A stretch of DNA of 64,000 nt from a bacterium (lineage in GTDB: Bacteria > Bacillota_I > Bacilli_A > RF39 > UBA660). Below the pieces are notes generated by a model, which was not told the origin of the DNA, did no database searches, and saw only the letters and a list, made by a program, of their open reading frames with translations. Each line of letters begins with the position of its first letter. Within the stretch, counting starts at the first letter, position 1. The translations under genes were made by a program, and so were the position numbers. Positions 1-64,000 of this stretch are shown here, in pieces. Location of the stretch: positions 7,097 through 71,096 of the forward strand of contig SFSZ01000006.1 in assembly GCA_004563275.1 (NCBI GenBank). Reading direction: 5' to 3'.

Positions 1-1
1 T

Positions 2-346
2 TTAGTTATCCCTGATTTACAAGGAAAACTAGATGGATTTGCTTTTAGAGTTCCCACTGATGATGGTTCTGTAATTGATCTATCATTAATCTTAAAAAGA
101 GAAGTAACCAAAGAAGAAGTAAATGAAGCCTTTGTAAATAATCAAAATGAAGTATTAAAGTTTACTTATGACCCAATTGTTTCAAGCGATATAATTGGTA
201 ATGCTTGTGGTTGTTTAGTCGATGGCTTATCAACAAAAGTACTAGATATTAACAAAAGAGAAATCAAAGTAGTAGCATGGTATGACAACGAATATGGTTA
301 TTCCGCTCAAATGCTTAGAACAATGGATAAACTATTAAAGTTATAA
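2..346 (+). CDS. gap: glyceraldehyde-3-phosphate dehydrogenase, C-terminal part (5' end outside window)
   Basis: The reading frame is open from the window edge and ends at TAA 344-346. The 114 residues match the end of the GAPDH catalytic domain: GKLDGFAFRVPT, SSDIIGN, and the near-terminal KVVAWYDNEYGYS that contacts the cofactor and substrate. GAPDH converts glyceraldehyde 3-phosphate, NAD and phosphate to 1,3-bisphosphoglycerate in cytoplasmic glycolysis. After SSDIIGN the usual stretch (commonly a Ser-Ser-Ile-Phe-Asp-Ala type) reads ACGCLVDGL, so it is somewhat diverged. The catalytic Cys and the Rossmann domain lie upstream of the window. Only 9 bases separate it from the next gene, so the two are probably co-transcribed. 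Confidence 0.93.
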   Translation, partial: LVIPDLQGKLDGFAFRVPTDDGSVIDLSLILKREVTKEEVNEAFVNNQNEVLKFTYDPIVSSDIIGNACGCLVDGLSTKVLDINKREIKVVAWYDNEYGYSAQMLRTMDKLLKL

Positions 347-355
347 GAGGTTCCT

Positions 356-751
356 ATGAAAGCCATTATGGAATATAACGTTACCGGTTCTTTAAATGGA
401 AAAGTAACATATTATCCTAAAAATAATCATAAAGTACCACTAACAAAAACCATAACTTCAGTCTTAGAAAGTTTTGAATCAAAAAAGAAAACCTATACTA
501 ACTGGGAAAAATATGATTATTTCTTAAACAACATCATGAAAGAATATCCAAACGTATTAAATAAAAAAATGTTTACTGAAATAAATAAACAAAAAGAAGA
601 ATATCAAGAAATGACTGAAACCCAAAACTTCTATACCAAAGAAGATTATGAAAAAGCTATTAAAGATATAGATTCTTTATATTTGAATTTAATTCATGAA
701 GTAGAAACTAAAACTAAAACTAGGTTTGGTATTGATTTTACTTTAGAATAA
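356..751 (+). CDS. hypothetical protein, 131 aa
   Basis: I do not recognise this protein. It is a short, charged, probably soluble and mostly helical protein with no signal peptide, membrane segment or Cys cluster. The start at 356 is supported by a GAGG sequence in the 9-base gap after gap. The stop is followed at once by a strong terminator hairpin, so gap and this gene look like the end of one transcript. No function can be assigned. Confidence 0.75.
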   Translation: MKAIMEYNVTGSLNGKVTYYPKNNHKVPLTKTITSVLESFESKKKTYTNWEKYDYFLNNIMKEYPNVLNKKMFTEINKQKEEYQEMTETQNFYTKEDYEKAIKDIDSLYLNLIHEVETKTKTRFGIDFTLE

Positions 752-780
752 CAGAGAAAACATGATTTTTCTCTGTTTTT
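751..780 (+). terminator. rho-independent terminator after the gap operon
   Basis: A 10-bp stem, ACAGAGAAAA (751-760) pairing with TTTTCTCTGT (767-776), is followed by a T run. It overlaps the stop codon of the upstream gene. An extended -10 box begins 2 bases further on. Confidence 0.85.
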
Positions 781-781
781 A

Positions 782-790
782 TGTTATAAT
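782..790 (+). promoter_or_regulatory. extended -10 promoter for the 810 gene
   Basis: TGTTATAAT (TG-n-TATAAT) lies directly after the terminator T-run. No convincing -35 box is visible. Transcription would start near 797, giving a leader of about 13 nt that just contains the GGGAG ribosome binding site. Confidence 0.55.
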
Positions 791-809
791 CAAAAAAGGG
801 AGTTTTTTT

Positions 810-1898
810 ATGGTTAGAAATAATAATATCGAAGTAATAAATGCTTGTATTGAAGATCAAATAAATCAAACAAGAAAAATTTTAATAAATGAAAAAGGTT
901 GTAAAGACCTAGATGAAAAATATCTAAATTATACCTTAAGAGGTGACTTAAATACTCTTACCCCTCAAGAAGGATTAAACTTACAAAGAGAAGCTTACTA
1001 CTATTATGATTTATATCGTATCAATAATTTACCAGCAACTAAAGATGGTTCAAATCCCATTATTAGATGCAGACTTCATAATGGTTTTGAATTAGAAGCT
1101 AATTCATATCGTTTTAAAAATGTTCAAAGTGCTAAATCAATTAGAAACATTCTTATTAGTAGTAATGGTGATGTTACTTCTAAAAGAGAATCAACAATTA
1201 AAGAATCAAGACAAAAATATTTAAAACACAAAAGTTTTGTATCATCAGGTAATATTTTTACTAAAGAATTTATGATTGAAGCAAAAGGTGATAAAGAAAG
1301 CGTTAAATTGTCATATAAACCAGGTAAACGTATCGAAAAAGTATATGGTCCAATTACTCATGTAACTTATCAAGAAGAGCAAGATACAAAAGAAATAGTT
1401 ACTGCTTCTGGAGCATACTCTCACTATAAAATATTAGACTTTACATTAAGATTAACTAACAATGATTTTACTTCTGGAACCCTTGTTTTAGAAGATCTAG
1501 ACACTGATAAAACAAGAATAGTTATTAAAGTTAAAGATAACCAAGTAAGTATTTGTAAATATTCTCGTAAAGGAAGAAAAATAGATTTATTAGATGGCAC
1601 TCATAACTTTAATACAATAATTGAATTACTAGAACCAGATACATCTAAAATTGAAAGTCCATACCTAAAAAGACTTATTCATGCCTTTGCATCTGGAGTA
1701 TCAACAACATTAGTTTATGGCAATGATCACATTGATCCAAGTGATTTTAATTTATCAACAATAAACGAATTAGACTCTAAAGTAAGTGATGAAATTAAAC
1801 AAGTCAAAAGCGAAATTTTAGTTCCTGGCTTATTAAGTGTCGCTGATGAATACTTCGCTATAGAAAAAACCAAAGACAAAGTTATCAGAAAGGATTAA
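810..1898 (+). CDS. hypothetical protein, 362 aa, tandem paralogue of the next gene
   Basis: This family is not recognised. The frame is open from 762, but that region is the upstream terminator and promoter; ATG 810 sits 7 bases after AAAGGGAG and is the better start. The protein has no signal peptide or membrane segment. A central region with F-E-x-E-A-N, S-N-G and NIF...GD spacing looks beta-rich and recurs at similar spacing in the next gene (about residues 80-160), suggesting a diverged tandem duplication. The two genes are separated by one base and are presumably translated from one mRNA. A cytoplasmic location is inferred only from the missing signal. Confidence 0.75.
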   Translation: MVRNNNIEVINACIEDQINQTRKILINEKGCKDLDEKYLNYTLRGDLNTLTPQEGLNLQREAYYYYDLYRINNLPATKDGSNPIIRCRLHNGFELEANSYRFKNVQSAKSIRNILISSNGDVTSKRESTIKESRQKYLKHKSFVSSGNIFTKEFMIEAKGDKESVKLSYKPGKRIEKVYGPITHVTYQEEQDTKEIVTASGAYSHYKILDFTLRLTNNDFTSGTLVLEDLDTDKTRIVIKVKDNQVSICKYSRKGRKIDLLDGTHNFNTIIELLEPDTSKIESPYLKRLIHAFASGVSTTLVYGNDHIDPSDFNLSTINELDSKVSDEIKQVKSEILVPGLLSVADEYFAIEKTKDKVIRKD

Positions 1899-1899
1899 T

Positions 1900-2931
1900 A
1901 TGGAAATACAAACTGAAACAATTAGAAACGATATAATTGAAACTCAAACTAAATTACAAGATCATAAATATCGTAATAAATATTTTAACTTTAAAGCTCC
2001 ATGGGTCTTCTTTATGCAAAGAGAAACCAGAAGATTAACTCTAATCGAAGAATTTGAAGAAGAATTTGGTATGGAAATTGGAACTCCAACTATCATTCCT
2101 TACATGGAAGAAAACACTCCAATTGCTCATTTTACTTATAATGATAATTATTATTTTGAAGCAAATGGTTATCAAATCTATGATTTAGAAAGAAGAAATG
2201 GAACTGAAACTATAACCTTTGAAAGTAATGGAAAAGTAATTCAAAGTAGAAGAATGAATCATGAAATAAGCCCTTATCTATCATTTACTTGTCAAAGTAA
2301 TATCTTTAAACCTGGATTTTATTTCTACCTAGAAGGTGATGAAGAAACTCCATCAATTGAAGTTACTCTAAATGAAAAAGGATTAACAAAAGAATATGAT
2401 GAATTAACAATTACTGAAACAGCCAATAAAGAAACCAAAACAACCGTTGAATATCAAATTCCTAATTATGAACTAGAAATATCTACCGAGTTAAATGCTA
2501 GTATGGAAGTTGAATTAATTCAAATCACATTTGCCCCAAGAAATAAACATGATGATAAATATGTTGTTACTGCCACACCTTCAGATATCGAATTCTTTAA
2601 AATAGATTCACATGACCTAAAAACACCATTATCAAAAGAAGAAAAAATTGATATTCTGACAACCGATTATTTAAGTCTAACCAAAAATAACTTAATTGCT
2701 ATCTACCTAGTTAGATTATTTGAAGGCTTACAAGATAGCTTACTAAAAGATGGAAAGCTTAACAAAGATTACTTTGATAAAGATATTTTAGTTCAAATCT
2801 TAAATTATATTAACGATGAAATGAAAGGATATTTACCAGAAATTTCATCACCATCAATGCATAAGAAAGTTGAAAAATTAGTTAAAAAAGATCAAAAAAG
2901 AATTGACAAAGTACTATCATTATCAAAATAG
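1900..2931 (+). CDS. hypothetical protein, 343 aa, tandem paralogue of the previous gene
   Basis: No family is recognised. The start at 1900 follows AGAAAGGA. It shares with the upstream gene a spaced pattern of YFEANGY, SNGKV, an Arg-rich turn, SNIF and a GD-E loop, so the pair probably arose by duplication. It has a charged N-terminal helix, a beta-rich centre and a helical C-terminus ending in a Lys-rich tail. There is no signal peptide. A terminator follows directly. Function is unknown. Confidence 0.75.
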   Translation: MEIQTETIRNDIIETQTKLQDHKYRNKYFNFKAPWVFFMQRETRRLTLIEEFEEEFGMEIGTPTIIPYMEENTPIAHFTYNDNYYFEANGYQIYDLERRNGTETITFESNGKVIQSRRMNHEISPYLSFTCQSNIFKPGFYFYLEGDEETPSIEVTLNEKGLTKEYDELTITETANKETKTTVEYQIPNYELEISTELNASMEVELIQITFAPRNKHDDKYVVTATPSDIEFFKIDSHDLKTPLSKEEKIDILTTDYLSLTKNNLIAIYLVRLFEGLQDSLLKDGKLNKDYFDKDILVQILNYINDEMKGYLPEISSPSMHKKVEKLVKKDQKRIDKVLSLSK

Positions 2932-2955
2932 AAGTATTTAATTACTTCTTTTTTT
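2931..2955 (+). terminator. rho-independent terminator
   Basis: Stem GAAGTA (2931-2936) pairs with TACTTC (2943-2948), followed by seven Ts. It runs straight into the extended -10 box of the helicase gene. Confidence 0.8.
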
Positions 2956-2956
2956 A

Positions 2957-2965
2957 TGATAAAAT
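2957..2965 (+). promoter_or_regulatory. extended -10 box giving a nearly leaderless recD2-like mRNA
   Basis: TGATAAAAT ends 7 bases before the ATG at 2973, so the predicted transcription start falls at or within a few bases of the start codon. No Shine-Dalgarno sequence is visible. The call rests on the -10 match alone. Confidence 0.45.
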
Positions 2966-2972
2966 ACTATTT

Positions 2973-5147
2973 ATGAGTTACATAAAAGGAAAATATAAAA
3001 CATCAATTTTTGAAGCAACATCTGGCTATAAAGTCGGACTTTTTAAAGTACAAGAAACTGATGATAAAGAAATAGAAGAAAATAAAACCTTAACCTTTAC
3101 TGGTTATTTTACTGAATTAAATAATGAAGATACCTATATTTTATATGGAAATTATATTTTTCATGATCGTTATGGGTACCAGTTTAGTGTCACTAACTAT
3201 GAAAAAATTATGCCAACTGGTAAAGATGCTATCATCGATTTTTTATCTAGTTCATATGTTAAAGGTTGTGGAGAAGCCACTGCTAAAAGTATCTATAAAG
3301 TCTTTAAAGATGAATCATTAAACAAAATTAAAGAAAGCAAAGATAATCTTTTATTAGTTCCCAAAATGACTGAAAAGAAAGCTACAAGTATCTATAATTC
3401 TGTCTGTAAATACTTTGAAAAAGATGAAGAAATTATTAAATTAAAAAACATGGGATTTTCTATTAAAGAAACCATGGCATTAATAAATATTTATGGCGAA
3501 CAAACCCTAAATATCATTGAAAAAGATATCTATAACTTATTAGTTAAAATTGACTTTAAAAAACTAGATCGTATCTTCTTAAATAATAATGATAAAGAAG
3601 ACCCAAGAAGAATTAAAGCTTGTATTATTCAAAGTATGAAAAACTTATCATTTGCCCTAGGAGATATTTACTTATCAAAAGAAGAAATAACTAAATACAC
3701 TAGTGAACAATATAAAATAAATACCGACTTAACCCCTTACTTTGAAGAACTATTTGATATTAAAAAAATCATGATTCAAGAAGATAAATATTATCTAATT
3801 GAAGATTATTTAGATGAACTATATATTGCTAAAAATATCCCATATCTAATGACTAAATCAAAATTAAATTTAAAGAACTTTGATAACGTTATTAAAGAAT
3901 GTGAAGAATACCTTCATATTACCTATAATGAAGACCAAAAAAACGCTATCTGGACTAGTTTATCTAATAATATAAGTATTATCACTGGTGGCCCAGGAAC
4001 CGGTAAAACCACTATAATTAAAGGTATAATTAATGCCTATGCTATCATCAATAAATTAAATAATCAAGGTATCGATAGACACTTATTATTACTAGCACCA
4101 ACCGGAAGAGCCTCAAAAAGAATGAGTGAAACAAGTGGTTATGGAGCCAGTACCATTCATAGATTTCTTAAATGGGATAAAGAAAACAATATCTTTGGTG
4201 TTAACGAATTAAATCAGTTACACTATAATCTAATCATAATAGATGAAACCTCAATGATTGATAACCATCTTTTTGCATCTCTTCTAAAAGGTTTAGATTT
4301 AACTAATACCCAAATAATTCTAGTAGGTGATGAATACCAATTACCAAGTGTCGGTCCCGGACTAATCTTAAGTGATTTAATAAAAAGTAATATTCCTCAT
4401 ATAAGTCTTGAACAAATCTATAGACAAAGTGATAATTCATATATACCAGAACTAGCTAAAAATATTAAAAATTGTAATATCGACGCATCAATCAAAACTA
4501 AAAGAGATGATTTCTCATTTATTGAGTGTCCTAAAGAAGACATCAAAAAAATAATGATTAAAGTTCTAGAAAAAATGAATGATAAAAAAGTTCCTGAAAA
4601 TGCCATTCAAATTCTAGCTCCAATGTATAAAGGTGAAAATGGTATCGATAATCTAAATATAACCTTGCAAGAATTCTTTAATCCTGAAGATAATCAGAAA
4701 GCTGAAGCAATCATTGGCCCCATCACATATCGTGAAGGAGATAAAGTTTTAAATCTAGTTAATGATGTTGATAATAATATTTATAATGGAGACATTGGTT
4801 ACATTGACAGTATCAACTTAAACTCTAAAAAAGATTTTATTATTGTTAACTATGAAGGTAATTATGTTTCTTATAAAAAAGAAGACATCAATACCATAAC
4901 TCATGCTTATGCCATCAGTATTCATAAATCTCAAGGTTCTGAATTTGGCTATGTCATTATGCCAATATCTTTAAGCTATTCCCGAATGCTTTATAACAAA
5001 TTATTATATACCGGAGTATCTAGAGCTAAAAAAAGTTTAATCTTAATTGGATCTTTAGAAGCCTTTAACCAAAGTATTTATAATAATTATAGTTATCAAA
5101 GAAAAACAACTTTAACCGAAAAAATAATGAATAATTTAAAAGATTAA
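2973..5147 (+). CDS. recD2: RecD2-type 5'-3' DNA helicase (superfamily 1)
   Basis: At 724 aa it has the length and order of the RecD2/TraA family. The N-terminal OB-like region is followed by helix-hairpin-helix segments (YVKGCGEATAKSIYKVF and a second near residue 130). The SF1 helicase core has Walker A GGPGTGKTT near residue 340, Walker B IIIDETSMID near residue 420, GDEYQLPSVGPG, the motif V region AISIHKSQGSEF and motif VI YTGVSRAKKSL. Such enzymes unwind DNA with 5'-3' polarity in repair, outside a RecBCD complex; no recB or recC is nearby. It is transcribed alone after a terminator, with an apparently leaderless start. Family assignment is firm; the exact biological role is known only by analogy. 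Confidence 0.9.
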   Translation: MSYIKGKYKTSIFEATSGYKVGLFKVQETDDKEIEENKTLTFTGYFTELNNEDTYILYGNYIFHDRYGYQFSVTNYEKIMPTGKDAIIDFLSSSYVKGCGEATAKSIYKVFKDESLNKIKESKDNLLLVPKMTEKKATSIYNSVCKYFEKDEEIIKLKNMGFSIKETMALINIYGEQTLNIIEKDIYNLLVKIDFKKLDRIFLNNNDKEDPRRIKACIIQSMKNLSFALGDIYLSKEEITKYTSEQYKINTDLTPYFEELFDIKKIMIQEDKYYLIEDYLDELYIAKNIPYLMTKSKLNLKNFDNVIKECEEYLHITYNEDQKNAIWTSLSNNISIITGGPGTGKTTIIKGIINAYAIINKLNNQGIDRHLLLLAPTGRASKRMSETSGYGASTIHRFLKWDKENNIFGVNELNQLHYNLIIIDETSMIDNHLFASLLKGLDLTNTQIILVGDEYQLPSVGPGLILSDLIKSNIPHISLEQIYRQSDNSYIPELAKNIKNCNIDASIKTKRDDFSFIECPKEDIKKIMIKVLEKMNDKKVPENAIQILAPMYKGENGIDNLNITLQEFFNPEDNQKAEAIIGPITYREGDKVLNLVNDVDNNIYNGDIGYIDSINLNSKKDFIIVNYEGNYVSYKKEDINTITHAYAISIHKSQGSEFGYVIMPISLSYSRMLYNKLLYTGVSRAKKSLILIGSLEAFNQSIYNNYSYQRKTTLTEKIMNNLKD

Positions 5148-5174
5148 ACCCATAATAACATTAGAGGTGTTTTT

Positions 5175-5321
5175 ATGAAAGATTCATTAATGATGATGGT
5201 AGGCGCAGCAGCTGGTGTTGGACTATACATCGGATTATCAAACCTAACATCAAATAAAAAAGATTTAAAAAAGAAAATGAATAATCTAATTGATGATACA
5301 GCAAGTATGTTTAATAATTAA
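5175..5321 (+). CDS. small hypothetical membrane-associated protein, 48 aa
   Basis: A short gene with a good ribosome binding site (GAGGTG, 6 bases before ATG 5175) and an immediate downstream terminator. The product has a small Gly/Ala-rich hydrophobic segment (MMMVGAAAGVGLYIGL) followed by a Lys-rich amphipathic tail, like small single-pass or YtxH-type membrane proteins. Function is unknown. The ribosome binding site, clean stop and terminator support it as real. Confidence 0.65.
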   Translation: MKDSLMMMVGAAAGVGLYIGLSNLTSNKKDLKKKMNNLIDDTASMFNN

Positions 5322-5360
5322 AGGTTGAATTGACAACAAAAAATTAAAACATAAACAAAA

Positions 5361-5387
5361 AAGGTTTTGAGTATAAAACCTTTTTTT
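5361..5387 (+). terminator. rho-independent terminator
   Basis: Stem AAGGTTTT (5361-5368) pairs with AAAACCTT (5375-5382), followed by Ts. It closes the 48-aa gene and argues against a TTG start at 5367 for the next gene. Confidence 0.8.
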
Positions 5388-5402
5388 GTGCCAAAATATA
5401 AT

Positions 5403-6377
5403 ATGAATAAAATTAAATATTTAAAGCTTAGAAAAATTCTTTTATTACTGCTTATTACATATTTAATCTTACTAATTATCAGAATGTGTAATATTTTAGA
5501 AATATGTTATGCTATTATTAATTTAATTAGTCCTATATTTTTTGGATTTGCTATTAGTTGGATTTTAAAACCAATTGTCTTATATTTAAATAAATATATA
5601 AGTGAAAAGCTAAGTATACCTATCACTTATTCTATTCTTATTGTAATAATATCTATCATAAGTTATTTTTTTATTCCTGTTCTTATTAAAGAAGTAAAAA
5701 ACATTATTCCTTTTATAATTGATTTATTTAATAAAATACCTAAAGAATATACTAAAAATATTGATATGACTAGAATAGGTAAGAGACTTATTTCTTGTAC
5801 ATCCAATATTAAAAATATCTTGCTTAATATTTTTTATAGTGTTTTTATTTCTTATTATTTTTTGGTAGGGCATAAAAGTGTCACTAAATTTATATCAAAA
5901 TATACACCATCTTCTTTAATTAATGAAATAAGCACTAATTTAAAGTCTTTTGTTAAAGGAACTTTATTAGATACATTAATTCTCTTTATTATGAGTATTA
6001 TCCTCTTAACAGCCTTTAAAATGCCCTATGCCTTACTATTTTCTATAGTTATATCATTAACTAATATTATTCCATTTATTGGACCTTATATTGGAGGAGT
6101 ACCAGCCGTTTTAGTAGGTTTATCAGTTAATTTAAAATTAGGTATCACTATAACAATTATTGTCATCTTATTACAATTTGTTGAATCTAGTTTTATTCAT
6201 CCTTTAATTATGAGTAAAAGTTTAAATTTACATCCCATTTCAATTATTATTAGTTTAATTATCTTTGGATATTTATTTGGTGTAATAGGTATGCTTATAT
6301 CTACGCCAATATTAAGTGTTATTAAATCTTTATATTTATACTATAAAAAAAGACCTAAGAAAGCTCTGAATAGATAG
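5403..6377 (+). CDS. AI-2E family (UPF0118) transporter-like permease
   Basis: The 324-aa product has about 6-8 hydrophobic segments with the spacing of the AI-2E/PerM family: an N-terminal helix pair, a long amphipathic region with a positively charged loop, then a C-terminal set of helices. The conserved loop TNIIPFIGPYIGGVPA (near residues 217-232) and the later HPLIMSKSLNLHP are diagnostic. Members export small molecules or act as ion antiporters; substrate cannot be inferred. The frame extends up to a TTG at 5367, but that start lies inside the preceding terminator, so ATG 5403 is preferred. It has no obvious ribosome binding site, so the start is uncertain. Its 3' end overlaps the convergent gene by 23 bp. 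Confidence 0.8.
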   Translation: MNKIKYLKLRKILLLLLITYLILLIIRMCNILEICYAIINLISPIFFGFAISWILKPIVLYLNKYISEKLSIPITYSILIVIISIISYFFIPVLIKEVKNIIPFIIDLFNKIPKEYTKNIDMTRIGKRLISCTSNIKNILLNIFYSVFISYYFLVGHKSVTKFISKYTPSSLINEISTNLKSFVKGTLLDTLILFIMSIILLTAFKMPYALLFSIVISLTNIIPFIGPYIGGVPAVLVGLSVNLKLGITITIIVILLQFVESSFIHPLIMSKSLNLHPISIIISLIIFGYLFGVIGMLISTPILSVIKSLYLYYKKRPKKALNR

Positions 6378-7263
6378 TCTTATCATATTCATGATCTGTA
6401 ATCTTATAGTCTTCTAATTTTTTAGTATCAATTAAATAAAATTTATGAAGTAGGGTATCTTCTGTTGAATTCTCTAATACTGGATCATCCCAAGTTAAAT
6501 CCAAATGTAACCAGTTACCATTAATATATATTGCATTCCAAACATGAGTATCAGTAGATATTTTATAATTCTTAATATTAAATCTATTTAAAAATAAACT
6601 CATCGCATCAGCATAACCACCACATACCGCATATCCTTCAATTAAAGCCCCATAAGCTGTATTAGATTTATATTTACTAGTTCCTTTTTCTCTTAATACA
6701 TCATATTTAGTATGATTAATAATATAATCATGGATAGCTAAAACCTTATCTTCATCACTCATATCATCTTTTATAGTACTTTTAATTATTTCATCTATCT
6801 TATTATTTATTTTTATAATATCATCATCACTATATAACTTAGTTACCTCAACATTAACTTCACCACTATTAATCCCACAAGTAATCTTAACATTACTATA
6901 ACTATTAAAAGGACTAACAAAATTATTAATATGAGTAAGTATATTAGATTTATTACTTATATTTTGAACATCCTTAATACAATCTTTATATTCTTCTGGA
7001 CAATAAAACGTAAATGTATCATAACCTCTATTAAAAATAGAGTAGAATATACTATATAAATCATGTTTACTATAAGGGACAAAATCTTTACTATCAGAAA
7101 CAAATTCATAATTAGTCTTTTTATAGTATTCATTAGGATTACTTACTACAACTTTAGGTTTATTAGCTAAATACTTTGAAAAGTATGTAGATATATCATC
7201 CATATAATAAAAACATCCTGCCACTATTAACAGGGTAAGTATCAATTTAATTATCTTTTTCAT
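6355..7263 (-). CDS. transglutaminase-like cysteine protease-fold protein, membrane-anchored
   Basis: The 302-aa protein starts with a Lys-rich end and a hydrophobic segment (residues about 4-19), so it is probably anchored and extracytoplasmic. The C-terminal half is a transglutaminase-like core: GYAVCGGYADA with the catalytic Cys, DTHVWNAIYI with the His, and LDLTWDDP with the Asp. Such domains act as peptidases or crosslinking enzymes, often at the cell surface. The frame can be extended to 7287, but ATG 7263 begins the Lys-rich signal sequence. On this strand a TATAAT ends 9 bases before that ATG, so the mRNA would be almost leaderless. It lies downstream of rpsT behind a terminator and overlaps the convergent permease gene at its 3' end. 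Confidence 0.82.
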   Translation of the reverse strand: MKKIIKLILTLLIVAGCFYYMDDISTYFSKYLANKPKVVVSNPNEYYKKTNYEFVSDSKDFVPYSKHDLYSIFYSIFNRGYDTFTFYCPEEYKDCIKDVQNISNKSNILTHINNFVSPFNSYSNVKITCGINSGEVNVEVTKLYSDDDIIKINNKIDEIIKSTIKDDMSDEDKVLAIHDYIINHTKYDVLREKGTSKYKSNTAYGALIEGYAVCGGYADAMSLFLNRFNIKNYKISTDTHVWNAIYINGNWLHLDLTWDDPVLENSTEDTLLHKFYLIDTKKLEDYKITDHEYDKTIYSELS

Positions 7264-7272
7264 ATCATCACA

Positions 7273-7278
7273 ATTATA
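7273..7278 (-). promoter_or_regulatory. -10 box for the transglutaminase-like gene
   Basis: TATAAT on the minus strand lies after the rpsT terminator. Only 9 bases separate it from ATG 7263, implying a leader of a few bases. No clear -35 box was identified. Confidence 0.4.
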
Positions 7279-7294
7279 TAATAACAAATAAGCT

Positions 7295-7326
7295 AAAAAA
7301 AAGAAATGAAACTTAGTTCATTTCTT
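7295..7326 (-). terminator. rho-independent terminator of rpsT
   Basis: On the minus strand a 10-bp stem AAGAAATGAA / TTCATTTCTT with a 6-base loop is followed by a run of Ts. It overlaps the 3' end of rpsT. Confidence 0.85.
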
Positions 7327-7576
7327 TTACTTTTTTATTTAATCTTGCTTTTTGTCTATCACAAGTATTTTTTTTCATTAATCCTTTACTAGCGCATTTA
7401 TCGATACTAGATAAAGTTGATTTTAGTAAATCATTAGCTTTTGCTTTATCATTTTCTTTAACTGCTTTTTCTAGTCTTTTCATACCATTTTTTACTCTTG
7501 AAGTATATGAAGTATTACTAACAGTTTTTACACTATCTGTTTTAACTGTTTTTTTAGAACTTTTAATATTAGGCAT
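7313..7576 (-). CDS. rpsT: 30S ribosomal protein S20
   Basis: The 87-aa, Lys-rich helical protein begins MPNIKSSKKTVKTD and contains the S20 pattern of two long helices, with DKAKANDLLKSTLSSIDKC followed by GLMKKNTCDRQKARLNKKV. This is the usual S20 length. The frame can be extended nine codons upstream, but ATG 7576 has AAGGAG at the right distance. S20 binds 16S rRNA early in 30S assembly. It is monocistronic: its own promoter lies upstream, back to back with that of the divergent secreted-protein gene, and a strong terminator follows. Confidence 0.95.
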   Translation of the reverse strand: MPNIKSSKKTVKTDSVKTVSNTSYTSRVKNGMKRLEKAVKENDKAKANDLLKSTLSSIDKCASKGLMKKNTCDRQKARLNKKVKEMN

Positions 7577-7608
7577 TAGTTTACGCTCCTTCCTTAAATA
7601 CATTTATG

Positions 7609-7637
7609 ATTGTACCAAAAATTATATTAAAAAGCAA
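7609..7637 (-). promoter_or_regulatory. rpsT promoter
   Basis: Minus strand: -35 TTGCTT (7637-7632), 17-base spacer, -10 TACAAT (7614-7609) preceded by TGG. It lies back to back with a divergent promoter starting at 7646. Confidence 0.75.
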
Positions 7638-7645
7638 ATAAAATA

Positions 7646-7674
7646 TTGATAAAAAAAGCATTATTTGGTATTAT
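7646..7674 (+). promoter_or_regulatory. promoter of the secreted-protein gene
   Basis: -35 TTGATA (7646-7651), 17-base spacer, -10 TATTAT (7669-7674). The start codon is about 29 bases downstream. The spacing and boxes are close to those of the promoter at 59451. Confidence 0.75.
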
Positions 7675-7702
7675 TGTAATAGAAAATAGAGGTTATGTGC
7701 CT

Positions 7703-9811
7703 ATGAATATGAATAAATTAATTAAAAAACAGGCTTTTTTATCTTTAATATCCTTAGCATTAATAGCTTTTATTGTAACAGGATCTTCTTATGCTTTATT
7801 CCAAAGTAGTGTAGTTGATAGTAATATTCATTCTATAACAACTCCTAACTTTGCTATTTCTTATTTAAATAGTTCTGGTCAAGAATTATCTAATTCTGAT
7901 GCTTTAAATATTGATAATTTGATTCAAACTTCTGATGATGATGCTTTAGCATCTACTTCTAATATTTATAAGTATAAGATTACTAATAATGGTACTATTC
8001 CATATCGTTTTATAGCATACCTTCAAGTAAATCCAGCTTATTTGCCAGGTGGAAGTAGTAATCCAAGTGGAAGCATTAATTTATTAGATTTATATTATAT
8101 TAATTATGAAACTAATTATGAAACAGTTGGAACCTTAGCAGGCGAACCTGGTCAAAGTAACACTAATATAATTCAAGTTTTCCCTGGTCCTTCATATACT
8201 TCAAATGTTAATGATGTTATAAATCCTGGCCAAACTAAAGAATTTTATATTAGATTATGGCTTAGAAAAGATATTAATGTACCCAATAGTGCAATTGGTT
8301 CAGAAACTCATCTTCAATTAGTCATAGAAGGAGAATCAATGTCAAGTGATGAAGTAGCTCCAAAGGGGTGGAATACATCAGCATCTGGCACTTTATTAGC
8401 AGCATTAAAAAATAATAATCCTTTAACAATACCCCAAACTCAAATAGGAGAGGCTTCATTACAAACAAGTAAATTAACTACAACTGAAGGTGATGGAGTT
8501 ATGTATGTTCATTTATTAGATTTAGCTGGAGAAACAGTAAGTTACTCTAATAAATATTGCAAATATTGTACTTATAATTCATTTCCTGACACAGCAACCT
8601 TATCTAATTCCGATATGTCATCTACTTTAAAAGGAAAATACATCTCTTATGATAATAAAGTATGGTATGTTAATGGTTTTAAAGAAGTATCTTCTGGCAG
8701 ATGGGCCATGTATATATCTCTTCAAGAGACAACCTCTACAACTGATGAAACAACCTTTGCTGGAACTGAAGATAGTTTTGGAATATCTTATTATTACCGC
8801 GGAAAATCAACGAATAATTTTGTCCAATTTGCTGGCATGTGCTGGAGAATTGTAAGAATTGAGGGAAATGGTAATATTAAATTAACCTTATATAATCGTA
8901 ATGGAACAAGTTGTTCTACAACAGGTAACAATCTAGCTTTTATTCCAAATATAAATGGAGACTATACCACATCATTTAATGATAATGGTAATGATAATGC
9001 TCATGTTGGATATAAATATGGTACAACTGGTTCAACAAGTTTTATGCAAACTCATTATCCAATAAACGACAGTGTAATTCTAACTCAATTAAAAGATTGG
9101 TATGATAAAAAATTAAGAACGTATGATTCGTATATTGCTGATACGGTTTGGTGTAACGATAAAAAAAGAGGTTCTGACGGAAGAACTCCTGAATACGCAC
9201 CATATAGTTATGAAACTTCAGCCTTTGCAAGTTCAAGTGGCTATGGAACCAATTTAACTCTTTACGCAGGAACTATTCGAAATATGAAAACATCAACCGG
9301 TACTTCTTCTGATACAAGAAATAAGAGCAATATAGCTGGTTATCAACAATTTACTAATATTGATATTTCAAGTGCAACACCAAGTTTAAAATGTGAAATT
9401 CCCGCTGAATACAATATATTATCAAACTTTACAGCCGGAACTACTAAAGAAGGAAATAAAACTTTAAATGGCTATAAAATTGGTCTTCTAACTCTTGACG
9501 AAGTGATTTATGCAGGTGGTTCTGTGTTAAGACCAAATGGAAAATATTATTTAATGGAAAATGCTAGTGCCACAGGTTCAACCTTAATGGAAGGATGGTG
9601 GACAATGACTCCAGCTGGATTCTTCTCATTAGGCGATACTGCAAGAGCCATTATGTTTTATGTTAACGATAATGGAACTGGATTAATTTCATATACATAT
9701 GCTGATTATCCTTTAGGAATAAGACCAGCAATTTCATTAAAACCAACAGTAAAGATATCTAGTGGAAACGGAACAGCAAGTAGTCCATATGTTATAAGTT
9801 CAGCTAGTTAA
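7703..9811 (+). CDS. secreted surface protein with SipW-type N-terminus and C-terminal FGE/lectin-like (DUF6273-like) domain
   Basis: The 702-aa protein starts at ATG 7703 behind AGAGG; the longer frame from 7646 would begin in the promoter. Residues 1-33 form a signal or anchor with an SSYALFQ end, like the SipW-processed TasA/camelysin-type proteins. Residues about 35-210 resemble a camelysin-like beta domain (NNGTIPYRFIAYL). The C-terminal half carries FAGMCWRIVRIEGNGNI, GLLTLDEVIYAGG, WWTMTP and GIRPAISLKP, a pattern I associate with secreted proteins of gut Firmicutes having a formylglycine-enzyme/C-lectin-like fold. The domain name is from memory and unverified. Paired Cys (YCKYC and others) may form disulfides. 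No sortase motif is present. A surface adhesin or fibre-tip role is inference. Confidence 0.72.
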   Translation: MNMNKLIKKQAFLSLISLALIAFIVTGSSYALFQSSVVDSNIHSITTPNFAISYLNSSGQELSNSDALNIDNLIQTSDDDALASTSNIYKYKITNNGTIPYRFIAYLQVNPAYLPGGSSNPSGSINLLDLYYINYETNYETVGTLAGEPGQSNTNIIQVFPGPSYTSNVNDVINPGQTKEFYIRLWLRKDINVPNSAIGSETHLQLVIEGESMSSDEVAPKGWNTSASGTLLAALKNNNPLTIPQTQIGEASLQTSKLTTTEGDGVMYVHLLDLAGETVSYSNKYCKYCTYNSFPDTATLSNSDMSSTLKGKYISYDNKVWYVNGFKEVSSGRWAMYISLQETTSTTDETTFAGTEDSFGISYYYRGKSTNNFVQFAGMCWRIVRIEGNGNIKLTLYNRNGTSCSTTGNNLAFIPNINGDYTTSFNDNGNDNAHVGYKYGTTGSTSFMQTHYPINDSVILTQLKDWYDKKLRTYDSYIADTVWCNDKKRGSDGRTPEYAPYSYETSAFASSSGYGTNLTLYAGTIRNMKTSTGTSSDTRNKSNIAGYQQFTNIDISSATPSLKCEIPAEYNILSNFTAGTTKEGNKTLNGYKIGLLTLDEVIYAGGSVLRPNGKYYLMENASATGSTLMEGWWTMTPAGFFSLGDTARAIMFYVNDNGTGLISYTYADYPLGIRPAISLKPTVKISSGNGTASSPYVISSAS

Positions 9812-9823
9812 TAAGGAGGAAAT

Positions 9824-10243
9824 ATGAACAACGATATATTATTTGAAACAAAAGAAGAAAAAGAAGCGACTGAAAGAGTTTTAGCAGCATTCAAAGTAAA
9901 ATCTTTAAATGAAAATATTGATGGTTTAGTTGCTGAAGTATTAAAATATGCAGTTCAAATCGATGACATCCTAGAAGAACATAGCTTACCAAAAAGATAC
10001 TTAGATAGAGTAAGCACTATTAATGAAAATGGCCGCATATCACTAGATGATGATTTAATCAAACTAGACTTCAGAGTTAAAGAAATTCTTGATGATTTAA
10101 TTAATAGGATCAATACAAGAATCTCAATAGTTAAAGAAGAAACAATCAATCTTTTAGGTATTCAAAAAGAATATGACCTAGAACATATTGATTTAGAACA
10201 TGAACTAGAAGTATCAATGTTAGATGAAAAATATTATTTATAG
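9824..10243 (+). CDS. hypothetical acidic helical protein, 139 aa
   Basis: The start at 9824 follows a strong AAGGAGG site, 12 bases after the previous stop. The product is strongly charged and predicted helical throughout, with heptad-like Leu/Ile spacing over residues 25-60 and 85-110, suggesting a small coiled-coil protein. No signal peptide, membrane helix or catalytic motif is visible. It is probably co-transcribed with the secreted protein upstream. I do not recognise the family. Confidence 0.7.
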   Translation: MNNDILFETKEEKEATERVLAAFKVKSLNENIDGLVAEVLKYAVQIDDILEEHSLPKRYLDRVSTINENGRISLDDDLIKLDFRVKEILDDLINRINTRISIVKEETINLLGIQKEYDLEHIDLEHELEVSMLDEKYYL

Positions 10244-10260
10244 AAAAAATATAAATAATA

Positions 10261-10269
10261 TGGTATAAT
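10261..10269 (+). promoter_or_regulatory. extended -10 promoter for the 837-aa gene
   Basis: TGGTATAAT lies 27 bases before ATG 10296, which has AAGAAGGA as its ribosome binding site. No good -35 hexamer is seen. Confidence 0.55.
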
Positions 10270-10295
10270 ACGAAAACGAAAGAAGGACCGAAAAT

Positions 10296-12809
10296 ATGAA
10301 TGAAAATCATGTAGATTTAAACCAAATTAATTATTTATTAGGCCAAGAAGGATTAAGTGCAGAAAGAAAAGCTCAATTAGAAGCAATTAAAGCTCAATAT
10401 GAAGCCTTAGCTAATCAAGTAAATACTATTCAAGAAAGCCTTGCTAATTTAACTAATAACTTCAATAAAGCTGAGGAAGAAATTAAATTAGAAAGAGAAC
10501 ATGAAAGATTAAGTGGTTTAATTAATCATTATACAGAAATTAACAAAACTTCTTTAACTGATTATGAAGCAAACTTTAGAAGAACAATGATGAAGGAAGA
10601 TGGTTCTGGATTAATTCAAAGATTATTTGCATGTATTGAAAAAGAACCGAGATATGCAACATTACCAGCATATTTAGAAGCTAAAAAGGAAATTGAAGAA
10701 GCATTTAAAAATCCTTTTGATATAAAAAAATTTGCTAAAAAACAAGAAGAATATATTGCAACTCGTGAAAAATATAGAGAATTAATTGCAAAAGATCCAA
10801 ATAATTATGTAGAACTTTCTCAAATATCGACTAAATTAAAAAGATTACAAGAATCAATTGTTACTGAAGCTAATAAGTATGTATTTAATAAAAAGAAATT
10901 AGAAACATTATATGAAAAAAATATTCATCAATTAGCTTCTTTTGGAAGTTATGCAATAAATGCTGAACGTAATGCTATTTTAAATGAAATTCGAAAAGTT
11001 TATGAACCATTCCATGAGAGATTTGATTCAGAAAGAAAATTAAAATTTTATACTCAAGATTTAGCTAAAATTGAAGCTCAAATGGCTGAACTTGGAGTTA
11101 AGAAGGCTGAATCAAAAGCGGCATCTGCTGCCACAGCAACTCCAGCATCAAGTGCTGAACCGGAATCAATTTCAAAAACAGCCACACAAGGGACTCCTGT
11201 TACACCTGCATCGTCAGTTGGGACAGCTACTAATCCTACAGGAACCAATCCAGAAAATGATCCAGAAACGAAAGACCATAGTGGATTACATTTTATCGGA
11301 TTACCAAATGATAAATATTATGATTCAGTAAGAGATGCATATCGTTATGGTGATGAAATTGAAATTGATAAAGAAGAAGAAATTGATGGAACTACATTTA
11401 TTACTTTAAAAGGTTCAGATGTAAAAATAAAAAAGGATTTATTTGCTACAACTGCCGATATTGAAGATGAATTTAAACATGCTATGAAAGCACATAAAAC
11501 ATCAACAAATCATATTAAAGCAGGTATGAAAGTAACGCCATGCTGGCCAGGTCATTATAACCGTGCCATCTTAAAAAATGGTGCTAGAGGTAATGACGCT
11601 GATATCGAAGTTAAAAATATGAAACTACATGATGAAATTGAAGTAGAAAAAGTATTTTATAAAGGTAATAGAAAATTTGTTAAATTAGTTGGTTATGAAA
11701 ATGCTTTCTCAGCAGATTCATTTGCAATTGCACCAAGCACAATCAAAGAAATAGCTGAAAAGAAAGAAGCCGCTAAGAAAGATAAAGAAGAATTAAAAGC
11801 TAAAAAATCAAAAACAGGACCAGAAAATGAACAACAAGCAACAAGTAGAATCTATTCTTCAGTTCCAGATGTATCACAATCAACAAACTTGTATGAGATT
11901 GCTAAAGTTATACAACAATTAAATCCAAATGCTGAAATAAGAGTTGCTAATATAGCATATGACCCACAAGCAACAAGTAGATTCTATTCATCAGTTCCAA
12001 TAGGACAATTAGTATTACCTGAAGGATTTTATGCTAATGAAAAAAATGGAATTACAAATAAACATAAGACACAAAGTGGAATGTATTGTGATTTAAGTGT
12101 TGAAGATTTATCAATGGCTGATGAAAGAACATTATTGCCAAAAAAACCACAAGTAAGCGAACAACAAACACTAGAAAATGAACAACAAGCGCAAATAAAC
12201 GAAATCAATGAAGCAGATCCTAAATTCGATCCAGAAAGTATCATACAAGAGGTTGAATCATATTCTCCATCAAATGCTTCAGAAAATAAAACTAAAGACA
12301 CAAAACTAAAAGAAATCATAGGCGAAGATGAATATGCGAAATTTATTGAAATTTATGATGATGTTAAAGATGAAAAGTCAAAAACACAAGAAAATGAACC
12401 ACAACAATCAGTTTTAGATATCTTAAAGGAATTTAATGAAGCTGAAAATACTACCGAAAAAGATGAACAAAATCAAGACAAAAAAGAAGTAACTGCTACA
12501 GAAGAAACACCAGATAAACAAACTGAAAAACAAGCTAGAGTAGGAGCTATTGCTGGCATTGCTAAAAATAAAAGAACACCATTAAGAGTAAAAATTGCAT
12601 CATTGTGGTCATTAATTACATCTAAAGATGGAAAATCAATTAAAGGTAGAGCTGCTGACATTGCTCAAAACATTGTGGATGAAGCTCAAAATCAAGGAGC
12701 TCCTGAAGAAGTATTAAAAGATGCTAAGGAAGTGCAAGCTGAAGCAGCACGTCAAGATGGAAAAGCACCAGAAAATGAACTAGAAGAAGAATTTCAATGG
12801 ACCATATAG
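10296..12809 (+). CDS. large hypothetical coiled-coil protein with two SH3-like segments, 837 aa
   Basis: The family is not recognised. The start is supported by AAGAAGGA. Residues about 10-280 are charged and helical with coiled-coil character. Residues about 280-330 are a Ser/Ala/Thr/Pro-rich linker. Residues about 330-375 and 405-470 are two short beta-rich segments, each with a Gly-Asp/His-Asp-Glu-Ile-Glu turn followed by a strand ending in F-(I/V)-(T/K)-L, resembling repeated SH3-like units. Another low-complexity Gln/Glu-rich region follows, then a helical C-terminus. A QATSR-(I/F)-YSSVP motif occurs twice, 44 codons apart. There is no signal peptide or transmembrane helix, so an intracellular scaffold is plausible but unproven. 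Two smaller genes follow closely. Confidence 0.7.
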   Translation: MNENHVDLNQINYLLGQEGLSAERKAQLEAIKAQYEALANQVNTIQESLANLTNNFNKAEEEIKLEREHERLSGLINHYTEINKTSLTDYEANFRRTMMKEDGSGLIQRLFACIEKEPRYATLPAYLEAKKEIEEAFKNPFDIKKFAKKQEEYIATREKYRELIAKDPNNYVELSQISTKLKRLQESIVTEANKYVFNKKKLETLYEKNIHQLASFGSYAINAERNAILNEIRKVYEPFHERFDSERKLKFYTQDLAKIEAQMAELGVKKAESKAASAATATPASSAEPESISKTATQGTPVTPASSVGTATNPTGTNPENDPETKDHSGLHFIGLPNDKYYDSVRDAYRYGDEIEIDKEEEIDGTTFITLKGSDVKIKKDLFATTADIEDEFKHAMKAHKTSTNHIKAGMKVTPCWPGHYNRAILKNGARGNDADIEVKNMKLHDEIEVEKVFYKGNRKFVKLVGYENAFSADSFAIAPSTIKEIAEKKEAAKKDKEELKAKKSKTGPENEQQATSRIYSSVPDVSQSTNLYEIAKVIQQLNPNAEIRVANIAYDPQATSRFYSSVPIGQLVLPEGFYANEKNGITNKHKTQSGMYCDLSVEDLSMADERTLLPKKPQVSEQQTLENEQQAQINEINEADPKFDPESIIQEVESYSPSNASENKTKDTKLKEIIGEDEYAKFIEIYDDVKDEKSKTQENEPQQSVLDILKEFNEAENTTEKDEQNQDKKEVTATEETPDKQTEKQARVGAIAGIAKNKRTPLRVKIASLWSLITSKDGKSIKGRAADIAQNIVDEAQNQGAPEEVLKDAKEVQAEAARQDGKAPENELEEEFQWTI
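11835..11999 (+). repeat. internal direct duplication inside the 837-aa gene
   Basis: Two near-identical 33-base segments at 11835-11867 and 11967-11999 both encode QATSR-(I/F)-YSSVP. They lie 132 bases (44 codons) apart, in frame. Confidence 0.7.
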
Positions 12810-12817
12810 GAGGATAA

Positions 12818-13411
12818 ATGGCTAGATATAAAGTAACTGATACTAAAGAAGCAAAAGAAGTTCTTTTAGAAAAAGAAGAAGTATTTCAAAAAGTTAAAGT
12901 TGGAATTTATGGAGTAGCAGTAGCAGCAACAATAATTGCTTGCCCAGGAACTATGAAAATAGCAATGTGGGCAGCTGCTCTTGGTTATAATGCTGTTGTT
13001 AAACATCGCGAAACAAGTCCTTTCTGCGGGCTAGTATCCGATGCAATATATGGTATTTTTAAAAAATTTCAAAATATAAAAGATGATCTTGCCGAATATA
13101 AAACTAATTATTTAGAAAAATCAACTCCTTCCATGAGTGAAGAAGAGATGAGAGCTGCATATGAAGCAGCTGAAGAGAAAAAATGGAGAGATTATGCAGA
13201 AACTCGCAGAATACTTGATGAAATTAAAGCAAAACATGAAAGTAGTTATCAATCAAAAAAGCAAAAAGCTGCTGAAAATGCTTTATATAGTATGACAGCA
13301 AAACAAAAATCAACCGATGCTTATGCTACTGAAGAATTTCTAAGAAGAGTTAATGCAATCCAAAATGAGGGTTATCAAACCACAAAGAATAATGAAGGGA
13401 GACATTTATAA
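12818..13411 (+). CDS. hypothetical protein with hydrophobic N-terminal third, 197 aa
   Basis: The start at 12818 is preceded by AGGAGG, 8 bases after the previous stop. Residues about 27-60 are hydrophobic and Ala/Gly-rich, compatible with one or two membrane segments or an amphitropic hairpin. The rest is a charged helical tail with a likely coiled coil. It lies between the 837-aa protein and a small acidic protein, and its stop overlaps the next start (TAATG), so the three are probably translationally linked. Function is unknown. Confidence 0.7.
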   Translation: MARYKVTDTKEAKEVLLEKEEVFQKVKVGIYGVAVAATIIACPGTMKIAMWAAALGYNAVVKHRETSPFCGLVSDAIYGIFKKFQNIKDDLAEYKTNYLEKSTPSMSEEEMRAAYEAAEEKKWRDYAETRRILDEIKAKHESSYQSKKQKAAENALYSMTAKQKSTDAYATEEFLRRVNAIQNEGYQTTKNNEGRHL

Positions 13412-13674
13412 TGAAAGTTGACACAATTGTAACTTTAGATGGAAATGAAAGATACTATCTTGTAGATAAAACTGAACAAGATGGTAAAACATACTTCTTA
13501 GCAACAAAGCTAAAAGAAGACAATACACCATTAGAAGAATCACAAATATTTGAAGAAATTGTAGAAGAGGGGACTACATATTTAGAAACAGTAGCTGATG
13601 AATTAACATATAATCAATTAGCAGCTATCTTTGTTACTAAATTCAATGATTTAGTTTTAGAAGGAGAAATTTAA
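13411..13674 (+). CDS. DUF1292-like small acidic protein, 87 aa
   Basis: The start overlaps the upstream stop by one base (TAATG), a translational coupling arrangement, with AAGGGAG upstream. The acidic protein has the layout of DUF1292/YrzB-type proteins: a strand-rich first half reading ERYYLVDKTEQDGKTYFLA, an acidic turn, then the IVEEGTTYLETV repeat-like strand. The match is by pattern only. Such proteins are uncharacterised and cytoplasmic. A terminator follows immediately, closing the operon. Confidence 0.65.
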   Translation: MKVDTIVTLDGNERYYLVDKTEQDGKTYFLATKLKEDNTPLEESQIFEEIVEEGTTYLETVADELTYNQLAAIFVTKFNDLVLEGEI

Positions 13675-13687
13675 TTTCTCTTTTTTT
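13664..13687 (+). terminator. rho-independent terminator
   Basis: Stem GAGAAAT (13664-13670) pairs with ATTTCTC (13674-13680), followed by seven Ts. It overlaps the stop codon of the upstream gene. Confidence 0.8.
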
Positions 13688-13688
13688 G

Positions 13689-13694
13689 TATAAT
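13689..13694 (+). promoter_or_regulatory. -10 box for the lipoprotein gene
   Basis: TATAAT directly follows the terminator T-run, with TG immediately in front. The ATG at 13733 has AAGGAGAG upstream. Confidence 0.5.
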
Positions 13695-13732
13695 AAAAAA
13701 TAAAAACTACATAATAATAAAAAGGAGAGAAA

Positions 13733-14272
13733 ATGAAAAATAAAATATTAGTCTTTAGTTTATTATTATTTAGTTTAATTCTTTTTGGGTGTGAATTTAA
13801 TAATACCCCAACTAAAAAAGTTGAATCACTCTTAATGAAATATCAAAATAATTCTGAATCAGTAAGTAAAGAATTAGATGATTATGTTAAAAGTGAAGAA
13901 ATAGAACTCGCATATCAAGATAAATACAAAGAAGTATTTTTAAAACAATATCGAGATTTAAAATATGAAATAAAAGATGAAAAAATTGATGGAAATACTG
14001 CAGAAGTAACTGCTCAAATAGAAGTATATGATTATTATAAAACTCAAACTGAAGTAAGCACTTACATAACAAATCATCAAGACGAATTTAATACTAATGG
14101 TATTTTCGATAATAATAAAGTATTAGAATATAAAATTAAAGAATTAACCAATACTAAAGATAAAGTAACTTATACTATTGTATTTAATTTAACTAAAGTA
14201 AATGATACTTGGACAATAGATAATCTATCAGAAGAAGAATTAGAAAAAATTCATGGAACATACGCCCATTAG
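13733..14272 (+). CDS. putative lipoprotein, 179 aa
   Basis: The N-terminus is a typical lipoprotein signal: Lys-rich start, hydrophobic core and lipobox LFGC with Cys at residue 20. Lipid attachment by Lgt and cleavage by Lsp would anchor it on the outer face of the membrane. The mature part is a helix (VESLLMKYQNNS) followed by alternating strands with a VNDTWTIDNLSEEE end, resembling small NTF2-like or DUF4878-type lipoproteins. That family call is tentative. The ribosome binding site is strong and it has its own promoter and terminator, so it is a stand-alone unit before the D,D-carboxypeptidase gene. Confidence 0.8.
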   Translation: MKNKILVFSLLLFSLILFGCEFNNTPTKKVESLLMKYQNNSESVSKELDDYVKSEEIELAYQDKYKEVFLKQYRDLKYEIKDEKIDGNTAEVTAQIEVYDYYKTQTEVSTYITNHQDEFNTNGIFDNNKVLEYKIKELTNTKDKVTYTIVFNLTKVNDTWTIDNLSEEELEKIHGTYAH

Positions 14273-14293
14273 AATTAATCTAATTCTTTTTTT
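14271..14293 (+). terminator. rho-independent terminator
   Basis: Stem AGAATTA (14271-14277) pairs with TAATTCT (14281-14287), followed by Ts. Confidence 0.75.
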
Positions 14294-14330
14294 ATATTTT
14301 TAGAATAATATTATTTAGGTGATTAATTAA

Positions 14331-15464
14331 ATGAAAAAAATAATATTATTTATTCTTTTACTATTTCCAATTTTTGTTAAAGCTGAAGATCTAACTCCTA
14401 ATGCTGAATCAGGTATCTTAATTGAATATTCTACTGGAAAAATCCTTTATAGTAAAAAAATAGATGAAAAACTAGCACCAGCATCTATGACTAAGATTAT
14501 GACTCTTTTACTTATTATGGAAGCAGTTGAAGAAGGTAAAATAAATTTAGATGATAATATCTCCATCAGCACTAATGCTTCATCTATGGGTGGATCCCAA
14601 GTGTTTTTAGACCCTAATACGGAAATGAAAGCTGAAGAATTAATTAAATCAATTGCCATTGCCTCAGCTAATGATAGTGCTGTTGCGATGGCTGAAGCTA
14701 TTTCTGGTACAACCGCTAACTTTGTATCTAGAATGAACTCCAGAGCTAAAGAACTAGGATGTAAAAACACTAATTTTAAAAACGTCCATGGCTTAGATGA
14801 AGAAGGCCATTATTCAACTGCTTATGATATGTCATTAATAGCTAGAGAACTTCTTAAACATGAACAAATACTTAAATACACAAGTACCTATGAAGCCTAT
14901 TTAAACAAGCCTAATGGGACTTCAACCTGGATGGTCAATACCAATAAACTAATCAAATATTATACTGGCTTAGATGGCTTAAAAACAGGCTTTACTAAGA
15001 CAGCAGGTTACTGTCTAACATCAACAGCTAAAAGAAATGATATGCGATTAATAAGTGTTGTTATGAAAGAACCATCAAGTCAAGTTAGAAATTCAGAAAC
15101 TATTAGCTTATTAAACTATGGATTTTCCAACTATAAAATTAAAACTATCTTAAAAAAAGATCAAAAACTAGGAACCATTGAAGTTCAAAATGGTAAAAAA
15201 GAACTTGCAGACATCACCATATTAGAAGATGCTACAAATCTAGAATCAATTAATGATAATAAAGAATATAGTTTTAATATTGTAACCGATAAAGTAAAAG
15301 CACCTCTTAAAAAAGGTGATAAAGTAGGTACCCTAGAACTAACCGAACAAGGAACAGTTATTAAAAGATTAAATATTACAGTTAAAGAAAATATTCCTAA
15401 AGCTAATATCTGGGATTTATACAAAAGAAACTTTAAATCTATAATTATCGGTAGTATCCATTAA
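14331..15464 (+). CDS. D-alanyl-D-alanine carboxypeptidase (penicillin-binding protein 5/6 type)
   Basis: The 377-aa protein has a cleavable signal peptide (residues 1-18, ending VKA-ED) and all three serine-peptidase motifs of peptidase family S11. These are S-x-x-K as SMTK (Ser52, Lys55), S-x-N as SAN near residue 112, and K-T-G in LKTGFT near residue 217. It trims the terminal D-Ala from peptidoglycan pentapeptides outside the membrane. The C-terminal beta domain (after residue 270, DQKLGTIEVQNGKKE) is typical of DacA/DacF. Unlike classical DacA, no obvious amphipathic C-terminal membrane helix is seen. The ribosome binding site is AGGTGATT. Terminators lie on both sides. Confidence 0.93.
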   Translation: MKKIILFILLLFPIFVKAEDLTPNAESGILIEYSTGKILYSKKIDEKLAPASMTKIMTLLLIMEAVEEGKINLDDNISISTNASSMGGSQVFLDPNTEMKAEELIKSIAIASANDSAVAMAEAISGTTANFVSRMNSRAKELGCKNTNFKNVHGLDEEGHYSTAYDMSLIARELLKHEQILKYTSTYEAYLNKPNGTSTWMVNTNKLIKYYTGLDGLKTGFTKTAGYCLTSTAKRNDMRLISVVMKEPSSQVRNSETISLLNYGFSNYKIKTILKKDQKLGTIEVQNGKKELADITILEDATNLESINDNKEYSFNIVTDKVKAPLKKGDKVGTLELTEQGTVIKRLNITVKENIPKANIWDLYKRNFKSIIIGSIH

Positions 15465-15499
15465 AAAAATACTTAGAATACTAATTCTAGGTATTTTTT
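15465..15499 (+). terminator. rho-independent terminator
   Basis: An 11-bp stem AATACTTAGAA / TTCTAGGTATT (one G-T pair) with a short loop and a T run. Confidence 0.85.
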
Positions 15500-15500
15500 A

Positions 15501-15509
15501 TGATATAAT
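15501..15509 (+). promoter_or_regulatory. extended -10 promoter
   Basis: TGATATAAT immediately follows the terminator T-run. A leader of about 75 nt precedes ATG 15593. Confidence 0.55.
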
Positions 15510-15592
15510 TATATAAGAATAAAAATCTAACCTTAAAGTATGTGATAAATTAAGATTAGAACTAATAAAATATGAAAGTGAAGGAAATAACT

Positions 15593-16093
15593 ATGACAAA
15601 ACAAACAAAAAAACATTTACCAATGTATGGAGTAGGACCATTATATGTTTCAATAATTTTAATAACTACAATAATATTTATATTTTTATCTTATTTAAAC
15701 TACATTCCTAGTTATAACATTAAAGAACTATCAACATCTATAATTATGCTCGGAATAATCCTAATAATAGTATCTATTTATATGTGGTGCAAAGCTGTTA
15801 TTAAAGATAATATTGATAAATATATCATTAAAAATAAACTATTAACTACCGGTATCTATAGCTATACAAGAAATCCCATCTATTCAGCATTTACCATTCT
15901 ATCTTTAGGTTTAATTTTAATAGCTAATAATTATTTTCTTTTAATTTTACCAGTATTATATTATTTATTTCTAACTGTGTTAATGATTTTAACTGAAGAA
16001 AAATGGCTTAAAGAAGTATTTGGTTCTGAATACGAAGAATATAAAAAGAAAGTTAATAGAATTATCCCGATTAAAAAAAGAATTAATAAATAA
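15593..16093 (+). CDS. isoprenylcysteine carboxyl methyltransferase (ICMT)-family membrane protein
   Basis: The 166-aa product has four hydrophobic segments and the ICMT/PEMT signature in its second half: GIYSYTRNPIYSAF, then LTEEKWLKEVFGSEYEEYKKKV. In this family the R-N-P and E-E regions bind S-adenosylmethionine at the membrane face. Bacterial members methylate unknown lipids or proteins; no prenylated substrate is expected here. The frame is open from 15572, but ATG 15593 has AAGGAA at the right distance. It is 11 bases upstream of the DUF2974 gene and probably co-transcribed. Confidence 0.85.
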   Translation: MTKQTKKHLPMYGVGPLYVSIILITTIIFIFLSYLNYIPSYNIKELSTSIIMLGIILIIVSIYMWCKAVIKDNIDKYIIKNKLLTTGIYSYTRNPIYSAFTILSLGLILIANNYFLLILPVLYYLFLTVLMILTEEKWLKEVFGSEYEEYKKKVNRIIPIKKRINK

Positions 16094-16104
16094 GAGGTGT
16101 TTTA

Positions 16105-17127
16105 ATGTATACAATAATCGATTACTTAAAATTTTATAGTGATGCTTCATTAAATGAAGTTAAATGGAATAATATTGATAATTTAATGGCAGCTATTATA
16201 GTTTATTTACCAATTCCATCATTTAAAGATAATAAAAGCTTAAAGGAGTTATCTGAATATGCTACTAAAAATGAAACAGATATTCGTGGTTTTACAGCTA
16301 CTAAAGCAGTTGAAATATTAAATATTATTAAAAATAGTAAAAGATATAAAAATATCACTATTTCTAACTTTATTAATGTTAAAAATGAAGACTCTCAATT
16401 TGGTGCTTGTATCATCAAAACTGATAAAGAAAAAATCATTAGTTTTAAAGGTACAGATCGTTCCTTAATTGGCTGGCTTGAAAACTTTAGACTTATGTAT
16501 GAGTATCCAACGTATACTCAAAATCTAGCCATTAAATATCTAAATGATAATATAACTTTTATAGATAAAGATATTTATGTAGTTGGACACTCTAAAGGTG
16601 GTAATCTAGCAATGGCAAGTACTATGGAACTATCTGATTCAAAATTTAATAAAATAAAAGAAGTTTGTAATTTTGATGGACCAGGATTTAAAAAACAAGA
16701 GTATGAAAGTAAAAAATTTAAAAGACTAAAGTCCAAACTTTTAAATGTCATTCCTACCGGATCAGTTATTGGAACTATACTTTATAATGACAACTATAAA
16801 GTTGTTTCAAGTAATGAATATGCTTTTGATGAACATTATCCAACCTCATGGAAACTATTTGGTCAATACTTCGTTGAAGGCAAATTATCAACTATCAGTA
16901 AACAATTTCATAAAAATACCTCAGATGGACTAGAAACCCTTGATAAAGAAAAACTTAAAAAAACCATTGAAACAAGCTTTAAAAGTTTTGAAAAAGAATA
17001 CTCAAGTGATTTTACCTCAATCTCATTTAATGACATTAAAAACTTCTATACTAATATGAAAAATGTTGATCCTGAAATAAGAGATTATCTAACAGTTTTA
17101 ATGGAAGAATTAATAAAATATTCATAA
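16105..17127 (+). CDS. DUF2974 (Mbeg1-like) alpha/beta-hydrolase family protein
   Basis: The 340-aa product matches the DUF2974 family: an N-terminal YLKFYSD...FNEVKWNNID-like start, a central FKGTDRSLIGWLENF, the nucleophile-elbow motif GHSKGGNLA (Ser of G-H-S-K-G) and NFDGPGF. These are lipase/esterase-like serine hydrolases common in gut Firmicutes, cytoplasmic by lack of a signal. Substrate is unknown. A ribosome binding site (GAGGTG) precedes ATG 16105. Confidence 0.85.
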   Translation: MYTIIDYLKFYSDASLNEVKWNNIDNLMAAIIVYLPIPSFKDNKSLKELSEYATKNETDIRGFTATKAVEILNIIKNSKRYKNITISNFINVKNEDSQFGACIIKTDKEKIISFKGTDRSLIGWLENFRLMYEYPTYTQNLAIKYLNDNITFIDKDIYVVGHSKGGNLAMASTMELSDSKFNKIKEVCNFDGPGFKKQEYESKKFKRLKSKLLNVIPTGSVIGTILYNDNYKVVSSNEYAFDEHYPTSWKLFGQYFVEGKLSTISKQFHKNTSDGLETLDKEKLKKTIETSFKSFEKEYSSDFTSISFNDIKNFYTNMKNVDPEIRDYLTVLMEELIKYS

Positions 17128-17175
17128 AAATTATCTTAATATAACTATAATTTTTTTTGATTTAATAGCAAAAAA

Positions 17176-17205
17176 TTGACAAGCAATAATTAAATGTGAT
17201 ATATA
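17176..17205 (+). promoter_or_regulatory. strong promoter of the peptide-biosynthesis operon
   Basis: Consensus -35 TTGACA (17176-17181), 18-base spacer, TG-A-TATATA extended -10 (17197-17205); an overlapping TATAAT at 17202-17207 is also possible. It is one of the best -35 matches in the window and lies about 30 bases before the precursor ATG. Confidence 0.8.
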
Positions 17206-17236
17206 ATAATTAATAAAATTATTAGGAGGTACTTGT

Positions 17237-17326
17237 ATGGTTAAATTTTTAAAAAGAGTTTTCAGAAAAAAAAGTGATTTAACTGATAAACAACTTTTAG
17301 CAAGCTGCTGTGTACATAGAAGCTAA
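17237..17326 (+). CDS. candidate RiPP precursor peptide, 29 aa
   Basis: This small gene has a perfect AGGAGGT site 8 bases before ATG 17237, a consensus promoter upstream and a terminator just after its stop. The product has a basic amphipathic N-terminal half (MVKFLKRVFRKK), a polar middle (SDLTDKQLLAS) and a short end CCVHRS. This looks like a leader-core precursor whose C-terminal Cys/His/Arg/Ser residues would be modified. Immediately downstream are a phosphotransferase, a radical SAM/SPASM enzyme, a ThiF-like adenylating enzyme and a PLP enzyme, the classic context of a ribosomally made, modified peptide. ThiF/MccB enzymes act on a peptide C-terminus, fitting the short C-terminal core. 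The precursor role is inference from context; no homologue is recognised. Confidence 0.75.
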   Translation: MVKFLKRVFRKKSDLTDKQLLASCCVHRS

Positions 17327-17327
17327 C

Positions 17328-17355
17328 AAAAAAAGCATTTAAAAAATGCTTTTTT
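17328..17355 (+). terminator. intra-operon terminator/attenuator after the precursor gene
   Basis: Stem AAAAAGCATTT (17330-17340) pairs with AAATGCTTTTT (17344-17354) around a 3-base loop, with its 3' arm forming the T-run. It probably lets most transcripts stop after the precursor and a minority read into the enzyme genes. No new -35/-10 promoter with good spacing was seen between it and ATG 17378, although TATAAT occurs in the gap (17361-17366). Confidence 0.75.
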
Positions 17356-17377
17356 GCATATTATAATAGGAGAAGTA

Positions 17378-19282
17378 ATGAAAATAATTGAATTAAAAGA
17401 AGCAAAGAATAATTGCGGTGGAAAAGCCTATGGATTATATAAACTAATTCAAGCAGGTATAAATGTACCTGAAGGATTTGTTATCGAAGACTCACAATCA
17501 CTATCAAATGAAAATATTTCTGAATTAGAAAACAAATTAAAAGAATTTGCTAAAAATGACAAATTAGCGGTTAGATCATCAGCATCAGATGAAGACGGTA
17601 ATATAAAATCATTTGCTGGAATTTTTGAAACTGTATTAAATGTCAAAAATGATATTAATGATGTTACAAAAGCTATTAAAAAAGTAAATGATAGTGCTAA
17701 TACTGATAAAACCAAGAATTATTCAAACAACAAATTCAAGATGAATGTCGTAGTGCAAAAAATGATAAATCCTAGAATATCTGGTATATGTTTTACCAAT
17801 GCTATTGATTTTTCTGGTAAAAGATGTGCTATGTTTGAATATGTTCAAGGAATCGGAGAAACATTAGTTAGTGGCAAATCAAATTCAAATAGAATAATTG
17901 TTAAATATAATGATGATAAATTAGATTATAACCATGCTAGATTAGAAGGAAGTTTAATAAACTTTAATGGTTTTGAAGAACTATGCAATTCGATAACTAA
18001 AGCAATTAATAACTATGATAAAAATCTAGATATAGAGTGGTGTATAGATGAAAATAATATAGCATATCTATTACAAGCAAGACCCGTAACAAAAGAAGTA
18101 TTTATTGAAAAGAGTAGTGACAGTGATCATACAAATACAATAGTTGCATCAAGAGGATGTGTTGAATCTGAAACATATGTAATTGATTCGGATTCAGATT
18201 ATGAACAAGTAAAACATGAAATAGAAAACTTTCCTGAAAATAAAATTTTAGTTTGTGATTATACTGAAACATATTACCTACCAGCAATGAAAAAAGCAAA
18301 AGGAATAATCACAAATACAGGTTCAGCTTTATGTCATGCTGCAATCGTGTCAAGAGAATTAAACATTCCTTGTATTGTAGGCTATGATAATGCAACAACA
18401 AAATTTAAAACCGGAACTCTAATCAAGTTAGACGCTAATAATAACTCAATTTCTATCGGAAAAGAAAATATGTTAGTATCAAAAGAATATAAATTAAACT
18501 TTGGAGAACTTGATTGTTTTGATAATTACATTGAATTTATGCTAGATAAAACAAAAATATTTATTGAAAATACATATGGTGGAATATATGTTCATAAACC
18601 GGATAGATTAAATAGTTCAGAGATTAATGAAATTGAAATATTTGTTAGAAAAACATTTGGTCAAGTACCGATATTTTCATCAGATGAAAATAAATACTTA
18701 TGGATTAAAGAAGTAAATCGTTTTCATAAATTACCTTATTTTTCAAAATATTATGAAAGAGTAAAAAATAGTTCAAAAAGCTTTAATGAATTATCTTTAA
18801 CTAAAATTCAGTCAGACTTAATTAATATAGCAAAACAATATTTAACATATAAAAAGTCATCAAAAGACATAATATTAAATATTTTTATCGATGAAATAAT
18901 TGCATCAATAAATGAACTACTAGATGGAATAATCCCATTTGGTTATCCCATGTATGAATCTTATGTTCAATCATTACAATTATTAGATAATGAAGGAAAA
19001 ACATATAATGATTTATTTGGAAATACTTTATTTAAAAATGAAAAATTAATAAAAATCCAAAAATTCTTACACATAGTTTCAAAAATAAAAGACGAAAGTT
19101 ACCAAATTATATGGGATATGGGCGGAAATGGTCCGGATTATTTTGAAAAAAGAGATGAAAAATTAAAACAAATATTAAATGAAAATAATCTTAATGAAGA
19201 TTTCATGGATACATTTTATGAAATTTATCTTTCTAAATATTATAAAAAATTACTGGAGATAGTTGAAAAAAATGAATTATAA
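17378..19282 (+). CDS. PEP-synthase/rifampicin-phosphotransferase-like ATP-dependent dikinase
   Basis: The 634-aa protein begins with a PPDK/PEP-synthase ATP-grasp domain: GGKAYGLYKL (residues 14-23), AVRSSASDEDG near 63, FEYVQGIGE and the closing AYLLQARPVT near 235. This is followed by the swivelling phosphohistidine domain TGSALCHAAIVSREL, with the catalytic His near residue 319, and RELNIPCIVG. The last ~250 residues are unlike the PEP-binding barrel and not recognised, as in Rph-type enzymes, where this end carries the substrate site. The family transfers the beta-phosphate of ATP through His to an acceptor, releasing AMP and Pi. In this operon the acceptor may be the peptide or a small building block (inference). 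ATG 17378 has AGGAGAAG upstream. Its 3' end overlaps the radical SAM gene by 11 bp. Confidence 0.82.
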   Translation: MKIIELKEAKNNCGGKAYGLYKLIQAGINVPEGFVIEDSQSLSNENISELENKLKEFAKNDKLAVRSSASDEDGNIKSFAGIFETVLNVKNDINDVTKAIKKVNDSANTDKTKNYSNNKFKMNVVVQKMINPRISGICFTNAIDFSGKRCAMFEYVQGIGETLVSGKSNSNRIIVKYNDDKLDYNHARLEGSLINFNGFEELCNSITKAINNYDKNLDIEWCIDENNIAYLLQARPVTKEVFIEKSSDSDHTNTIVASRGCVESETYVIDSDSDYEQVKHEIENFPENKILVCDYTETYYLPAMKKAKGIITNTGSALCHAAIVSRELNIPCIVGYDNATTKFKTGTLIKLDANNNSISIGKENMLVSKEYKLNFGELDCFDNYIEFMLDKTKIFIENTYGGIYVHKPDRLNSSEINEIEIFVRKTFGQVPIFSSDENKYLWIKEVNRFHKLPYFSKYYERVKNSSKSFNELSLTKIQSDLINIAKQYLTYKKSSKDIILNIFIDEIIASINELLDGIIPFGYPMYESYVQSLQLLDNEGKTYNDLFGNTLFKNEKLIKIQKFLHIVSKIKDESYQIIWDMGGNGPDYFEKRDEKLKQILNENNLNEDFMDTFYEIYLSKYYKKLLEIVEKNEL

Positions 19283-20543
19283 CTTATCAATCATAAATAA
19301 AAAATACAAATATGTAAACAATAAATTTCCAGTAACAGTTTTTATAAAAATAACATCCAAATGTCTGTTTAAATGCCATTTTTGCTCTCAAGGAGATTCT
19401 TGTAATGAAGAAATATCTATAGAGGATATGAAAATAATTTTAAATAAACTAAAGAGAAATGGAGTACTAAGAATATTTTATACAGGAGGAGAACCATTTT
19501 TACACACTAAGTTTTTAGAAATAGTAAAATATGGAAAAGAGTTAGGGTTTTGTCAACTTGTTATAACAAATGGGTACTTGCTTGAAAAAAAATCTGCAAA
19601 ACAAATCTTAAAATATATTGATTGTTTATCAATATCCATCCATGGAACAGAAAGTTTTCATAACACAATTGTTGAAAATAAACATAGCTATGAAAAAATA
19701 ATTTCAGGAATTGAAATGCTAAAAAAAGAATTTCCTGAAATAATCTTAGATATGTGTTTTACAGCTTCAAAAGAAAATGCAACTAAAGAAAATATAGAAA
19801 GCGTAGCTAAATTGTGTAAAAAATATAATCTTTTATTAACGATTACTAGAGCATATATAATTGGTAATGAAAAAAATCATGATTTTTCTTATATCAAACC
19901 AATGATTCAAACAATAGATAAGCTCATAAATAAAGGCTACAAAATAGAGATAGGACATTGTTTAGTGCCTTGTGCATTAAATGATAATGCAACTTATTTA
20001 ACCTCATGTTGTACTGCTGGTATTAATTTCTGTGCAATAGATATTAACGGAGATGTCAAAATTTGTGCAAATTCGAATCAAGTAATAGGAAATGTTTTGA
20101 ACACAAGATTCAAAAAAATATGGAGAAAAAATAACAATATCTTAAATAAACATATTAACAATTTATCAATAAAATGTAAAAATTGTTCTTACTTTGTCCA
20201 ATGCGCCGGTGGATGTAAGTGTGAAGATGGAATCATGGAAAATGGGAATGCTGACTTATTATATTTTTACATTTTAGAAAAAGAATGGCAAAAAATATAC
20301 AATTTTTACATTAAAACACAAATTGCAGAAATAAAAAAAGTTGCCATTAACAAATATTTATTAATTGGAAAAAATAATTGTATCATAAATAACAAAACAT
20401 ATAAAATGATAAAAAAAATAGATTTTTCAAAAACTTTTATTGAAAATCAACAAATATCAAAGATAGATAAAGAGTTATTATTACAACTATATAAAGACGG
20501 TTTTTTAGGGGTGGTAGAAAATGAAAAAATATATATTAAATGA
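19272..20543 (+). CDS. radical SAM/SPASM peptide-modifying enzyme
   Basis: The 423-aa protein has the radical SAM motif C-x3-C-x2-C as CLFKCHFC (Cys31, 35, 38), TGGEPFLH binding SAM, and a C-terminal SPASM region. The SPASM part has CCTAGINFCAIDINGDVKIC followed by CKNCSYFVQCAGGCKC, for auxiliary iron-sulfur clusters. This places it with RiPP-modifying enzymes forming thioether, C-C or epimerised bonds. The final ~75 residues (after VAINKYLLIG) look like a small PqqD/RRE-like winged-helix segment that could bind the leader peptide; this is inferred from size and position only. ATG 19272 is preferred over an upstream TTG because GGAGA lies before it. It overlaps both neighbours (11 and 23 bp), implying coupled translation. 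Confidence 0.88.
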   Translation: MNYNLSIINKKYKYVNNKFPVTVFIKITSKCLFKCHFCSQGDSCNEEISIEDMKIILNKLKRNGVLRIFYTGGEPFLHTKFLEIVKYGKELGFCQLVITNGYLLEKKSAKQILKYIDCLSISIHGTESFHNTIVENKHSYEKIISGIEMLKKEFPEIILDMCFTASKENATKENIESVAKLCKKYNLLLTITRAYIIGNEKNHDFSYIKPMIQTIDKLINKGYKIEIGHCLVPCALNDNATYLTSCCTAGINFCAIDINGDVKICANSNQVIGNVLNTRFKKIWRKNNNILNKHINNLSIKCKNCSYFVQCAGGCKCEDGIMENGNADLLYFYILEKEWQKIYNFYIKTQIAEIKKVAINKYLLIGKNNCIINNKTYKMIKKIDFSKTFIENQQISKIDKELLLQLYKDGFLGVVENEKIYIK

Positions 20544-21474
20544 TAGTAAAAAAATAATATTTTTAAAGAATAATGAAATATTAGTTGAAGCAAAAAAATG
20601 TCCTAGATTAAAATTAGATAATAGTGACTATAATTCTCTTACAAATCTCTGTAAAAAATATACAATTTTTGAAAAAAATTCTATTTCAGAAGAATTATTT
20701 TCAACATTATATAAAAACAAAATAATTATTGAAGCAAATTTTAATATAAAAGATTCATATAAAACAAAATATGAAAGAAACGAATTATTTGCTTATAATT
20801 TTTTCGGTAAAAAAACATTTAAAAGTATAATTGATAAAAAAGTATTATTTATTGGTGTAGGGGGAATAGCATCTATAATAATCGATCAATTAATTTCAGT
20901 AGGAGTAGAAAATTTTAGTATCGTAGATTTTGATAAAGTTGATTTATCAAATTTAAATAGGCAATTTATTTATAAAGAAAATGATGTTGGACTATATAAA
21001 GTCGAATTGTTTAAAAACTACATTCTCTCAAAAAATAGTAATGCAAAAATAAAAATATATAATATGAAAATAGAAACTAGTAATCAAATTAATGAAATAG
21101 TAAAAAATGATAAAATAGATTTTATAGTTAATTCTGCAGACACACCACCTTGTTACTTACAAAAATATATAGTTGAATCATCACTTAAATTAAAAGTTCC
21201 TTGTATATTTGGCGGAGTAGGAATTGAAGAAGGTAGCTATGGACCATTATTAGATAGTTCTATTGGCAAAATAAATTATTTAAAACAAATTAATTCTACA
21301 TTAGATAAAATTAATTATTATTTTCCTTGTAAAAGTTCATTTGGAGTAACGAATAGTATAATATCAAATTATATGGCATGGGATATAATAATGTACATGA
21401 TGAACGAAAAAAAATATGTCAAAAGTTTAAATAAATCAATTAATATAAATTTTAAAGGAACAAAACATGATTAA
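20521..21474 (+). CDS. ThiF/E1-like adenylating enzyme (MccB-like)
   Basis: The 317-aa protein has an N-terminal ~90-residue domain that may be a RiPP recognition element, as in MccB. An adenylation domain of the ThiF/HesA/MoeB family follows. Visible are GVGGIAS (residues about 112-118, the ATP loop), IVDFDKVDLSNLNRQF (about 136-150, with the Asp and Arg that handle ATP) and FIVNSADTP. The paired C-x-x-C zinc ligands of MoeB/MccB are not evident; a single PCKSSFGVTNS segment aligns with the crossover region. Such enzymes adenylate a C-terminal carboxylate; MccB makes the peptidyl-AMP antibiotic microcin C. Here the likely substrate is the C-terminus of the 29-aa peptide (inference). It overlaps the neighbours on both sides. 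Confidence 0.85.
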   Translation: MKKYILNDSKKIIFLKNNEILVEAKKCPRLKLDNSDYNSLTNLCKKYTIFEKNSISEELFSTLYKNKIIIEANFNIKDSYKTKYERNELFAYNFFGKKTFKSIIDKKVLFIGVGGIASIIIDQLISVGVENFSIVDFDKVDLSNLNRQFIYKENDVGLYKVELFKNYILSKNSNAKIKIYNMKIETSNQINEIVKNDKIDFIVNSADTPPCYLQKYIVESSLKLKVPCIFGGVGIEEGSYGPLLDSSIGKINYLKQINSTLDKINYYFPCKSSFGVTNSIISNYMAWDIIMYMMNEKKYVKSLNKSININFKGTKHD

Positions 21475-22690
21475 AATTGCAATTGATCATATGCCATTAT
21501 CTGCAAATCCATTATCTGCAAACGACTTTGTTAGTTCTTATATATATCCATTTATTATGTGTCCACTATTCAGATATAACAATGGAAAACTTGAAAAATT
21601 GGCATGTAAAAATATTATCGTAAAAGGAAAGACCTATTGTATAGATTTAAATGATAATATTAGATATAATAATGGAACATATGCTACTATCGAAGATTAT
21701 TATGAAACTTTTGTTAAAATAATGAACAGTATTACTTACCCCAAATATTTAATTGAGAATATAAAGAAAATTAATTTAGTAAATAACAAATTAGTTATAA
21801 CGCTTAAAAGAAAAGATATATTTTTTTTACATAAATTAACATATTATTCATTTTCACCATTTAAAAACAAATTAAATTGTGGGCAATATTATATAGATAA
21901 TATTAGCGAGAATACTATAATTTTAAAAAGAAATAAATATTTTAATTTGTCTATTCTCCAAAAAGAAAATACATTAGAATTTAAAAAATATGAAAATCAT
22001 GAAGATATAAAAGCATTTTTAAATAATGAAATTCAAGTAACAAACATAACTACATTTCCCTTAGAACTTGTAAAAGAATTACAGCCAGAAATAAAAGAAT
22101 CAAATTTAATGTTTGTTTTGAAATTTAGTCCTAATTTAATGTTAAAAAAACACAAAAAATTTAGACAATATATTGCTCATATTATTGATAAAAATAAAAT
22201 TAATAAAAAACTTAATAATATGTTCATTATCAAAAATGATTTTTGTTTAAATAATGGAGCCAGTATAAATATAAATTATAACGTAAAAAAGCAAAAAAAT
22301 TTAACATATACACAAAATATTAAACTTGGTTATACCGAATTTTATCCAAATGGAATTATTGCAAATACAATAAAAAATCAATTGACAAAAAATAACATAA
22401 ATACAGAACTCTGCCAATATAATCTATGTGAACCAAATGATTGCGATATATATATTGACATTATTTTTTCACCATTTTTTTATGATGAATATTTTTATTT
22501 ATCAAAATATTTTAGAATAGTAAATGGAAAAAAATATAATAAACTATGCAATAAATATGAAAAAACACAAAAAGAAAAAATTTATCAAAACATTATCAAA
22601 ATATGTTATAATAACGCAAATATTATACCAATTTTAAAAAGCAAATATATATATCTATATAATAAAGCAGTTAAAGGTAGAAATGAATAA
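21467..22690 (+). CDS. solute-binding-protein family 5-like protein without signal peptide
   Basis: The 407-aa sequence has the layout of peptide/nickel ABC-transporter binding proteins (SBP_bac_5, as in DppA, YejA and the C-terminal part of SgrR). Visible are IKIAIDHMPLSANPLSAND, a Leu-Phe-Arg segment, YCIDLNDNIRYNNGTYATIEDYY-like strands, then a hinge and second lobe ending in KLGYTEFYPNG-type strands. The match is diverged and tentative. It starts directly with the first strand and has no signal peptide or lipobox, and no permease gene is nearby, so it is probably cytoplasmic. It may bind the peptide or an intermediate (inference). ATG 21467 overlaps the ThiF gene by 8 bp. Confidence 0.68.
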   Translation: MIKIAIDHMPLSANPLSANDFVSSYIYPFIMCPLFRYNNGKLEKLACKNIIVKGKTYCIDLNDNIRYNNGTYATIEDYYETFVKIMNSITYPKYLIENIKKINLVNNKLVITLKRKDIFFLHKLTYYSFSPFKNKLNCGQYYIDNISENTIILKRNKYFNLSILQKENTLEFKKYENHEDIKAFLNNEIQVTNITTFPLELVKELQPEIKESNLMFVLKFSPNLMLKKHKKFRQYIAHIIDKNKINKKLNNMFIIKNDFCLNNGASININYNVKKQKNLTYTQNIKLGYTEFYPNGIIANTIKNQLTKNNINTELCQYNLCEPNDCDIYIDIIFSPFFYDEYFYLSKYFRIVNGKKYNKLCNKYEKTQKEKIYQNIIKICYNNANIIPILKSKYIYLYNKAVKGRNE

Positions 22691-22702
22691 AGGTAAATTA
22701 TT

Positions 22703-24073
22703 ATGGTAAATAAAAGTACAAAAAAATTATTAATTGATTTAGGAAATTACGATTATTCACAAGAAGTATTAGAATTGAAAAAAATGTATGATTATATTAA
22801 TCAAGAAAAATACTTACCAAATGAAAATAAATTTAATTTTATGTCTGGAGATCCAATTAATTACAAACCCTATCCACCGATTATAAAACATTTAAAAAGA
22901 ACATTGAAGAGAAAAGATTTGTTTGAATACCAGTTAAGTAATGGAAATAAAAAAGATAAAACAATAATTAGTGATTACCTAAAAAATATAGGCATAAATG
23001 CTAATGAAGATAATATAACTTTTACTTATTCGACAACCCATGCATTTAATTTAATATTTGACTGTTTAGGAAAAAGTGGCGATGGCATTATTATTCCATC
23101 ACCTAATTATGGATTATTCGATTTTATTCCAGAACGATATGGATTAAAAGTGATTCCATTGACACTTAAAGAAGATGATAACTGGCTTATAAACATAGAA
23201 GACTTTGAAAAAAAATTAAAAAACTTTAATAGTCAAAACAAAGATTTTAAAATAAAATTTTTTTATAACATGAATCCACATAATCCGACTGGAAAAGTGA
23301 TGAGTGCTAAGGATACTGATATAATAAAGAAAATAGGTGAATTATCATTAAAATATGGCTTCTATGTAATCGATGATATGATTTATAGAGATTTAACTTT
23401 TGATAACTCGAAAATGCCCAAACCATTTTCATCCATTGAATCGTATTTTAATAACACTATATCATTATTTGGTATATCGAAATCATATAATTTAGCTTCA
23501 ATACGATCTGGCTTAATTGTATCAAACAATAAAATATCGAATATGATTCAAAATAAAATATATCATCAAATGGATTCATTATCAATTATCAATATTCAAT
23601 CATTAGTATCAGCGTTTAATGTCAATAACAAAAAACAATATAAAAAATATTTTTCGAATTTAAAAATTAAATATATGTATAATTTTGAAATATTAAAGTA
23701 TTTGATTGAAGGAATAGAAACAAAATCAACATTTAAATTAATATCAAAAGATAAATATATTAAAATAATGAAAAAGTATATTTCGAAAGAAGATTATAAT
23801 TTCGCACTACACGACACATCGAAGCTATCATTTGTTTCAAATCTCGAAGAAATTGAATCAGGATACTTTTCGTTGTTGTCAATAAAAAGTAATAAAAATT
23901 ATTATGAACTATTTGATGAGTTATTTAACAAAGCCAATATAAAAGTTATATGTGGAAATTCTATAATGTATCCCAACAATGAAGAAAAAATTATAAGAAT
24001 AAACTTTGCTGTAGAACTTAATGTGTTGATTATGGGAATTATAGAATTAAAGAAATATCTTGAAAAAAGTTAA
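22703..24073 (+). CDS. PLP-dependent aminotransferase class I/II-fold enzyme
   Basis: The 456-aa protein is a fold-type I PLP enzyme. It has the MSGDPINYKPYPP substrate loop, YNMNPHNPTGKVMS with the N-P-x-G motif, YVIDDMIYRDL with the Asp that contacts the pyridine N, and the Schiff-base Lys in FGISKSYNLA (near residue 260) followed by an Arg-Ser-Gly segment. A long insertion-like region (about residues 330-390) precedes the C-terminal small domain. The family includes transaminases, beta-decarboxylases and lyases. Here it may modify a side chain or supply an amine building block (inference). Twelve bases separate it from the upstream gene. Confidence 0.85.
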   Translation: MVNKSTKKLLIDLGNYDYSQEVLELKKMYDYINQEKYLPNENKFNFMSGDPINYKPYPPIIKHLKRTLKRKDLFEYQLSNGNKKDKTIISDYLKNIGINANEDNITFTYSTTHAFNLIFDCLGKSGDGIIIPSPNYGLFDFIPERYGLKVIPLTLKEDDNWLINIEDFEKKLKNFNSQNKDFKIKFFYNMNPHNPTGKVMSAKDTDIIKKIGELSLKYGFYVIDDMIYRDLTFDNSKMPKPFSSIESYFNNTISLFGISKSYNLASIRSGLIVSNNKISNMIQNKIYHQMDSLSIINIQSLVSAFNVNNKKQYKKYFSNLKIKYMYNFEILKYLIEGIETKSTFKLISKDKYIKIMKKYISKEDYNFALHDTSKLSFVSNLEEIESGYFSLLSIKSNKNYYELFDELFNKANIKVICGNSIMYPNNEEKIIRINFAVELNVLIMGIIELKKYLEKS

Positions 24074-24115
24074 TAAAAGTTGTAGTATACACAGAAAAAG
24101 GAGAAGAGTAATAAA

Positions 24116-25783
24116 ATGTTATTATTGAGTGCAAATAAAGTATCAAAAAATTTTGGATATGGAAGTATACTAAAAGATGTATCGTTTAGCCTTAATTCTG
24201 GAGAAATACTTTCAATTGTTGGACCAAACGGATGTGGAAAATCAACACTCATAAAAATAATAGCTGGAGTTGAAAAGTGTGATAGTGGTAGCATAAGTAT
24301 AAAAAAGAATACAAGAGTTTCATACTTAAAACAAGTTCAAGAAGAAAATGATAATAGAACAGTATATGAATATTTAAGAGATGCATTTGATGATTTATAT
24401 AAATTGGAACAATTAATAAAAAAATATGAATTATTAATTAATGACCCAGATAATAAAGATTACGAAAAAAATTTAAAAAGATATTGTGATTTAATTGACG
24501 AATTTGGTAACATGGGTGGATATGAGATAGATTCCAAAATAAATGAAGTTTGCAATGGTTTAAAAATATCATCTCAAATGTTAACTCAACCATTTTCATC
24601 TTTGAGTGGTGGAGAAAAAACAGTTATGCAACTAGCAAGATGTCTTTTGCAAAATTCTGAATTATTTTTACTAGATGAACCAACAAATCATTTAGATATA
24701 GAAAGAATAGAATGGCTTGAAAATTATTTAAAACAGTATAATGGAGCTATAGTTATTGTTTCACATGACAGATATTTCTTGAACAAAATGTCAACGAAAA
24801 TACTAGATTTATCTGATGAAGAATCAAAAATATATAATATGAATTATTCATCATATTTAGAAACAAAAGAACAAGAATTCGAAAAACAAATGAGTAATTA
24901 CAAATTACAACAAATGCAAATAAAAAAATTAGAACAGGAAATCAGTTATTTTCTACAAAAAGCAGATCAAACAAAGAGTTCTGCCATGTACGATAGAGCA
25001 AAACAATTAAAAGCAAAAGTTCAAAAAATAAAGGAATACGGTGTAAAAAAGCCTAAAAAGCCTAAAAAATTAAATATTAATTTTGTAGAAGATAATAATA
25101 TGAGTAAAACAGTTTTCGACGTACAAGATTTAACAGTATATAAAGAAGATGGAAGTATGATTCTTGATCGTGTGAATGCAAATATTACTTATGGAGATAG
25201 GGTTGCGTTAATTGGATCAAATGGAAGTGGAAAATCAACATTTATAAATACTATACTAAACAGACAAGAATTAAAATATGACGGCAAAATTGTTGTTGGG
25301 CCTAGTACGAAAATAGGATATTTACCTCAGTTTATAAAATTTGATAATCCAGATATGAAAGTAATTAGTTATTTTCAACTGGAAGCCGGAAAAGATTTTG
25401 AAACTTCAATGCGAATACTTAATAGATATCATTTTTATCAAGACAATGTTAATAAAAAAATAGGAAGTTTATCAGAAGGAGAAAAAATACGACTTGTATT
25501 AGCTATATTGTTGCAAAAATCTGTAAACTGTATAATATTTGATGAGCCAACAAATCACATAGATATAGATACAAAAGAAGTTTTAGAAGAAAGTATTGAA
25601 GATTATGATGGAACATTCATTTTTGTATCGCATGATAGATTTTTTATCAATAAGTTTGCTAATAAAACATTCGAATTTAAAGATGGAAAAATGAAATTAT
25701 TCTATGGAAATTATGATTATTATAGAGAAAAAAAGAATGAGTTGGAAGGAACAAAACAAGTTCCTAATAAAATAACAAAATAA
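24116..25783 (+). CDS. ABC-F family ATPase, probable ribosome-protection self-resistance protein
   Basis: The 555-aa protein has two ABC ATPase domains and no membrane segments. Domain 1 has Walker A GPNGCGKST (about residue 36), signature LSGGEKT and LLDEPTNHLD. Domain 2 has GSNGSGKST (about residue 368), signature LSEGEKIRL and IFDEPTNHID. Between them lies the ~80-residue charged helical linker (about residues 240-320) that in antibiotic-resistance ABC-F proteins reaches the ribosomal P-site and exit tunnel. Such proteins either regulate translation (EttA, Uup) or displace ribosome-targeting antibiotics (Vga, Lsa, Msr, VmlR). Its place at the end of a peptide-biosynthesis operon favours self-resistance, implying a ribosome-targeting product (inference). 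GGAGAAG precedes ATG 24116. Confidence 0.87.
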   Translation: MLLLSANKVSKNFGYGSILKDVSFSLNSGEILSIVGPNGCGKSTLIKIIAGVEKCDSGSISIKKNTRVSYLKQVQEENDNRTVYEYLRDAFDDLYKLEQLIKKYELLINDPDNKDYEKNLKRYCDLIDEFGNMGGYEIDSKINEVCNGLKISSQMLTQPFSSLSGGEKTVMQLARCLLQNSELFLLDEPTNHLDIERIEWLENYLKQYNGAIVIVSHDRYFLNKMSTKILDLSDEESKIYNMNYSSYLETKEQEFEKQMSNYKLQQMQIKKLEQEISYFLQKADQTKSSAMYDRAKQLKAKVQKIKEYGVKKPKKPKKLNINFVEDNNMSKTVFDVQDLTVYKEDGSMILDRVNANITYGDRVALIGSNGSGKSTFINTILNRQELKYDGKIVVGPSTKIGYLPQFIKFDNPDMKVISYFQLEAGKDFETSMRILNRYHFYQDNVNKKIGSLSEGEKIRLVLAILLQKSVNCIIFDEPTNHIDIDTKEVLEESIEDYDGTFIFVSHDRFFINKFANKTFEFKDGKMKLFYGNYDYYREKKNELEGTKQVPNKITK

Positions 25784-25802
25784 TATTTGTAAATTAAAAT
25801 TA

Positions 25803-25836
25803 AAGCAATCGTAATAATTGTTTGATATTTTATTTT
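25803..25836 (+). terminator. weak terminator closing the peptide-biosynthesis operon
   Basis: A 7-bp stem AAGCAAT / ATTGTTT (one G-T pair) is followed by a T-rich stretch. It is weaker than the other terminators in the window and marks the probable operon end. Confidence 0.4.
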
Positions 25837-25839
25837 ACA

Positions 25840-25848
25840 TGATATAAT
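25840..25848 (+). promoter_or_regulatory. extended -10 promoter for the DUF4358 gene
   Basis: TGATATAAT is 31 bases before ATG 25880. A TTGATA at 25822-25827 gives only 15 bases of spacing, so activity would rest mainly on the extended -10. Confidence 0.55.
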
Positions 25849-25879
25849 GTAATAAATAAAATAATAGAAAGGAGATTTT

Positions 25880-26446
25880 ATGAAAAATAAATCTATTTTA
25901 ATTGGTAGTATAATTGCCACTATTGTTATAGTTTTTGGATTAATTTTTATCTTTAATGGTAAAAGGGTAGAAAGTGACATTAAAACTGTTACAGACATCA
26001 AAAGAATGTTTAATAAAATATATAAGGGAGTAAATTTACCTGAAACAGAAACAGAAGAAATTAAAACTACATCTGATAATGTAGAAGCATATACAGGTTT
26101 GAAATCCAACTCAAATATTGAGAAAATGGTTGTTTCTGAACCATTCATAAATGCTCAAGCATATTCAGCAGTGGCACTTATTGTTAAAGATGGTTCTGAT
26201 ATTGAAAAAATTAAACAAGAAATATTGGAAAATATAAATATGAATAAATGGATATGTGTATCGGCAGAACAATTATATATAACAAATAATGGTAATGTAA
26301 TTTTTCTTGTAATGTCTGATGAAGATCAAGCTAAACCTGTTTATGATAACTTTAAAAAATATGTTAATAATGAAATTGGTAAAGAATTACACAAAGAAAA
26401 CAAGGAAGAAAATATTGAACTTCCACCAGAATTACCAGCATCATAA
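25880..26446 (+). CDS. DUF4358-family membrane-anchored protein
   Basis: The 188-aa protein has a single N-terminal transmembrane segment (about residues 6-26) and an outside domain with the DUF4358 pattern VSEPFINAQAYSAVALIVKDG, followed by INMNKWICVSAEQ and FLVMSDEDQA. This family is frequently found next to MBOAT acyltransferases and DHHW proteins in Firmicutes, as here, but its molecular role is not established. GAAAGGAG precedes the ATG. A hairpin with a poor T tract lies between it and the MBOAT gene, so partial read-through is likely. Confidence 0.8.
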   Translation: MKNKSILIGSIIATIVIVFGLIFIFNGKRVESDIKTVTDIKRMFNKIYKGVNLPETETEEIKTTSDNVEAYTGLKSNSNIEKMVVSEPFINAQAYSAVALIVKDGSDIEKIKQEILENINMNKWICVSAEQLYITNNGNVIFLVMSDEDQAKPVYDNFKKYVNNEIGKELHKENKEENIELPPELPAS

Positions 26447-26470
26447 AAAGCACCTAAAAGGTGCTTTAAT
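26447..26470 (+). terminator. hairpin between the DUF4358 and MBOAT genes
   Basis: Stem AAAGCACC (26447-26454) pairs with GGTGCTTT (26460-26467). Only a short T tract follows, so it is likely a partial terminator or processing site within the operon. Confidence 0.55.
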
Positions 26471-26484
26471 TCTAAGGAGGAAAC

Positions 26485-27876
26485 ATGCTATTTTCAAGTA
26501 TAAGCTTTTTATATTATTTTTTACCAGTAGTTTTATTATTTTATTTCATTGTTCCCAAAAAATATAAAAACTTAATATTATTTATCTTTTCAATGTTTTT
26601 TTATTTCTATGGTGAACCAAAATATATATTTTTAATGCTAATAGAAATATTAGTAGCATACGTTGGAGCCATTTTAATAGATAAATATAAAAGTAAAACT
26701 ATTTTTACTATTGTACTTACTATCCACATAGGACTGTTAGGTATATTTAAATATGCCGATTTCTTTATTCAAAATATTAATAATTTATTTAAAACTAATA
26801 TTTCACTTTTAAGAATTGCTCTACCAATTGGAATATCCTTCTATACCTTTCAAATTATCAGTTATATTATAGATGTTTATCATGGCAAAGTAAAAGTCCA
26901 AAAAAGTTTTTTAAAATTAGCTACATATATTTCTTTATTTCCTCAACTTATTGCAGGACCTATTGTTCGTTACGAAACAATTGAGAAAGAATTAGATAAT
27001 CGTAGTCATAGTTTTAATGATTTTGCAATTGGCGCACGTCGTTTTACAATTGGATTAGCAAAAAAAGTATTAATAGCCAATATTCTTGGAGAATTATGTA
27101 CAAAGTTTGCATTAGAGTCAGGTCAAAGCGTTGTCTTTTATTGGATAAATGCGATAAGTTATATGCTACAAATATACTTTGATTTTTCAGCATATTCTGA
27201 TATGGCAATTGGACTTGGGCGAATATTTGGATTCCATTTCTTAGAAAATTTTAATTATCCATATATTTCCAAAAGTATTACCGAATTTTGGCGTAGATGG
27301 CATATTTCATTAGGATCTTGGTTTAAAGACTATGTTTATATCCCTTTAGGAGGAAATCGTAAAGGAAAGTTAATATTACTTAGAAATGTCCTAATTGTCT
27401 GGTTTTTAACAGGATTTTGGCATGGAGCTAGTTGGAATTTTATAATTTGGGGATTAATGTTTGGTATTATTTTAATTATAGAAAAACTATGGTTAAAAAA
27501 ATATCTTGAGAAAATGCCTAAGTTTATTCAAAACATCTATGTATTATTTATAGTTATGATTAGTTTTATTATATTTAGCGCTGATAATATGGAAGTTGCT
27601 TTTAAAAATATTACAGGATTATTTGGGTTAAATAAAGTAGCATTTATTAATGAATATACAATTTATAACTTAAAAAGTTATGCGATGATATTGATAATTG
27701 CCATACTAGCTGCTACACCAATTTTTAAAAATCTAATCGAAAAATTAAATAAAAATCCATATCTAAATAAATTAATAAATCTTTTAGAACCTATATTAAT
27801 AGTAATATTATTATTAATAGTTACATCTTATTTAATTGATAATTCTTATAATCCATTTTTATACTTTAGATTTTAG
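26485..27876 (+). CDS. MBOAT family O-acyltransferase (AlgI/PatA-like)
   Basis: The 463-aa polytopic protein has about 11 hydrophobic segments. MBOAT signatures are present: SFYTFQIISYIIDVY, the cytoplasmic reentrant region YFDFSAYSDMAIGLG, EFWRRWHISLGSWFKDYVYIPLGG and the catalytic His in TGFWHGASWNFI. Such enzymes move acyl (usually acetyl) groups across the membrane to cell-surface polymers, working with a periplasmic or extracellular SGNH/AlgX/DHHW partner. AAGGAGG lies before ATG 26485. The next gene, 9 bases downstream, encodes that partner. Confidence 0.93.
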   Translation: MLFSSISFLYYFLPVVLLFYFIVPKKYKNLILFIFSMFFYFYGEPKYIFLMLIEILVAYVGAILIDKYKSKTIFTIVLTIHIGLLGIFKYADFFIQNINNLFKTNISLLRIALPIGISFYTFQIISYIIDVYHGKVKVQKSFLKLATYISLFPQLIAGPIVRYETIEKELDNRSHSFNDFAIGARRFTIGLAKKVLIANILGELCTKFALESGQSVVFYWINAISYMLQIYFDFSAYSDMAIGLGRIFGFHFLENFNYPYISKSITEFWRRWHISLGSWFKDYVYIPLGGNRKGKLILLRNVLIVWFLTGFWHGASWNFIIWGLMFGIILIIEKLWLKKYLEKMPKFIQNIYVLFIVMISFIIFSADNMEVAFKNITGLFGLNKVAFINEYTIYNLKSYAMILIIAILAATPIFKNLIEKLNKNPYLNKLINLLEPILIVILLLIVTSYLIDNSYNPFLYFRF

Positions 27877-27885
27877 GAGAATAAT

Positions 27886-28965
27886 ATGAAAGATCACAAC
27901 AAAAACATAATTATAACAATTGTATTTTCACTATTTATTTTTAGTTTATTTATAATAAATATTGTTAAAAAAGATACGTTAATATCAAAATCAGAGCGAA
28001 GAAAACTTGCACAATTTCCTGAATTTTCCTCTAAATCTATATTTGATGGAACTTTTTTTCATAAATTTGATAATTATGCAACTGATCAATTCTTTCAAAG
28101 AGATAAATTTAGACTCTTAAAAGTTAATATTGAATTAAAAACTAAGCATAATTATAATGACTTATATGTTTATAATGATTATATAATTAAACAGACATAT
28201 CCATTATCAGAAACTTCAATTTCGCGTTTAACCAAAAAGATAAATTATCTTAAAGAAAATTATTTAAAAAATAATGAAATCTATTTTAGCATAATTCCTG
28301 ACAAAAACTATTATGTTTCTAATGGAAACTTAAAATTAGACTATAGTAAAATGGAAGAAATGCTTAAAACAAATTTATCCTATGCTAACTATATAGATAT
28401 CTTTAATACATTATCAATCGAAAATTACTATAAAACTGATACGCATTGGAAACAAGAGACTCTAATAGATGTAGCAAATAAATTTGCTCATGAGATGAAT
28501 TTTAACATATCAAATTCTTATCAAAAGGAAATAATAACTAAATTTCTTGGTGTTTATGCAGATCAATTGCCAATCAAAAATAATTATGAAGATATAAATA
28601 TTTTAATTAATGATTCAATAAATAATAGTAAAGTATACAATTATGAAACTAAAAAAACAACTCAAGTATATGATTTAACCAAAATAAATTCGATAGATAA
28701 ATATGACATTTATTTATCTGGAGCAACACCACTTATTACTATTACTAATGAATTAAGCGATAATACTAAAGAATTAATAGTATTTAGAGATTCTTATGGA
28801 AGTAGTCTAATCCCATTATTTATTTCCGGATATAAAAAGATAACTATGATTGATACTAGATATATTTCTCCAAAAATATTAAATAGATATATAGAATTTA
28901 ATAATCAAGATGTTTTATTTCTTTATAGTGCTTTACTAATTAATGATAGTTCTTCATTAAAGTAA
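27886..28965 (+). CDS. DHHW family protein, partner of the MBOAT acyltransferase
   Basis: The 359-aa protein has one N-terminal transmembrane helix (about residues 7-27) and an extracytoplasmic domain. The family's DHHW motif appears as YKTDTHWKQET (DTHW near residue 187), with a likely nucleophile Ser in VFRDSYGSSLIP near residue 305, as in AlgJ/AlgX-type acetyltransferases. It probably receives acyl groups from the MBOAT protein and transfers them to a surface polysaccharide; the polymer is unknown. GGAG precedes the ATG. The gene ends the module. Confidence 0.86.
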   Translation: MKDHNKNIIITIVFSLFIFSLFIINIVKKDTLISKSERRKLAQFPEFSSKSIFDGTFFHKFDNYATDQFFQRDKFRLLKVNIELKTKHNYNDLYVYNDYIIKQTYPLSETSISRLTKKINYLKENYLKNNEIYFSIIPDKNYYVSNGNLKLDYSKMEEMLKTNLSYANYIDIFNTLSIENYYKTDTHWKQETLIDVANKFAHEMNFNISNSYQKEIITKFLGVYADQLPIKNNYEDINILINDSINNSKVYNYETKKTTQVYDLTKINSIDKYDIYLSGATPLITITNELSDNTKELIVFRDSYGSSLIPLFISGYKKITMIDTRYISPKILNRYIEFNNQDVLFLYSALLINDSSSLK

Positions 28966-28985
28966 ATAACAAATTATAATAAATA

Positions 28986-29014
28986 TTGTTTTAGAAAAAA
29001 AATTATGGTATCAT
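28986..29014 (+). promoter_or_regulatory. promoter of the signal peptidase/fibre operon
   Basis: -35 TTGTTT (28986-28991), 17-base spacer, -10 TATCAT (29009-29014) preceded by TGG. It lies about 15 bases before the first ATG of the locus. Confidence 0.6.
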
Positions 29015-29029
29015 TAACATGGTGATAGT

Positions 29030-29572
29030 ATGAAGAGTATAATAAAATTTATAAAAGGTGTTTTAATTTCTTGTTGGGTCGTTTTAGCAATCTTTACAAC
29101 AATCTGCCTAATAAGTTATAACGATTACAAAGTAAGCGTTTTTGGAGATTATTCTTTATTTATTATTGATAATAAAGAATTAGAACCAACCTTTAAAAAA
29201 TATGATGTAGTTATTGTTAAAAAAGAATTATCTAAAAGATATCAAAAAGATGATCATGTTTTCTTTTATTTAGGTAATACTGAAACTCAAAGTTATATTA
29301 ATTTAGGTCAAATATCTCAAATAGATCGCAATGGAACTACTGAAGATGTCTATTATTTTGGTAATTCTAAAGTTAATTATAGTAACATTATAGGTTCTGC
29401 TAATGGTGCCATAGTTTGGCATAAAGTAGGTTTAGCACTAAGCATTTTAGAATCACGTTGGGGCTTTATGTTCTTAATTATTTTACCTACATTATTTGCA
29501 ATCGTATATGAAATTTATTACATAACTCTAGAAGTAAAAAAAGAAACTAGAAAAGAAACTTCAGAAGAGTAG
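29030..29572 (+). CDS. catalytically degenerate signal peptidase I (SipW-like) homologue
   Basis: The 180-aa protein keeps the SipW-like layout: an N-terminal membrane segment (about residues 10-30), a beta domain with ELEPTFKKYDVVIVKKE, and C-terminal hydrophobic segments (about 150-167). In its active relatives in this locus the first motif is GSMEPT or GSMKPE, whose Ser is the nucleophile; here Ser is replaced, the segment reading NKELEPT. The THR/THK His motif is likewise missing (QISQIDRNG). I infer an inactive paralogue, perhaps a chaperone or regulator for secreted subunits. GGTGATAG precedes the ATG. It is first in an operon with a TasA-like protein and an intact signal peptidase. Confidence 0.75.
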   Translation: MKSIIKFIKGVLISCWVVLAIFTTICLISYNDYKVSVFGDYSLFIIDNKELEPTFKKYDVVIVKKELSKRYQKDDHVFFYLGNTETQSYINLGQISQIDRNGTTEDVYYFGNSKVNYSNIIGSANGAIVWHKVGLALSILESRWGFMFLIILPTLFAIVYEIYYITLEVKKETRKETSEE

Positions 29573-29577
29573 TCATT

Positions 29578-30183
29578 ATGAAAACAAAATTAAAACTATG
29601 GTTATTAGTAATTTTGTTTTTTATATTATCTATTTATTTAATATCCGATAGTTATGCTTTATTTGAAACAAATTCAAGTGGTGAAGCAAACTCTGAGATA
29701 GGTAAATGGGTAATTAAAATAAGTGATATTTTAATTTCAGATAATCAAAAAGAAGAATTCTCTGTTGATAATTTTGTTTATGAAGAAAATGAAAATATTG
29801 CTGATGGTTATATAGCTCCTGGCCGTAATGGTTACTTTGATATCATCTTAGATCCCACTGGAACTGAAGTAGCAGTAAGATATGATTTAAGCTTTGATAC
29901 TGAGCAATCATATGGAGATAACATAAAGTATAGTGTAACCTTATTAGATGGAACAGAGACTATTAAAACAGCTCCAAATACCTATTCAGGGACTATATCA
30001 TTAAATCAAATAAACCAAAATACTAAAATAACATTAAGAATAAATTTAACATGGGATAATGATGTTAATTACAACTCAAACGATACTAAACTAGGAACCA
30101 CTGAAGATAATAAAATCAGAATACCCGTTGGAGTATCAGTAACCCAATATCTAGGAGAAACAATTACCCCATATACAGAATAA
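29578..30183 (+). CDS. TasA/camelysin-like secreted protein, 201 aa
   Basis: The protein has an N-terminal signal or anchor (residues 7-25) ending DSYALFET, the SipW-type processing context, then a beta-sandwich-like domain with DGYIAPGRNGYFDIILDPTG, VAVRYDLSF and RINLTWDND. The I-A-P-G/T...GYFDI motif recurs in the minus-strand protein at 37415 (GVIAPTATGYFDI), so the two are paralogues. TasA-like proteins assemble into extracellular fibres after processing by SipW; assembly here is inferred. It sits between an inactive and an intact signal peptidase gene, the same order as SipW-TasA loci. Confidence 0.8.
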   Translation: MKTKLKLWLLVILFFILSIYLISDSYALFETNSSGEANSEIGKWVIKISDILISDNQKEEFSVDNFVYEENENIADGYIAPGRNGYFDIILDPTGTEVAVRYDLSFDTEQSYGDNIKYSVTLLDGTETIKTAPNTYSGTISLNQINQNTKITLRINLTWDNDVNYNSNDTKLGTTEDNKIRIPVGVSVTQYLGETITPYTE

Positions 30184-30201
30184 AGAGGGAAGGAATAAGA
30201 T

Positions 30202-30936
30202 GTGCCAAAGATTTTAAAGAAAATTTTTAAGACTATAATCGACATCTTAATATTTATCATTTTTTTAATATTAATTGTAATAATATTTGCAAAATTAAAA
30301 ATGTTAAATGATAATAATAACTATTTTGAATTATTTGGCTACTCTATATTCAATGTAGCCACCGGTTCTATGGAACCAACCATAAGTCAAAATGATGTCA
30401 TATTAGTAAAAAAACAAGATAACTATAAATTAAATGACATAATAACTTTTAAAAAAGATAAAGATTTTATAACTCATCGTATTATTAAAATTAATGATAC
30501 TTATATAACCACTAAAGGTGATGCTAATAACGCTATTGATGTTGCTATTACCCAAGATGTTATTATTGGTAAAGTTATTAAAATTTATGAAAAGGCCGGC
30601 ATTTGGCAAAAAATTCTAACTACACCTCAAGTAGTAGTAATGATCTTTGTTACCTTAATATTATTTGATTTAGCGTTCTCATATAAAGGTTTTAAAAATA
30701 AACAATTAGTTAAACAAGTTGATCAAGTAGACTTAGAACAAGTTGCTAAAAAGTCTCCTGATTTCAAATTTAATAAAGAAGAAATCAAAGCCCTTTATAA
30801 TAAAATGGACTTAATCAAAAAGAATAAAGATATTGATTTAAATAACAAAGAAAAAGAATTATTAGAATACACAATCAGATTAGATTTAAGTGAATTACAA
30901 AAAGAAATAAATGACAAATTAAATAAGGAGGAGTAA
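30202..30936 (+). CDS. signal peptidase I, SipW type
   Basis: The 244-aa protein has an N-terminal membrane helix (about residues 12-32). The nucleophile motif is TGSMEPTISQNDVILVKK (Ser near residue 56), and THRIIKIN supplies a His where classical bacterial enzymes have Lys, the ER/SipW-type serine-histidine arrangement. TKGDANNAID follows, then a C-terminal membrane helix and an unusual ~80-residue charged cytoplasmic tail. It would remove signal peptides from TasA-like proteins in this locus. The start is GTG 30202, since the nearby ATG 30199 meets a stop at once; GAAGGAAT lies upstream. The next gene begins directly after its stop. Confidence 0.88.
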   Translation: MPKILKKIFKTIIDILIFIIFLILIVIIFAKLKMLNDNNNYFELFGYSIFNVATGSMEPTISQNDVILVKKQDNYKLNDIITFKKDKDFITHRIIKINDTYITTKGDANNAIDVAITQDVIIGKVIKIYEKAGIWQKILTTPQVVVMIFVTLILFDLAFSYKGFKNKQLVKQVDQVDLEQVAKKSPDFKFNKEEIKALYNKMDLIKKNKDIDLNNKEKELLEYTIRLDLSELQKEINDKLNKEE

Positions 30937-31536
30937 ATGAAAACAAAAAAATTCTTTACAATTTTTGATAAAGATAAATTTGTTTTTGCCTCTAAAATAA
31001 TTGTATTATTTCTTTTTTTAGTTGCTATCTTTAATTTATTAGATGTCGCATACTCTAAATACGAATCAAAAGCTAACATGTATGCTGATGCTAATATTGC
31101 CTTTTTTATAGTAGATACTGGCACCTATGAAAATAGTATATCCATCAAAGGATTAACTCCTTCAATAGAACCATTTATCTATACCATAAATGTTTATAAC
31201 CATAAAAACAATAAAAGAGCAAACGTTAACATGCAATATAAAATTAAATTTGAAACAACTACTAATTTACCCTTAACATATCAAATAATTAGAAATGAAA
31301 AATATTCAGCTGATGCTGTTAATATAATTTCAAGTAACACCTTAAGGCAAGATGCTGATGTCTATTATAATGTTTTTGATATTAATAATACTTATAATTT
31401 TTCTCATACCAAAGATGAAATGGATCAATATACTATCGTTGTAAACTTCCCGGAACAATATAAAAATAACCCTGATGATTACCAAGGAAAGATTGAACTT
31501 ATTTCCGTTATTATCGATGCTGAGCAGGTTGTTTAA
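30937..31536 (+). CDS. TasA/camelysin-like secreted protein, 199 aa
   Basis: A hydrophobic segment (about residues 16-38) ends in DVAYSKYESKANMYADANIAFF, which looks like a SipW-type signal followed by the first strand of a fibre protein. The remainder is beta-rich and contains TINVYNHKNNKRANVNMQYKI-type strands. The family match is by pattern with its neighbours, weaker than for the 29578 protein. AAGGAGGAG gives a strong ribosome binding site. The gene starts directly after the signal peptidase stop, which suggests a processing enzyme-substrate pair. Confidence 0.72.
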   Translation: MKTKKFFTIFDKDKFVFASKIIVLFLFLVAIFNLLDVAYSKYESKANMYADANIAFFIVDTGTYENSISIKGLTPSIEPFIYTINVYNHKNNKRANVNMQYKIKFETTTNLPLTYQIIRNEKYSADAVNIISSNTLRQDADVYYNVFDINNTYNFSHTKDEMDQYTIVVNFPEQYKNNPDDYQGKIELISVIIDAEQVV

Positions 31537-31557
31537 TAAATTTAATTGTGTTATAAT
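31529..31557 (+). promoter_or_regulatory. internal promoter for the 31581 gene
   Basis: -35 TTGTTT (31529-31534), 17-base spacer, -10 TATAAT (31552-31557) preceded by TG one base away. It overlaps the end of the upstream gene and may add transcription within the locus. Confidence 0.6.
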
Positions 31558-31580
31558 TTCATAAGATAGGAGTTGTGCTT

Positions 31581-32486
31581 ATGACAAAGAAAAAAGTAAT
31601 TATAATTCTTCTTATAATTGCCTTAGCTTTGCCCCTAGACATAACTTTTTCTAAATATGCTTATACATTTATAAGTAATTATTTAATGGAAGCTAATAAC
31701 TTCTTCTTTAATAGTGATAAACTAAGTCAGAAGGGTATAACTTATAATATAAATAACTGGAGTGGAGTAAGCCCTTTTACTATCCAGTTTGAACTTAATA
31801 ACCATAAAAATAATATCTTAACCAGTGCCGCTGACATTACTTATGATATTGAAGTAACATGTTCAGAAGATATTACTTGTGCTTTAAATAGTACTTCTGG
31901 AGTAATCTACGTTAAAGAACTAACCGATAATTTTGTTTTATCAGTAACCCCTCAAAGAACCTTTGATACTAATGAAAAAGTAACTGTTGACGTAGTTGCT
32001 ACATCAAGTAGTCCTTACGTTAAAACATTAAGTGCTAAATTCATTGCTACCGTTGGTAAAAAAGGTATCTCTTACGAAATAAATGATGAAGCTTATCAAC
32101 CATATTTAAACTTTACAATTACTAACGCCTTAGATCAATATAAAGTATTAGAAGCTTTTGATAATTACTCAGTAGGAAACATTATTTCATCTGAAACTTA
32201 TCTAGCCTTAAGTGATACCAATAAAGCTAAATGTGCATCTGCCATTGTAACTTTATCATTTGATCCTAATAAAATAATTTTAGATACCACAACAAATATT
32301 TTAAAAACTGCAACAACTACCACAACCAATGTTGGTGGAGTAGACTATATAAGCTCTATAACCTTTAAAGTAGAAGCCGTAAGTAGTAATATCATTCGTT
32401 TTTATAAAAAAGATAAAACTCTAGATCATACTTATCCATTCGGAACCGATCAAGAACCAATTATCACATTTAACGCTGAAACATAG
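31581..32486 (+). CDS. secreted beta-rich fibre-like protein, 301 aa
   Basis: The N-terminus is Lys-rich and hydrophobic (residues 1-22) ending in ITFSKYAYTF, parallel to the SKYES end of the upstream protein. The mature part is a string of strand-like segments with Thr/Asn/Ser-rich turns (SPFTIQFELNNHKNN, TYDIEVTCSEDITC), resembling TasA-like or Ig-like domains. Two Cys may pair. ATG 31581 is preferred over GTG 31575 because AGGAG is better spaced. Probably a minor or accessory extracellular subunit; the role is inferred from context. Confidence 0.68.
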   Translation: MTKKKVIIILLIIALALPLDITFSKYAYTFISNYLMEANNFFFNSDKLSQKGITYNINNWSGVSPFTIQFELNNHKNNILTSAADITYDIEVTCSEDITCALNSTSGVIYVKELTDNFVLSVTPQRTFDTNEKVTVDVVATSSSPYVKTLSAKFIATVGKKGISYEINDEAYQPYLNFTITNALDQYKVLEAFDNYSVGNIISSETYLALSDTNKAKCASAIVTLSFDPNKIILDTTTNILKTATTTTTNVGGVDYISSITFKVEAVSSNIIRFYKKDKTLDHTYPFGTDQEPIITFNAET

Positions 32487-32495
32487 GAGGTAAAC

Positions 32496-33456
32496 ATGGA
32501 AAATATTATTGAAAAATATATTAAATACGTTGAAAACTTTCTTTTAAATTATTATCGTCTTTTATTAAATACTTCCTATGAAAGAAAAATGGTAGATCCC
32601 TTCATAAATAAATATATTGATGTAAGATACTATAATAATTCAATCTATGAGAAAGAACAAAACTTTATCGAAAGAATCAATAAAGAATTAAAACTAGTTG
32701 CTAAAGAATTAATCGTTCAAAACCAAGAAAAAACCGAAAAAATAAAAAACATCTTTGCATTATTTGGTTATATCTTATATATCGATGATTGTCTTCCTTA
32801 TACAAATCTAAAAACTCTTTTAAAAACCCTTTTTGAAGATGAAAATATTAAACTAACATATGACCTAGAAACCAAAGAAAAATTTACTGAACTAGTAAAA
32901 AACTTTATTAATCAAAAGAAAGAATTCTTAAAACTATTTAATAGTAAAGAGATTAAAAAGAAATTTATTTTTAACTGAACTAGAACAAAATTGTAATATT
33001 AATCCTTTATACAGTGAATATGCCATTAATAAAGCTTTTACAACCGGAATAGTTCTTGAAAATAAATTCTATCTAACATGTCTTTTATTATCAGGAGAAG
33101 TCTTAAAAAATACTATAAATTTAGATTACAATAAAAACTATGTCGTAGACTTTCCCATAACTTTATTTACAAAATCTAAAAAAATAAATCGATATTTAAA
33201 AGTCCTTGAAAATAATATGGTATTAAATAAAATAAATTTAAGATTCTATTATAAAGACTACTTAAAAAATAAAGAATCAATAAATAAAATAATTAATATG
33301 GGATATAGTGTATCTATTGTCTTAGATGAAACCTTTATTGATGATTATGATTCATTAATTTTATTTTCTTATATTTTCATCTACGAAAAATATGATTATT
33401 ATGATATTATTATAGATAGTAAAGATACAATTAACACAACAATTGTTACATTATAG
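32496..33456 (+). pseudogene. frameshifted gene (two frames, about 320 codons), unknown family
   Basis: A good start (AGGAGG, ATG 32496) opens a 160-aa frame that ends at TGA 32976. A second frame (shifted by +1) is open from 32932 to TAA 33454-33456, but it has no ATG, GTG or TTG start before 33217 and no ribosome binding site. The two join cleanly near the five-A run at about 32955: removing one base would give ...SKEIKRNLFLTELEQNC..., a continuous helical, charged, soluble protein with the same composition on both sides. The usual reading is a one-base insertion or sequencing error; a programmed +1 frameshift is possible but unsupported. The gene precedes the AAA+ ATPase and may be a third component of it. 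No domain is recognised. Confidence 0.7.
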
Positions 33457-33465
33457 AGGTGAAGT

Positions 33466-34992
33466 ATGGATACATTTTTTAAATTCTTTTATGAATTTTT
33501 ATCTCAATTCTTTTCAGGATTCGTTGAAATCTTTAAAGGCATCTGGTATGGAATTAAAGCCATGTTTAACATTCCTGAATACTTAAAAATAATTAATACC
33601 TATAAAGCTGACTTTACTATTACTGAATGGATCTTATTTGGCGTAGGAACTTTAATAGTAGTAGCTTTAATTGGTTTAGTAATATTCTTAATAGTCTTCT
33701 TAATTAGAAAATATTTAAGATTTAGAAAAACCATCGTTGAACAAGAATCAATGCTTGAAGAAATATCAACTTTAAATAACAAAGTTGCATCATTAGTTAC
33801 TGAAAGAGAAGACATCCTTGCTATGAAAGTATCTCAATTAGGACTTAAACCTGGTGAATCAGACACTGTTGAAGTAACTGAAGGTGATAAAGATTCAGTT
33901 GATCAAAATACGTCTATTAGATTCTCAAAACTAAATGATGTAGATATAAAATTTGCTAATTATAAAGTTCAAAATTATGGTAATACCTTTACTTTACCAG
34001 AATTAGTTGAATTATTTAGAAACTTTGCTGCCAGCCAGTTACATTTATATTACACATCAGAAATGATTAGATTATTTATCTCCGCTTTAGCAAGTACTAA
34101 ATTAGTTATCTTACAAGGTATTTCTGGTACAGGTAAAACATCACTTGCTTATGCTTGGGGAAAATTTTTAAAACACGATTCATGCGTTGCTTCAGTTCAA
34201 CCATCTTGGCGTGATCGAAGCGAACTTTTCGGTTATTTCAATGAATTTACCAAAAAATTTAATGAAACCGATATTTTAAAAGAATTATATGAGGCTGGAT
34301 ATACTGATGATATATATACAGTAATCCTAGATGAAATGAACATCTCTCGTGTCGAATATTACTTTGCCGAGATGCTATCAATTCTAGAAATGCCTAACAA
34401 AGATGAATGGATTGTTGAAGTAGTTTCATCATCATGGAAGAGTGACCCTAAATATTTAATTGGTGGTAAATTGCATATTCCTGCTAATGTTTGGTATATC
34501 GGAACAATCAATAACGATGACTCAACATTCATGGTAACTGATAAGGTATACGACCGTGCTATGCCACTTGATATCAATGATAAAGGACAAGTCTTCGAAC
34601 CAGAAGATACCCAAGCTCAAGATATTAATTATTCTTATCTAGATGCCCAATTTCAAAATGCCATTGCTAATAATGCAATGACTGAAGAAGTTTTAAAGAA
34701 AATTGATGCTATGGACGATTATGTTATTAAACATTTCCGTATTGCTTTCGGTAATCGTATCGTAGCTCACATGAAAAAATTTGTTCCTGTTTATGTTGCT
34801 TGTGGTGGCGATGAAGTATCTGGGGTTGATTACTTCATAGCACGTAAAATCTTAAGAAAATTTGAACAGTTAAATATTTCATATATCAGAGATGAAATAG
34901 ATGGCTTTGTCGATTTCTTAAATAAAACCTTTGGTAATAACAAAATGAAAGAATGTATTGAATACGTACAAAGATTAAAGAAAATGGCTTAA
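33466..34992 (+). CDS. membrane-anchored McrB-like AAA+ ATPase
   Basis: The 508-aa protein has an amphipathic N-terminus, one long transmembrane segment (about residues 52-82), a short coiled coil (about 87-115) and an AAA+ domain. Visible are Walker A GISGTGKTS (near residue 218), VILDEMNISR as Walker B, and GTINNDDST as sensor 1, followed by Arg-rich closing segments. VILDEMN with the GTINNDDST sensor is characteristic of McrB/MoxR-type ATPases. McrB acts with McrC in restriction, but this protein is membrane-bound and lies between signal peptidase and fibre genes. I infer a role in extracellular polymer assembly or quality control. GAGGTG precedes ATG 33466. Confidence 0.85.
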   Translation: MDTFFKFFYEFLSQFFSGFVEIFKGIWYGIKAMFNIPEYLKIINTYKADFTITEWILFGVGTLIVVALIGLVIFLIVFLIRKYLRFRKTIVEQESMLEEISTLNNKVASLVTEREDILAMKVSQLGLKPGESDTVEVTEGDKDSVDQNTSIRFSKLNDVDIKFANYKVQNYGNTFTLPELVELFRNFAASQLHLYYTSEMIRLFISALASTKLVILQGISGTGKTSLAYAWGKFLKHDSCVASVQPSWRDRSELFGYFNEFTKKFNETDILKELYEAGYTDDIYTVILDEMNISRVEYYFAEMLSILEMPNKDEWIVEVVSSSWKSDPKYLIGGKLHIPANVWYIGTINNDDSTFMVTDKVYDRAMPLDINDKGQVFEPEDTQAQDINYSYLDAQFQNAIANNAMTEEVLKKIDAMDDYVIKHFRIAFGNRIVAHMKKFVPVYVACGGDEVSGVDYFIARKILRKFEQLNISYIRDEIDGFVDFLNKTFGNNKMKECIEYVQRLKKMA

Positions 34993-35019
34993 TAACAAAA
35001 AGAATAGAAAGGTGATAAT

Positions 35020-36153
35020 ATGGATAACGATTTAAATGTTTTAACATTATATAACGAAAAGAATATGCCTCGTATTAAAGCATTTAATAGTGCAGTTAAA
35101 TCCGAATATGAAGTTCAAACTAACTATGAACAAGTCGATGTTAACTTCGAATGGTTAGAAATCATGGAAGATACTGTTAGATACTTAGATAATATCTTAA
35201 GAAATCCTAATCGTTTTATCGTTAACGAAGAAGAAGTAGTTAAAGTTGAACAAGCAAGAAGAATAACTGTTGAAAGTATCAAACACCTTTCTAAACATAC
35301 TAACTTTATCCAAGAAATAGATCCTGTAACAGATGATGTTAAGCCTTCAAAAATCTTAAACATTAATAAAGATGAAAGTTATAATACCTATGAAAATAGA
35401 GTAATTTATACTTTAATTCAAAATATGCGTATATTTATTGATATGCGTAAAAGAAAATTAGTTACTCAGTCATACTCTAAAAATCATAAAAAAGGTGAGT
35501 ATCATGGAGTAGCCAGAGTTGGTTCTGAAAATGTAAATATTGATATTTCCATGAATAGTAAAGCTGACTCTAAGAAAACATATGGCGCTAAAGGCGATTT
35601 ATCTATTGAAGAAAGAATTGCTAAATTAGAACTTAGAATAACCGATTTAACTAATACTTCAGTATATAAATCATTAGCTAAAGCCCATGTTGCAAAAGTA
35701 ATTCCTCCGATTAAGAAAACTAACTTAATCTTAAAAAATGTTAATTTCCAATACGCAATGAGATTATGGGATTACTTAGCAAGATATCGTGATGACGGTA
35801 ATAAAAGTACTAAAAATAATCTTGTTTATAAAGAAGATAAACACGTTCAAAAAATGTTTGATGATGTCTTTTTACTTAATTATTTAGTATTAAATAGTTT
35901 AGGTGGTAATGACGATAAAACCTTTAAAAAAGAACAAAATAGAGAAGCTATTGAAACCCTAACTAATAATATGATAACTAAAATAGTGGAAATTAATTCA
36001 GATTTACCAGTTGAAGAAATTGAAAAAATTATTGGTGATAAAATAGCGGTCATTAAAAGTAAAAAAGAAGCATCTATTGCTGAAGTAAGTAATAAACTAA
36101 ACAGTAAGATGCAAAGCTTAATAAGTAAAATAATAACATTTGATTTTAGGTGA
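35020..36153 (+). CDS. DUF2357-like partner protein of the AAA+ ATPase
   Basis: The 377-aa protein has an N-terminal region with a LDNILRNPNRFIV segment, a conserved-looking NTYENRVIYTLIQNM helix (about residue 125) as in DUF2357/McrC-like proteins, then long charged helices. McrC-type proteins end in a PD-(D/E)xK nuclease; I see no D-x(n)-E-x-K candidate, and the C-terminal half is helical. It is therefore likely a non-nuclease derivative acting with the adjacent McrB-like ATPase. AAAGGTG lies before ATG 35020. Its TGA stop (36151-36153) lies just upstream of the next start. Confidence 0.65.
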   Translation: MDNDLNVLTLYNEKNMPRIKAFNSAVKSEYEVQTNYEQVDVNFEWLEIMEDTVRYLDNILRNPNRFIVNEEEVVKVEQARRITVESIKHLSKHTNFIQEIDPVTDDVKPSKILNINKDESYNTYENRVIYTLIQNMRIFIDMRKRKLVTQSYSKNHKKGEYHGVARVGSENVNIDISMNSKADSKKTYGAKGDLSIEERIAKLELRITDLTNTSVYKSLAKAHVAKVIPPIKKTNLILKNVNFQYAMRLWDYLARYRDDGNKSTKNNLVYKEDKHVQKMFDDVFLLNYLVLNSLGGNDDKTFKKEQNREAIETLTNNMITKIVEINSDLPVEEIEKIIGDKIAVIKSKKEASIAEVSNKLNSKMQSLISKIITFDFR

Positions 36154-36158
36154 TAAAT

Positions 36159-36761
36159 ATGTTTAAAAAGATAAAAAAAATAAAACAAAAAGTAGAAAAT
36201 AATAAACCATTAATGATTACATATAAAATCTTTAAATGGATTTTCGGAATATTCTTATGTCTAATATTATTTGTAATATTAGTTCAAAAATTCTCTAACA
36301 ATAACTTATCTATTGGTGGAGTTAGAATCTTCAGTGTAGCAACAGGCTCAATGAAACCAGAATATCAAATTGGTGATATTATCGTAACTAAAAAAGTTCC
36401 TGCTGAAGAATTAAAAGTAGGAGATAACGTTACTTATCTGGGAGAGAAACTAGATATGGCCGGTTTAATTGTAACCCACAAAATTATGAATGTAAGACAA
36501 GCAGATGGTAAATATTACTTTATAACCAAAGGTACAGCAAATGAAATTGCCGACCCAGAAATTAATTATTCACAAATATATGGTAAAGTTACTTATCATA
36601 CCGTAGTTCTAAGTTTTATTGGAAGAGTAATGACAAATATCATTGCTTACTATGCAATGTTCACAGTAGTAGGCGTCCTTGCCTCATATCAAATTGTTAA
36701 AATAATATTTGAAAAAGAAGAGGACGAACTTGAGGAACAAAAGGATGGCAAAAAAGAGTAA
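36159..36761 (+). CDS. signal peptidase I, SipW type (second active copy)
   Basis: The 200-aa protein has an N-terminal membrane helix (about residues 25-45), the nucleophile motif ATGSMKPEYQIGDIIVTKK (Ser near residue 63; Lys replaces the usual Glu after Ser-Met), VTHKIMNVRQADG with the catalytic-type His, TKGTANEIADPE, and a C-terminal membrane segment. It is of the ER/SipW type like the 30202 protein. The start is taken at ATG 36159, since GTG 36150 overlaps the upstream stop. Its 3' end overlaps the following TasA-like gene by 17 bp, suggesting a matched peptidase-substrate pair. Confidence 0.88.
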   Translation: MFKKIKKIKQKVENNKPLMITYKIFKWIFGIFLCLILFVILVQKFSNNNLSIGGVRIFSVATGSMKPEYQIGDIIVTKKVPAEELKVGDNVTYLGEKLDMAGLIVTHKIMNVRQADGKYYFITKGTANEIADPEINYSQIYGKVTYHTVVLSFIGRVMTNIIAYYAMFTVVGVLASYQIVKIIFEKEEDELEEQKDGKKE

Positions 36762-37404
36762 TTTCAAAGTTGTCTTAAAAGTTATCAAGAAAAAAGTCAA
36801 GCTAAGATACTTACTTTTACTAATCGTTTTATTAGTAAGTAATACCTTTGCTTGGTTTATTTATAATACCCAAGTAGACAACAAAATAGATGTTCATGTT
36901 CGTGCTTGGAGAATTGTCTTAACTAAAGAAGATTCTCAATTATCTGACTATGTAACTTTTAATGTTCAAAATGTATATCCTGGTATGACTGATTATACTG
37001 ATAGTTTAAAAGTATATAATCAAGGAGAAGTAGGAGCAACCCTAAGATATACAATTATGTCAGCTAATATTTTAGGAACCGAATACATCTCTAAGGAGGG
37101 ACGTGCAGAGAAGGGCGAAAACGCAGTAGATACTGATTTATCTAGTGGTGAGCTAGAACAGAAACTAGCAAGTGATTTTCCCTTTAAAATCAGCTTTAAA
37201 ATGGGTAAGGATAGTCTAGCAGCCGAAGAAGATGAAACAACATATACATTAACTGTAACCTGGGCTTATGAATCAGGTGATGATGCTATGGATACTTATT
37301 ATGGTAATTTAGCATATGATTACATCCATAATAACCCTAATACATCATGTATAACCCTAAAAGTAAAAATTGATATTGCACAAGAAAACACTAGTGGAAA
37401 CTAG
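36745..37404 (+). CDS. TasA/camelysin-like secreted protein, 219 aa
   Basis: A Lys-rich N-terminus and hydrophobic segment (about residues 20-36) end in NTFAWFIYNTQVDNKI, the A-W-F processing context of SipW-dependent proteins. The mature part is beta-rich, with VYPGMTDYTDSLKVYNQGEV and LTVTWAYESGDD, the common order of a camelysin-like domain. The longer frame to 36709 is rejected: ATG 36745 has GAGGA upstream and begins the Lys-rich signal. Translational coupling with the signal peptidase is likely (17-bp overlap). A terminator hairpin overlaps its stop. Confidence 0.8.
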   Translation: MAKKSNFKVVLKVIKKKVKLRYLLLLIVLLVSNTFAWFIYNTQVDNKIDVHVRAWRIVLTKEDSQLSDYVTFNVQNVYPGMTDYTDSLKVYNQGEVGATLRYTIMSANILGTEYISKEGRAEKGENAVDTDLSSGELEQKLASDFPFKISFKMGKDSLAAEEDETTYTLTVTWAYESGDDAMDTYYGNLAYDYIHNNPNTSCITLKVKIDIAQENTSGN

Positions 37405-37412
37405 TGTTTTTA
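37385..37412. terminator. terminator at the convergent gene junction
   Basis: Stem AAAACACTAG (37385-37394) pairs with CTAGTGTTTT (37401-37410), with Ts after it on the plus strand. It overlaps the stop codon of the plus-strand gene; only a weak T run exists on the minus side. Confidence 0.75.
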
Positions 37413-37414
37413 TA

Positions 37415-37993
37415 TTATCCTCTTAATTGAATAACATTGACATTAACCTTAAATTTAGCAACACCACTATTAGCAGCGGTAGTATCATGAACATTAGTCA
37501 TAGTTTCATCATCAGTTTGATCAACCCATTCAACATAAACTCTAACGGTTAAAGCACGATTTTGATCATTTAATAAAATATTACCACTAATTGGACCATT
37601 ATAAGTATAAGAATGACCATTTATTTCATATTTAGTTATTTTTAAATCCGTTACAGTATTATCATCTGCTTCACTTAAAGAAATATCATAAGAGAAAGAA
37701 ACATCAGTTGTACTACCATCTAAAGTAATATCAAAATATCCAGTAGCAGTAGGAGCAATAACACCCTCTTTAATATTTTCATTTCCTGTAAAAGTAGGTT
37801 CTAATACTTCAGAAAAATTTGAGTTCTGACTAATATCTTGATTATTAACTAAAATATTCCATCTAGCAATTGTAATATTAGTATCAGCATCAGCAGTAGA
37901 TAAATACTTAGCATAAGTAGATTGAATTAAAGAAACACAATAAAATAAAGCAAGTAAAGCTAATAAAAATGTTATTTTTCTATTAAGTTTCAT
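37415..37993 (-). CDS. TasA/camelysin-like secreted protein, 192 aa (opposite strand)
   Basis: The start at 37993 has a perfect AAGGAGGT; the longer frame to 38077 lacks this. A signal (residues 5-25) ends STYAKYLSTADADTNI, then comes a domain with GVIAPTATGYFDITLDG, VSFSYDISL and LTVRVYVEWVDQ, closely parallel to the 29578 protein. It is the only gene of this locus on the minus strand and faces the next genes divergently across a 230-base promoter region. It is probably a fibre subunit or assembly starter (inference). Confidence 0.8.
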   Translation of the reverse strand: MKLNRKITFLLALLALFYCVSLIQSTYAKYLSTADADTNITIARWNILVNNQDISQNSNFSEVLEPTFTGNENIKEGVIAPTATGYFDITLDGSTTDVSFSYDISLSEADDNTVTDLKITKYEINGHSYTYNGPISGNILLNDQNRALTVRVYVEWVDQTDDETMTNVHDTTAANSGVAKFKVNVNVIQLRG

Positions 37994-38133
37994 AAATTCG
38001 ACCTCCTTATCCCTTATAATCAACTTAATTATAATATATAAGGATGTAAATTGACATAAATATGACAAAAAAATCATCTTACTTTACACAAATTTTATAC
38101 ATCCAAATTTCAACAAAAAACGACATATTTTTG

Positions 38134-38162
38134 TTGCATTATTTAAAAACTTGTTTTATAAT
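38134..38162 (+). promoter_or_regulatory. promoter of the 38224/38954 operon
   Basis: -35 TTGCAT (38134-38139), 17-base spacer, -10 TATAAT (38157-38162). A 7-bp stem-loop, TATGAAG / CTTCATA, lies in the leader at about 38170-38190, before AAAGGAG and ATG 38224. It may stabilise the transcript. Confidence 0.75.
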
Positions 38163-38223
38163 TATATTGTATGAAGATAGTAACTTCATAAAACCATGAA
38201 CATAATTTTGAAAGGAGTACATT

Positions 38224-38928
38224 ATGGCAAAAGAAGTCATTGTAACTGCAGACAAAATTAGTAAATGGCAAAAATTCGGAAAGATTATAAAAATCTCGCT
38301 GCTAATACTTTTACTATTTTTAATTATAATTTATTTAGTTTTAAAAGTAACATATCATGGTGGTAGCTTTGTAGTTAATTTAAAACCAAATGAATCAATA
38401 GATAGTGGTTTAGCAATGTATGAATCACTTTATGATCGAGTAGGGAAAAGAACACTAAAAGCAGATAACTTGCAATTTATGGACAATATATCAATAAAAT
38501 GGCTACCAAGTAATATAAATGATGCAGGTGAAGGCTCACACAATGGAGATAACTACATAGCTTATACTTTTTATATTGAAAATCAAGGCAAAGACGTTCT
38601 TAATTATTGGTATAAAATGGTTATAGACGATATAGTTAAAAATGTTGATGAAGCAGCAAGAATAATGATCTTTATTAACGGTGAATCAACAGTGTATGCT
38701 AAAGGAAGTTCCAGAGATGGAACACCTGAAAAAGGCACTGAAAAGTTCAGAGATGATAAAGATGGAACAATAATTTTAAAACAAAGAGCGAATCTGTATT
38801 CAGGGGAAATTGATAAAATAACGGTTGTAGTTTGGATTGAAGGTGACGATCCTGAATGCATTGATGCCCTTATCGGAGGCGAATTAAAAATGCATATGGA
38901 CATAACTGAAGAACATCCTCAAGCGTAA
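38224..38928 (+). CDS. membrane-anchored extracellular protein of the fibre locus, 234 aa
   Basis: One transmembrane segment (about residues 22-45) is followed by a beta-rich extracellular domain. Its C-terminal segment ITVVVWIEGDDPEC corresponds to MRVYLWIEGQDIDC of the next, larger protein, so they share a domain. A YTFYIENQGKDVLNYWYKM segment also fits a camelysin-like fold. It has a strong ribosome binding site (AAAGGAG). No SipW-type A-x-F site is evident after the membrane segment, so it may stay anchored and serve as the base or chaperone for the next protein (inference). Confidence 0.75.
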   Translation: MAKEVIVTADKISKWQKFGKIIKISLLILLLFLIIIYLVLKVTYHGGSFVVNLKPNESIDSGLAMYESLYDRVGKRTLKADNLQFMDNISIKWLPSNINDAGEGSHNGDNYIAYTFYIENQGKDVLNYWYKMVIDDIVKNVDEAARIMIFINGESTVYAKGSSRDGTPEKGTEKFRDDKDGTIILKQRANLYSGEIDKITVVVWIEGDDPECIDALIGGELKMHMDITEEHPQA

Positions 38929-38953
38929 AATGAAATGAATTGGAGTGTAGAAA

Positions 38954-39988
38954 ATGGAAAAAAAGAAGAAAAATAAAAAAAGAAAATTAGGTTCATTATT
39001 ACTACTTTTATTCTTAACAGTAGTAATGTTAGCAACATCAACATATGCATGGTTCACAGCTAATAAAACTGTAACTGTTTCTGATATTAATGTTTATGTA
39101 GCTACAAGTTCAGGTTTGCAAATTTCAACAAATGCAACTGACTGGAAAACATTGATTTTAAATGATGATATTACAGCAGGATATACATTACAAGATGGTG
39201 GTAATACACTAGATGATAAAAATCAATTTCCAACTGAACTATCACCAGTTTCAACGGTAGGAACAGCTAATGCAGGATTATTAAATATGTATAAAGGTAC
39301 AGTTGCTGCTGATATGGCAGATGGTGGTACATTCAAATTAACTGCTACAAAAGAAACAGAAGCAAAAGGTACTACTGGAGCATTTATTGCATTTGATATC
39401 TTCCTTAAAACAGAAAAAGCAGAAGATTTATATTTACAAAACGGATCAGGTGTTACTGTAACTGATGCTAAAGCAGATAATGGATTACAATATGCTTCAA
39501 GAATGGCATTCGTTATTGAAGGAAATACAACTGCAACTGATAAACCATACAATATGGCAAATAAATTTGAAGCATCAGACATCAAAATTTTAGAACCAAA
39601 TTATGATGGACATACAGCAAACGGAATTACAAATGGTCAATTATATTATACTCAATATGGTGATATGTCTGGCTTAACTGCTGGAAAAAATAATGCAAAA
39701 GTTGCTTATGATGGAGTTAAAGACGTTATTACTACTGGAATTGCTTTAGCTCAAACTAATGCAACAAATAACGCTGACAAATTCCAAAGAGTAACAACAA
39801 TTGAATTAAAGGATGATTTCTCTAAAGCTGCTGAAACAGAATCAAATAAATTATTATATTCATCATTCCCAGCAGGTGTAACAAAAATGAGAGTATACCT
39901 ATGGATTGAAGGACAAGATATTGACTGTGAAAACAACGCATCAGGATCTTACTTAACATTCAATATTTCATTTACACAGAATGCTTAA
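38954..39988 (+). CDS. probable major secreted fibre subunit with SipW-type signal, 344 aa
   Basis: The Lys-rich N-terminus and hydrophobic segment (about residues 12-33) end TSTYAWFTANKTVTVSDI, the typical N-terminus of SipW-dependent secreted proteins of Firmicutes. The mature protein is small-residue and Thr/Ala-rich and beta-prone. It shares the LWIEGQDIDC end with its neighbour. It has fewer rare codons than flanking genes, a well-formed terminator, and shares a strong promoter with the 38224 gene, all consistent with high expression. A role as main structural subunit is inference. Confidence 0.78.
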   Translation: MEKKKKNKKRKLGSLLLLLFLTVVMLATSTYAWFTANKTVTVSDINVYVATSSGLQISTNATDWKTLILNDDITAGYTLQDGGNTLDDKNQFPTELSPVSTVGTANAGLLNMYKGTVAADMADGGTFKLTATKETEAKGTTGAFIAFDIFLKTEKAEDLYLQNGSGVTVTDAKADNGLQYASRMAFVIEGNTTATDKPYNMANKFEASDIKILEPNYDGHTANGITNGQLYYTQYGDMSGLTAGKNNAKVAYDGVKDVITTGIALAQTNATNNADKFQRVTTIELKDDFSKAAETESNKLLYSSFPAGVTKMRVYLWIEGQDIDCENNASGSYLTFNISFTQNA

Positions 39989-39990
39989 TA

Positions 39991-40019
39991 AAAAACTTCA
40001 AGAAATTGAAGTTTTTTTT
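39991..40019 (+). terminator. rho-independent terminator
   Basis: Stem AAACTTCAA (39993-40001) pairs with TTGAAGTTT (40006-40014), followed by a T run. Confidence 0.85.
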
Positions 40020-40252
40020 AATTTATTAGTTGCATTTTTATAATTTATATTATATACTACATATAGTTAATAGGATAAACCCATTAACCATAAATATCTA
40101 ATTCTAAAAAATTAAATATTTATAACTATTAATTATTAAATAATAAATAATAAAATAGGTAATGTGTTATTTATACCTAAAAAGTATATTAATAATTACC
40201 AAACAAAAAAATTTATTATTTAAAAAAATTTAATAATTAATGATATTTTATA

Positions 40253-40414
40253 TAGTATTCGTGAAGTACTATTTGGGTAAAGATATTGAGCTATTAACTA
40301 AAATACGTATTTGTGGAATCTTAATATCGATTATTATTTTTATACTTGTCAATATAAGAATAATAAAAATAAATCCACGAGGAATATACTGTCTGACTAA
40401 CAGTATATTTTTTT
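40253..40414 (+). ncRNA. possible small RNA ending in an intrinsic terminator
   Basis: A 6-bp stem (ATAGTA / TACTAT, about 40253-40273) near the start and a strong terminator (10-bp stem AATATACTGT / ACAGTATATT, 40383-40409, plus T run) bracket about 160 bases without a convincing gene. A weak -10-like TATATAG-rich stretch is just upstream. This is speculative; a leftover gene end would leave the same terminator. Confidence 0.22.
40383..40414 (+). terminator. rho-independent terminator in the intergenic region
   Basis: A 10-bp perfect stem AATATACTGT (40383-40392) / ACAGTATATT (40400-40409) with T run. No confident gene ends just upstream, so it terminates either a small RNA or read-through transcription. 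Confidence 0.75.
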
Positions 40415-40456
40415 GTCTTAAAATGTCATATTTTAGTATAAAAATAGAGATAAATA

Positions 40457-40465
40457 TGTTATAAT
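40457..40465 (+). promoter_or_regulatory. extended -10 promoter of the giant surface-protein gene
   Basis: TGTTATAAT is 26 bases before ATG 40492; a GGGGAT-type ribosome binding site lies between them. No clear -35 box. Confidence 0.55.
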
Positions 40466-40491
40466 TTTAATAGTATGGGGATGTATCGACT

Positions 40492-43400
40492 ATGCTAAAA
40501 AAACTAAAGAATTTTATAACAAAATATAAATTTTTAATAGCGGGATTTGTCCTAGTTTTTTGTGTGCTTATTTTAATTTTAGTTCCTACATTTTCTGAAA
40601 AAACTACCTCAACAATTTGGGATGGAAGTATTGCATCATCTTTTACTTCTGGAGATGGAACTCAAAATAATCCATATATCATCAGTAATGGTTCTGAATT
40701 AGCATACCTATTTTCAAAATTAAAAAGCGAAGATTCCTCATCATACTTTAATAAATTTTATGAAATAGAAAATAATATAAATTTTGATAATCGTGATTTT
40801 TCTTTTATAGATGCAACTAAAACCTTTAGTGGCACTATCAATGGTAATGGTTATATCCTATCAAATTTAACTCTTAACACATGCAGCTTAAATGAAGAAA
40901 CAAATACTTGTGAATATGCTTTATTTTCTAATCTAAATAATGCCACTATTAAAAACATTAATATTTCAAATTTAACAATTACATCAAATACAATTAGTAA
41001 TCATCGTTCAGTAGCAGTCATTAGCACATCAGCAACTAATTCAAACATTAATAATATCTCACTAAGTAACATTGAATATAAAATAACAGCTGATCAAAAC
41101 TATGACATAAAATCATCCGGACTATTAATCACTGATAATCAAAACAATACTATTGAAAACATCCATATTGATTTAAAAGATAATAATTCAAATACATCAA
41201 ATTTAATTCATACTTATAATAACAGCACTGTATCAAATATAATTTATCATAAAAACAATACAAAACTATTTAATAATGTAGACACTGAAATAAGCACATC
41301 TTATGGATATAATAAAACTAATAATATAATAACTTTCGAAAATAATTATCCTGTCAAAACAATCTTAAATACATTAAATAAAAAGTCTGAGTTAACATGG
41401 GTGTATGCTGATAACACCATCAGAATGAGAAATACTGGGGTAGACGAAGTAAAAACAAAAGCAGCACCAACAAGTATAACATCTCATGAATCCGGAATAT
41501 CTGGTAGTACTATCTATATAAATGATTTTATAGCAGATTATGATTATTATATGGGACTTAACTATACAACAAGTACTAATCAAAATATTCCTACTAGAGT
41601 ATCTAAAAATATTTATAGTGATAATAATTTAGTCTATGTAGCCGCAACTTACAAAGGAGCAGACTATGATAGCAAAAATACTGGGACAGTATCATTAACT
41701 GAAAATCAAAATACCTATGTATATTATAAAGTTTATGAAATAAATACTAACAATACAACTGACCAATCAGACGATTATGTTGAATTTGATCTTATTGATA
41801 ATCCTTATGCCAATAGACCAAAAGATAAAGCCTTTAATGGCTGGTTAACAGATTATCAAAATGCAGAAGTAACTTTAGACCGAGATATTTATGTTCGTAA
41901 AGTTAAAATACCTGTAACTTATGAAAATGGCAAACCAAAGCCAATCGAAATAACTTTTAATGCTTCATGGATTCAAGCAAGAACCTATAATGTCAGTGGT
42001 AGTTATTGGAATAATGCTTTTGATTACTTCTATAATGAAGGATTAAAATTAGCAAGTGGAACAATATCATATTGGGATATTGAAGATTTATACTATGCCG
42101 TAACTGTTGCCAGAAATGGACAATTATTAGCAGGTGACTATCAACAATCAATTTGGTATGGTTGGCAAGAAGTAACAAGTAATACAACATGTCGTACTAA
42201 TGGTGGATGTCAAGTAAGAAGACCAGCAGCCGGCACTGAATATCAAGCAACCAGAACTTACTATACCTTAACAATTGATTCTGGTGGTTGGGTTGGAACA
42301 TCCTATACTTTTACGGAAACAACACCTCAATATGTTACAGAATCCAGTGACATTGTAAAAACTGGTGAGATAGCTGGTGGATTATATCGCAAAGTAACAC
42401 TACCTTATGGTGAACAATTAAATGGTTACTATAACAAACAGGGAAATTTACTTACATCAGGCACATGTACACAAGGTAATGGCTGCACATATTATGAATA
42501 TATTAATCTAAAAAATGAAAACGGTACTGTAGAAACCGTTATAGATGGAGTAGAGTATTACTTCTTAGTAACAAGAGACACAAATATAGCTTTTGTAACC
42601 GGAAACTTGACTGGTACTTGGTCTAATCAAACCAAACCGTTTACCTTAACATCAATTAACAATGGTACAAATAACATTAATAGATATTATTGGAATGCTA
42701 ATAATACCATTCAAGTTGGAGCTGATACTAGAATTGAAATGATTAGAATTAGGTCTGGACAAAATATGCAAAACGATGACACATCTCCTACATCAACCAG
42801 AACTATCTATGGAAATTATAATAATCTAAAAATCGGTAGAGGAATAACTCAATATAATAGTTATGCTTCATTTGCTTCAGCAGCTGGTGGTTCAACATCA
42901 TTTTCAGGTACAACCGTTAAAAGATATACATTTATCGTTGAATCGGGATTCTATAATAACCTAGGATTAACAACTACCACATCATCAGGTGGAACTCACT
43001 ATGTAATGGCTTATGGAACTTACGGAAACGATTATGATCGCGTTACTAATAATAACAATAATTTACTAGTTCAATACTGTGCTTCGGGCTCATGGGCTGG
43101 AACCATTAAAAGTACATCAACTAATACCATTGCTTTAAATACAACTGTTAAAAGTGGTAATATTGGTCGTAATAATTATGAATATGCTGCTGGATTATAT
43201 GTTGGTGGTCGTAACAATGGTAATCACTATGTATTAAGAAAAGCAATCATTGAAGGTGGAACTCAAGCAAATGTTATCGGTGGACCTCTTTCAGTTGAAT
43301 CAAATGTTTTAAATGGAAGTACTTTCTTAAATGATACATATATTTATGTTAAAGGTGGTACACCAGATATAATTGTTGGTGGTGCTGGAGCCTCAAGTAC

Positions 43401-46400
43401 TTATGGAAATAGAGTAATTCAAGTTACCGGTGGAACCGTAAATTATGCCGTATTTGGCGGTTCAAATGGTGTAACCGGATCAGATGGTGGAACATATCCA
43501 GGTATTCTTTATGGCGACTCTTATGTTTATATTGGTGGTCATGCCACAATTGGTAATGGTTCAAACACTAATCATTCAGTATCAGCCGTTGAGTCAGGAA
43601 GCGTCTTTGGAGCTGGTAACGGCAACTCTTCATCAGTGGGTGTTGGATCAGTAAACAATTCATACATCGTAATAGATGGAGAAGCTGTAATTAATAAAAA
43701 TGTCTATGGTGGTGGCAACTACGGAGCAACAGGTTATGGCAACAGTAGAACCTATAATCCATCACATACCGAAATCAAAATAAATGGTGGTACAATTAAT
43801 GGCTCAGTATATGGAGCTGGAAATAATAATGGAGCAGGTAACTATGCTCATACCGTAACATCAGGTAGTGGCTGGAATCAAACCAGTATTAACTACTATG
43901 ATATCGATTCATCAATTAAAATTGAAATGAATGGTGGAACTGTTAAAACTGGTATTTATGGAGGCTCAAACGTATCTGGAACCGTTTATGGAAGCACTGA
44001 TGTTAAAATTCTAAATGGTAATGCTAAAGATGTTTATGGTGGTGGAGAAGGACAAAGAACCTTCGTTAGAGATAATGTTGATGTAACCATCGGTACTGAA
44101 ACAAATGGCCCAACTATAAGTGGTAACGTTTATGGTGGTTCAGCTTATGGAACCGTTAATGCCTCTACAACATCAGCAGCTGCTAATACAAAAACCGTTA
44201 ATGTAACCGTTAATAATGGAACAATAACTGGTGATGTCTTTGGTGGAGCAAAAGGAAACGGTACAACAGTCCCTTACGTAAAAGGCAATATCACTGTAAA
44301 TATCAATGGTGGAACAATTGCTAATGTTTATGGTGGCTTCGATGCCAACGGTAGTCCTGAAAATAAAGACTATGTTTATCTAAATGGTGGAGTCATTGGT
44401 TCAGCCTTTGGTGGTGGTAAAAATACTTCTCAAACTGAAACAAACATCTATCTAAGAGGTTCAGAAGCTGGCTATGTTTATGGAGGTTCAAATCAAAGCG
44501 GTGACGTAACCACAACTAACGTTCATATCGAATCCGGTACATCAAATTATGTCTTTGGTGGCAATAATTTAGGTGGAACTTGTGAAGAAACTAACGTAAC
44601 AATGACCGGTGGAACCGTTAAAGAAAATTTACTTGGTGGTGGAAACGCGGTTGAAACAACCACAACTAATGTTGATATTTCAAATGGCAAAGTAAAAAAT
44701 GTCTTTGGCGGTGGCAATGAAGCTGGAGTAACCAATGAAACCAATGTTAATATTAATGGTGGTAATATCACTAATTCCTTTGGTGGTTCAAACAAAGCAG
44801 GAAATGTTGCTAAATCAAATGTAACCTTAAATACTAATACAAGTAAACCAAGTAGTGAATCAAAATTAAAATTAGTTGTAACAACAACATCAAGAAAAAT
44901 TGAAGATTGGGAAAAGAATAATTATGGTACCAACTTTAATAGTATAAGAGCTGTTAAAGTAACCGTTACAAACAACACTAATAAAACTATTAATTCATGG
45001 GCAGGTACACTAAATATCCCAGGAAGCCAATTATATAATAACTATTCATCAGACACTAACGTAATTGATAATAATGGCTTATATAGCTTTACCTCAGCAA
45101 GTAGATGGACATCAGGTACTCATCATGTTCTAAGTCCAAATGAAACTTATTCATTCGAATTTAATGCCTTATCAGAAACTCCAAGTGATCAAGAAGTAAG
45201 CTATGATTATCAATTTGAAGGAAATAGTACTGATGGAGAAAGCTATACAGATACCAACATGGGCTTTAGAATCTATGGTGGCAATAACGAAGGTGGCAAC
45301 ACCAACGAAAGTAATATTACTTTAAATAACGGTTATGCAATGGAAGTATATGGTGGTAATAACCTAGGTGGTACAACCGTTGTAACAAATATTAGATTTA
45401 ATAATGGAACTGTTGAAAGTATTTATGGTGGTGGAAACCAAGCTGAATCAACCACAACTAATATTGCTCTTAATGGAGGTACATCAACTAATGTCTTTGG
45501 TGGTGGAAACCAAGCTGAGGTAACAACATCAAATGTTAATATTAACGGTGGAACTTCAACAAATATTTATGGTGGTGGAAACCAAGCTGGAGTTCAAACC
45601 ACAAATTTAAATACAACCACATCAACAACCATGAATGTAACCAATATCTTTGGTGGTTCAAACCAAAGTGGTAATGTTACAAAAGCTAATATTGATATTA
45701 AAGCTGGAACTTATACTAATATCTATGGTGGAAACAATAAAGGTGGAGTAACAACCGAACCAATCATAGATATTTCAAACGGAACAATTGAAAACGTTTA
45801 TGGTGGTGGTAATGAAGCCGTAGTAACTAAAACTAAAATAACTATCACCGGTGGTAACATTAATGATGTTTATGGTGGTGGTAATGCCGCTGCTATAACT
45901 GAAAACACAAATCTAACAATTACCGGTGGAACAATTAAACAAAACACCTATGGTGGTGGCAACTTTGGAGTCGTTAATGGCTCTACTAACGTTGTTATTC
46001 AAAACGGAACTATCGGTGGAAGTGCTTATGGTGGTGGCAACGGGACAACCGCTATCGTAAAAGGTAATACCAATATTGCCGTAGGCGGAACTACAACCAT
46101 CGGAACCACTGCTTGTCAAAAACCAAGTGATTGTTCGCTATTTGGTGGTGGTAATGCCGCAGCAACTGGTGATGATACAAACAATAATAGTACTGCTAAC
46201 GTTGAACTAGCTGGTGGGACTATTTTTGGAAACGTTTATGGTGGAGCTAATACCTCAGTAGTTTATGGTCAAACCAAACTAAATATCGGTGCTGAAGTAA
46301 CAGATACTAACATAACTAAAGGAAATATCTTAATAAGCGGAACCGTCTTTGGTGGAGGGGAAGCTAATGCATCTGGTTCAGATGATTACGACTATACCTT

Positions 46401-49083
46401 CATCAGTGTAACTAAAGCAATTGAAGTATTAATTAACGGAAAAGATTACACTTCATTTGATATCTTAGGTTCAATCTTTGGTAGTGGTAACGCTTCATCA
46501 TCAGGTGGTACAAGTAAAATAGATATTAAAAACTATGGAACATACGCTAATCCAAAACGAAATATTTCAATTCAAAGAACCAATACCTTAACAATTGATA
46601 ATTCAGCTTTAGTCTTAAAAGGAGCAACCGACCGTACTAATGATTATTCAGATGTATTATTTACCTTATCAATAATAGATAAATTAAATCTAAAAAATAA
46701 TTCAACTCTATATTTAGAAACCGGTTCAAACTTATTAAAAGAATTTAATAGTTTAGCTAGTGATGGTTCTCTTGCTAAAGTTGACATTGATAAAGAAAAT
46801 GGAACAGTAACTAAAAACGTAGACAACCGAATTTATATGTATGCTGGTAAAATTCTTAACATCGCTACTAACCAATCCGTAACAACTTATGGTGATGTTA
46901 ATGGAATGACATTCTTTGGAATGTATAAATATAAACAAGATAATACTGTAAGTGTTGGTATTTATGATAAATTTGATTATGGAGCAACCCTAAATTGGGG
47001 CGATGTTATCGATGATGGTTCATACGTTTTAGGATCACATAAAGTAAATCATGACATCACAAAAGATGGTTTCTATTCAAATTATATTAACGAAGAAACC
47101 ACTAAAAATGATATGGATTACATTAAACCAACACCCGAAGATGCTGCTATGTACATGTGGATCATCGGAGAATCCGTAAGAGAATACAACGTTGACTTAG
47201 TTGCATCAAAATACTCAACCTTAGGTACAGCAGAACTATCATTCTTAGATTTCTCAAAACCGAATACATCATTTGAAATTCTAGGATTTGATTACAGTGA
47301 AATTGCTAATGGCGTTACTTTAACTGAAAAAAATAAAGTGCCAAGAACCGCTGCCAGTAGTGAAGATGCTGACAACATCATGTCACTAACTATGGAATCA
47401 AGTAATAAAGGATGGTTAACAACCGGTTCAACAACCTTCCTAACAAATAAAGATAGACAAGTTTTAGGTACTACAACCTACGTTGGAGAAAACGATACAT
47501 CCATTCCAACTATGTTATTCTATCTAAATCACTCAAAGAATCTATCAACATCAGGAAATATGGGAACCGTTAAAATAATCATCATGGCAATTACCAAAGT
47601 TGATGATTTAACTAATGAAACCGAAAGATTAGTTGTAAACGTTAATATGTCAAGAGTTCTATATAACACCAATGACTATGAAGGTGCCCTTACTGAAGGA
47701 AGAAAATACGAATTATTTGCATCAACAGCCGCTAACATAACCTCAACATCATCAATAAGTGCATACTACTCACTTTACACCGAAGGAACGGCAGTATATA
47801 AAACTGGTTATCATCGTGCCTTAGTATCAAATTATGTTTTGCCAGAGAATACTAAAATAACCATGATTGATTTAAGTAATGGTAAAACCGAATACTATTA
47901 TCACGTTATAACTGCTGATGAAGTAACCAGAGCAACTACAGAATTAGCAACTGAAGGCGATATTCACTACAAGTTATCAATCTTTGAATTAATGGGAGCA
48001 ACCAACAGTGGTATCTATTATAATGATGCAACCAAGAATCAAGAATATTATAACAGTGAGAATCAAATAACCGATGAAGAATTTATCTTTATAGTTGATT
48101 TTGAAGACACAAATATTACTGAAGATGCCTTAAATAAATCATTGCTAATCGAAATGCTAGATGCTAATGAAGAAACAATGATAAGCGTCCTAGGCATCCA
48201 ACATGCCAATATGGTTTATAATCTTTATACTGATAAAGAAGCCGTAATTAAAATTGATGGAACAATCAGTAGTAATAAAATTTATAGTGGTGAATCGGTA
48301 ACATTAGACTTATCAACTGAATATACCCAAGCTAAATTACCAACCGGTGCAACTATTTATGATACAAGTTTCTTAGAAGATAAATTAGGTTTCAAAATCA
48401 CTCTTTATAATAATCAAGACGAAGTCGTAACCGGAACATCACTTTTAGGTTTAACTTATGTAATAGATGGTGTTGCTTACTCACCAAACATCGATGGTAC
48501 AACTAGAATTAAAGTTTCTGATAAAGTAGGTAATGTTAAAACCTGGGTAAAAGTAAATACCGGAACCGCAAATATTGCTACTGGTAATTATAAATTAGTA
48601 GTTGAAACCTTTGGTTCACCAGACGGTATCTACTACGGTTTAAAATCATCTGCATCTAAAATATTTGATATTACAATCATTAATGAAATTTATGGTTTAG
48701 ATATCAACACTGATGAAAAAATGATGATCATCGATCAAAAAACAGGCAATACCTTAAATGGAGATAATCGTCTAACTTATAACATCGAATATAACTCCGG
48801 ACTTGCCAATCCAAATATCAAAGTTAAATTCTATCGTCGTAATTATGATGAAGTATATGATAATAACTTTACACTAGTTGATTTAAAAGATTATATTACT
48901 AATTCACTTACTCCAACAGCTCGTGATAAAGAATACTTAGTAGTAAATAATCCAAATGAAATTAACAACTTCACCTTATTACTTAAGGATAAGTTACAAA
49001 TAGGTACCTATAAATTTGAGTTTATCTTATATGATGATGAATCACAAATTGGAACTATTGAAAAATATATAATAATAAAATAG
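40492..49083 (+). CDS. giant repetitive surface protein, 2863 aa, beta-helix-like with carbohydrate-binding-like insert
   Basis: An N-terminal Lys-rich stretch and transmembrane segment (residues about 13-35) suggest membrane anchoring or signal-dependent export. Residues 45-250 contain GDGTQNNPYIISNGSELAYL and FSGTINGNGYILSNLTL, typical of GLUG/pectate-lyase-like beta-solenoids. Residues about 300-950 are mixed and Tyr-rich. Residues about 980-1970 carry about 30 copies of a 25-40-residue unit with core (V/I)-(Y/F)-G-G-(G/S/N)-N, such as VFGGGNQAEVTTSNVNINGG, one beta-solenoid turn each. Near residues 1455-1597 a CBM-like domain (SWAGTLNIPGSQ, SPNETYSFEFNA) interrupts the repeats. The C-terminal ~850 residues are beta-rich domains. 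No LPxTG motif or C-terminal anchor is visible. Adhesin-type function is inferred. Confidence 0.85.
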   Translation: MLKKLKNFITKYKFLIAGFVLVFCVLILILVPTFSEKTTSTIWDGSIASSFTSGDGTQNNPYIISNGSELAYLFSKLKSEDSSSYFNKFYEIENNINFDNRDFSFIDATKTFSGTINGNGYILSNLTLNTCSLNEETNTCEYALFSNLNNATIKNINISNLTITSNTISNHRSVAVISTSATNSNINNISLSNIEYKITADQNYDIKSSGLLITDNQNNTIENIHIDLKDNNSNTSNLIHTYNNSTVSNIIYHKNNTKLFNNVDTEISTSYGYNKTNNIITFENNYPVKTILNTLNKKSELTWVYADNTIRMRNTGVDEVKTKAAPTSITSHESGISGSTIYINDFIADYDYYMGLNYTTSTNQNIPTRVSKNIYSDNNLVYVAATYKGADYDSKNTGTVSLTENQNTYVYYKVYEINTNNTTDQSDDYVEFDLIDNPYANRPKDKAFNGWLTDYQNAEVTLDRDIYVRKVKIPVTYENGKPKPIEITFNASWIQARTYNVSGSYWNNAFDYFYNEGLKLASGTISYWDIEDLYYAVTVARNGQLLAGDYQQSIWYGWQEVTSNTTCRTNGGCQVRRPAAGTEYQATRTYYTLTIDSGGWVGTSYTFTETTPQYVTESSDIVKTGEIAGGLYRKVTLPYGEQLNGYYNKQGNLLTSGTCTQGNGCTYYEYINLKNENGTVETVIDGVEYYFLVTRDTNIAFVTGNLTGTWSNQTKPFTLTSINNGTNNINRYYWNANNTIQVGADTRIEMIRIRSGQNMQNDDTSPTSTRTIYGNYNNLKIGRGITQYNSYASFASAAGGSTSFSGTTVKRYTFIVESGFYNNLGLTTTTSSGGTHYVMAYGTYGNDYDRVTNNNNNLLVQYCASGSWAGTIKSTSTNTIALNTTVKSGNIGRNNYEYAAGLYVGGRNNGNHYVLRKAIIEGGTQANVIGGPLSVESNVLNGSTFLNDTYIYVKGGTPDIIVGGAGASSTYGNRVIQVTGGTVNYAVFGGSNGVTGSDGGTYPGILYGDSYVYIGGHATIGNGSNTNHSVSAVESGSVFGAGNGNSSSVGVGSVNNSYIVIDGEAVINKNVYGGGNYGATGYGNSRTYNPSHTEIKINGGTINGSVYGAGNNNGAGNYAHTVTSGSGWNQTSINYYDIDSSIKIEMNGGTVKTGIYGGSNVSGTVYGSTDVKILNGNAKDVYGGGEGQRTFVRDNVDVTIGTETNGPTISGNVYGGSAYGTVNASTTSAAANTKTVNVTVNNGTITGDVFGGAKGNGTTVPYVKGNITVNINGGTIANVYGGFDANGSPENKDYVYLNGGVIGSAFGGGKNTSQTETNIYLRGSEAGYVYGGSNQSGDVTTTNVHIESGTSNYVFGGNNLGGTCEETNVTMTGGTVKENLLGGGNAVETTTTNVDISNGKVKNVFGGGNEAGVTNETNVNINGGNITNSFGGSNKAGNVAKSNVTLNTNTSKPSSESKLKLVVTTTSRKIEDWEKNNYGTNFNSIRAVKVTVTNNTNKTINSWAGTLNIPGSQLYNNYSSDTNVIDNNGLYSFTSASRWTSGTHHVLSPNETYSFEFNALSETPSDQEVSYDYQFEGNSTDGESYTDTNMGFRIYGGNNEGGNTNESNITLNNGYAMEVYGGNNLGGTTVVTNIRFNNGTVESIYGGGNQAESTTTNIALNGGTSTNVFGGGNQAEVTTSNVNINGGTSTNIYGGGNQAGVQTTNLNTTTSTTMNVTNIFGGSNQSGNVTKANIDIKAGTYTNIYGGNNKGGVTTEPIIDISNGTIENVYGGGNEAVVTKTKITITGGNINDVYGGGNAAAITENTNLTITGGTIKQNTYGGGNFGVVNGSTNVVIQNGTIGGSAYGGGNGTTAIVKGNTNIAVGGTTTIGTTACQKPSDCSLFGGGNAAATGDDTNNNSTANVELAGGTIFGNVYGGANTSVVYGQTKLNIGAEVTDTNITKGNILISGTVFGGGEANASGSDDYDYTFISVTKAIEVLINGKDYTSFDILGSIFGSGNASSSGGTSKIDIKNYGTYANPKRNISIQRTNTLTIDNSALVLKGATDRTNDYSDVLFTLSIIDKLNLKNNSTLYLETGSNLLKEFNSLASDGSLAKVDIDKENGTVTKNVDNRIYMYAGKILNIATNQSVTTYGDVNGMTFFGMYKYKQDNTVSVGIYDKFDYGATLNWGDVIDDGSYVLGSHKVNHDITKDGFYSNYINEETTKNDMDYIKPTPEDAAMYMWIIGESVREYNVDLVASKYSTLGTAELSFLDFSKPNTSFEILGFDYSEIANGVTLTEKNKVPRTAASSEDADNIMSLTMESSNKGWLTTGSTTFLTNKDRQVLGTTTYVGENDTSIPTMLFYLNHSKNLSTSGNMGTVKIIIMAITKVDDLTNETERLVVNVNMSRVLYNTNDYEGALTEGRKYELFASTAANITSTSSISAYYSLYTEGTAVYKTGYHRALVSNYVLPENTKITMIDLSNGKTEYYYHVITADEVTRATTELATEGDIHYKLSIFELMGATNSGIYYNDATKNQEYYNSENQITDEEFIFIVDFEDTNITEDALNKSLLIEMLDANEETMISVLGIQHANMVYNLYTDKEAVIKIDGTISSNKIYSGESVTLDLSTEYTQAKLPTGATIYDTSFLEDKLGFKITLYNNQDEVVTGTSLLGLTYVIDGVAYSPNIDGTTRIKVSDKVGNVKTWVKVNTGTANIATGNYKLVVETFGSPDGIYYGLKSSASKIFDITIINEIYGLDINTDEKMMIIDQKTGNTLNGDNRLTYNIEYNSGLANPNIKVKFYRRNYDEVYDNNFTLVDLKDYITNSLTPTARDKEYLVVNNPNEINNFTLLLKDKLQIGTYKFEFILYDDESQIGTIEKYIIIK
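43440..46510 (+). repeat. coding repeat region of about 30 Gly-Gly-Asn units
   Basis: About 30 in-frame repeats with consensus (V/I)-(Y/F)-G-G-(G/S/N)-N followed by a variable Thr/Asn-rich strand. They are interrupted once at about 44860-45280 by the CBM-like domain. Several neighbouring units (for example around 45420-45600) are nearly identical, suggesting recent expansion. The count was made by eye. Confidence 0.75.
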
Positions 49084-49092
49084 GAGGTAAAA

Positions 49093-49185
49093 ATGACAGA
49101 AGTAAGTAATGAAGAATTATTAGATATTTATAATATTTTAAAAGAATATCAAGAATTTTTAGAAAGTGAAAAACAAGGTGACTAA
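49093..49185 (+). CDS. small acidic peptide, 30 aa
   Basis: ATG 49093 is preceded by TAGGAGGT and the frame ends with TAA 49183-49185, two bases before the next start. The peptide is acidic and helical (residues 1-30, with ELLDIYNILKEYQEFLESE). It may be a real small protein or a leader that couples translation of the giant gene to the next one. No homologue is known to me. Confidence 0.5.
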   Translation: MTEVSNEELLDIYNILKEYQEFLESEKQGD

Positions 49186-49186
49186 C

Positions 49187-50683
49187 ATGAAAGAATATAT
49201 CTTAAAAGACATTGAAACTGTTAAAGCCAATCTTGAAATACTTCCTAAAAAAACTAAAGTAAATAAAGCTAAATACAATGAATATCTAGAAGAACAATTA
49301 AAAAAAATAACTCCTATGATAGAAGAAGCAGAAAAAGAAATAAGTAAAAGAGTAGAGCAAATTAAAAAGCATAACACCGAAGAAAGCTTACCAGAAGAAA
49401 GAGAATTATTAGATATCACTAAAGTTAAAAGATTAAGTTCTCTTTCTTCATCTTCTAATAAAATGAATTTAGATTATTATTTATACGAATTAAGCAGCTT
49501 TGAAAATAATAACCTAGAAAAAATCAATGGAGTAATCTTAAAAATACTTTTAGCTTTTAAAGAAGTAGGTATAATACTTACCCCCAAAGATTTTGAATAT
49601 TCAGAAGTAGTTCAAAAATATATGGATACCTTAATTAATGATTATGATAATATTGAAAAAGTATTTGATGACATCTACTGGGAAAATTCAAACATTATAA
49701 CTCAAATTGAGTTAAACATTAGATATCTTTACTTTAAACATAAAAAAGAAATCGATAAATATTATCAATCACTTAAAGAAGAACCACTAGAAGAATATCT
49801 AACTAAATATATTGAACTTAAAACTAATCAAAAGTTAAACGAATATCAAAATCGTACATATCTATTTAATAACTTTATTAATCATACCTTAATGCTTACA
49901 GATTATAGCGAAAAAACTATTGATGGACTTCTTACTGATATTATTTTAGATCGAGAAGATGAAGATAACTATTTAAATTTAACTAAACTATCATCATCAT
50001 TATCAGAATATAATGAATATCTAAACTTTGAATATATCATTAAAGATATCAAAGAACTATTTACTAAAAAAGAAGAGTACAAAGGTAAATATGATTTAAA
50101 ATTAAAAGATATTACTAAAAAAGAAAAAGAATTATTTAGTTTAAATAAACAAATCAATAAAACCGGATTATTTAAACCAAATTTAAAGAAAATTAATGAA
50201 CTAAAATTAAAAAGAAATACAACCATTACTGATATTTTAAGTTTATACATTGAACTAGATGAATTAACTATTCAAAATGATATTTATAATAACGTTACTA
50301 ACGAAACAACTTATCAAGATATTTTAAAATTAACATGCTTTAATACAAAATATTTTATTAAATTGTTAAAAGATCAAATCGATAATTTAACTATTGAAGA
50401 TATTAACCAAAATATCACTAACTTATTTGAATATGCATTTGGTAGTGAAATAAATATTATTTCAAACATCGCTATCAGTGAAGAAAAAGATATTCCTAAA
50501 ATTATTAAAGATAAATATCGTTTATTAAATATTTCTATTAATGAAGAAAATTTAAATAAAGATGATATTGAAAAAGTCCAAAAAAACATTGAAGATTTAA
50601 TAATTTACTACAATATCAAAAAAATAAATTTAAATATTCAAGACATCGACTTTATCTTTAAAGCCGAGAAACTTAAAAAGTAG
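49187..50683 (+). CDS. hypothetical coiled-coil protein, 498 aa
   Basis: ATG 49187 with AAGGTGA upstream is preferred; the frame extends to a GTG at 49166 that overlaps the small upstream gene. The protein is strongly charged, Lys/Glu/Asn-rich and helical almost throughout, with long coiled-coil stretches (about residues 285-350), and has no signal peptide or membrane segment. It probably forms part of the same transcript as the giant gene and could be a cytoplasmic assembly or regulatory factor; this is inferred only from position. A terminator follows directly. Confidence 0.7.
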   Translation: MKEYILKDIETVKANLEILPKKTKVNKAKYNEYLEEQLKKITPMIEEAEKEISKRVEQIKKHNTEESLPEERELLDITKVKRLSSLSSSSNKMNLDYYLYELSSFENNNLEKINGVILKILLAFKEVGIILTPKDFEYSEVVQKYMDTLINDYDNIEKVFDDIYWENSNIITQIELNIRYLYFKHKKEIDKYYQSLKEEPLEEYLTKYIELKTNQKLNEYQNRTYLFNNFINHTLMLTDYSEKTIDGLLTDIILDREDEDNYLNLTKLSSSLSEYNEYLNFEYIIKDIKELFTKKEEYKGKYDLKLKDITKKEKELFSLNKQINKTGLFKPNLKKINELKLKRNTTITDILSLYIELDELTIQNDIYNNVTNETTYQDILKLTCFNTKYFIKLLKDQIDNLTIEDINQNITNLFEYAFGSEINIISNIAISEEKDIPKIIKDKYRLLNISINEENLNKDDIEKVQKNIEDLIIYYNIKKINLNIQDIDFIFKAEKLKK

Positions 50684-50704
50684 CTTAATTAAAGCTCTTT
50701 TTTT
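50681..50704 (+). terminator. rho-independent terminator
   Basis: Short stem AGCTT / AAGCT with an AATTA loop and a T run, overlapping the stop codon. Confidence 0.7.
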
Positions 50705-50714
50705 GTGATTATTC

Positions 50715-50743
50715 TTGCGCAAATTCGTAAAATTTGTTAATAT
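50715..50743 (+). promoter_or_regulatory. rpsB-tsf promoter
   Basis: -35 TTGCGC (50715-50720), 17-base spacer, -10 TAATAT (50738-50743). Transcription should begin near 50750. Confidence 0.65.
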
Positions 50744-50745
50744 AT

Positions 50746-50855
50746 AGGAGGTTTTATAACCAATATGTACTTAAACTGATTTAGTTGCCTAGTGGCCAAG
50801 TGTTGGTAATTAAAGAAGACGTTTAAGGGTAAATAACGAAAGGATTGTGAGAATT
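50746..50855 (+). promoter_or_regulatory. rpsB leader with AGGAGG and a 4-codon upstream reading frame
   Basis: The leader of about 105 nt contains AGGAGG (50746-50751), ATG 50765 with codons for Met-Tyr-Leu-Asn then stop, and a short complementary region around TTGCCTAGTGGCCAAG. The gene's own ribosome binding site AAAGGA lies near 50840. A leader that folds or carries a mini-gene could be the site of S2 autoregulation, known in other bacteria; no match to a named S2-leader motif could be made by eye. Confidence 0.35.
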
Positions 50856-51788
50856 ATGGCTGTTGTTTCTATGAGTTACTTATTAGAAGCAGGTGTTCAT
50901 TTCGGACATCAAACAAAAAGATGGAATCCTAAAATGAAGGAATACATCTTCACATCTAGAGATGATATTTATATTATCGATCTAGAAAAAACTGCATCAT
51001 GCATTGAGACTGCATATGCTGAAATTAAGAAAATTGCTGAAAACGGAGGAAGCTTCCTATTTGTTGGAACTAAAAAACAAGCAGTTGAAGCATCTAAAGA
51101 AGAAGCAGAAAGAAGTGAATCTTTCTATGTTGTAGAAAGATGGTTAGGTGGAACACTTACAAACTTCAGAACTATCAGAAAGAGAATTAAAAGATTAGAA
51201 GAAATCGAAAAAATGGAAGCTGATGGAACATTTGAAGTATTACCTAAAAAAGAAGTTATCGGACTTAAAAAAGAATATGACAAATTAAATAAAGTATTAT
51301 GTGGAATCCGTAACATGGAAAAATTACCAAGTGCTTTAATTATTGTTGATCCTAAAAAAGAAATCAACGCTATTAGAGAAGCTAGAAAATTAAATATTCC
51401 AGTATTCGGATTAGTAGATACAAACTGTGATCCAGATGATGTAGACTTTGTAATCCCTGGTAATGATGACGCTGTAAGAAGTGTTAAAGTAGTTTTAGGT
51501 GTATTAACTAATGCTATTTGTGAAGCTAAAGGATTACCAATCGTAGATTACGTTACAGAAGAAGAAAAACCTAAAAAAGACCATAAAGAAGCTAAAAGCG
51601 TAAAAGAAGTATTTGTTGAAAGTTTAGACAAAGAAGAAACTAAAGAAGCTATTAAAGAAGAAAAATCAGTTGAAGATGAAGATTTAACTATTAAAACTTT
51701 AGTAGAATTAAAAGCTATTGCTAAAAAACGTGGTATTAAAGGTTATTCTTCAATGAAAAAAGAAGAATTATTAACTGCATTAAAATAA
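50856..51788 (+). CDS. rpsB: 30S ribosomal protein S2 with C-terminal Rho_N/SAP-like extension
   Basis: Residues 1-235 are S2: [31 protein letters not shown], then [14 protein letters not shown] and [24 protein letters not shown], all diagnostic. The ATG at 50856 is chosen because MAVVSM matches the usual S2 start and AAAGGA lies upstream. The 310-aa length exceeds the usual ~240-260. The extra ~70 residues are an acidic/Lys linker plus [28 protein letters not shown], a small helical domain like the Rho_N or SAP fold that binds nucleic acid. S2 binds the 30S head. It lies 14 bases upstream of tsf, the usual order. Confidence 0.95.
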
Positions 51789-51802
51789 TTGGAGGAATAT
51801 AT

Positions 51803-52672
51803 ATGATAGATGCTAAAAGTGTTGCTGAATTAAGAGCAAAAACCGGTGCAGGAATGATGGACTGCAAAAAAGCCTTAACTGAAACTAATGGAAATATGGA
51901 AGCTGCTATTGATTACCTAAGAGAAAAAGGTATTGCTAAAGCTGCAAAAAAAGAATCAAGAATTGCTGCAGAAGGATTAGCAAACGTTTATATTGATGGT
52001 AATAAAGCTGTTATCTTAGAAGTTAACAGTGAAACAGATTTCGTTTCTAAAAATGAAGAATTTACATCTATGTTAGATACAATTGGAGAAGCTATCTTAA
52101 AGTCAGATGCAACTACCGTAGAAGAAGCTTTAACTTTACCAACAGATGAAGGAACAGTTAATGATTTAATCGTTGCTAAAACAGCTAAAATTGGTGAAAA
52201 ATTATCTTTAAGAAGAATTGAAGTAGTTACTAAAACAGATAGTGAAACATTTGGTTCTTACTTACATATGGGTGGAAAAATTGCTGTATTAACTGTATTA
52301 GAAGGTGCAAATGTTGAAGTAGCTAAAGATGTAGCTATGCAAGCAGCTGCTATGAAACCAGAATATGTTACAGAAGATGAAATTCCTGAAGACAGAATTG
52401 AAAGAGAAAGAAATATCTTCAAAGAACAAGCTATTAACGAAGGAAAACCTGCTGAAATAGCTGAAAAAATGGTAGAAGGTAGAATTAAAAAATTCTTTAA
52501 AGAAATCTGCTTAGTTCATCAAGCATTTATTAAAGATGGAGACATCGACGTAGCAACATACGTTAAAAATAACGGTGGTAAAGTTGAAAAAATGATTCGT
52601 TTTGAAGTTGGAGAAGGAATGGAAAAACGCAATGACAACTTTGCTGAAGAAGTTATGAACCAAATAAAATAA
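51803..52672 (+). CDS. tsf: elongation factor Ts
   Basis: The 289-aa protein begins with the EF-Ts signature SVAELRAKTGAGMMDCKKALTE, followed by AIDYLREKGIAKAAKK and the TDFVSKNEEF core motif. EF-Ts exchanges GDP for GTP on EF-Tu. It follows rpsB in the conserved rpsB-tsf operon, with a TTGGAGGA site before ATG 51803 and a terminator immediately after. The length is typical of the bacterial protein. Confidence 0.97.
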   Translation: MIDAKSVAELRAKTGAGMMDCKKALTETNGNMEAAIDYLREKGIAKAAKKESRIAAEGLANVYIDGNKAVILEVNSETDFVSKNEEFTSMLDTIGEAILKSDATTVEEALTLPTDEGTVNDLIVAKTAKIGEKLSLRRIEVVTKTDSETFGSYLHMGGKIAVLTVLEGANVEVAKDVAMQAAAMKPEYVTEDEIPEDRIERERNIFKEQAINEGKPAEIAEKMVEGRIKKFFKEICLVHQAFIKDGDIDVATYVKNNGGKVEKMIRFEVGEGMEKRNDNFAEEVMNQIK

Positions 52673-52697
52673 ACTCAACCACAAGTTGAGTTTATTT
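52671..52697 (+). terminator. rho-independent terminator of rpsB-tsf
   Basis: Stem AAACTCAAC (52671-52679) pairs with GTTGAGTTT (52685-52693), followed by a T-rich tract. Confidence 0.85.
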
Positions 52698-52752
52698 CTA
52701 TTGATTTATCATAAATATTACTATAATATATTAATATGAAAGGATTAACAAA

Positions 52753-53439
52753 ATGAAAAAGAAAACAAAAATAATTATCTTAATATTAATATTACTTTTA
52801 TTTGGAGGCTTACTAACATTCTTTATCATAAATAATAAAAACAAAAAACTAATTACCGAAGACTCATTAAAATTTAAAGAAGACTACGAAAGTGTAAATG
52901 GTAAAAAAGTATCAGATGAATTATCTTATTCAAGTTTAGATATTCCTAAAAACAATCCTATGAAATACTCATCATACGAAGAAATCTTTAAAATATTAGA
53001 TAATGGTACTGGTGTTATCTATTTAGGTTTTCCAGAATGTCCTTGGTGTCGTAATATTGTTCCTGTTCTAATAGATACTGCTTTAAAATCAAAAGTTGAA
53101 ACAATTTATTATTTAAATATTAAAGATGACCGCAATGTCTTATCTTTAACTAAAAAAGGTAAAATTAAAACTGAAAAAGAAGGAACTGAAAACTATTTAA
53201 AATTAGTTGACTTATTAAAAGATAATTTAAGAGAATATGAAGGCTTAAATAATAAAAATATTAAAAGAATTTATGTTCCTTTAGTAATCTTTGTAAAAAA
53301 TGGAAAAGTAGTTGGAACTTATGAATCATTACCAGCATTCCAAGAAAGAGCAAATGGTAATGGCTTCACTCAAATGAATGAAAAAGAAAAGTCTGAATTA
53401 AGTAAAATTTATGAGAATTATTTTAAAAAAATAAACTAA
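52753..53439 (+). CDS. membrane-anchored thioredoxin-like protein with C-P-W-C motif
   Basis: The 228-aa protein has a transmembrane anchor (about residues 6-26) and an extracellular thioredoxin-like domain. Its active-site-like motif is GFPECPWCRNIVP, with a C-P-W-C pair, and a later VPLVIFVKNGKVVGTYES region that matches the thioredoxin fold's cis-Pro strand. It may act in thiol-disulfide exchange on secreted proteins such as the Cys-containing surface proteins of this window (inference). AAAGGA precedes ATG 52753. Confidence 0.85.
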   Translation: MKKKTKIIILILILLLFGGLLTFFIINNKNKKLITEDSLKFKEDYESVNGKKVSDELSYSSLDIPKNNPMKYSSYEEIFKILDNGTGVIYLGFPECPWCRNIVPVLIDTALKSKVETIYYLNIKDDRNVLSLTKKGKIKTEKEGTENYLKLVDLLKDNLREYEGLNNKNIKRIYVPLVIFVKNGKVVGTYESLPAFQERANGNGFTQMNEKEKSELSKIYENYFKKIN

Positions 53440-53460
53440 GTGCATCAAGCACTTTTTTTA
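53438..53460 (+). terminator. rho-independent terminator
   Basis: Stem AAGTGC (53438-53443) pairs with GCACTT (53449-53454) with a T run, overlapping the stop codon. Confidence 0.75.
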
Positions 53461-53567
53461 ATGCTTAAAAGCGTGCAAAAAGTCGGAATTTGTTGACAAA
53501 AAATTAAAATTAGTATAGTATATCTAATCACAAACGCATAATCATATTAAGTATAGGGGGTGCTTAT

Positions 53568-54272
53568 ATGAAAAAGAAAATAGTATATTATTTACTAATA
53601 GTTTTATGTCTATTTACTTTTATATATTCATCATATCAAATCTATGGTGATTATAAAGATGATCAAAAGCAAAAACTTATTGCTTTAGAAGGCGCAGTCC
53701 CATCAACTAAAAAAGAAAATCCAGAAGAAATCATCAATAATTTAAAAAGTGAATATCAAAATAATGACATAGTTGGAACTATAAGAATCCCAGGTACAAA
53801 TATCAATCATGCCTTTGTTCAAACAACTAATAATACTTATTATTTATCTCATACCCTAAAGAGAGAAAAAAGTAAATTAGGTGCTATTTTCATGGATTAT
53901 CGAAATACTTTTAATGATAAACAAATAAATATTTACGGACACAATTCAAATAAGTATGATGTTCCATTTAAAGATTTAGTTAAATATAAAGATTCAGAGT
54001 TTACTAAAAGCAATGATGAAATATATCTAACAACTTCATCTGGCACAAATAAATACAAAATTCAAATTGTAAATCGTACTAAATCAGATGAACACATGAA
54101 AATAGATGTTAAAGAATCATCATGGAATGAGCATATTTCAAACTTAAGAAAAGGTGCTATCTATGATACAAGAAAGGCCATAACAATGGATGAAGATATA
54201 TTAATTCTTCAAACATGTTTATTAAAAGATGGAGGTAATTACTTAATAATTACTGCAACCAAAGAGAAGTAG
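53568..54272 (+). CDS. class B-like sortase with atypical C-terminus
   Basis: The 234-aa protein has an N-terminal membrane segment (about residues 6-24) and a sortase fold with NDIVGTIRIPGTNINHAFVQ, the catalytic His in NIYGHN (near residue 127) and Cys in ILQTCLLKD (near residue 219). The class B layout is suggested by length and motif order. The catalytic Arg usually found 8-10 residues after the Cys in R-I/L-V strands is not visible; that strand reads GGNYLIITATKE. It may be inactive or use a different residue. A truncated surface-protein remnant with a P-Y-T-G-type motif overlaps its 3' end, suggesting that its substrate gene has been lost. GGGGGTG precedes ATG 53568. Confidence 0.8.
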   Translation: MKKKIVYYLLIVLCLFTFIYSSYQIYGDYKDDQKQKLIALEGAVPSTKKENPEEIINNLKSEYQNNDIVGTIRIPGTNINHAFVQTTNNTYYLSHTLKREKSKLGAIFMDYRNTFNDKQINIYGHNSNKYDVPFKDLVKYKDSEFTKSNDEIYLTTSSGTNKYKIQIVNRTKSDEHMKIDVKESSWNEHISNLRKGAIYDTRKAITMDEDILILQTCLLKDGGNYLIITATKEK

Positions 54273-54448
54273 TATATGTTTACCAATTTGTTAAAGGTCA
54301 AGGAGATGGAGAAGATCCAGTTATAACTCCTGAAGATAAACCTTACACTGGAGTAGAAGAAAGTAATTCTTATACTTCAGTAATCACTATGATATCAAGC
54401 TTAACATTAGGAACATACTTAGTAGTATCAAAAAAGAGATTTAATTAA
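54270..54448 (+). pseudogene. 3' remnant of a cell-wall-anchored surface protein (sortase substrate)
   Basis: In a different frame from the sortase, read from its stop codon region, about 59 codons give the end of a surface protein. It has a MucBP-type end (VVYVYQFVKGQ), an acidic linker, KPYTGVEESN resembling a P-x-T-G sorting signal, a hydrophobic segment (TSVITMISSLTLGTYLVV) and a charged tail SKKRFN. No start codon with a ribosome binding site exists. The frame even continues upstream into the sortase 3' end (EVVYVY), so the two genes are fused by deletion. It is most simply read as a decayed substrate gene. Confidence 0.65.
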
Positions 54449-54459
54449 ATCTCTTTTTT
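54430..54459. terminator. bidirectional terminator between sortase remnant and pilB-like gene
   Basis: A near-perfect palindrome (AAAAAGAGATTT / AAATCTCTTTTT around a 4-base AATT loop) has T runs on both strands and can serve both convergent transcripts. Confidence 0.8.
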
Positions 54460-55810
54460 ATATATCTAAAGTTTCAAGATTGCTATTACTATTAACAACT
54501 TCACTATCATTTAAAGTTTCTTTTAAACCTAAATTAGTATTTGTACCTAAATCATCTTCCAAATCAATAAGTTTAATAATTTCTTCAAAAGAAGTTTCAC
54601 CATTAACAACTTTATTTAAACCATCTTGAAGCATTGTTGTTGTGCCAGAAGAGTATACTAAATGTCTAAGTTTAGCTTTGTTATCATTTCTAACAATCGC
54701 ATCTTTAATTTCTTGATTAATAAGTAAAACCTCATGAATAGCAATACGACCACTATAACCTTGATGACAAGCATCACAGCCCTTAGGTTCATATATTTCA
54801 TTAACATCCATATTTAAAGCTTGTTTAAATACTTTCTTTTCATAATCAGTAGTAGGTCTAACTGTGCGACATTTCTTACATAATCTTCTTGCTAATTTCT
54901 GAGAAATAATACCAGATAAAGCTGCACCTAATAAGTATCTTTCAACTTCCATATCTGTTAAACGTTCAATTGTATTTAAAGAGTCATTAGTATGGATTGT
55001 AGATAATACTAAGTGACCAGTAATAGAAGCTCTAACCGCAATACGTGCCGTTTCATCATCACGAATTTCTCCAATCATTACAATATCCGGGTCTTGACGT
55101 AAGATACTTCTTAAAGCATTTGCAAAAGTAAGCCCAATTTCGGGAATAACCTGAACCTGATTAATGCCATCAATATTCATTTCTATCGGATCTTCTACTG
55201 TAATAATATTTCTATCTTCTGTATTTAACTTTTGTAAAATAGAGTATACAGTTGTTGATTTACCAGTACCAGTTGCACCAGTAACTAATATAATACCATT
55301 AGGTAAACTAATCATTTTATTAACTTTAGCTAAATTATCTTTACTAAAATCTAATTCTTCAATACCAGCTGAAGACATCTTATAATCTAAAACACGAATA
55401 ACAACTTTTTCCCCTAAATTAGTCGGTAAACAAGAAACACGTAAATCAACATCAACATTATCTAAACTATTCTTAATAGCTCCATCTTGAGGAACTCTTG
55501 ATTCCGTAATATTCATCCCAGAAATAATCTTTATACGAGTAATCATATTCTTTTGAACATATAAAGGAACATGACTATAATCAGATAATTTACCATCAAT
55601 ACGCATTCTTATCTTTAAACCATCATCAGAAGGGTCAAAATGAATATCTGAAGCTTTATTCTTAATCGCATCTAAAATAATCGTATTAACAATATCCGTA
55701 ATCGGAGTATCTTCATAATTAAAAGAGACTAGGTTAGCATTTGATGATGTTAACTGTTTTTCATCAAAGGATACTTCATTAATGCTTGGAATCACAGGTT
55801 TAACATCCAT
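54458..55810 (-). CDS. PilB/GspE-family type II/IV secretion ATPase (orphan)
   Basis: The 450-aa protein has the order of the T2SS/type IV pilus assembly ATPases: an N-terminal helical domain with DIHFDPSDDGLKIRMRIDG, Walker A GATGTGKST (near residue 176), the Asp box, Walker B IVMIGEIRDDETA, then CKKC near residue 312 and CDAC near residue 350 (zinc-binding pairs) and GRIAIHEVL. It is shorter at the N-terminus than classical PilB, as in GspE. Such ATPases power pilin assembly or DNA uptake. No pilin, PilC or prepilin peptidase gene lies nearby. AAAGGTGG precedes ATG 55810. Confidence 0.92.
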   Translation of the reverse strand: MDVKPVIPSINEVSFDEKQLTSSNANLVSFNYEDTPITDIVNTIILDAIKNKASDIHFDPSDDGLKIRMRIDGKLSDYSHVPLYVQKNMITRIKIISGMNITESRVPQDGAIKNSLDNVDVDLRVSCLPTNLGEKVVIRVLDYKMSSAGIEELDFSKDNLAKVNKMISLPNGIILVTGATGTGKSTTVYSILQKLNTEDRNIITVEDPIEMNIDGINQVQVIPEIGLTFANALRSILRQDPDIVMIGEIRDDETARIAVRASITGHLVLSTIHTNDSLNTIERLTDMEVERYLLGAALSGIISQKLARRLCKKCRTVRPTTDYEKKVFKQALNMDVNEIYEPKGCDACHQGYSGRIAIHEVLLINQEIKDAIVRNDNKAKLRHLVYSSGTTTMLQDGLNKVVNGETSFEEIIKLIDLEDDLGTNTNLGLKETLNDSEVVNSNSNLETLDI

Positions 55811-55915
55811 ACAAAAGCCACCTTTCTATTCTTAAATAATTATACCAATAAATAATTATTTTATCAATATCCGAACCTTAAAAAAATTACCATAAAAAAT
55901 TAAAAAAAACTTATC

Positions 55916-55944
55916 TTGAAATATCTAAAAAAATCCTTTATAAT
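55916..55944 (+). promoter_or_regulatory. promoter of the valS T-box operon
   Basis: -35 TTGAAA (55916-55921), 17-base spacer, -10 TATAAT (55939-55944). Transcription should start near 55951, at the beginning of the T-box leader. Confidence 0.8.
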
Positions 55945-55950
55945 AATTAT

Positions 55951-56150
55951 AGTTTTCAATGAATTTTGAGGAGTAATATAATTTATATTTATAGAGAGTT
56001 AACATTTGGTGTAAGTTAATAATATAATTATATGAAGGTTGCAAAATGAGAAAAATCGTTTATATGCGTTAAATATATAAAGATAACTAATAAGTTATAA
56101 ATTAAGGTGGTACCACGGCCATAAGTCGTCCTTTAATTTATAACTTTTTT
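55951..56150 (+). promoter_or_regulatory. T-box riboswitch (probably tRNA-Val responsive)
   Basis: The ~200-nt leader has the T-box sequence AAGGTGGTACCACGG (56104-56118), Stem I elements (AGAGAG at about 55993 and GGTGTAAG near 56008), and a terminator stem AAGTTATAAATTAA (56092-56105) / TTAATTTATAACTT (56133-56146) followed by a T run. In the likely specifier region, TGAAGGTTGC, a GTT (Val) codon at 56038-56040 followed by GC has the usual position, agreeing with the valS gene in the operon. Uncharged tRNA-Val would pair with the specifier and the T-box bulge and prevent termination. The specifier codon is inferred by eye; the HD-domain gene intervenes before valS. Confidence 0.9.
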
Positions 56151-56173
56151 TTCTTTAAAAAGGAGTTGTTAAA

Positions 56174-56902
56174 ATGTATCGAGAATTTGAAGAGTATATT
56201 TTTAATAATTATGATATTAAATTATTAGGTATCAATAGAAAGTATTATCATTCAAAACGAGTCGCCATCTTATCTAAAAAGATAGCTGAAAACTTAAATT
56301 TAAGTCTTCATGATGTTAAATTAGCTACAACCATCGGTTTACTTCATGACATTGCTAGATTCTTTGAATACGACTTATTTGGTAAGTTTAATTCCCAACA
56401 CTTTGATCATGCCAAATATGGAGTTAAATTATTAAAAGAAGATGACTACATAAAAAAATATAACGTAAGTGAAGAAGATTTAGATGATTTATATGCTGCT
56501 ATTTACTATCACAATAAATATGTAATATCAAGAAAATATCAAAACAATAAATTTTGTAAAATTATCAGAGATGCCGATAAAATAGATATTATTTATTTAG
56601 TATCTATTCATCAAAACATGATAACAGCATCTATCGAAAACTATACAGTATCTCCTAAAGTATATAAAGATTTTAATAAAGGAAAATGTATTAAAGAAAA
56701 AGATGTTAAAACTAAAGGTGATAAAATCCTAAATATCTTATCATTTATCTATGATATAAATTATACTTATTCACTAAAAGTAATTAAAGAAAATAATTAT
56801 ATTGAAGAAATGTTTAATAATTTAGGTAAACCAGAAAATTTAAAACCATACTTTGAAATTATAAATCGAGTAATAAATCAAAAAATAGAAAAAGAGGATT
56901 GA
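56174..56902 (+). CDS. HD-domain phosphohydrolase-like protein in valS operon
   Basis: The 242-aa protein has an HD-superfamily metal-binding pattern: [17 protein letters not shown] with the first His, [15 protein letters not shown] with the HD pair near residue 57, YYHNKYVI with His near residue 116, and [11 protein letters not shown] with Asp near residue 138. Such proteins hydrolyse nucleotides or other phosphomonoesters or diesters. It is cytoplasmic. It is the first gene after the valine T-box and its stop is just upstream of valS, so it is regulated by valine-tRNA charging. AAAGGAG precedes the ATG. Substrate is unknown. Confidence 0.85.
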
Positions 56903-56907
56903 TTAAA

Positions 56908-59433
56908 ATGTTAGATAAAAAATATGAACATAAACAAGTTGAAGAAGGTAAATATGAATATTGGTTAGATCATAAATACTTTGAAAGTGGCGATGTTTCT
57001 AAAAAACCATATTCAATTGTAATTCCACCTCCTAATGTAACTGGTAAATTACACTTAGGTCATGCTTGGGATACTACCTTACAAGACATAATTATTAGAT
57101 TCAAAAGAATGCAAGGATTTGATGCCTTATGGGTTCCTGGTATGGATCATGCCGGAATCGCAACTCAAGCTAAAGTAGATGCTAAATTAAGAGAAATGGG
57201 TATTAATCCCCGTGGAATTAGTAGAGAAGAGTGGCTTAAATATGCTTGGGATTGGAAAAAAGAATATTCAGAAAATATTCGCAAACAATGGGCAAAATTA
57301 GGTTTAAGTCTAGATTATACTAAAGAAAGATTTACTTTAGATGAAGGATTAAGTGACGCTGTAAAACACGTTTTTGTTACCCTTTATAACGAAGGATTAA
57401 TCTATCGTGGAGAAAGAATTATTAACTGGGATCCATACGCTATGACAGCTCTTTCTAATGAAGAAGTAGAATATAAAGATGTCCCAGGAGCCTTTTATCA
57501 CATTAAATATTTTATTGAAGGAACTCATGACTACCTAGAAGTAGCAACAACAAGACCAGAAACTTTATTTGGTGATACGGCTGTAGCTGTTAATCCAAAT
57601 GATAAAAGATACAAACATCTAATTGGTAAAAATTGTATCTTACCAGTTGTAAATAAACTAATACCTATTATTGGTGATGAACATGCTGATCCTGAATTTG
57701 GTACTGGTGTCGTAAAAATAACTCCAGCTCATGATCCAAATGACTTTGAAGTAGGAAATAGACATAATTTAGAAAGAATTATCGTTATTAATCCAGATGG
57801 CACCATGAATAAAAATGCCTTAAAATATGAAGGAATGGACCGTTTTGAATGTCGTAAAGCCCTTATCGATGATTTAAAAACCGAAGGCTTACTAATTAAA
57901 ATTGAAGAAATGACTCACTCAGTAGGACATTCTCAAAGAAGTGGAGTAATGGTAGAACCATATTTATCAAAACAATGGTTTGTTAAAATGAGACCACTTG
58001 CTGATCGTGTTTTAGAAAATCAAAAAAATAAAGATACTAAAGTAAATTTTGTCCCAGAAAGATTTGAAAAAATCATGAATCACTGGATGGAAATCACTTA
58101 CGATTGGTGTATTTCTAGACAATTATGGTGGGGACATCGTATTCCTGCTTGGTATAAAGGCGATGAAGTATATGTTGGCGTAGAAGCACCTAAAGAAGAA
58201 GGTTGGACACAAGACCCAGATGTTTTAGATACATGGTTCTCAAGTGCTTTATGGCCATTTAGTACCCTAGGATTCCCAGAAAAAACCGACCTTTTAGAAA
58301 GATATTATCCTAACAATGTATTAGTAACTGGTTATGACATTATCCCATTCTGGGTAAATAGAATGACCTTCCAAGGCCTACATTTTACTGGACAAAGACC
58401 ATTTAAAGATTGCTTAATTCATGGTCTAATTCGTGATAATCAAGGAAGAAAAATGTCAAAAAGCTTAGGCAACGGAGTAGACCCAATGGATGTTATTGAA
58501 GAATACGGTTGTGATGCCTTAAGATACTTCCTAGCATCTTCATCAGCTGCCGGCCAAGATCTAAGATATGATGAAGAAAAAGTTAAATCAACTTGGAACT
58601 TCATTAATAAATTATGGAATGCTAGTCGTTTCTGTTTAATGAATATTGAATCCTTAAAAGAATATGACTTTAAAGAAATAGATGCTAAAGACAAATGGAT
58701 CTTATCTAAGTTAAATAAAATAATTAAAGACGTTACTAAATCTATGGAAAAATATGAATTTAACAATGTAGGAACCATGCTTTATGACTTTATCTGGAGT
58801 GACTTCTGTGATTCATACATTGAAATGTGTAAATTTACTCTAGATAACCCATCAACTCAAAGTACTCTTTGTTATGTAATAACTAATATCTTAAAAATGA
58901 TGCATCCAATCATGCCATTCGTAACCGAAGAAATTTATAGTATGTTACCAATCAAAACCCATGAAAGCATCATGATAAGTGATTATCCAACTGTAAATAA
59001 AGAATTTAATTTTCCAACTGAAGAAGAATTAATTGAAAATACCATTGGATTTATCAAAACATTTAGAAACATTAAACAAGAAAATAACATAACAAAAGAC
59101 TTATCAGTTAAATTTAATAATCAAGAAGATTATACATTAATTACTAAAATGTTAAAAATAACTGAAAACATCATTGATAAACCATTAGATATTACTGAAT
59201 ATAAAGTAAACTTTGGTCAATTTAGTGCTTCAATCTACTATGAAAAAGAAATAACTGAAGAAGATATCCTTCAAAAAGAAAAACAAATAGAAAGTTTAAA
59301 ACAAAGTATTAATAAAAGAAAACAATTATTAGCTAATGAAAACTTTGTTAAAAAAGCTCCAGAAAAATTAGTAGCTGAAGAAAAGGCTAAATTAGAAAAT
59401 GATGAAAAATTATTAGAACTACTAACTCAATAG
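56908..59433 (+). CDS. valS: valyl-tRNA synthetase
   Basis: The 841-aa class I synthetase has [16 protein letters not shown] (HIGH-type motif, near residue 49), [15 protein letters not shown] [15 protein letters not shown], the valine-specific editing (CP1) domain with [17 protein letters not shown], and the KMSKS motif in [14 protein letters not shown] (near residue 515). The Lys/Glu-rich C-terminal coiled coil (about residues 780-841) is the ValRS arm. It charges tRNA-Val with valine in the cytoplasm. ATG 56908 is preferred over an upstream TTG; GAGG lies before it. It is in a T-box operon behind an HD-domain gene, 5 bases after its stop. Confidence 0.98.
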
Positions 59434-59449
59434 ATTAGTAGTTTTTTTT
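59417..59449 (+). terminator. rho-independent terminator of valS
   Basis: Stem AACTACTAA (59417-59425) pairs with TTAGTAGTT (59435-59443) with T run, overlapping the valS stop. Confidence 0.8.
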
Positions 59450-59450
59450 C

Positions 59451-59479
59451 TTGATTTTTTGGGCATTTTATTATATTAT
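59451..59479 (+). promoter_or_regulatory. promoter of the sigma-like gene pair
   Basis: -35 TTGATT (59451-59456), 17-base spacer, -10 TATTAT (59474-59479). It resembles the promoter at 7646 (TTGATA, 17, TATTAT). Transcription would start about 22 bases before ATG 59508. Confidence 0.7.
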
Positions 59480-59507
59480 ATGACCCAAACGAAAGGGGGT
59501 TTGTTAT

Positions 59508-61907
59508 ATGAAAGAATATCCAGAATTTTTAAGTGAAGAACAAACAATAAAATATTTACAAGATATAAAAGAAGGTAAAAAAAGAGCTAAAAATACTTTA
59601 GCAAAACATAATTTTAAATTAATAGATCAAATTATTAAGGATAACTTTAATAATACACCATACACTTATAATGTCATCTTTTCTTTAGGTTTAACAGGTT
59701 TAAGTACTGCAATCGACACATATGATAAAGAGAAAGGTTCATTTACTTCATATGCATCAGAATGTATTATTGTAAATATAAATGATTTCTTAAAAAAGTT
59801 TCCTCAAACATCTCTAAAAGCAGAAGGCCAAAGATTTGCCCAAACTGTTATTAAAGAATTAAATCTAAATGTAACCCCTGATCAATCGCCTAGATTAACA
59901 AACTACATAATTGATCAATTCGAATTAAATTCAAGTAAACAGACTAAAGAAATATTAAAATTAAGATATGGTTTTTATAAAAGACCATATCTTGAATATC
60001 AAATAGCTGAAAAATTAAAAATAGAAATCTCTGAAGTTATTGCAGTTGTTATGAAATATAAATCTCAAATCATAAAATATGCTGCTAGATTAGAAATATC
60101 ACCACAAGCAATTAAAAACGAAACATTAAGAGAAAAAGATGTTTCAAAAAATATTGCATCAACCATTACGTCAACTAAAAATAATATAATAACAGAGCCA
60201 ACAACAATATATGAACATGCTGCTCAATTAGGTTATTCCAGAAAAGATACTGATATCCTTTTAGATCAATGTAACGATGGTAAAATCAATTTAATCAAAA
60301 GATTATATGGTGAAGACTTCTGTACCCTTCAATCAGTTTCATCTAGTGAAAAATCTTATCTTAAATCCGAAATACGTAAAATATTTGTTTTCAAAATGAC
60401 TGGTAAAGAAAAATACCAACCTAGAATTAAATCCTTAGAAGAACGTTTATCATTTGCAACTTATGAACAAATCAAAGCTTATGTTGAAACCCTTCCATTA
60501 AAACAAAGAAAATTAATTTATGAAAAGTTCGGTAAAAACCTAAGAAAACAAAATAGATTAGATAAACAATCTGAACAAGCCATCTATAGTATAGTAGCTA
60601 AAATGGTAAAAAGTTTTGATAAAGAAAAAGGTGAATTCAAACATCGCGAACCAAAGGTTGAAACCTTATATTCATTCTTAGGATTTTTCGGTATAACTGA
60701 AGCAGAAATTGATCGCAAATATCCATATCTTTCAAAAGATCTTCAAAATCAAATTAAAAAATTATATGGTGAAGATTTCTGCACTTTACAAAGTATGAAT
60801 CGTAACTATCAAGTTAGTATTCGTGCGGCAATTAAAGATGCATATGGAATAGATCCTCAAACTGGTAAAAGAAAAACTACTCCTTATAAAACATTACTAG
60901 AACGTTTACCAGAAACAACTCTTGATATTGTCAATGAAATTATTAGTACCTATTCAAAAGAGTGTCAAGATTTACTTCATCAAAAATTTGGTGAAGATCT
61001 AACCGAATGGAATCGTTTAGACTATATCGATGAATCTAGAATAAATAATTTTCTTAGTAGGATAAAAAAAGATTTAGCAAAGCGTGAAGCTAAAAAAGAA
61101 GTAGAACCACCAAAACCTAAAAGAAGTAAACCAGCTGTCTCATTTGAATTATATCTAAGAAGAAAAGGTATACCTACTGAAGAAGTAATGAAAAGATATA
61201 ATGATTTAAAACCAAAAGAAAAAGAAATAATCAAAACATTATTTGGTGAAGATTTATCAAGATATGACATAAGAAATGCCGATGAAAAAACTAAACATCA
61301 ATTTTATTACATTGTTAATAAAATGAAAAATGGCAGTAAACTACCAGAACCAAATGAATCTATTTATGTAACATTTAATAGTTTCACTAAAGAAGAAATT
61401 GATAAAGCCTTATTATCATTAGCACCAGAAACAAGAGAATTAGTTTATGCTTATCATGGTTACGATTTAGAAAATCCAGTTTATGTTAAATTACCAAATA
61501 CCATGAAGAAAACAGTCATAAATATCATTTATCCAAGAATAAGTTCTTTACTTCAAAATCCTGAACTAGTTAAAAAACCAGAAGAAAAAAAATTAGATTT
61601 AAATGAATTACTTAATTTAGCTCAAGTTCTAGCTGCCAAGAATTTAAATAATACATTTACTAATAAAGAACTAATAATCTTTGCATTAAGAGTAGGTATA
61701 GTAGAAGATGGTCCTTATTGTATAGAAAAAAAATGTTTATTCTTTGACCTTACCGCAGAGCAAATTCAAACTATAACTCAAAAAGTTATGTCAAAATTTA
61801 AAGATAACTTTGACGAAATATATGACCTAATCATGTCATCACTATATAAATCACAAATTAAAGAATTAAAAGGAAATCAAATTAAACCAATAAGCAGAGA
61901 GGAATAA
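59508..61907 (+). CDS. sigma-70-related protein with tandem helical repeats, 799 aa
   Basis: Residues about 1-105 resemble sigma region 2: VIFSLGLTGLSTAIDTYDKEKGSFTSYASECI, though the promoter -10-melting W-W-I-R-Q-A-I part is missing. Residues about 140-195 have a region-4-like helix-turn-helix (LRYGFYKRPYLEYQIAEKL). From residue 230 to 740 a repeated helical unit ends in (Y/F)-G-x-(D/N)-(L/F)-x(3-6) (YGEDFCTLQS, FGKNLRKQ, FGEDLTEWN, FGEDLSRYD, HGYDLENP), at least five copies separated by Pro/Lys linkers. This is like a degenerate sigma domain stitched to a repeat protein. It overlaps no gene and is 4 bases upstream of a true sigma factor. It may be a sigma-like partner or regulator; function is inferred. 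Confidence 0.75.
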   Translation: MKEYPEFLSEEQTIKYLQDIKEGKKRAKNTLAKHNFKLIDQIIKDNFNNTPYTYNVIFSLGLTGLSTAIDTYDKEKGSFTSYASECIIVNINDFLKKFPQTSLKAEGQRFAQTVIKELNLNVTPDQSPRLTNYIIDQFELNSSKQTKEILKLRYGFYKRPYLEYQIAEKLKIEISEVIAVVMKYKSQIIKYAARLEISPQAIKNETLREKDVSKNIASTITSTKNNIITEPTTIYEHAAQLGYSRKDTDILLDQCNDGKINLIKRLYGEDFCTLQSVSSSEKSYLKSEIRKIFVFKMTGKEKYQPRIKSLEERLSFATYEQIKAYVETLPLKQRKLIYEKFGKNLRKQNRLDKQSEQAIYSIVAKMVKSFDKEKGEFKHREPKVETLYSFLGFFGITEAEIDRKYPYLSKDLQNQIKKLYGEDFCTLQSMNRNYQVSIRAAIKDAYGIDPQTGKRKTTPYKTLLERLPETTLDIVNEIISTYSKECQDLLHQKFGEDLTEWNRLDYIDESRINNFLSRIKKDLAKREAKKEVEPPKPKRSKPAVSFELYLRRKGIPTEEVMKRYNDLKPKEKEIIKTLFGEDLSRYDIRNADEKTKHQFYYIVNKMKNGSKLPEPNESIYVTFNSFTKEEIDKALLSLAPETRELVYAYHGYDLENPVYVKLPNTMKKTVINIIYPRISSLLQNPELVKKPEEKKLDLNELLNLAQVLAAKNLNNTFTNKELIIFALRVGIVEDGPYCIEKKCLFFDLTAEQIQTITQKVMSKFKDNFDEIYDLIMSSLYKSQIKELKGNQIKPISREE

Positions 61908-61911
61908 TAAT

Positions 61912-63909
61912 ATGGAACAAATCAAATCAATTATCAAAAAGTATATAAAAGATAACATTAAAGTAAGTTCTAGACCAAGTGAAAACTTAAAAAGTCTAAC
62001 TGAAATCACAAATTATTTTTCTGATTTATTAAGAAGTACTCAGGATAATATTACTTATGAATTAATCGATGAAATTCTTTTAGAAAACGATGTAGTAAAT
62101 ACTTTACTAACATCTATTATGAATAAATACTTACCATACATCGAAGAAAACTCTTTAGAAGAATTATTTACCGATGAGATAACATGCCAAGTAGTTGAAA
62201 TTTATTGTGATAAAAATAATATTGATATCAACAAGTTAGATTTATCTGAAAGTACTTTTCAAAGTGTTGAAGGCTATGTTGGTGAATCTCAAACTATGTT
62301 TTTTAATGAAATTAGACAGTATCGTCTATTAACTCCTGAAGAGACTAGAGACTTAATTATAAAAGCTCAAAACGGAAATATGACTGCTCGTGATGACTTA
62401 ATCAATCATAATATTAGATTAATTATCTATATAGCAAAAAAATTCAATTTGCCAAATAATCAAATAACTATCAGTGATTTAATACAAGAAGGAGTTTTTG
62501 GCTTAAGTAAAGCTATTGAAAAATTTGACATTAATAAAGGATATATGTTTTCAACTTATGCAACATGGTGGATTAAACAAGCAATTAAAAAGTTTTTAAG
62601 TTCATCATCAACAACTATTAGATATTCAAAAAATGTTAGAAGAAATTTTCGTAAATTAGATAGAGCTACAAAAATAATTCTAGATGAAACCGGACATAAT
62701 CCAAGTATTTCTGAACTGGCAAAAGTATCAGGTTTAACTGAAACCCAAATTAAAGATTTAGAAACTATAGCTAGAGCAGATATTAGTCTAGATTCACCAG
62801 TAACGTCAAAAGATTCTGAAAGTAAATTATCAGATTTTATTGCCGATGAAGCTCCCGCAATAGAAGAAGAAATTATAAATGAAGATTTTAAAGAAGCTAT
62901 TATTACAGCTTTATTTAATACAAAAATGCCAGAAAGAGAAAGACAAATCATTATTCATCGTTTTGGTCTTCTTGGACATCGTAAGAAAACTTTAGTTGAA
63001 GTAGGTAAAATGTTTAATGTGACTCGTGAAAGAATTAGACAACAAGAAGTTAAAGCCCTACGTCGACTAAAAAATAATAGTGCCTTTAAAGCCTTAAAAA
63101 ATGTTAATGAAGGAAATATAGAAGAATATGATCCAATCTTATTTAATCGTTTAATAAGAACATGTCGTTTAACTAAATATTTTCCTGCATATTCAAAATC
63201 AGAATTAACTTTAGCGATTGAACATCTAGATAAAGCTAGTCAAGACTTAATTAAAAAATATTATAATGAAGAATATATATTTAAAAAAGAAAATTTCATT
63301 ACTGAAGCAGATCAACATCATCTATCAAGATTGATATATAGGGTATTACCAAGGGCTTTAAGACAATTAAGAGTTACTTCGGATCAAGCATCCAAAAAAG
63401 AATCAACTGGATTATTCCAAGAAATGTCAGACATTCCCCAACATCTAGTAGTAAATGCTATATTTACATTTCTTCCATCTGAAGATAAATCCTTATTAAA
63501 AAAAGCCTATGGTCCTAAATTTAATGAAGACCATCTTGAAGATTTACTTCCTATTGAAAAAGAAATGTTAAAAACTATTATTCCTTATGTTAAAAGTGAA
63601 GCTTTAACAATGTATAATTCTAAATCAAAAAAGCAATACACTAGACAAGACATACCTATGTTAGAATTAACAAAGCTTCCTTCATTCTCAAAATTAAATT
63701 CAATTATTGGTACCGAGTTAATGATTCTTCTTACCTTAAAAATTTTAAATAATGAAGATTTGTTTAAAGGTGATGACCAAGGCTTTACAGAAGAAGAAAA
63801 AACATTAATTCTAGCTAATAAAGATTTAGTTGCAGACTTTATTATTGAATTTCAAGAATTAATTCCTAAAATTAAACAAAACAAACCTAAAAGCATCAAT
63901 TTGAAGTGA
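61912..63909 (+). CDS. sigma-70 family RNA polymerase sigma factor with long C-terminal extension, 665 aa
   Basis: Residues about 125-400 are a sigma-70: region 1.2 (FNEIRQYRLLTPEET), regions 2.1-2.4 (NHNIRLIIYIAKKF, DLIQEGVFGLSKAIEKFDINKGYMFSTYATWWIKQAI), region 3 and region 4.2 (TLVEVGKMFNVTRERIRQQEVKALRRLKN), all as in primary/RpoD-like factors. The N-terminal ~120 residues replace region 1.1. The last ~265 residues after region 4 are an extra helical domain with a YYNEEYIFKKEN segment resembling the repeats of the preceding gene. It probably directs RNA polymerase to a gene set; whether it is the main sigma factor cannot be told. The GAGGA site is before ATG 61912. Confidence 0.88.
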   Translation: MEQIKSIIKKYIKDNIKVSSRPSENLKSLTEITNYFSDLLRSTQDNITYELIDEILLENDVVNTLLTSIMNKYLPYIEENSLEELFTDEITCQVVEIYCDKNNIDINKLDLSESTFQSVEGYVGESQTMFFNEIRQYRLLTPEETRDLIIKAQNGNMTARDDLINHNIRLIIYIAKKFNLPNNQITISDLIQEGVFGLSKAIEKFDINKGYMFSTYATWWIKQAIKKFLSSSSTTIRYSKNVRRNFRKLDRATKIILDETGHNPSISELAKVSGLTETQIKDLETIARADISLDSPVTSKDSESKLSDFIADEAPAIEEEIINEDFKEAIITALFNTKMPERERQIIIHRFGLLGHRKKTLVEVGKMFNVTRERIRQQEVKALRRLKNNSAFKALKNVNEGNIEEYDPILFNRLIRTCRLTKYFPAYSKSELTLAIEHLDKASQDLIKKYYNEEYIFKKENFITEADQHHLSRLIYRVLPRALRQLRVTSDQASKKESTGLFQEMSDIPQHLVVNAIFTFLPSEDKSLLKKAYGPKFNEDHLEDLLPIEKEMLKTIIPYVKSEALTMYNSKSKKQYTRQDIPMLELTKLPSFSKLNSIIGTELMILLTLKILNNEDLFKGDDQGFTEEEKTLILANKDLVADFIIEFQELIPKIKQNKPKSINLK

Positions 63910-63924
63910 ACCCCAAATAGTTCA
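63906..63924 (+). other. short hairpin overlapping the sigma-gene stop
   Basis: GTGAAC / GTTCAC can form a 6-bp stem around an eight-base CCCAAATA-type loop. No T tract follows, so it is not a terminator by itself; it may be a processing or mRNA-stabilising element. Confidence 0.3.
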
Positions 63925-63936
63925 CAATAAAGAAAG

Positions 63937-63967
63937 ACAACTCAAGATTAATTCTTGGGTTGTTTTG
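63937..63967 (+). terminator. rho-independent terminator of the sigma operon
   Basis: An 11-bp stem ACAACTCAAGA / TCTTGGGTTGT (one G-T pair) with a 5-base loop and T run. A TGTTATAA-type -10 sequence follows near the window end. Confidence 0.8.
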
Positions 63968-64000
63968 ACTTTAATCTATCTGTGTTATAAAATAATATCC

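What the first reader, a model, noticed from the sequence alone, without database searches (positions are those of the whole stretch)
17176..25783. Probable undescribed RiPP-like operon: 29-aa peptide, Rph-like kinase, radical SAM, ThiF-like, SBP-like, PLP enzyme and ABC-F
Seen: a consensus promoter, a 29-aa peptide gene with a perfect ribosome binding site, then a terminator and six tightly spaced, partly overlapping genes. Established: radical SAM/SPASM enzymes and ThiF/MccB-like enzymes modify ribosomally made peptides; ABC-F proteins protect ribosomes. Inference: the set makes a modified peptide. I know of no described RiPP class combining a PEP-synthase-like phosphotransferase, a radical SAM enzyme, an MccB-like adenylase, a signal-less solute-binding fold and a PLP enzyme.
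Basis: partly seen in the sequence, partly recalled or inferred. Interest (0 to 1): 0.93.

Follow-up and report, generated by a model that had tools for sequence, protein, structure and literature searches.

The report
Arg-Ser/Arg-Cys peptide operon with peptide-grabber protein
This bacterial operon joins a gene for a 29-residue peptide ending in His-Arg-Ser to genes for predicted peptide-modifying enzymes and a cytosolic relative of peptide-capture proteins; the same core recurs in three bacterial phyla beside peptides ending in Arg-Ser or Arg-Cys, and it likely makes a modified peptide that would act on ribosomes, a kind of peptide pathway I did not find described.

Summary
The window has a 29-aa ORF (…LLASCCVHRS) with a strong ribosome binding site, a hairpin, then six tightly packed genes: dikinase-like phosphotransferase, radical SAM/SPASM, MccB-like ThiF, signal-less OppA/DppE-fold SBP, PLP enzyme, ABC-F. 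Relatives in Bacillota, Actinomycetota and Pseudomonadota keep ThiF and SBP in one operon behind a short ORF ending in Arg-Ser or Arg-Cys: 17 of 20 loci whose SBP has independent support, against 0 of 38 ThiF loci without an SBP downstream. The phosphotransferase, radical SAM and PLP enzymes are lineage-specific; other members have JmjC hydroxylases or a methyltransferase instead. A tree separates SBP-linked ThiFs from 41 others, E. coli MccB among them. The family differs from microcin C (no C-terminal Asn) and, in general, from streptococcal GRC thiolactone peptides (one precursor has no Asp or Glu). [quoted passage not shown] Chemistry and bioactivity are untested.

The parts
17176..17207 (+). 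promoter-like site: TTGACA, then TATATA at 18 nt or TATAAT at 20 nt
   Evidence: Read from the sequence; not listed by the consensus scan.
17224..17229 (+). ribosome binding site AGGAGG
   Evidence: Read from the sequence, 7 nt before ATG.
17237..17326 (+). precursor peptide, 29 aa, C-terminus CCVHRS
   Evidence: equivalent short ORFs ending R[SC] in 18 of 20 loci counted, 17 of 20 with independently supported SBP.
17329..17355 (+). hairpin between peptide and enzymes (attenuator-like)
   Evidence: -9.7 kcal/mol, z -3.3; the same gap folds at -7 kcal/mol or better in 14 of the 18 loci with an R[SC] ORF, without a shuffle control there.
17378..19282 (+). dikinase-like phosphotransferase: ATP-grasp + swivelling His domain + C-terminal domain of untested kinship
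19272..20543 (+). radical SAM/SPASM enzyme (ATG start 19272 inferred from relative L005)
   Evidence: C34, C38, C41 kept in L005; closest solved relative SkfB 6efn, E 1.4e-13.
20521..21474 (+). ThiF/MccB-like adenylyltransferase
   Evidence: ThiF Pfam E 5e-33; profile best in PDB MccB 6om4, E 2.4e-42; R147, K160, D207 invariant in 17 of 17.
21467..22690 (+). OppA/DppE-fold peptide-binding-type protein without a signal peptide
22703..24073 (+). PLP-dependent aminotransferase-fold enzyme
   Evidence: Aminotran_1_2; best NCBIfam GntC, 120 bits against a cut-off of 415; nearest solved PatB C-S lyase; K260 kept in 3 of 3.
24116..25783 (+). ABC-F protein, ribosomal-protection-like
   Evidence: NF000355 452.6 bits, cut-off 380.

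Best explanation
The operon is likely the biosynthetic locus of a ribosomally made, post-translationally modified peptide whose predicted precursor is the 29-residue peptide ending in His-Arg-Ser, and it belongs to a family in which a ThiF-like adenylyltransferase gene shares an operon with a gene for a predicted cytosolic protein of the OppA/DppE peptide-binding fold. Shown: the peptide ORF, gene order, protein families, conserved catalytic residues and recurrence of ThiF plus SBP with peptides ending in Arg-Ser or Arg-Cys. Inferred, in order: (1) the hairpin lets more peptide than enzyme be made; (2) ThiF binds the N-terminal part of the peptide and adenylates the C-terminal carboxylate, which then reacts within the Arg-Ser/Cys tail or with an amine; (3) the SBP, confined to the cytosol, clamps the short tail, as OppA/DppE clamp short peptides, to present it to the enzymes or to cage the finished product; (4) the phosphotransferase passes phosphate from ATP through His320 to the tail, most simply its Ser; (5) the radical SAM and PLP enzymes modify the conserved Arg without oxygen, the job that JmjC hydroxylases would do in other members; (6) a host peptidase and transporter release the product; (7) ABC-F protects the producer's ribosomes, so the product is likely a ribosome-targeting antibiotic.
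For: Precursor: 18 of 20 loci with an SBP have an upstream SD-preceded ORF ending R[SC], and 0 of 44 ThiF rows scored as without it do. Two controls followed. A profile built only from the window and ten relatives, to avoid circularity, still finds the SBP in L120, L002, L122, L121, L017, L040, L019 and L124 (E 3e-36 to 1.5e-5) but only weakly in L016 (5e-4) and L001 (1e-4, 1e-3); on that stricter footing 17 of 20 loci have the R[SC] ORF. With 1.4-8.8 kb of downstream DNA read (over 6.9 kb in 36 of 38), 38 of 38 other ThiF loci have no SBP downstream, and none of them had an R[SC] ORF. ThiF: a 99/99-supported branch puts all 20 SBP-labelled rows on one side and 41 rows, E. coli MccB included, on the other. 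SBP: full OppA/DppE-type fold, no signal peptide-like start in the 14 aligned. Tail as substrate: only Arg and a terminal Ser/Cys are shared by the R[SC] set; the precursor MKIKRIKPTSSRPMAVRS (L120) has no Asp or Glu, so only its C-terminal carboxylate can be activated. Phosphotransferase residues intact in 9 of 9. Arg as target: JmjC/cupin genes beside 7 of 13 loci without the phosphotransferase. Ribosome: ABC-F passes the curated cut-off in the window and in L012.
Against: No product, bond or activity has been seen. ABC-F is in the same-strand operon in only 9 of 22 loci (plus one on the other strand in L005), so a ribosomal target is unproven for the family. No exporter or leader peptidase was seen in the window's operon. 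The fold comparison scores binders of sialic acid, opines and nickel complexes like peptide binders, so the SBP's ligand is not settled; the OppA motif for a free N-terminus is not evident (my reading; motif recalled). PLP enzymes need a free amine, so action on an internal Arg is uneasy. L002 ends Arg-Thr, L122 Ser-Cys, and L121 has no clear R[SCT] peptide. L018 sits on the SBP side of the tree without an SBP beside its ThiF.
Confidence: 0.62

Rival explanations
1. The locus is a member of the streptococcal GRC class: ThiF makes a (thio)lactone between an internal acidic side chain and the C-terminal Cys/Ser, and radical SAM enzymes tailor the ring; the product may be a signal.
For: GRC also has a short precursor, a ThiF enzyme and radical SAM enzymes, and joins Glu35 to the C-terminal Cys39 (review section; with L-allo-Thr and didehydro-His). 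The type II precursors here end E-T-H-R-S with Glu four residues before Ser, the same spacing; Achromobacter has Asp there.
Against: At that position the window has Cys, Bacillus Leu, Bifidobacterium Met, Diaminobutyricibacter Ile; L120 has no acid at all. No SBP, phosphotransferase or ABC-F is listed for grc; a second radical SAM enzyme and a standalone RRE were not found among the window's six genes.
Confidence: 0.13
2. A microcin C-like Trojan-horse peptide: ThiF joins a nucleotide to the C-terminus and the product poisons a tRNA synthetase.
For: ThiF is closest to MccB among solved structures; McC precursors are short.
Against: MccB chemistry uses the C-terminal Asn (MRTGNAN; passage); none of the SBP-linked precursors listed ends in Asn. 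E. coli MccB falls on the other side of a 99/99 branch. ABC-F acts at the ribosome, not on synthetases (recalled).
Confidence: 0.08
3. The 29-aa ORF is a stalling leader peptide that controls expression of the ABC-F operon by attenuation, not a precursor; the enzymes act on a small molecule.
For: Short ORF, then a hairpin, then an operon ending in ABC-F; such leaders are known for ABC-F and erm genes (recalled).
Against: Loci without a same-strand ABC-F keep the R[SC] peptide (L005, L008, L011, L016, L017, L124, L019, L040, L120); ThiF groups without the SBP carry other short peptides with group-specific ends (CHVDQNC, WWI, VRTTAVAA), as precursors would.
Confidence: 0.1
4. The locus is an anti-phage or stress island built from ThiF/E1-like and viperin-like enzymes.
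For: PADLOC hits: ThiF to E1-E2 models (best 2.7e-13), radical SAM to pVip (1.7e-20), ABC-F to mad3 (1.8e-57).
Against: These look like generic domain matches; no E2, ubiquitin-like or JAB partner among the six genes; the pVip matches cover the radical SAM core only, and the enzyme has a SPASM domain and SkfB as closest solved relative. The SBP, phosphotransferase and PLP enzyme have no PADLOC match.
Confidence: 0.03

Closest known systems
GRC-type RaS-RiPPs of Streptococcus (GrcA/GrcB)
   Same: ThiF enzyme, radical SAM tailoring, short precursor ending in Cys39 and named for a Gly-Arg-Cys motif (that the motif is C-terminal is my inference); type II precursors share the Glu spacing.
   Different: Activated group there is a Glu side chain; here one precursor has no acid. 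No cytosolic SBP, phosphotransferase or ABC-F is listed for it. GrcB's sequence was not obtained, so kinship was not tested.
Microcin C (MccA/MccB) and its Bacillus/Yersinia cytidine relatives
   Same: MccB is the closest solved relative of the ThiF; MFS genes also in several relatives here.
   Different: C-terminal Asn and nucleotide transfer; E. coli MccB lies outside the SBP-linked side of the tree.
Enterofaecin (EnfB), IndF and pantocin (PaaA) ThiF RiPPs
   Same: One ThiF enzyme that activates a peptide carboxylate.
   Different: Different motifs (WWIVI, NWYFI; pantocin's Glu-Glu-Asn recalled) and no SBP partner in the sections read.
Rifampin phosphotransferase / PEP synthase / pyruvate phosphate dikinase
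   Same: ATP-grasp and swivelling His domains with catalytic residues.
   Different: No Pfam PEP-binding domain; residues 367-634 were not spanned in the fold comparison and are modelled mostly helical.
OppA/DppE/MppA peptide-binding proteins
   Different: No signal peptide, no transporter permease among the six genes, encoded beside ThiF.

Membership tests
RiPP pathway (general) | a short genetically encoded precursor conserved beside the enzymes | tested here: met
   17 of 20 independently supported SBP-linked loci, 0 of 38 others with that ending.
RiPP pathway (general) | enzymes modify that precursor | not testable with these tools
   needs in vitro reaction or heterologous expression.
ThiF-like adenylyltransferase (TLAT) RiPPs | ThiF with intact adenylation residues | tested here: met
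   R147, K160, D207 invariant in 17 of 17; equivalence to EnfB R167/K180/D225 inferred, not aligned.
TLAT RiPPs | N-terminal RiPP recognition element | tested here: inconclusive
   about 90 residues precede the ThiF domain, no Pfam match; MccB alignment starts inside this part.
Microcin C | precursor ends in Asn | tested here: not met
   window ends in Ser; no SBP-linked precursor listed ends in Asn.
Microcin C | nucleotide joined to the peptide | not testable with these tools
   needs mass spectrometry.
GRC RaS-RiPP | acidic residue four before a C-terminal Cys | tested here: not met
   window has Cys25 there and ends in Ser; the acid is present only in type II and Achromobacter among those checked.
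GRC RaS-RiPP | two radical SAM enzymes and a standalone RRE | tested here: not met
   one radical SAM gene in the operon; no small RRE gene seen between the listed genes.
GRC RaS-RiPP | ThiF groups with GrcB | not tested
   GrcB sequence not obtained.
Ribosomal-protection ABC-F | score above curated cut-off NF000355 | tested here: met
   452.6 against 380.
Rifampin phosphotransferase | score above the curated cut-off | tested here: not met
   116.7 against 999 for NF041857.
Rifampin phosphotransferase | rifampin-binding domain | tested here: inconclusive
   residues 367-634 not spanned by the matches shown, which proves nothing about them.
Extracytoplasmic solute-binding protein | signal peptide and transporter partner | tested here: not met
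   no strongly hydrophobic start in 14 of 14 (highest 14-residue mean 1.46, inside the fold); no transporter permease among the six genes.

The most novel reading that the evidence does not exclude
A distinct RiPP class in which a cytosolic OppA/DppE-fold protein is the obligate partner of the ThiF enzyme: it clamps the C-terminal Arg-Ser/Cys tail like a mould so that ThiF can forge a new C-terminal linkage (a strained lactone/thiolactone or Arg-derived ring), while a dikinase-type phosphotransferase and oxygen-free radical SAM/PLP chemistry replace the JmjC hydroxylases of other members, giving a small ribosome-targeting antibiotic family spread over three bacterial phyla.
Probability: 0.38. 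Interest if true: 0.9.

Novelty: new variant of a known kind. Interest (0 to 1): 0.74.

Why it matters
ThiF-RiPPs are a young class with few known chemistries. This family is marked by two simple features (C-terminal Arg-Ser/Cys and a cytosolic peptide-binding-type protein), includes named Bacillus and Bifidobacterium strains that make it directly testable, and carries ABC-F genes in some lineages that hint at a ribosomal target, so it would be a lead for both new enzymology (a phosphotransferase and an SBP-fold protein inside RiPP biosynthesis) and new antibiotics.

Tried and rejected
Rejected: microcin C membership (no C-terminal Asn; tree), GRC membership as a whole (no acid in L120; window lacks it), defence island (generic hits), leader-peptide-only reading (peptide persists without ABC-F). 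Led nowhere: viral-contig scan with the ThiF found none; protein Y of type II loci has no meaningful PDB match (best E 0.051, a cyclin) and is read as a PLP enzyme only from an invariant Lys motif; Pfam gave no RRE for the ThiF N-terminus or the radical SAM C-terminus. P0014 looks like a SufS/ThiF assembly chimera and was dropped.

Weak points of the counts. The SBP profile used was built from an alignment that already held L016, L017 and L019, so their SBP hits there are circular; one search repeats the test without them, and L016 and L001 stay weak. One search read only closed ORFs and short flanks for many loci without SBP; refetched 38 of them with wide flanks (two still short: 2.2 and 1.4 kb downstream) and found no SBP downstream; L154, L155 and L158 have SBPs with lipoprotein-like starts on the other strand or 7 kb upstream. 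The ribosome-binding-site pattern held one motif added so that L122's ORF would be seen. Thirteen duplicate loci were dropped before the count; L017 and L123 are one locus, so 21 rows became 20. The 44 rows without SBP include L001 and L097/L121 (one locus), later found to have divergent SBPs. Fisher values (5e-14, 3e-12) ignore relatedness and I do not lean on them. The third test used wrong counts: Ser is the last residue in 8 of 9 with the phosphotransferase and 3 of 9 without, too few to lean on. The organism of the window was not identified.
Full report
OBSERVATION. The promoter is near-consensus (TTGACA, 18 nt to TATATA or 20 nt to TATAAT; the scan shows no excess). The hairpin after the peptide is real by folding (z -3.3) but is A-U rich. 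Domains: PPDK_N + PEP-utilizers, Radical_SAM + SPASM, ThiF, SBP_bac_5, Aminotran_1_2, ABC-F.

RELATIVES. A search of predicted proteins gave 31 hits for the ThiF at E up to 1e-10; the thirteen used in the first family alignment are 35-97% identical to it. One scan of species genomes gave 65 loci encoding ThiF relatives; the neighbourhoods of the first 17 (L004-L020) and of three plasmid loci (L001-L003) were read. Type I, like the window: L004 and L005. Type II, L006-L011: phosphotransferase, ThiF, a decarboxylase-fold PLP protein, a protein Y of unknown family, SBP, then ABC-F in four of six; here two genes lie between ThiF and SBP, elsewhere they are neighbours. Bacillus changyiensis, B. atrophaeus, B. 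velezensis (L012-L014): ThiF, SBP, MFS, ABC-F, JmjC/cupin. Diaminobutyricibacter and Arthrobacter (L019, L040): JmjC_2 follows the SBP. Bifidobacterium (L017, L124; in the latter the SBP is split into two ORFs): methyltransferase and MFS, tested in the first. Achromobacter (L016): a weakly supported SBP and an MFS. A Bacilli genome (L120): MFS, peptide, ThiF, SBP.

PRECURSORS. Window MVKFLKRVFRKKSDLTDKQLLASCCVHRS; L005 MKEVEMTDEELLAECCVHRS; type II MIKFIKSLFSKKLDKNDLELLAICETHRS and near-copies; Bacillus MKIEELDLDTETASLVHRC and relatives; Bifidobacterium MDKNTDEFTIEDILIDDAQVVMVHRC, Diaminobutyricibacter METTSFEIEEASIDIDTLIVHRS, Achromobacter ending DTRRC; L120 MKIKRIKPTSSRPMAVRS. One script asked, for ThiF ORFs with E below 1e-35 in the loci held, whether an SBP lies downstream and whether an SD-preceded short ORF upstream ends in R[SC]. 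With SBP: 21 rows, 20 distinct loci, 18 with such an ORF; exceptions L122 (Ser-Cys) and L002 (Arg-Thr). Without: 44 rows, none. A wider SBP profile later recognised divergent SBPs beside L001 (two half-length ORFs; precursor ends Arg-Thr) and L121/L097 (no clear precursor end).

CONTROLS ON THAT COUNT. The profile contained some of the loci it scored. With a profile from the window and ten relatives only, L120, L002, L122, L121, L017, L040, L019 and L124 are still found (E 3e-36 to 1.5e-5); L016 (5e-4) and L001 (1e-4 and 1e-3) are weak. Together with the window and L004-L014 that is 20 loci, 17 with the R[SC] ORF. For the other side, 38 ThiF loci were refetched with wide flanks: none has an SBP downstream of ThiF, and none had an R[SC] ORF. 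Three of them carry SBPs with lipoprotein-like starts elsewhere. Many rows are close relatives (eleven Bacilli rows share nearly one peptide), so no p-value is leaned on.

THE THIF-SBP SIDE OF THE TREE. A tree of 68 ThiF rows has a 99/99 branch with 41 rows, E. coli MccB among them, on one side, and 27 rows on the other: all 20 SBP-labelled rows, four metagenome proteins without context, and L001, L121 and L018. L018 (Streptomyces) has no SBP beside ThiF; the one SBP-like protein there lies over 3 kb upstream. The label itself needs 7 changes on the tree as labelled, and the tool warns of long branches.

MECHANISM. The R[SC] precursors share Arg followed by a terminal Ser or Cys; two further SBP-linked ones end Arg-Thr. 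L120 has no acidic residue, so a ThiF reaction common to the family must use the C-terminal carboxylate. JmjC/cupin genes lie beside 7 of the 13 loci without the phosphotransferase (L012-L014, L019, L040, L120, L002; in the last two on the opposite strand). JmjC_2 proteins such as YcfD hydroxylate arginine (recalled). I infer that the conserved Arg is oxidised, by oxygen-dependent enzymes in these and by radical SAM/PLP chemistry in the window's lineage. The SBP would hold the short tail. In L004 only 44 residues of the radical SAM protein remain, and its precursor ends in Cys where its sister L005 has Ser: one case, not a rule.

AGAINST. ABC-F is in the same-strand operon in 9 of 22 loci, so ribosome targeting is inferred only for those lineages. 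No chemistry was observed. No exporter gene was seen in the window's operon. The sequence of GrcB, the nearest functional analogue, was not available to test.

LITERATURE. Seen: the ThiF-RiPP review PMC12250964 (outline, passages, sections 2.4, 4 and 5), part 1 of 3 of PMC12150305, passages of PMC13361665 and PMC7136475. Eight searches listed no paper that by its title or start of abstract describes this combination; the query ThiF + RiPP + 'solute-binding protein' returned 0 papers. Subscription papers and the lactic-acid-bacteria TLAT survey could not be read; that survey does report TLAT clusters with PLP and radical SAM enzymes (as cited in the review), so a partial overlap cannot be excluded.

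Noticed in passing
L004:5836-6935: Radical SAM gene shortened to 44 codons just before ThiF; the precursor of this locus ends in Cys while its sister L005 (full-length radical SAM) ends in Ser.
   Followed up: partly
L074-L077: A separate ThiF-RiPP group with 21-aa precursors ending CHVDQNC in small genomes of the order of the type II species; no SBP downstream.
   Followed up: partly
L098-L106, L108, L109: Eleven ThiF genes in Bacilli genomes with a nearly invariant 18-19-aa precursor (ten end VRTTAVAA, one VRTTLLNAT).
   Followed up: no
L002 (S. aureus plasmid pC205_2) and L001 (Lactococcus plasmid p001F): Plasmid-borne ThiF loci whose SBP-like protein is split into two adjacent half-length ORFs (weak support in L001) and whose precursors end in Arg-Thr; L002 also has a JmjC-like gene on the other strand.
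   Followed up: partly
L005:1209-2849 and 14173-14412: ABC-F is found as a full gene on the opposite strand upstream of the cluster and as a 79-codon remnant in the usual place.
   Followed up: no
window 40492-49083: A 2863-aa ORF with no Pfam match at E 1e-3; ORFs 49166-50683 and 33466-34992 also have none.
   Followed up: no
L082: ThiF locus with a candidate precursor ending in a run of cysteines (AAGCCCCCGCC).
   Followed up: no
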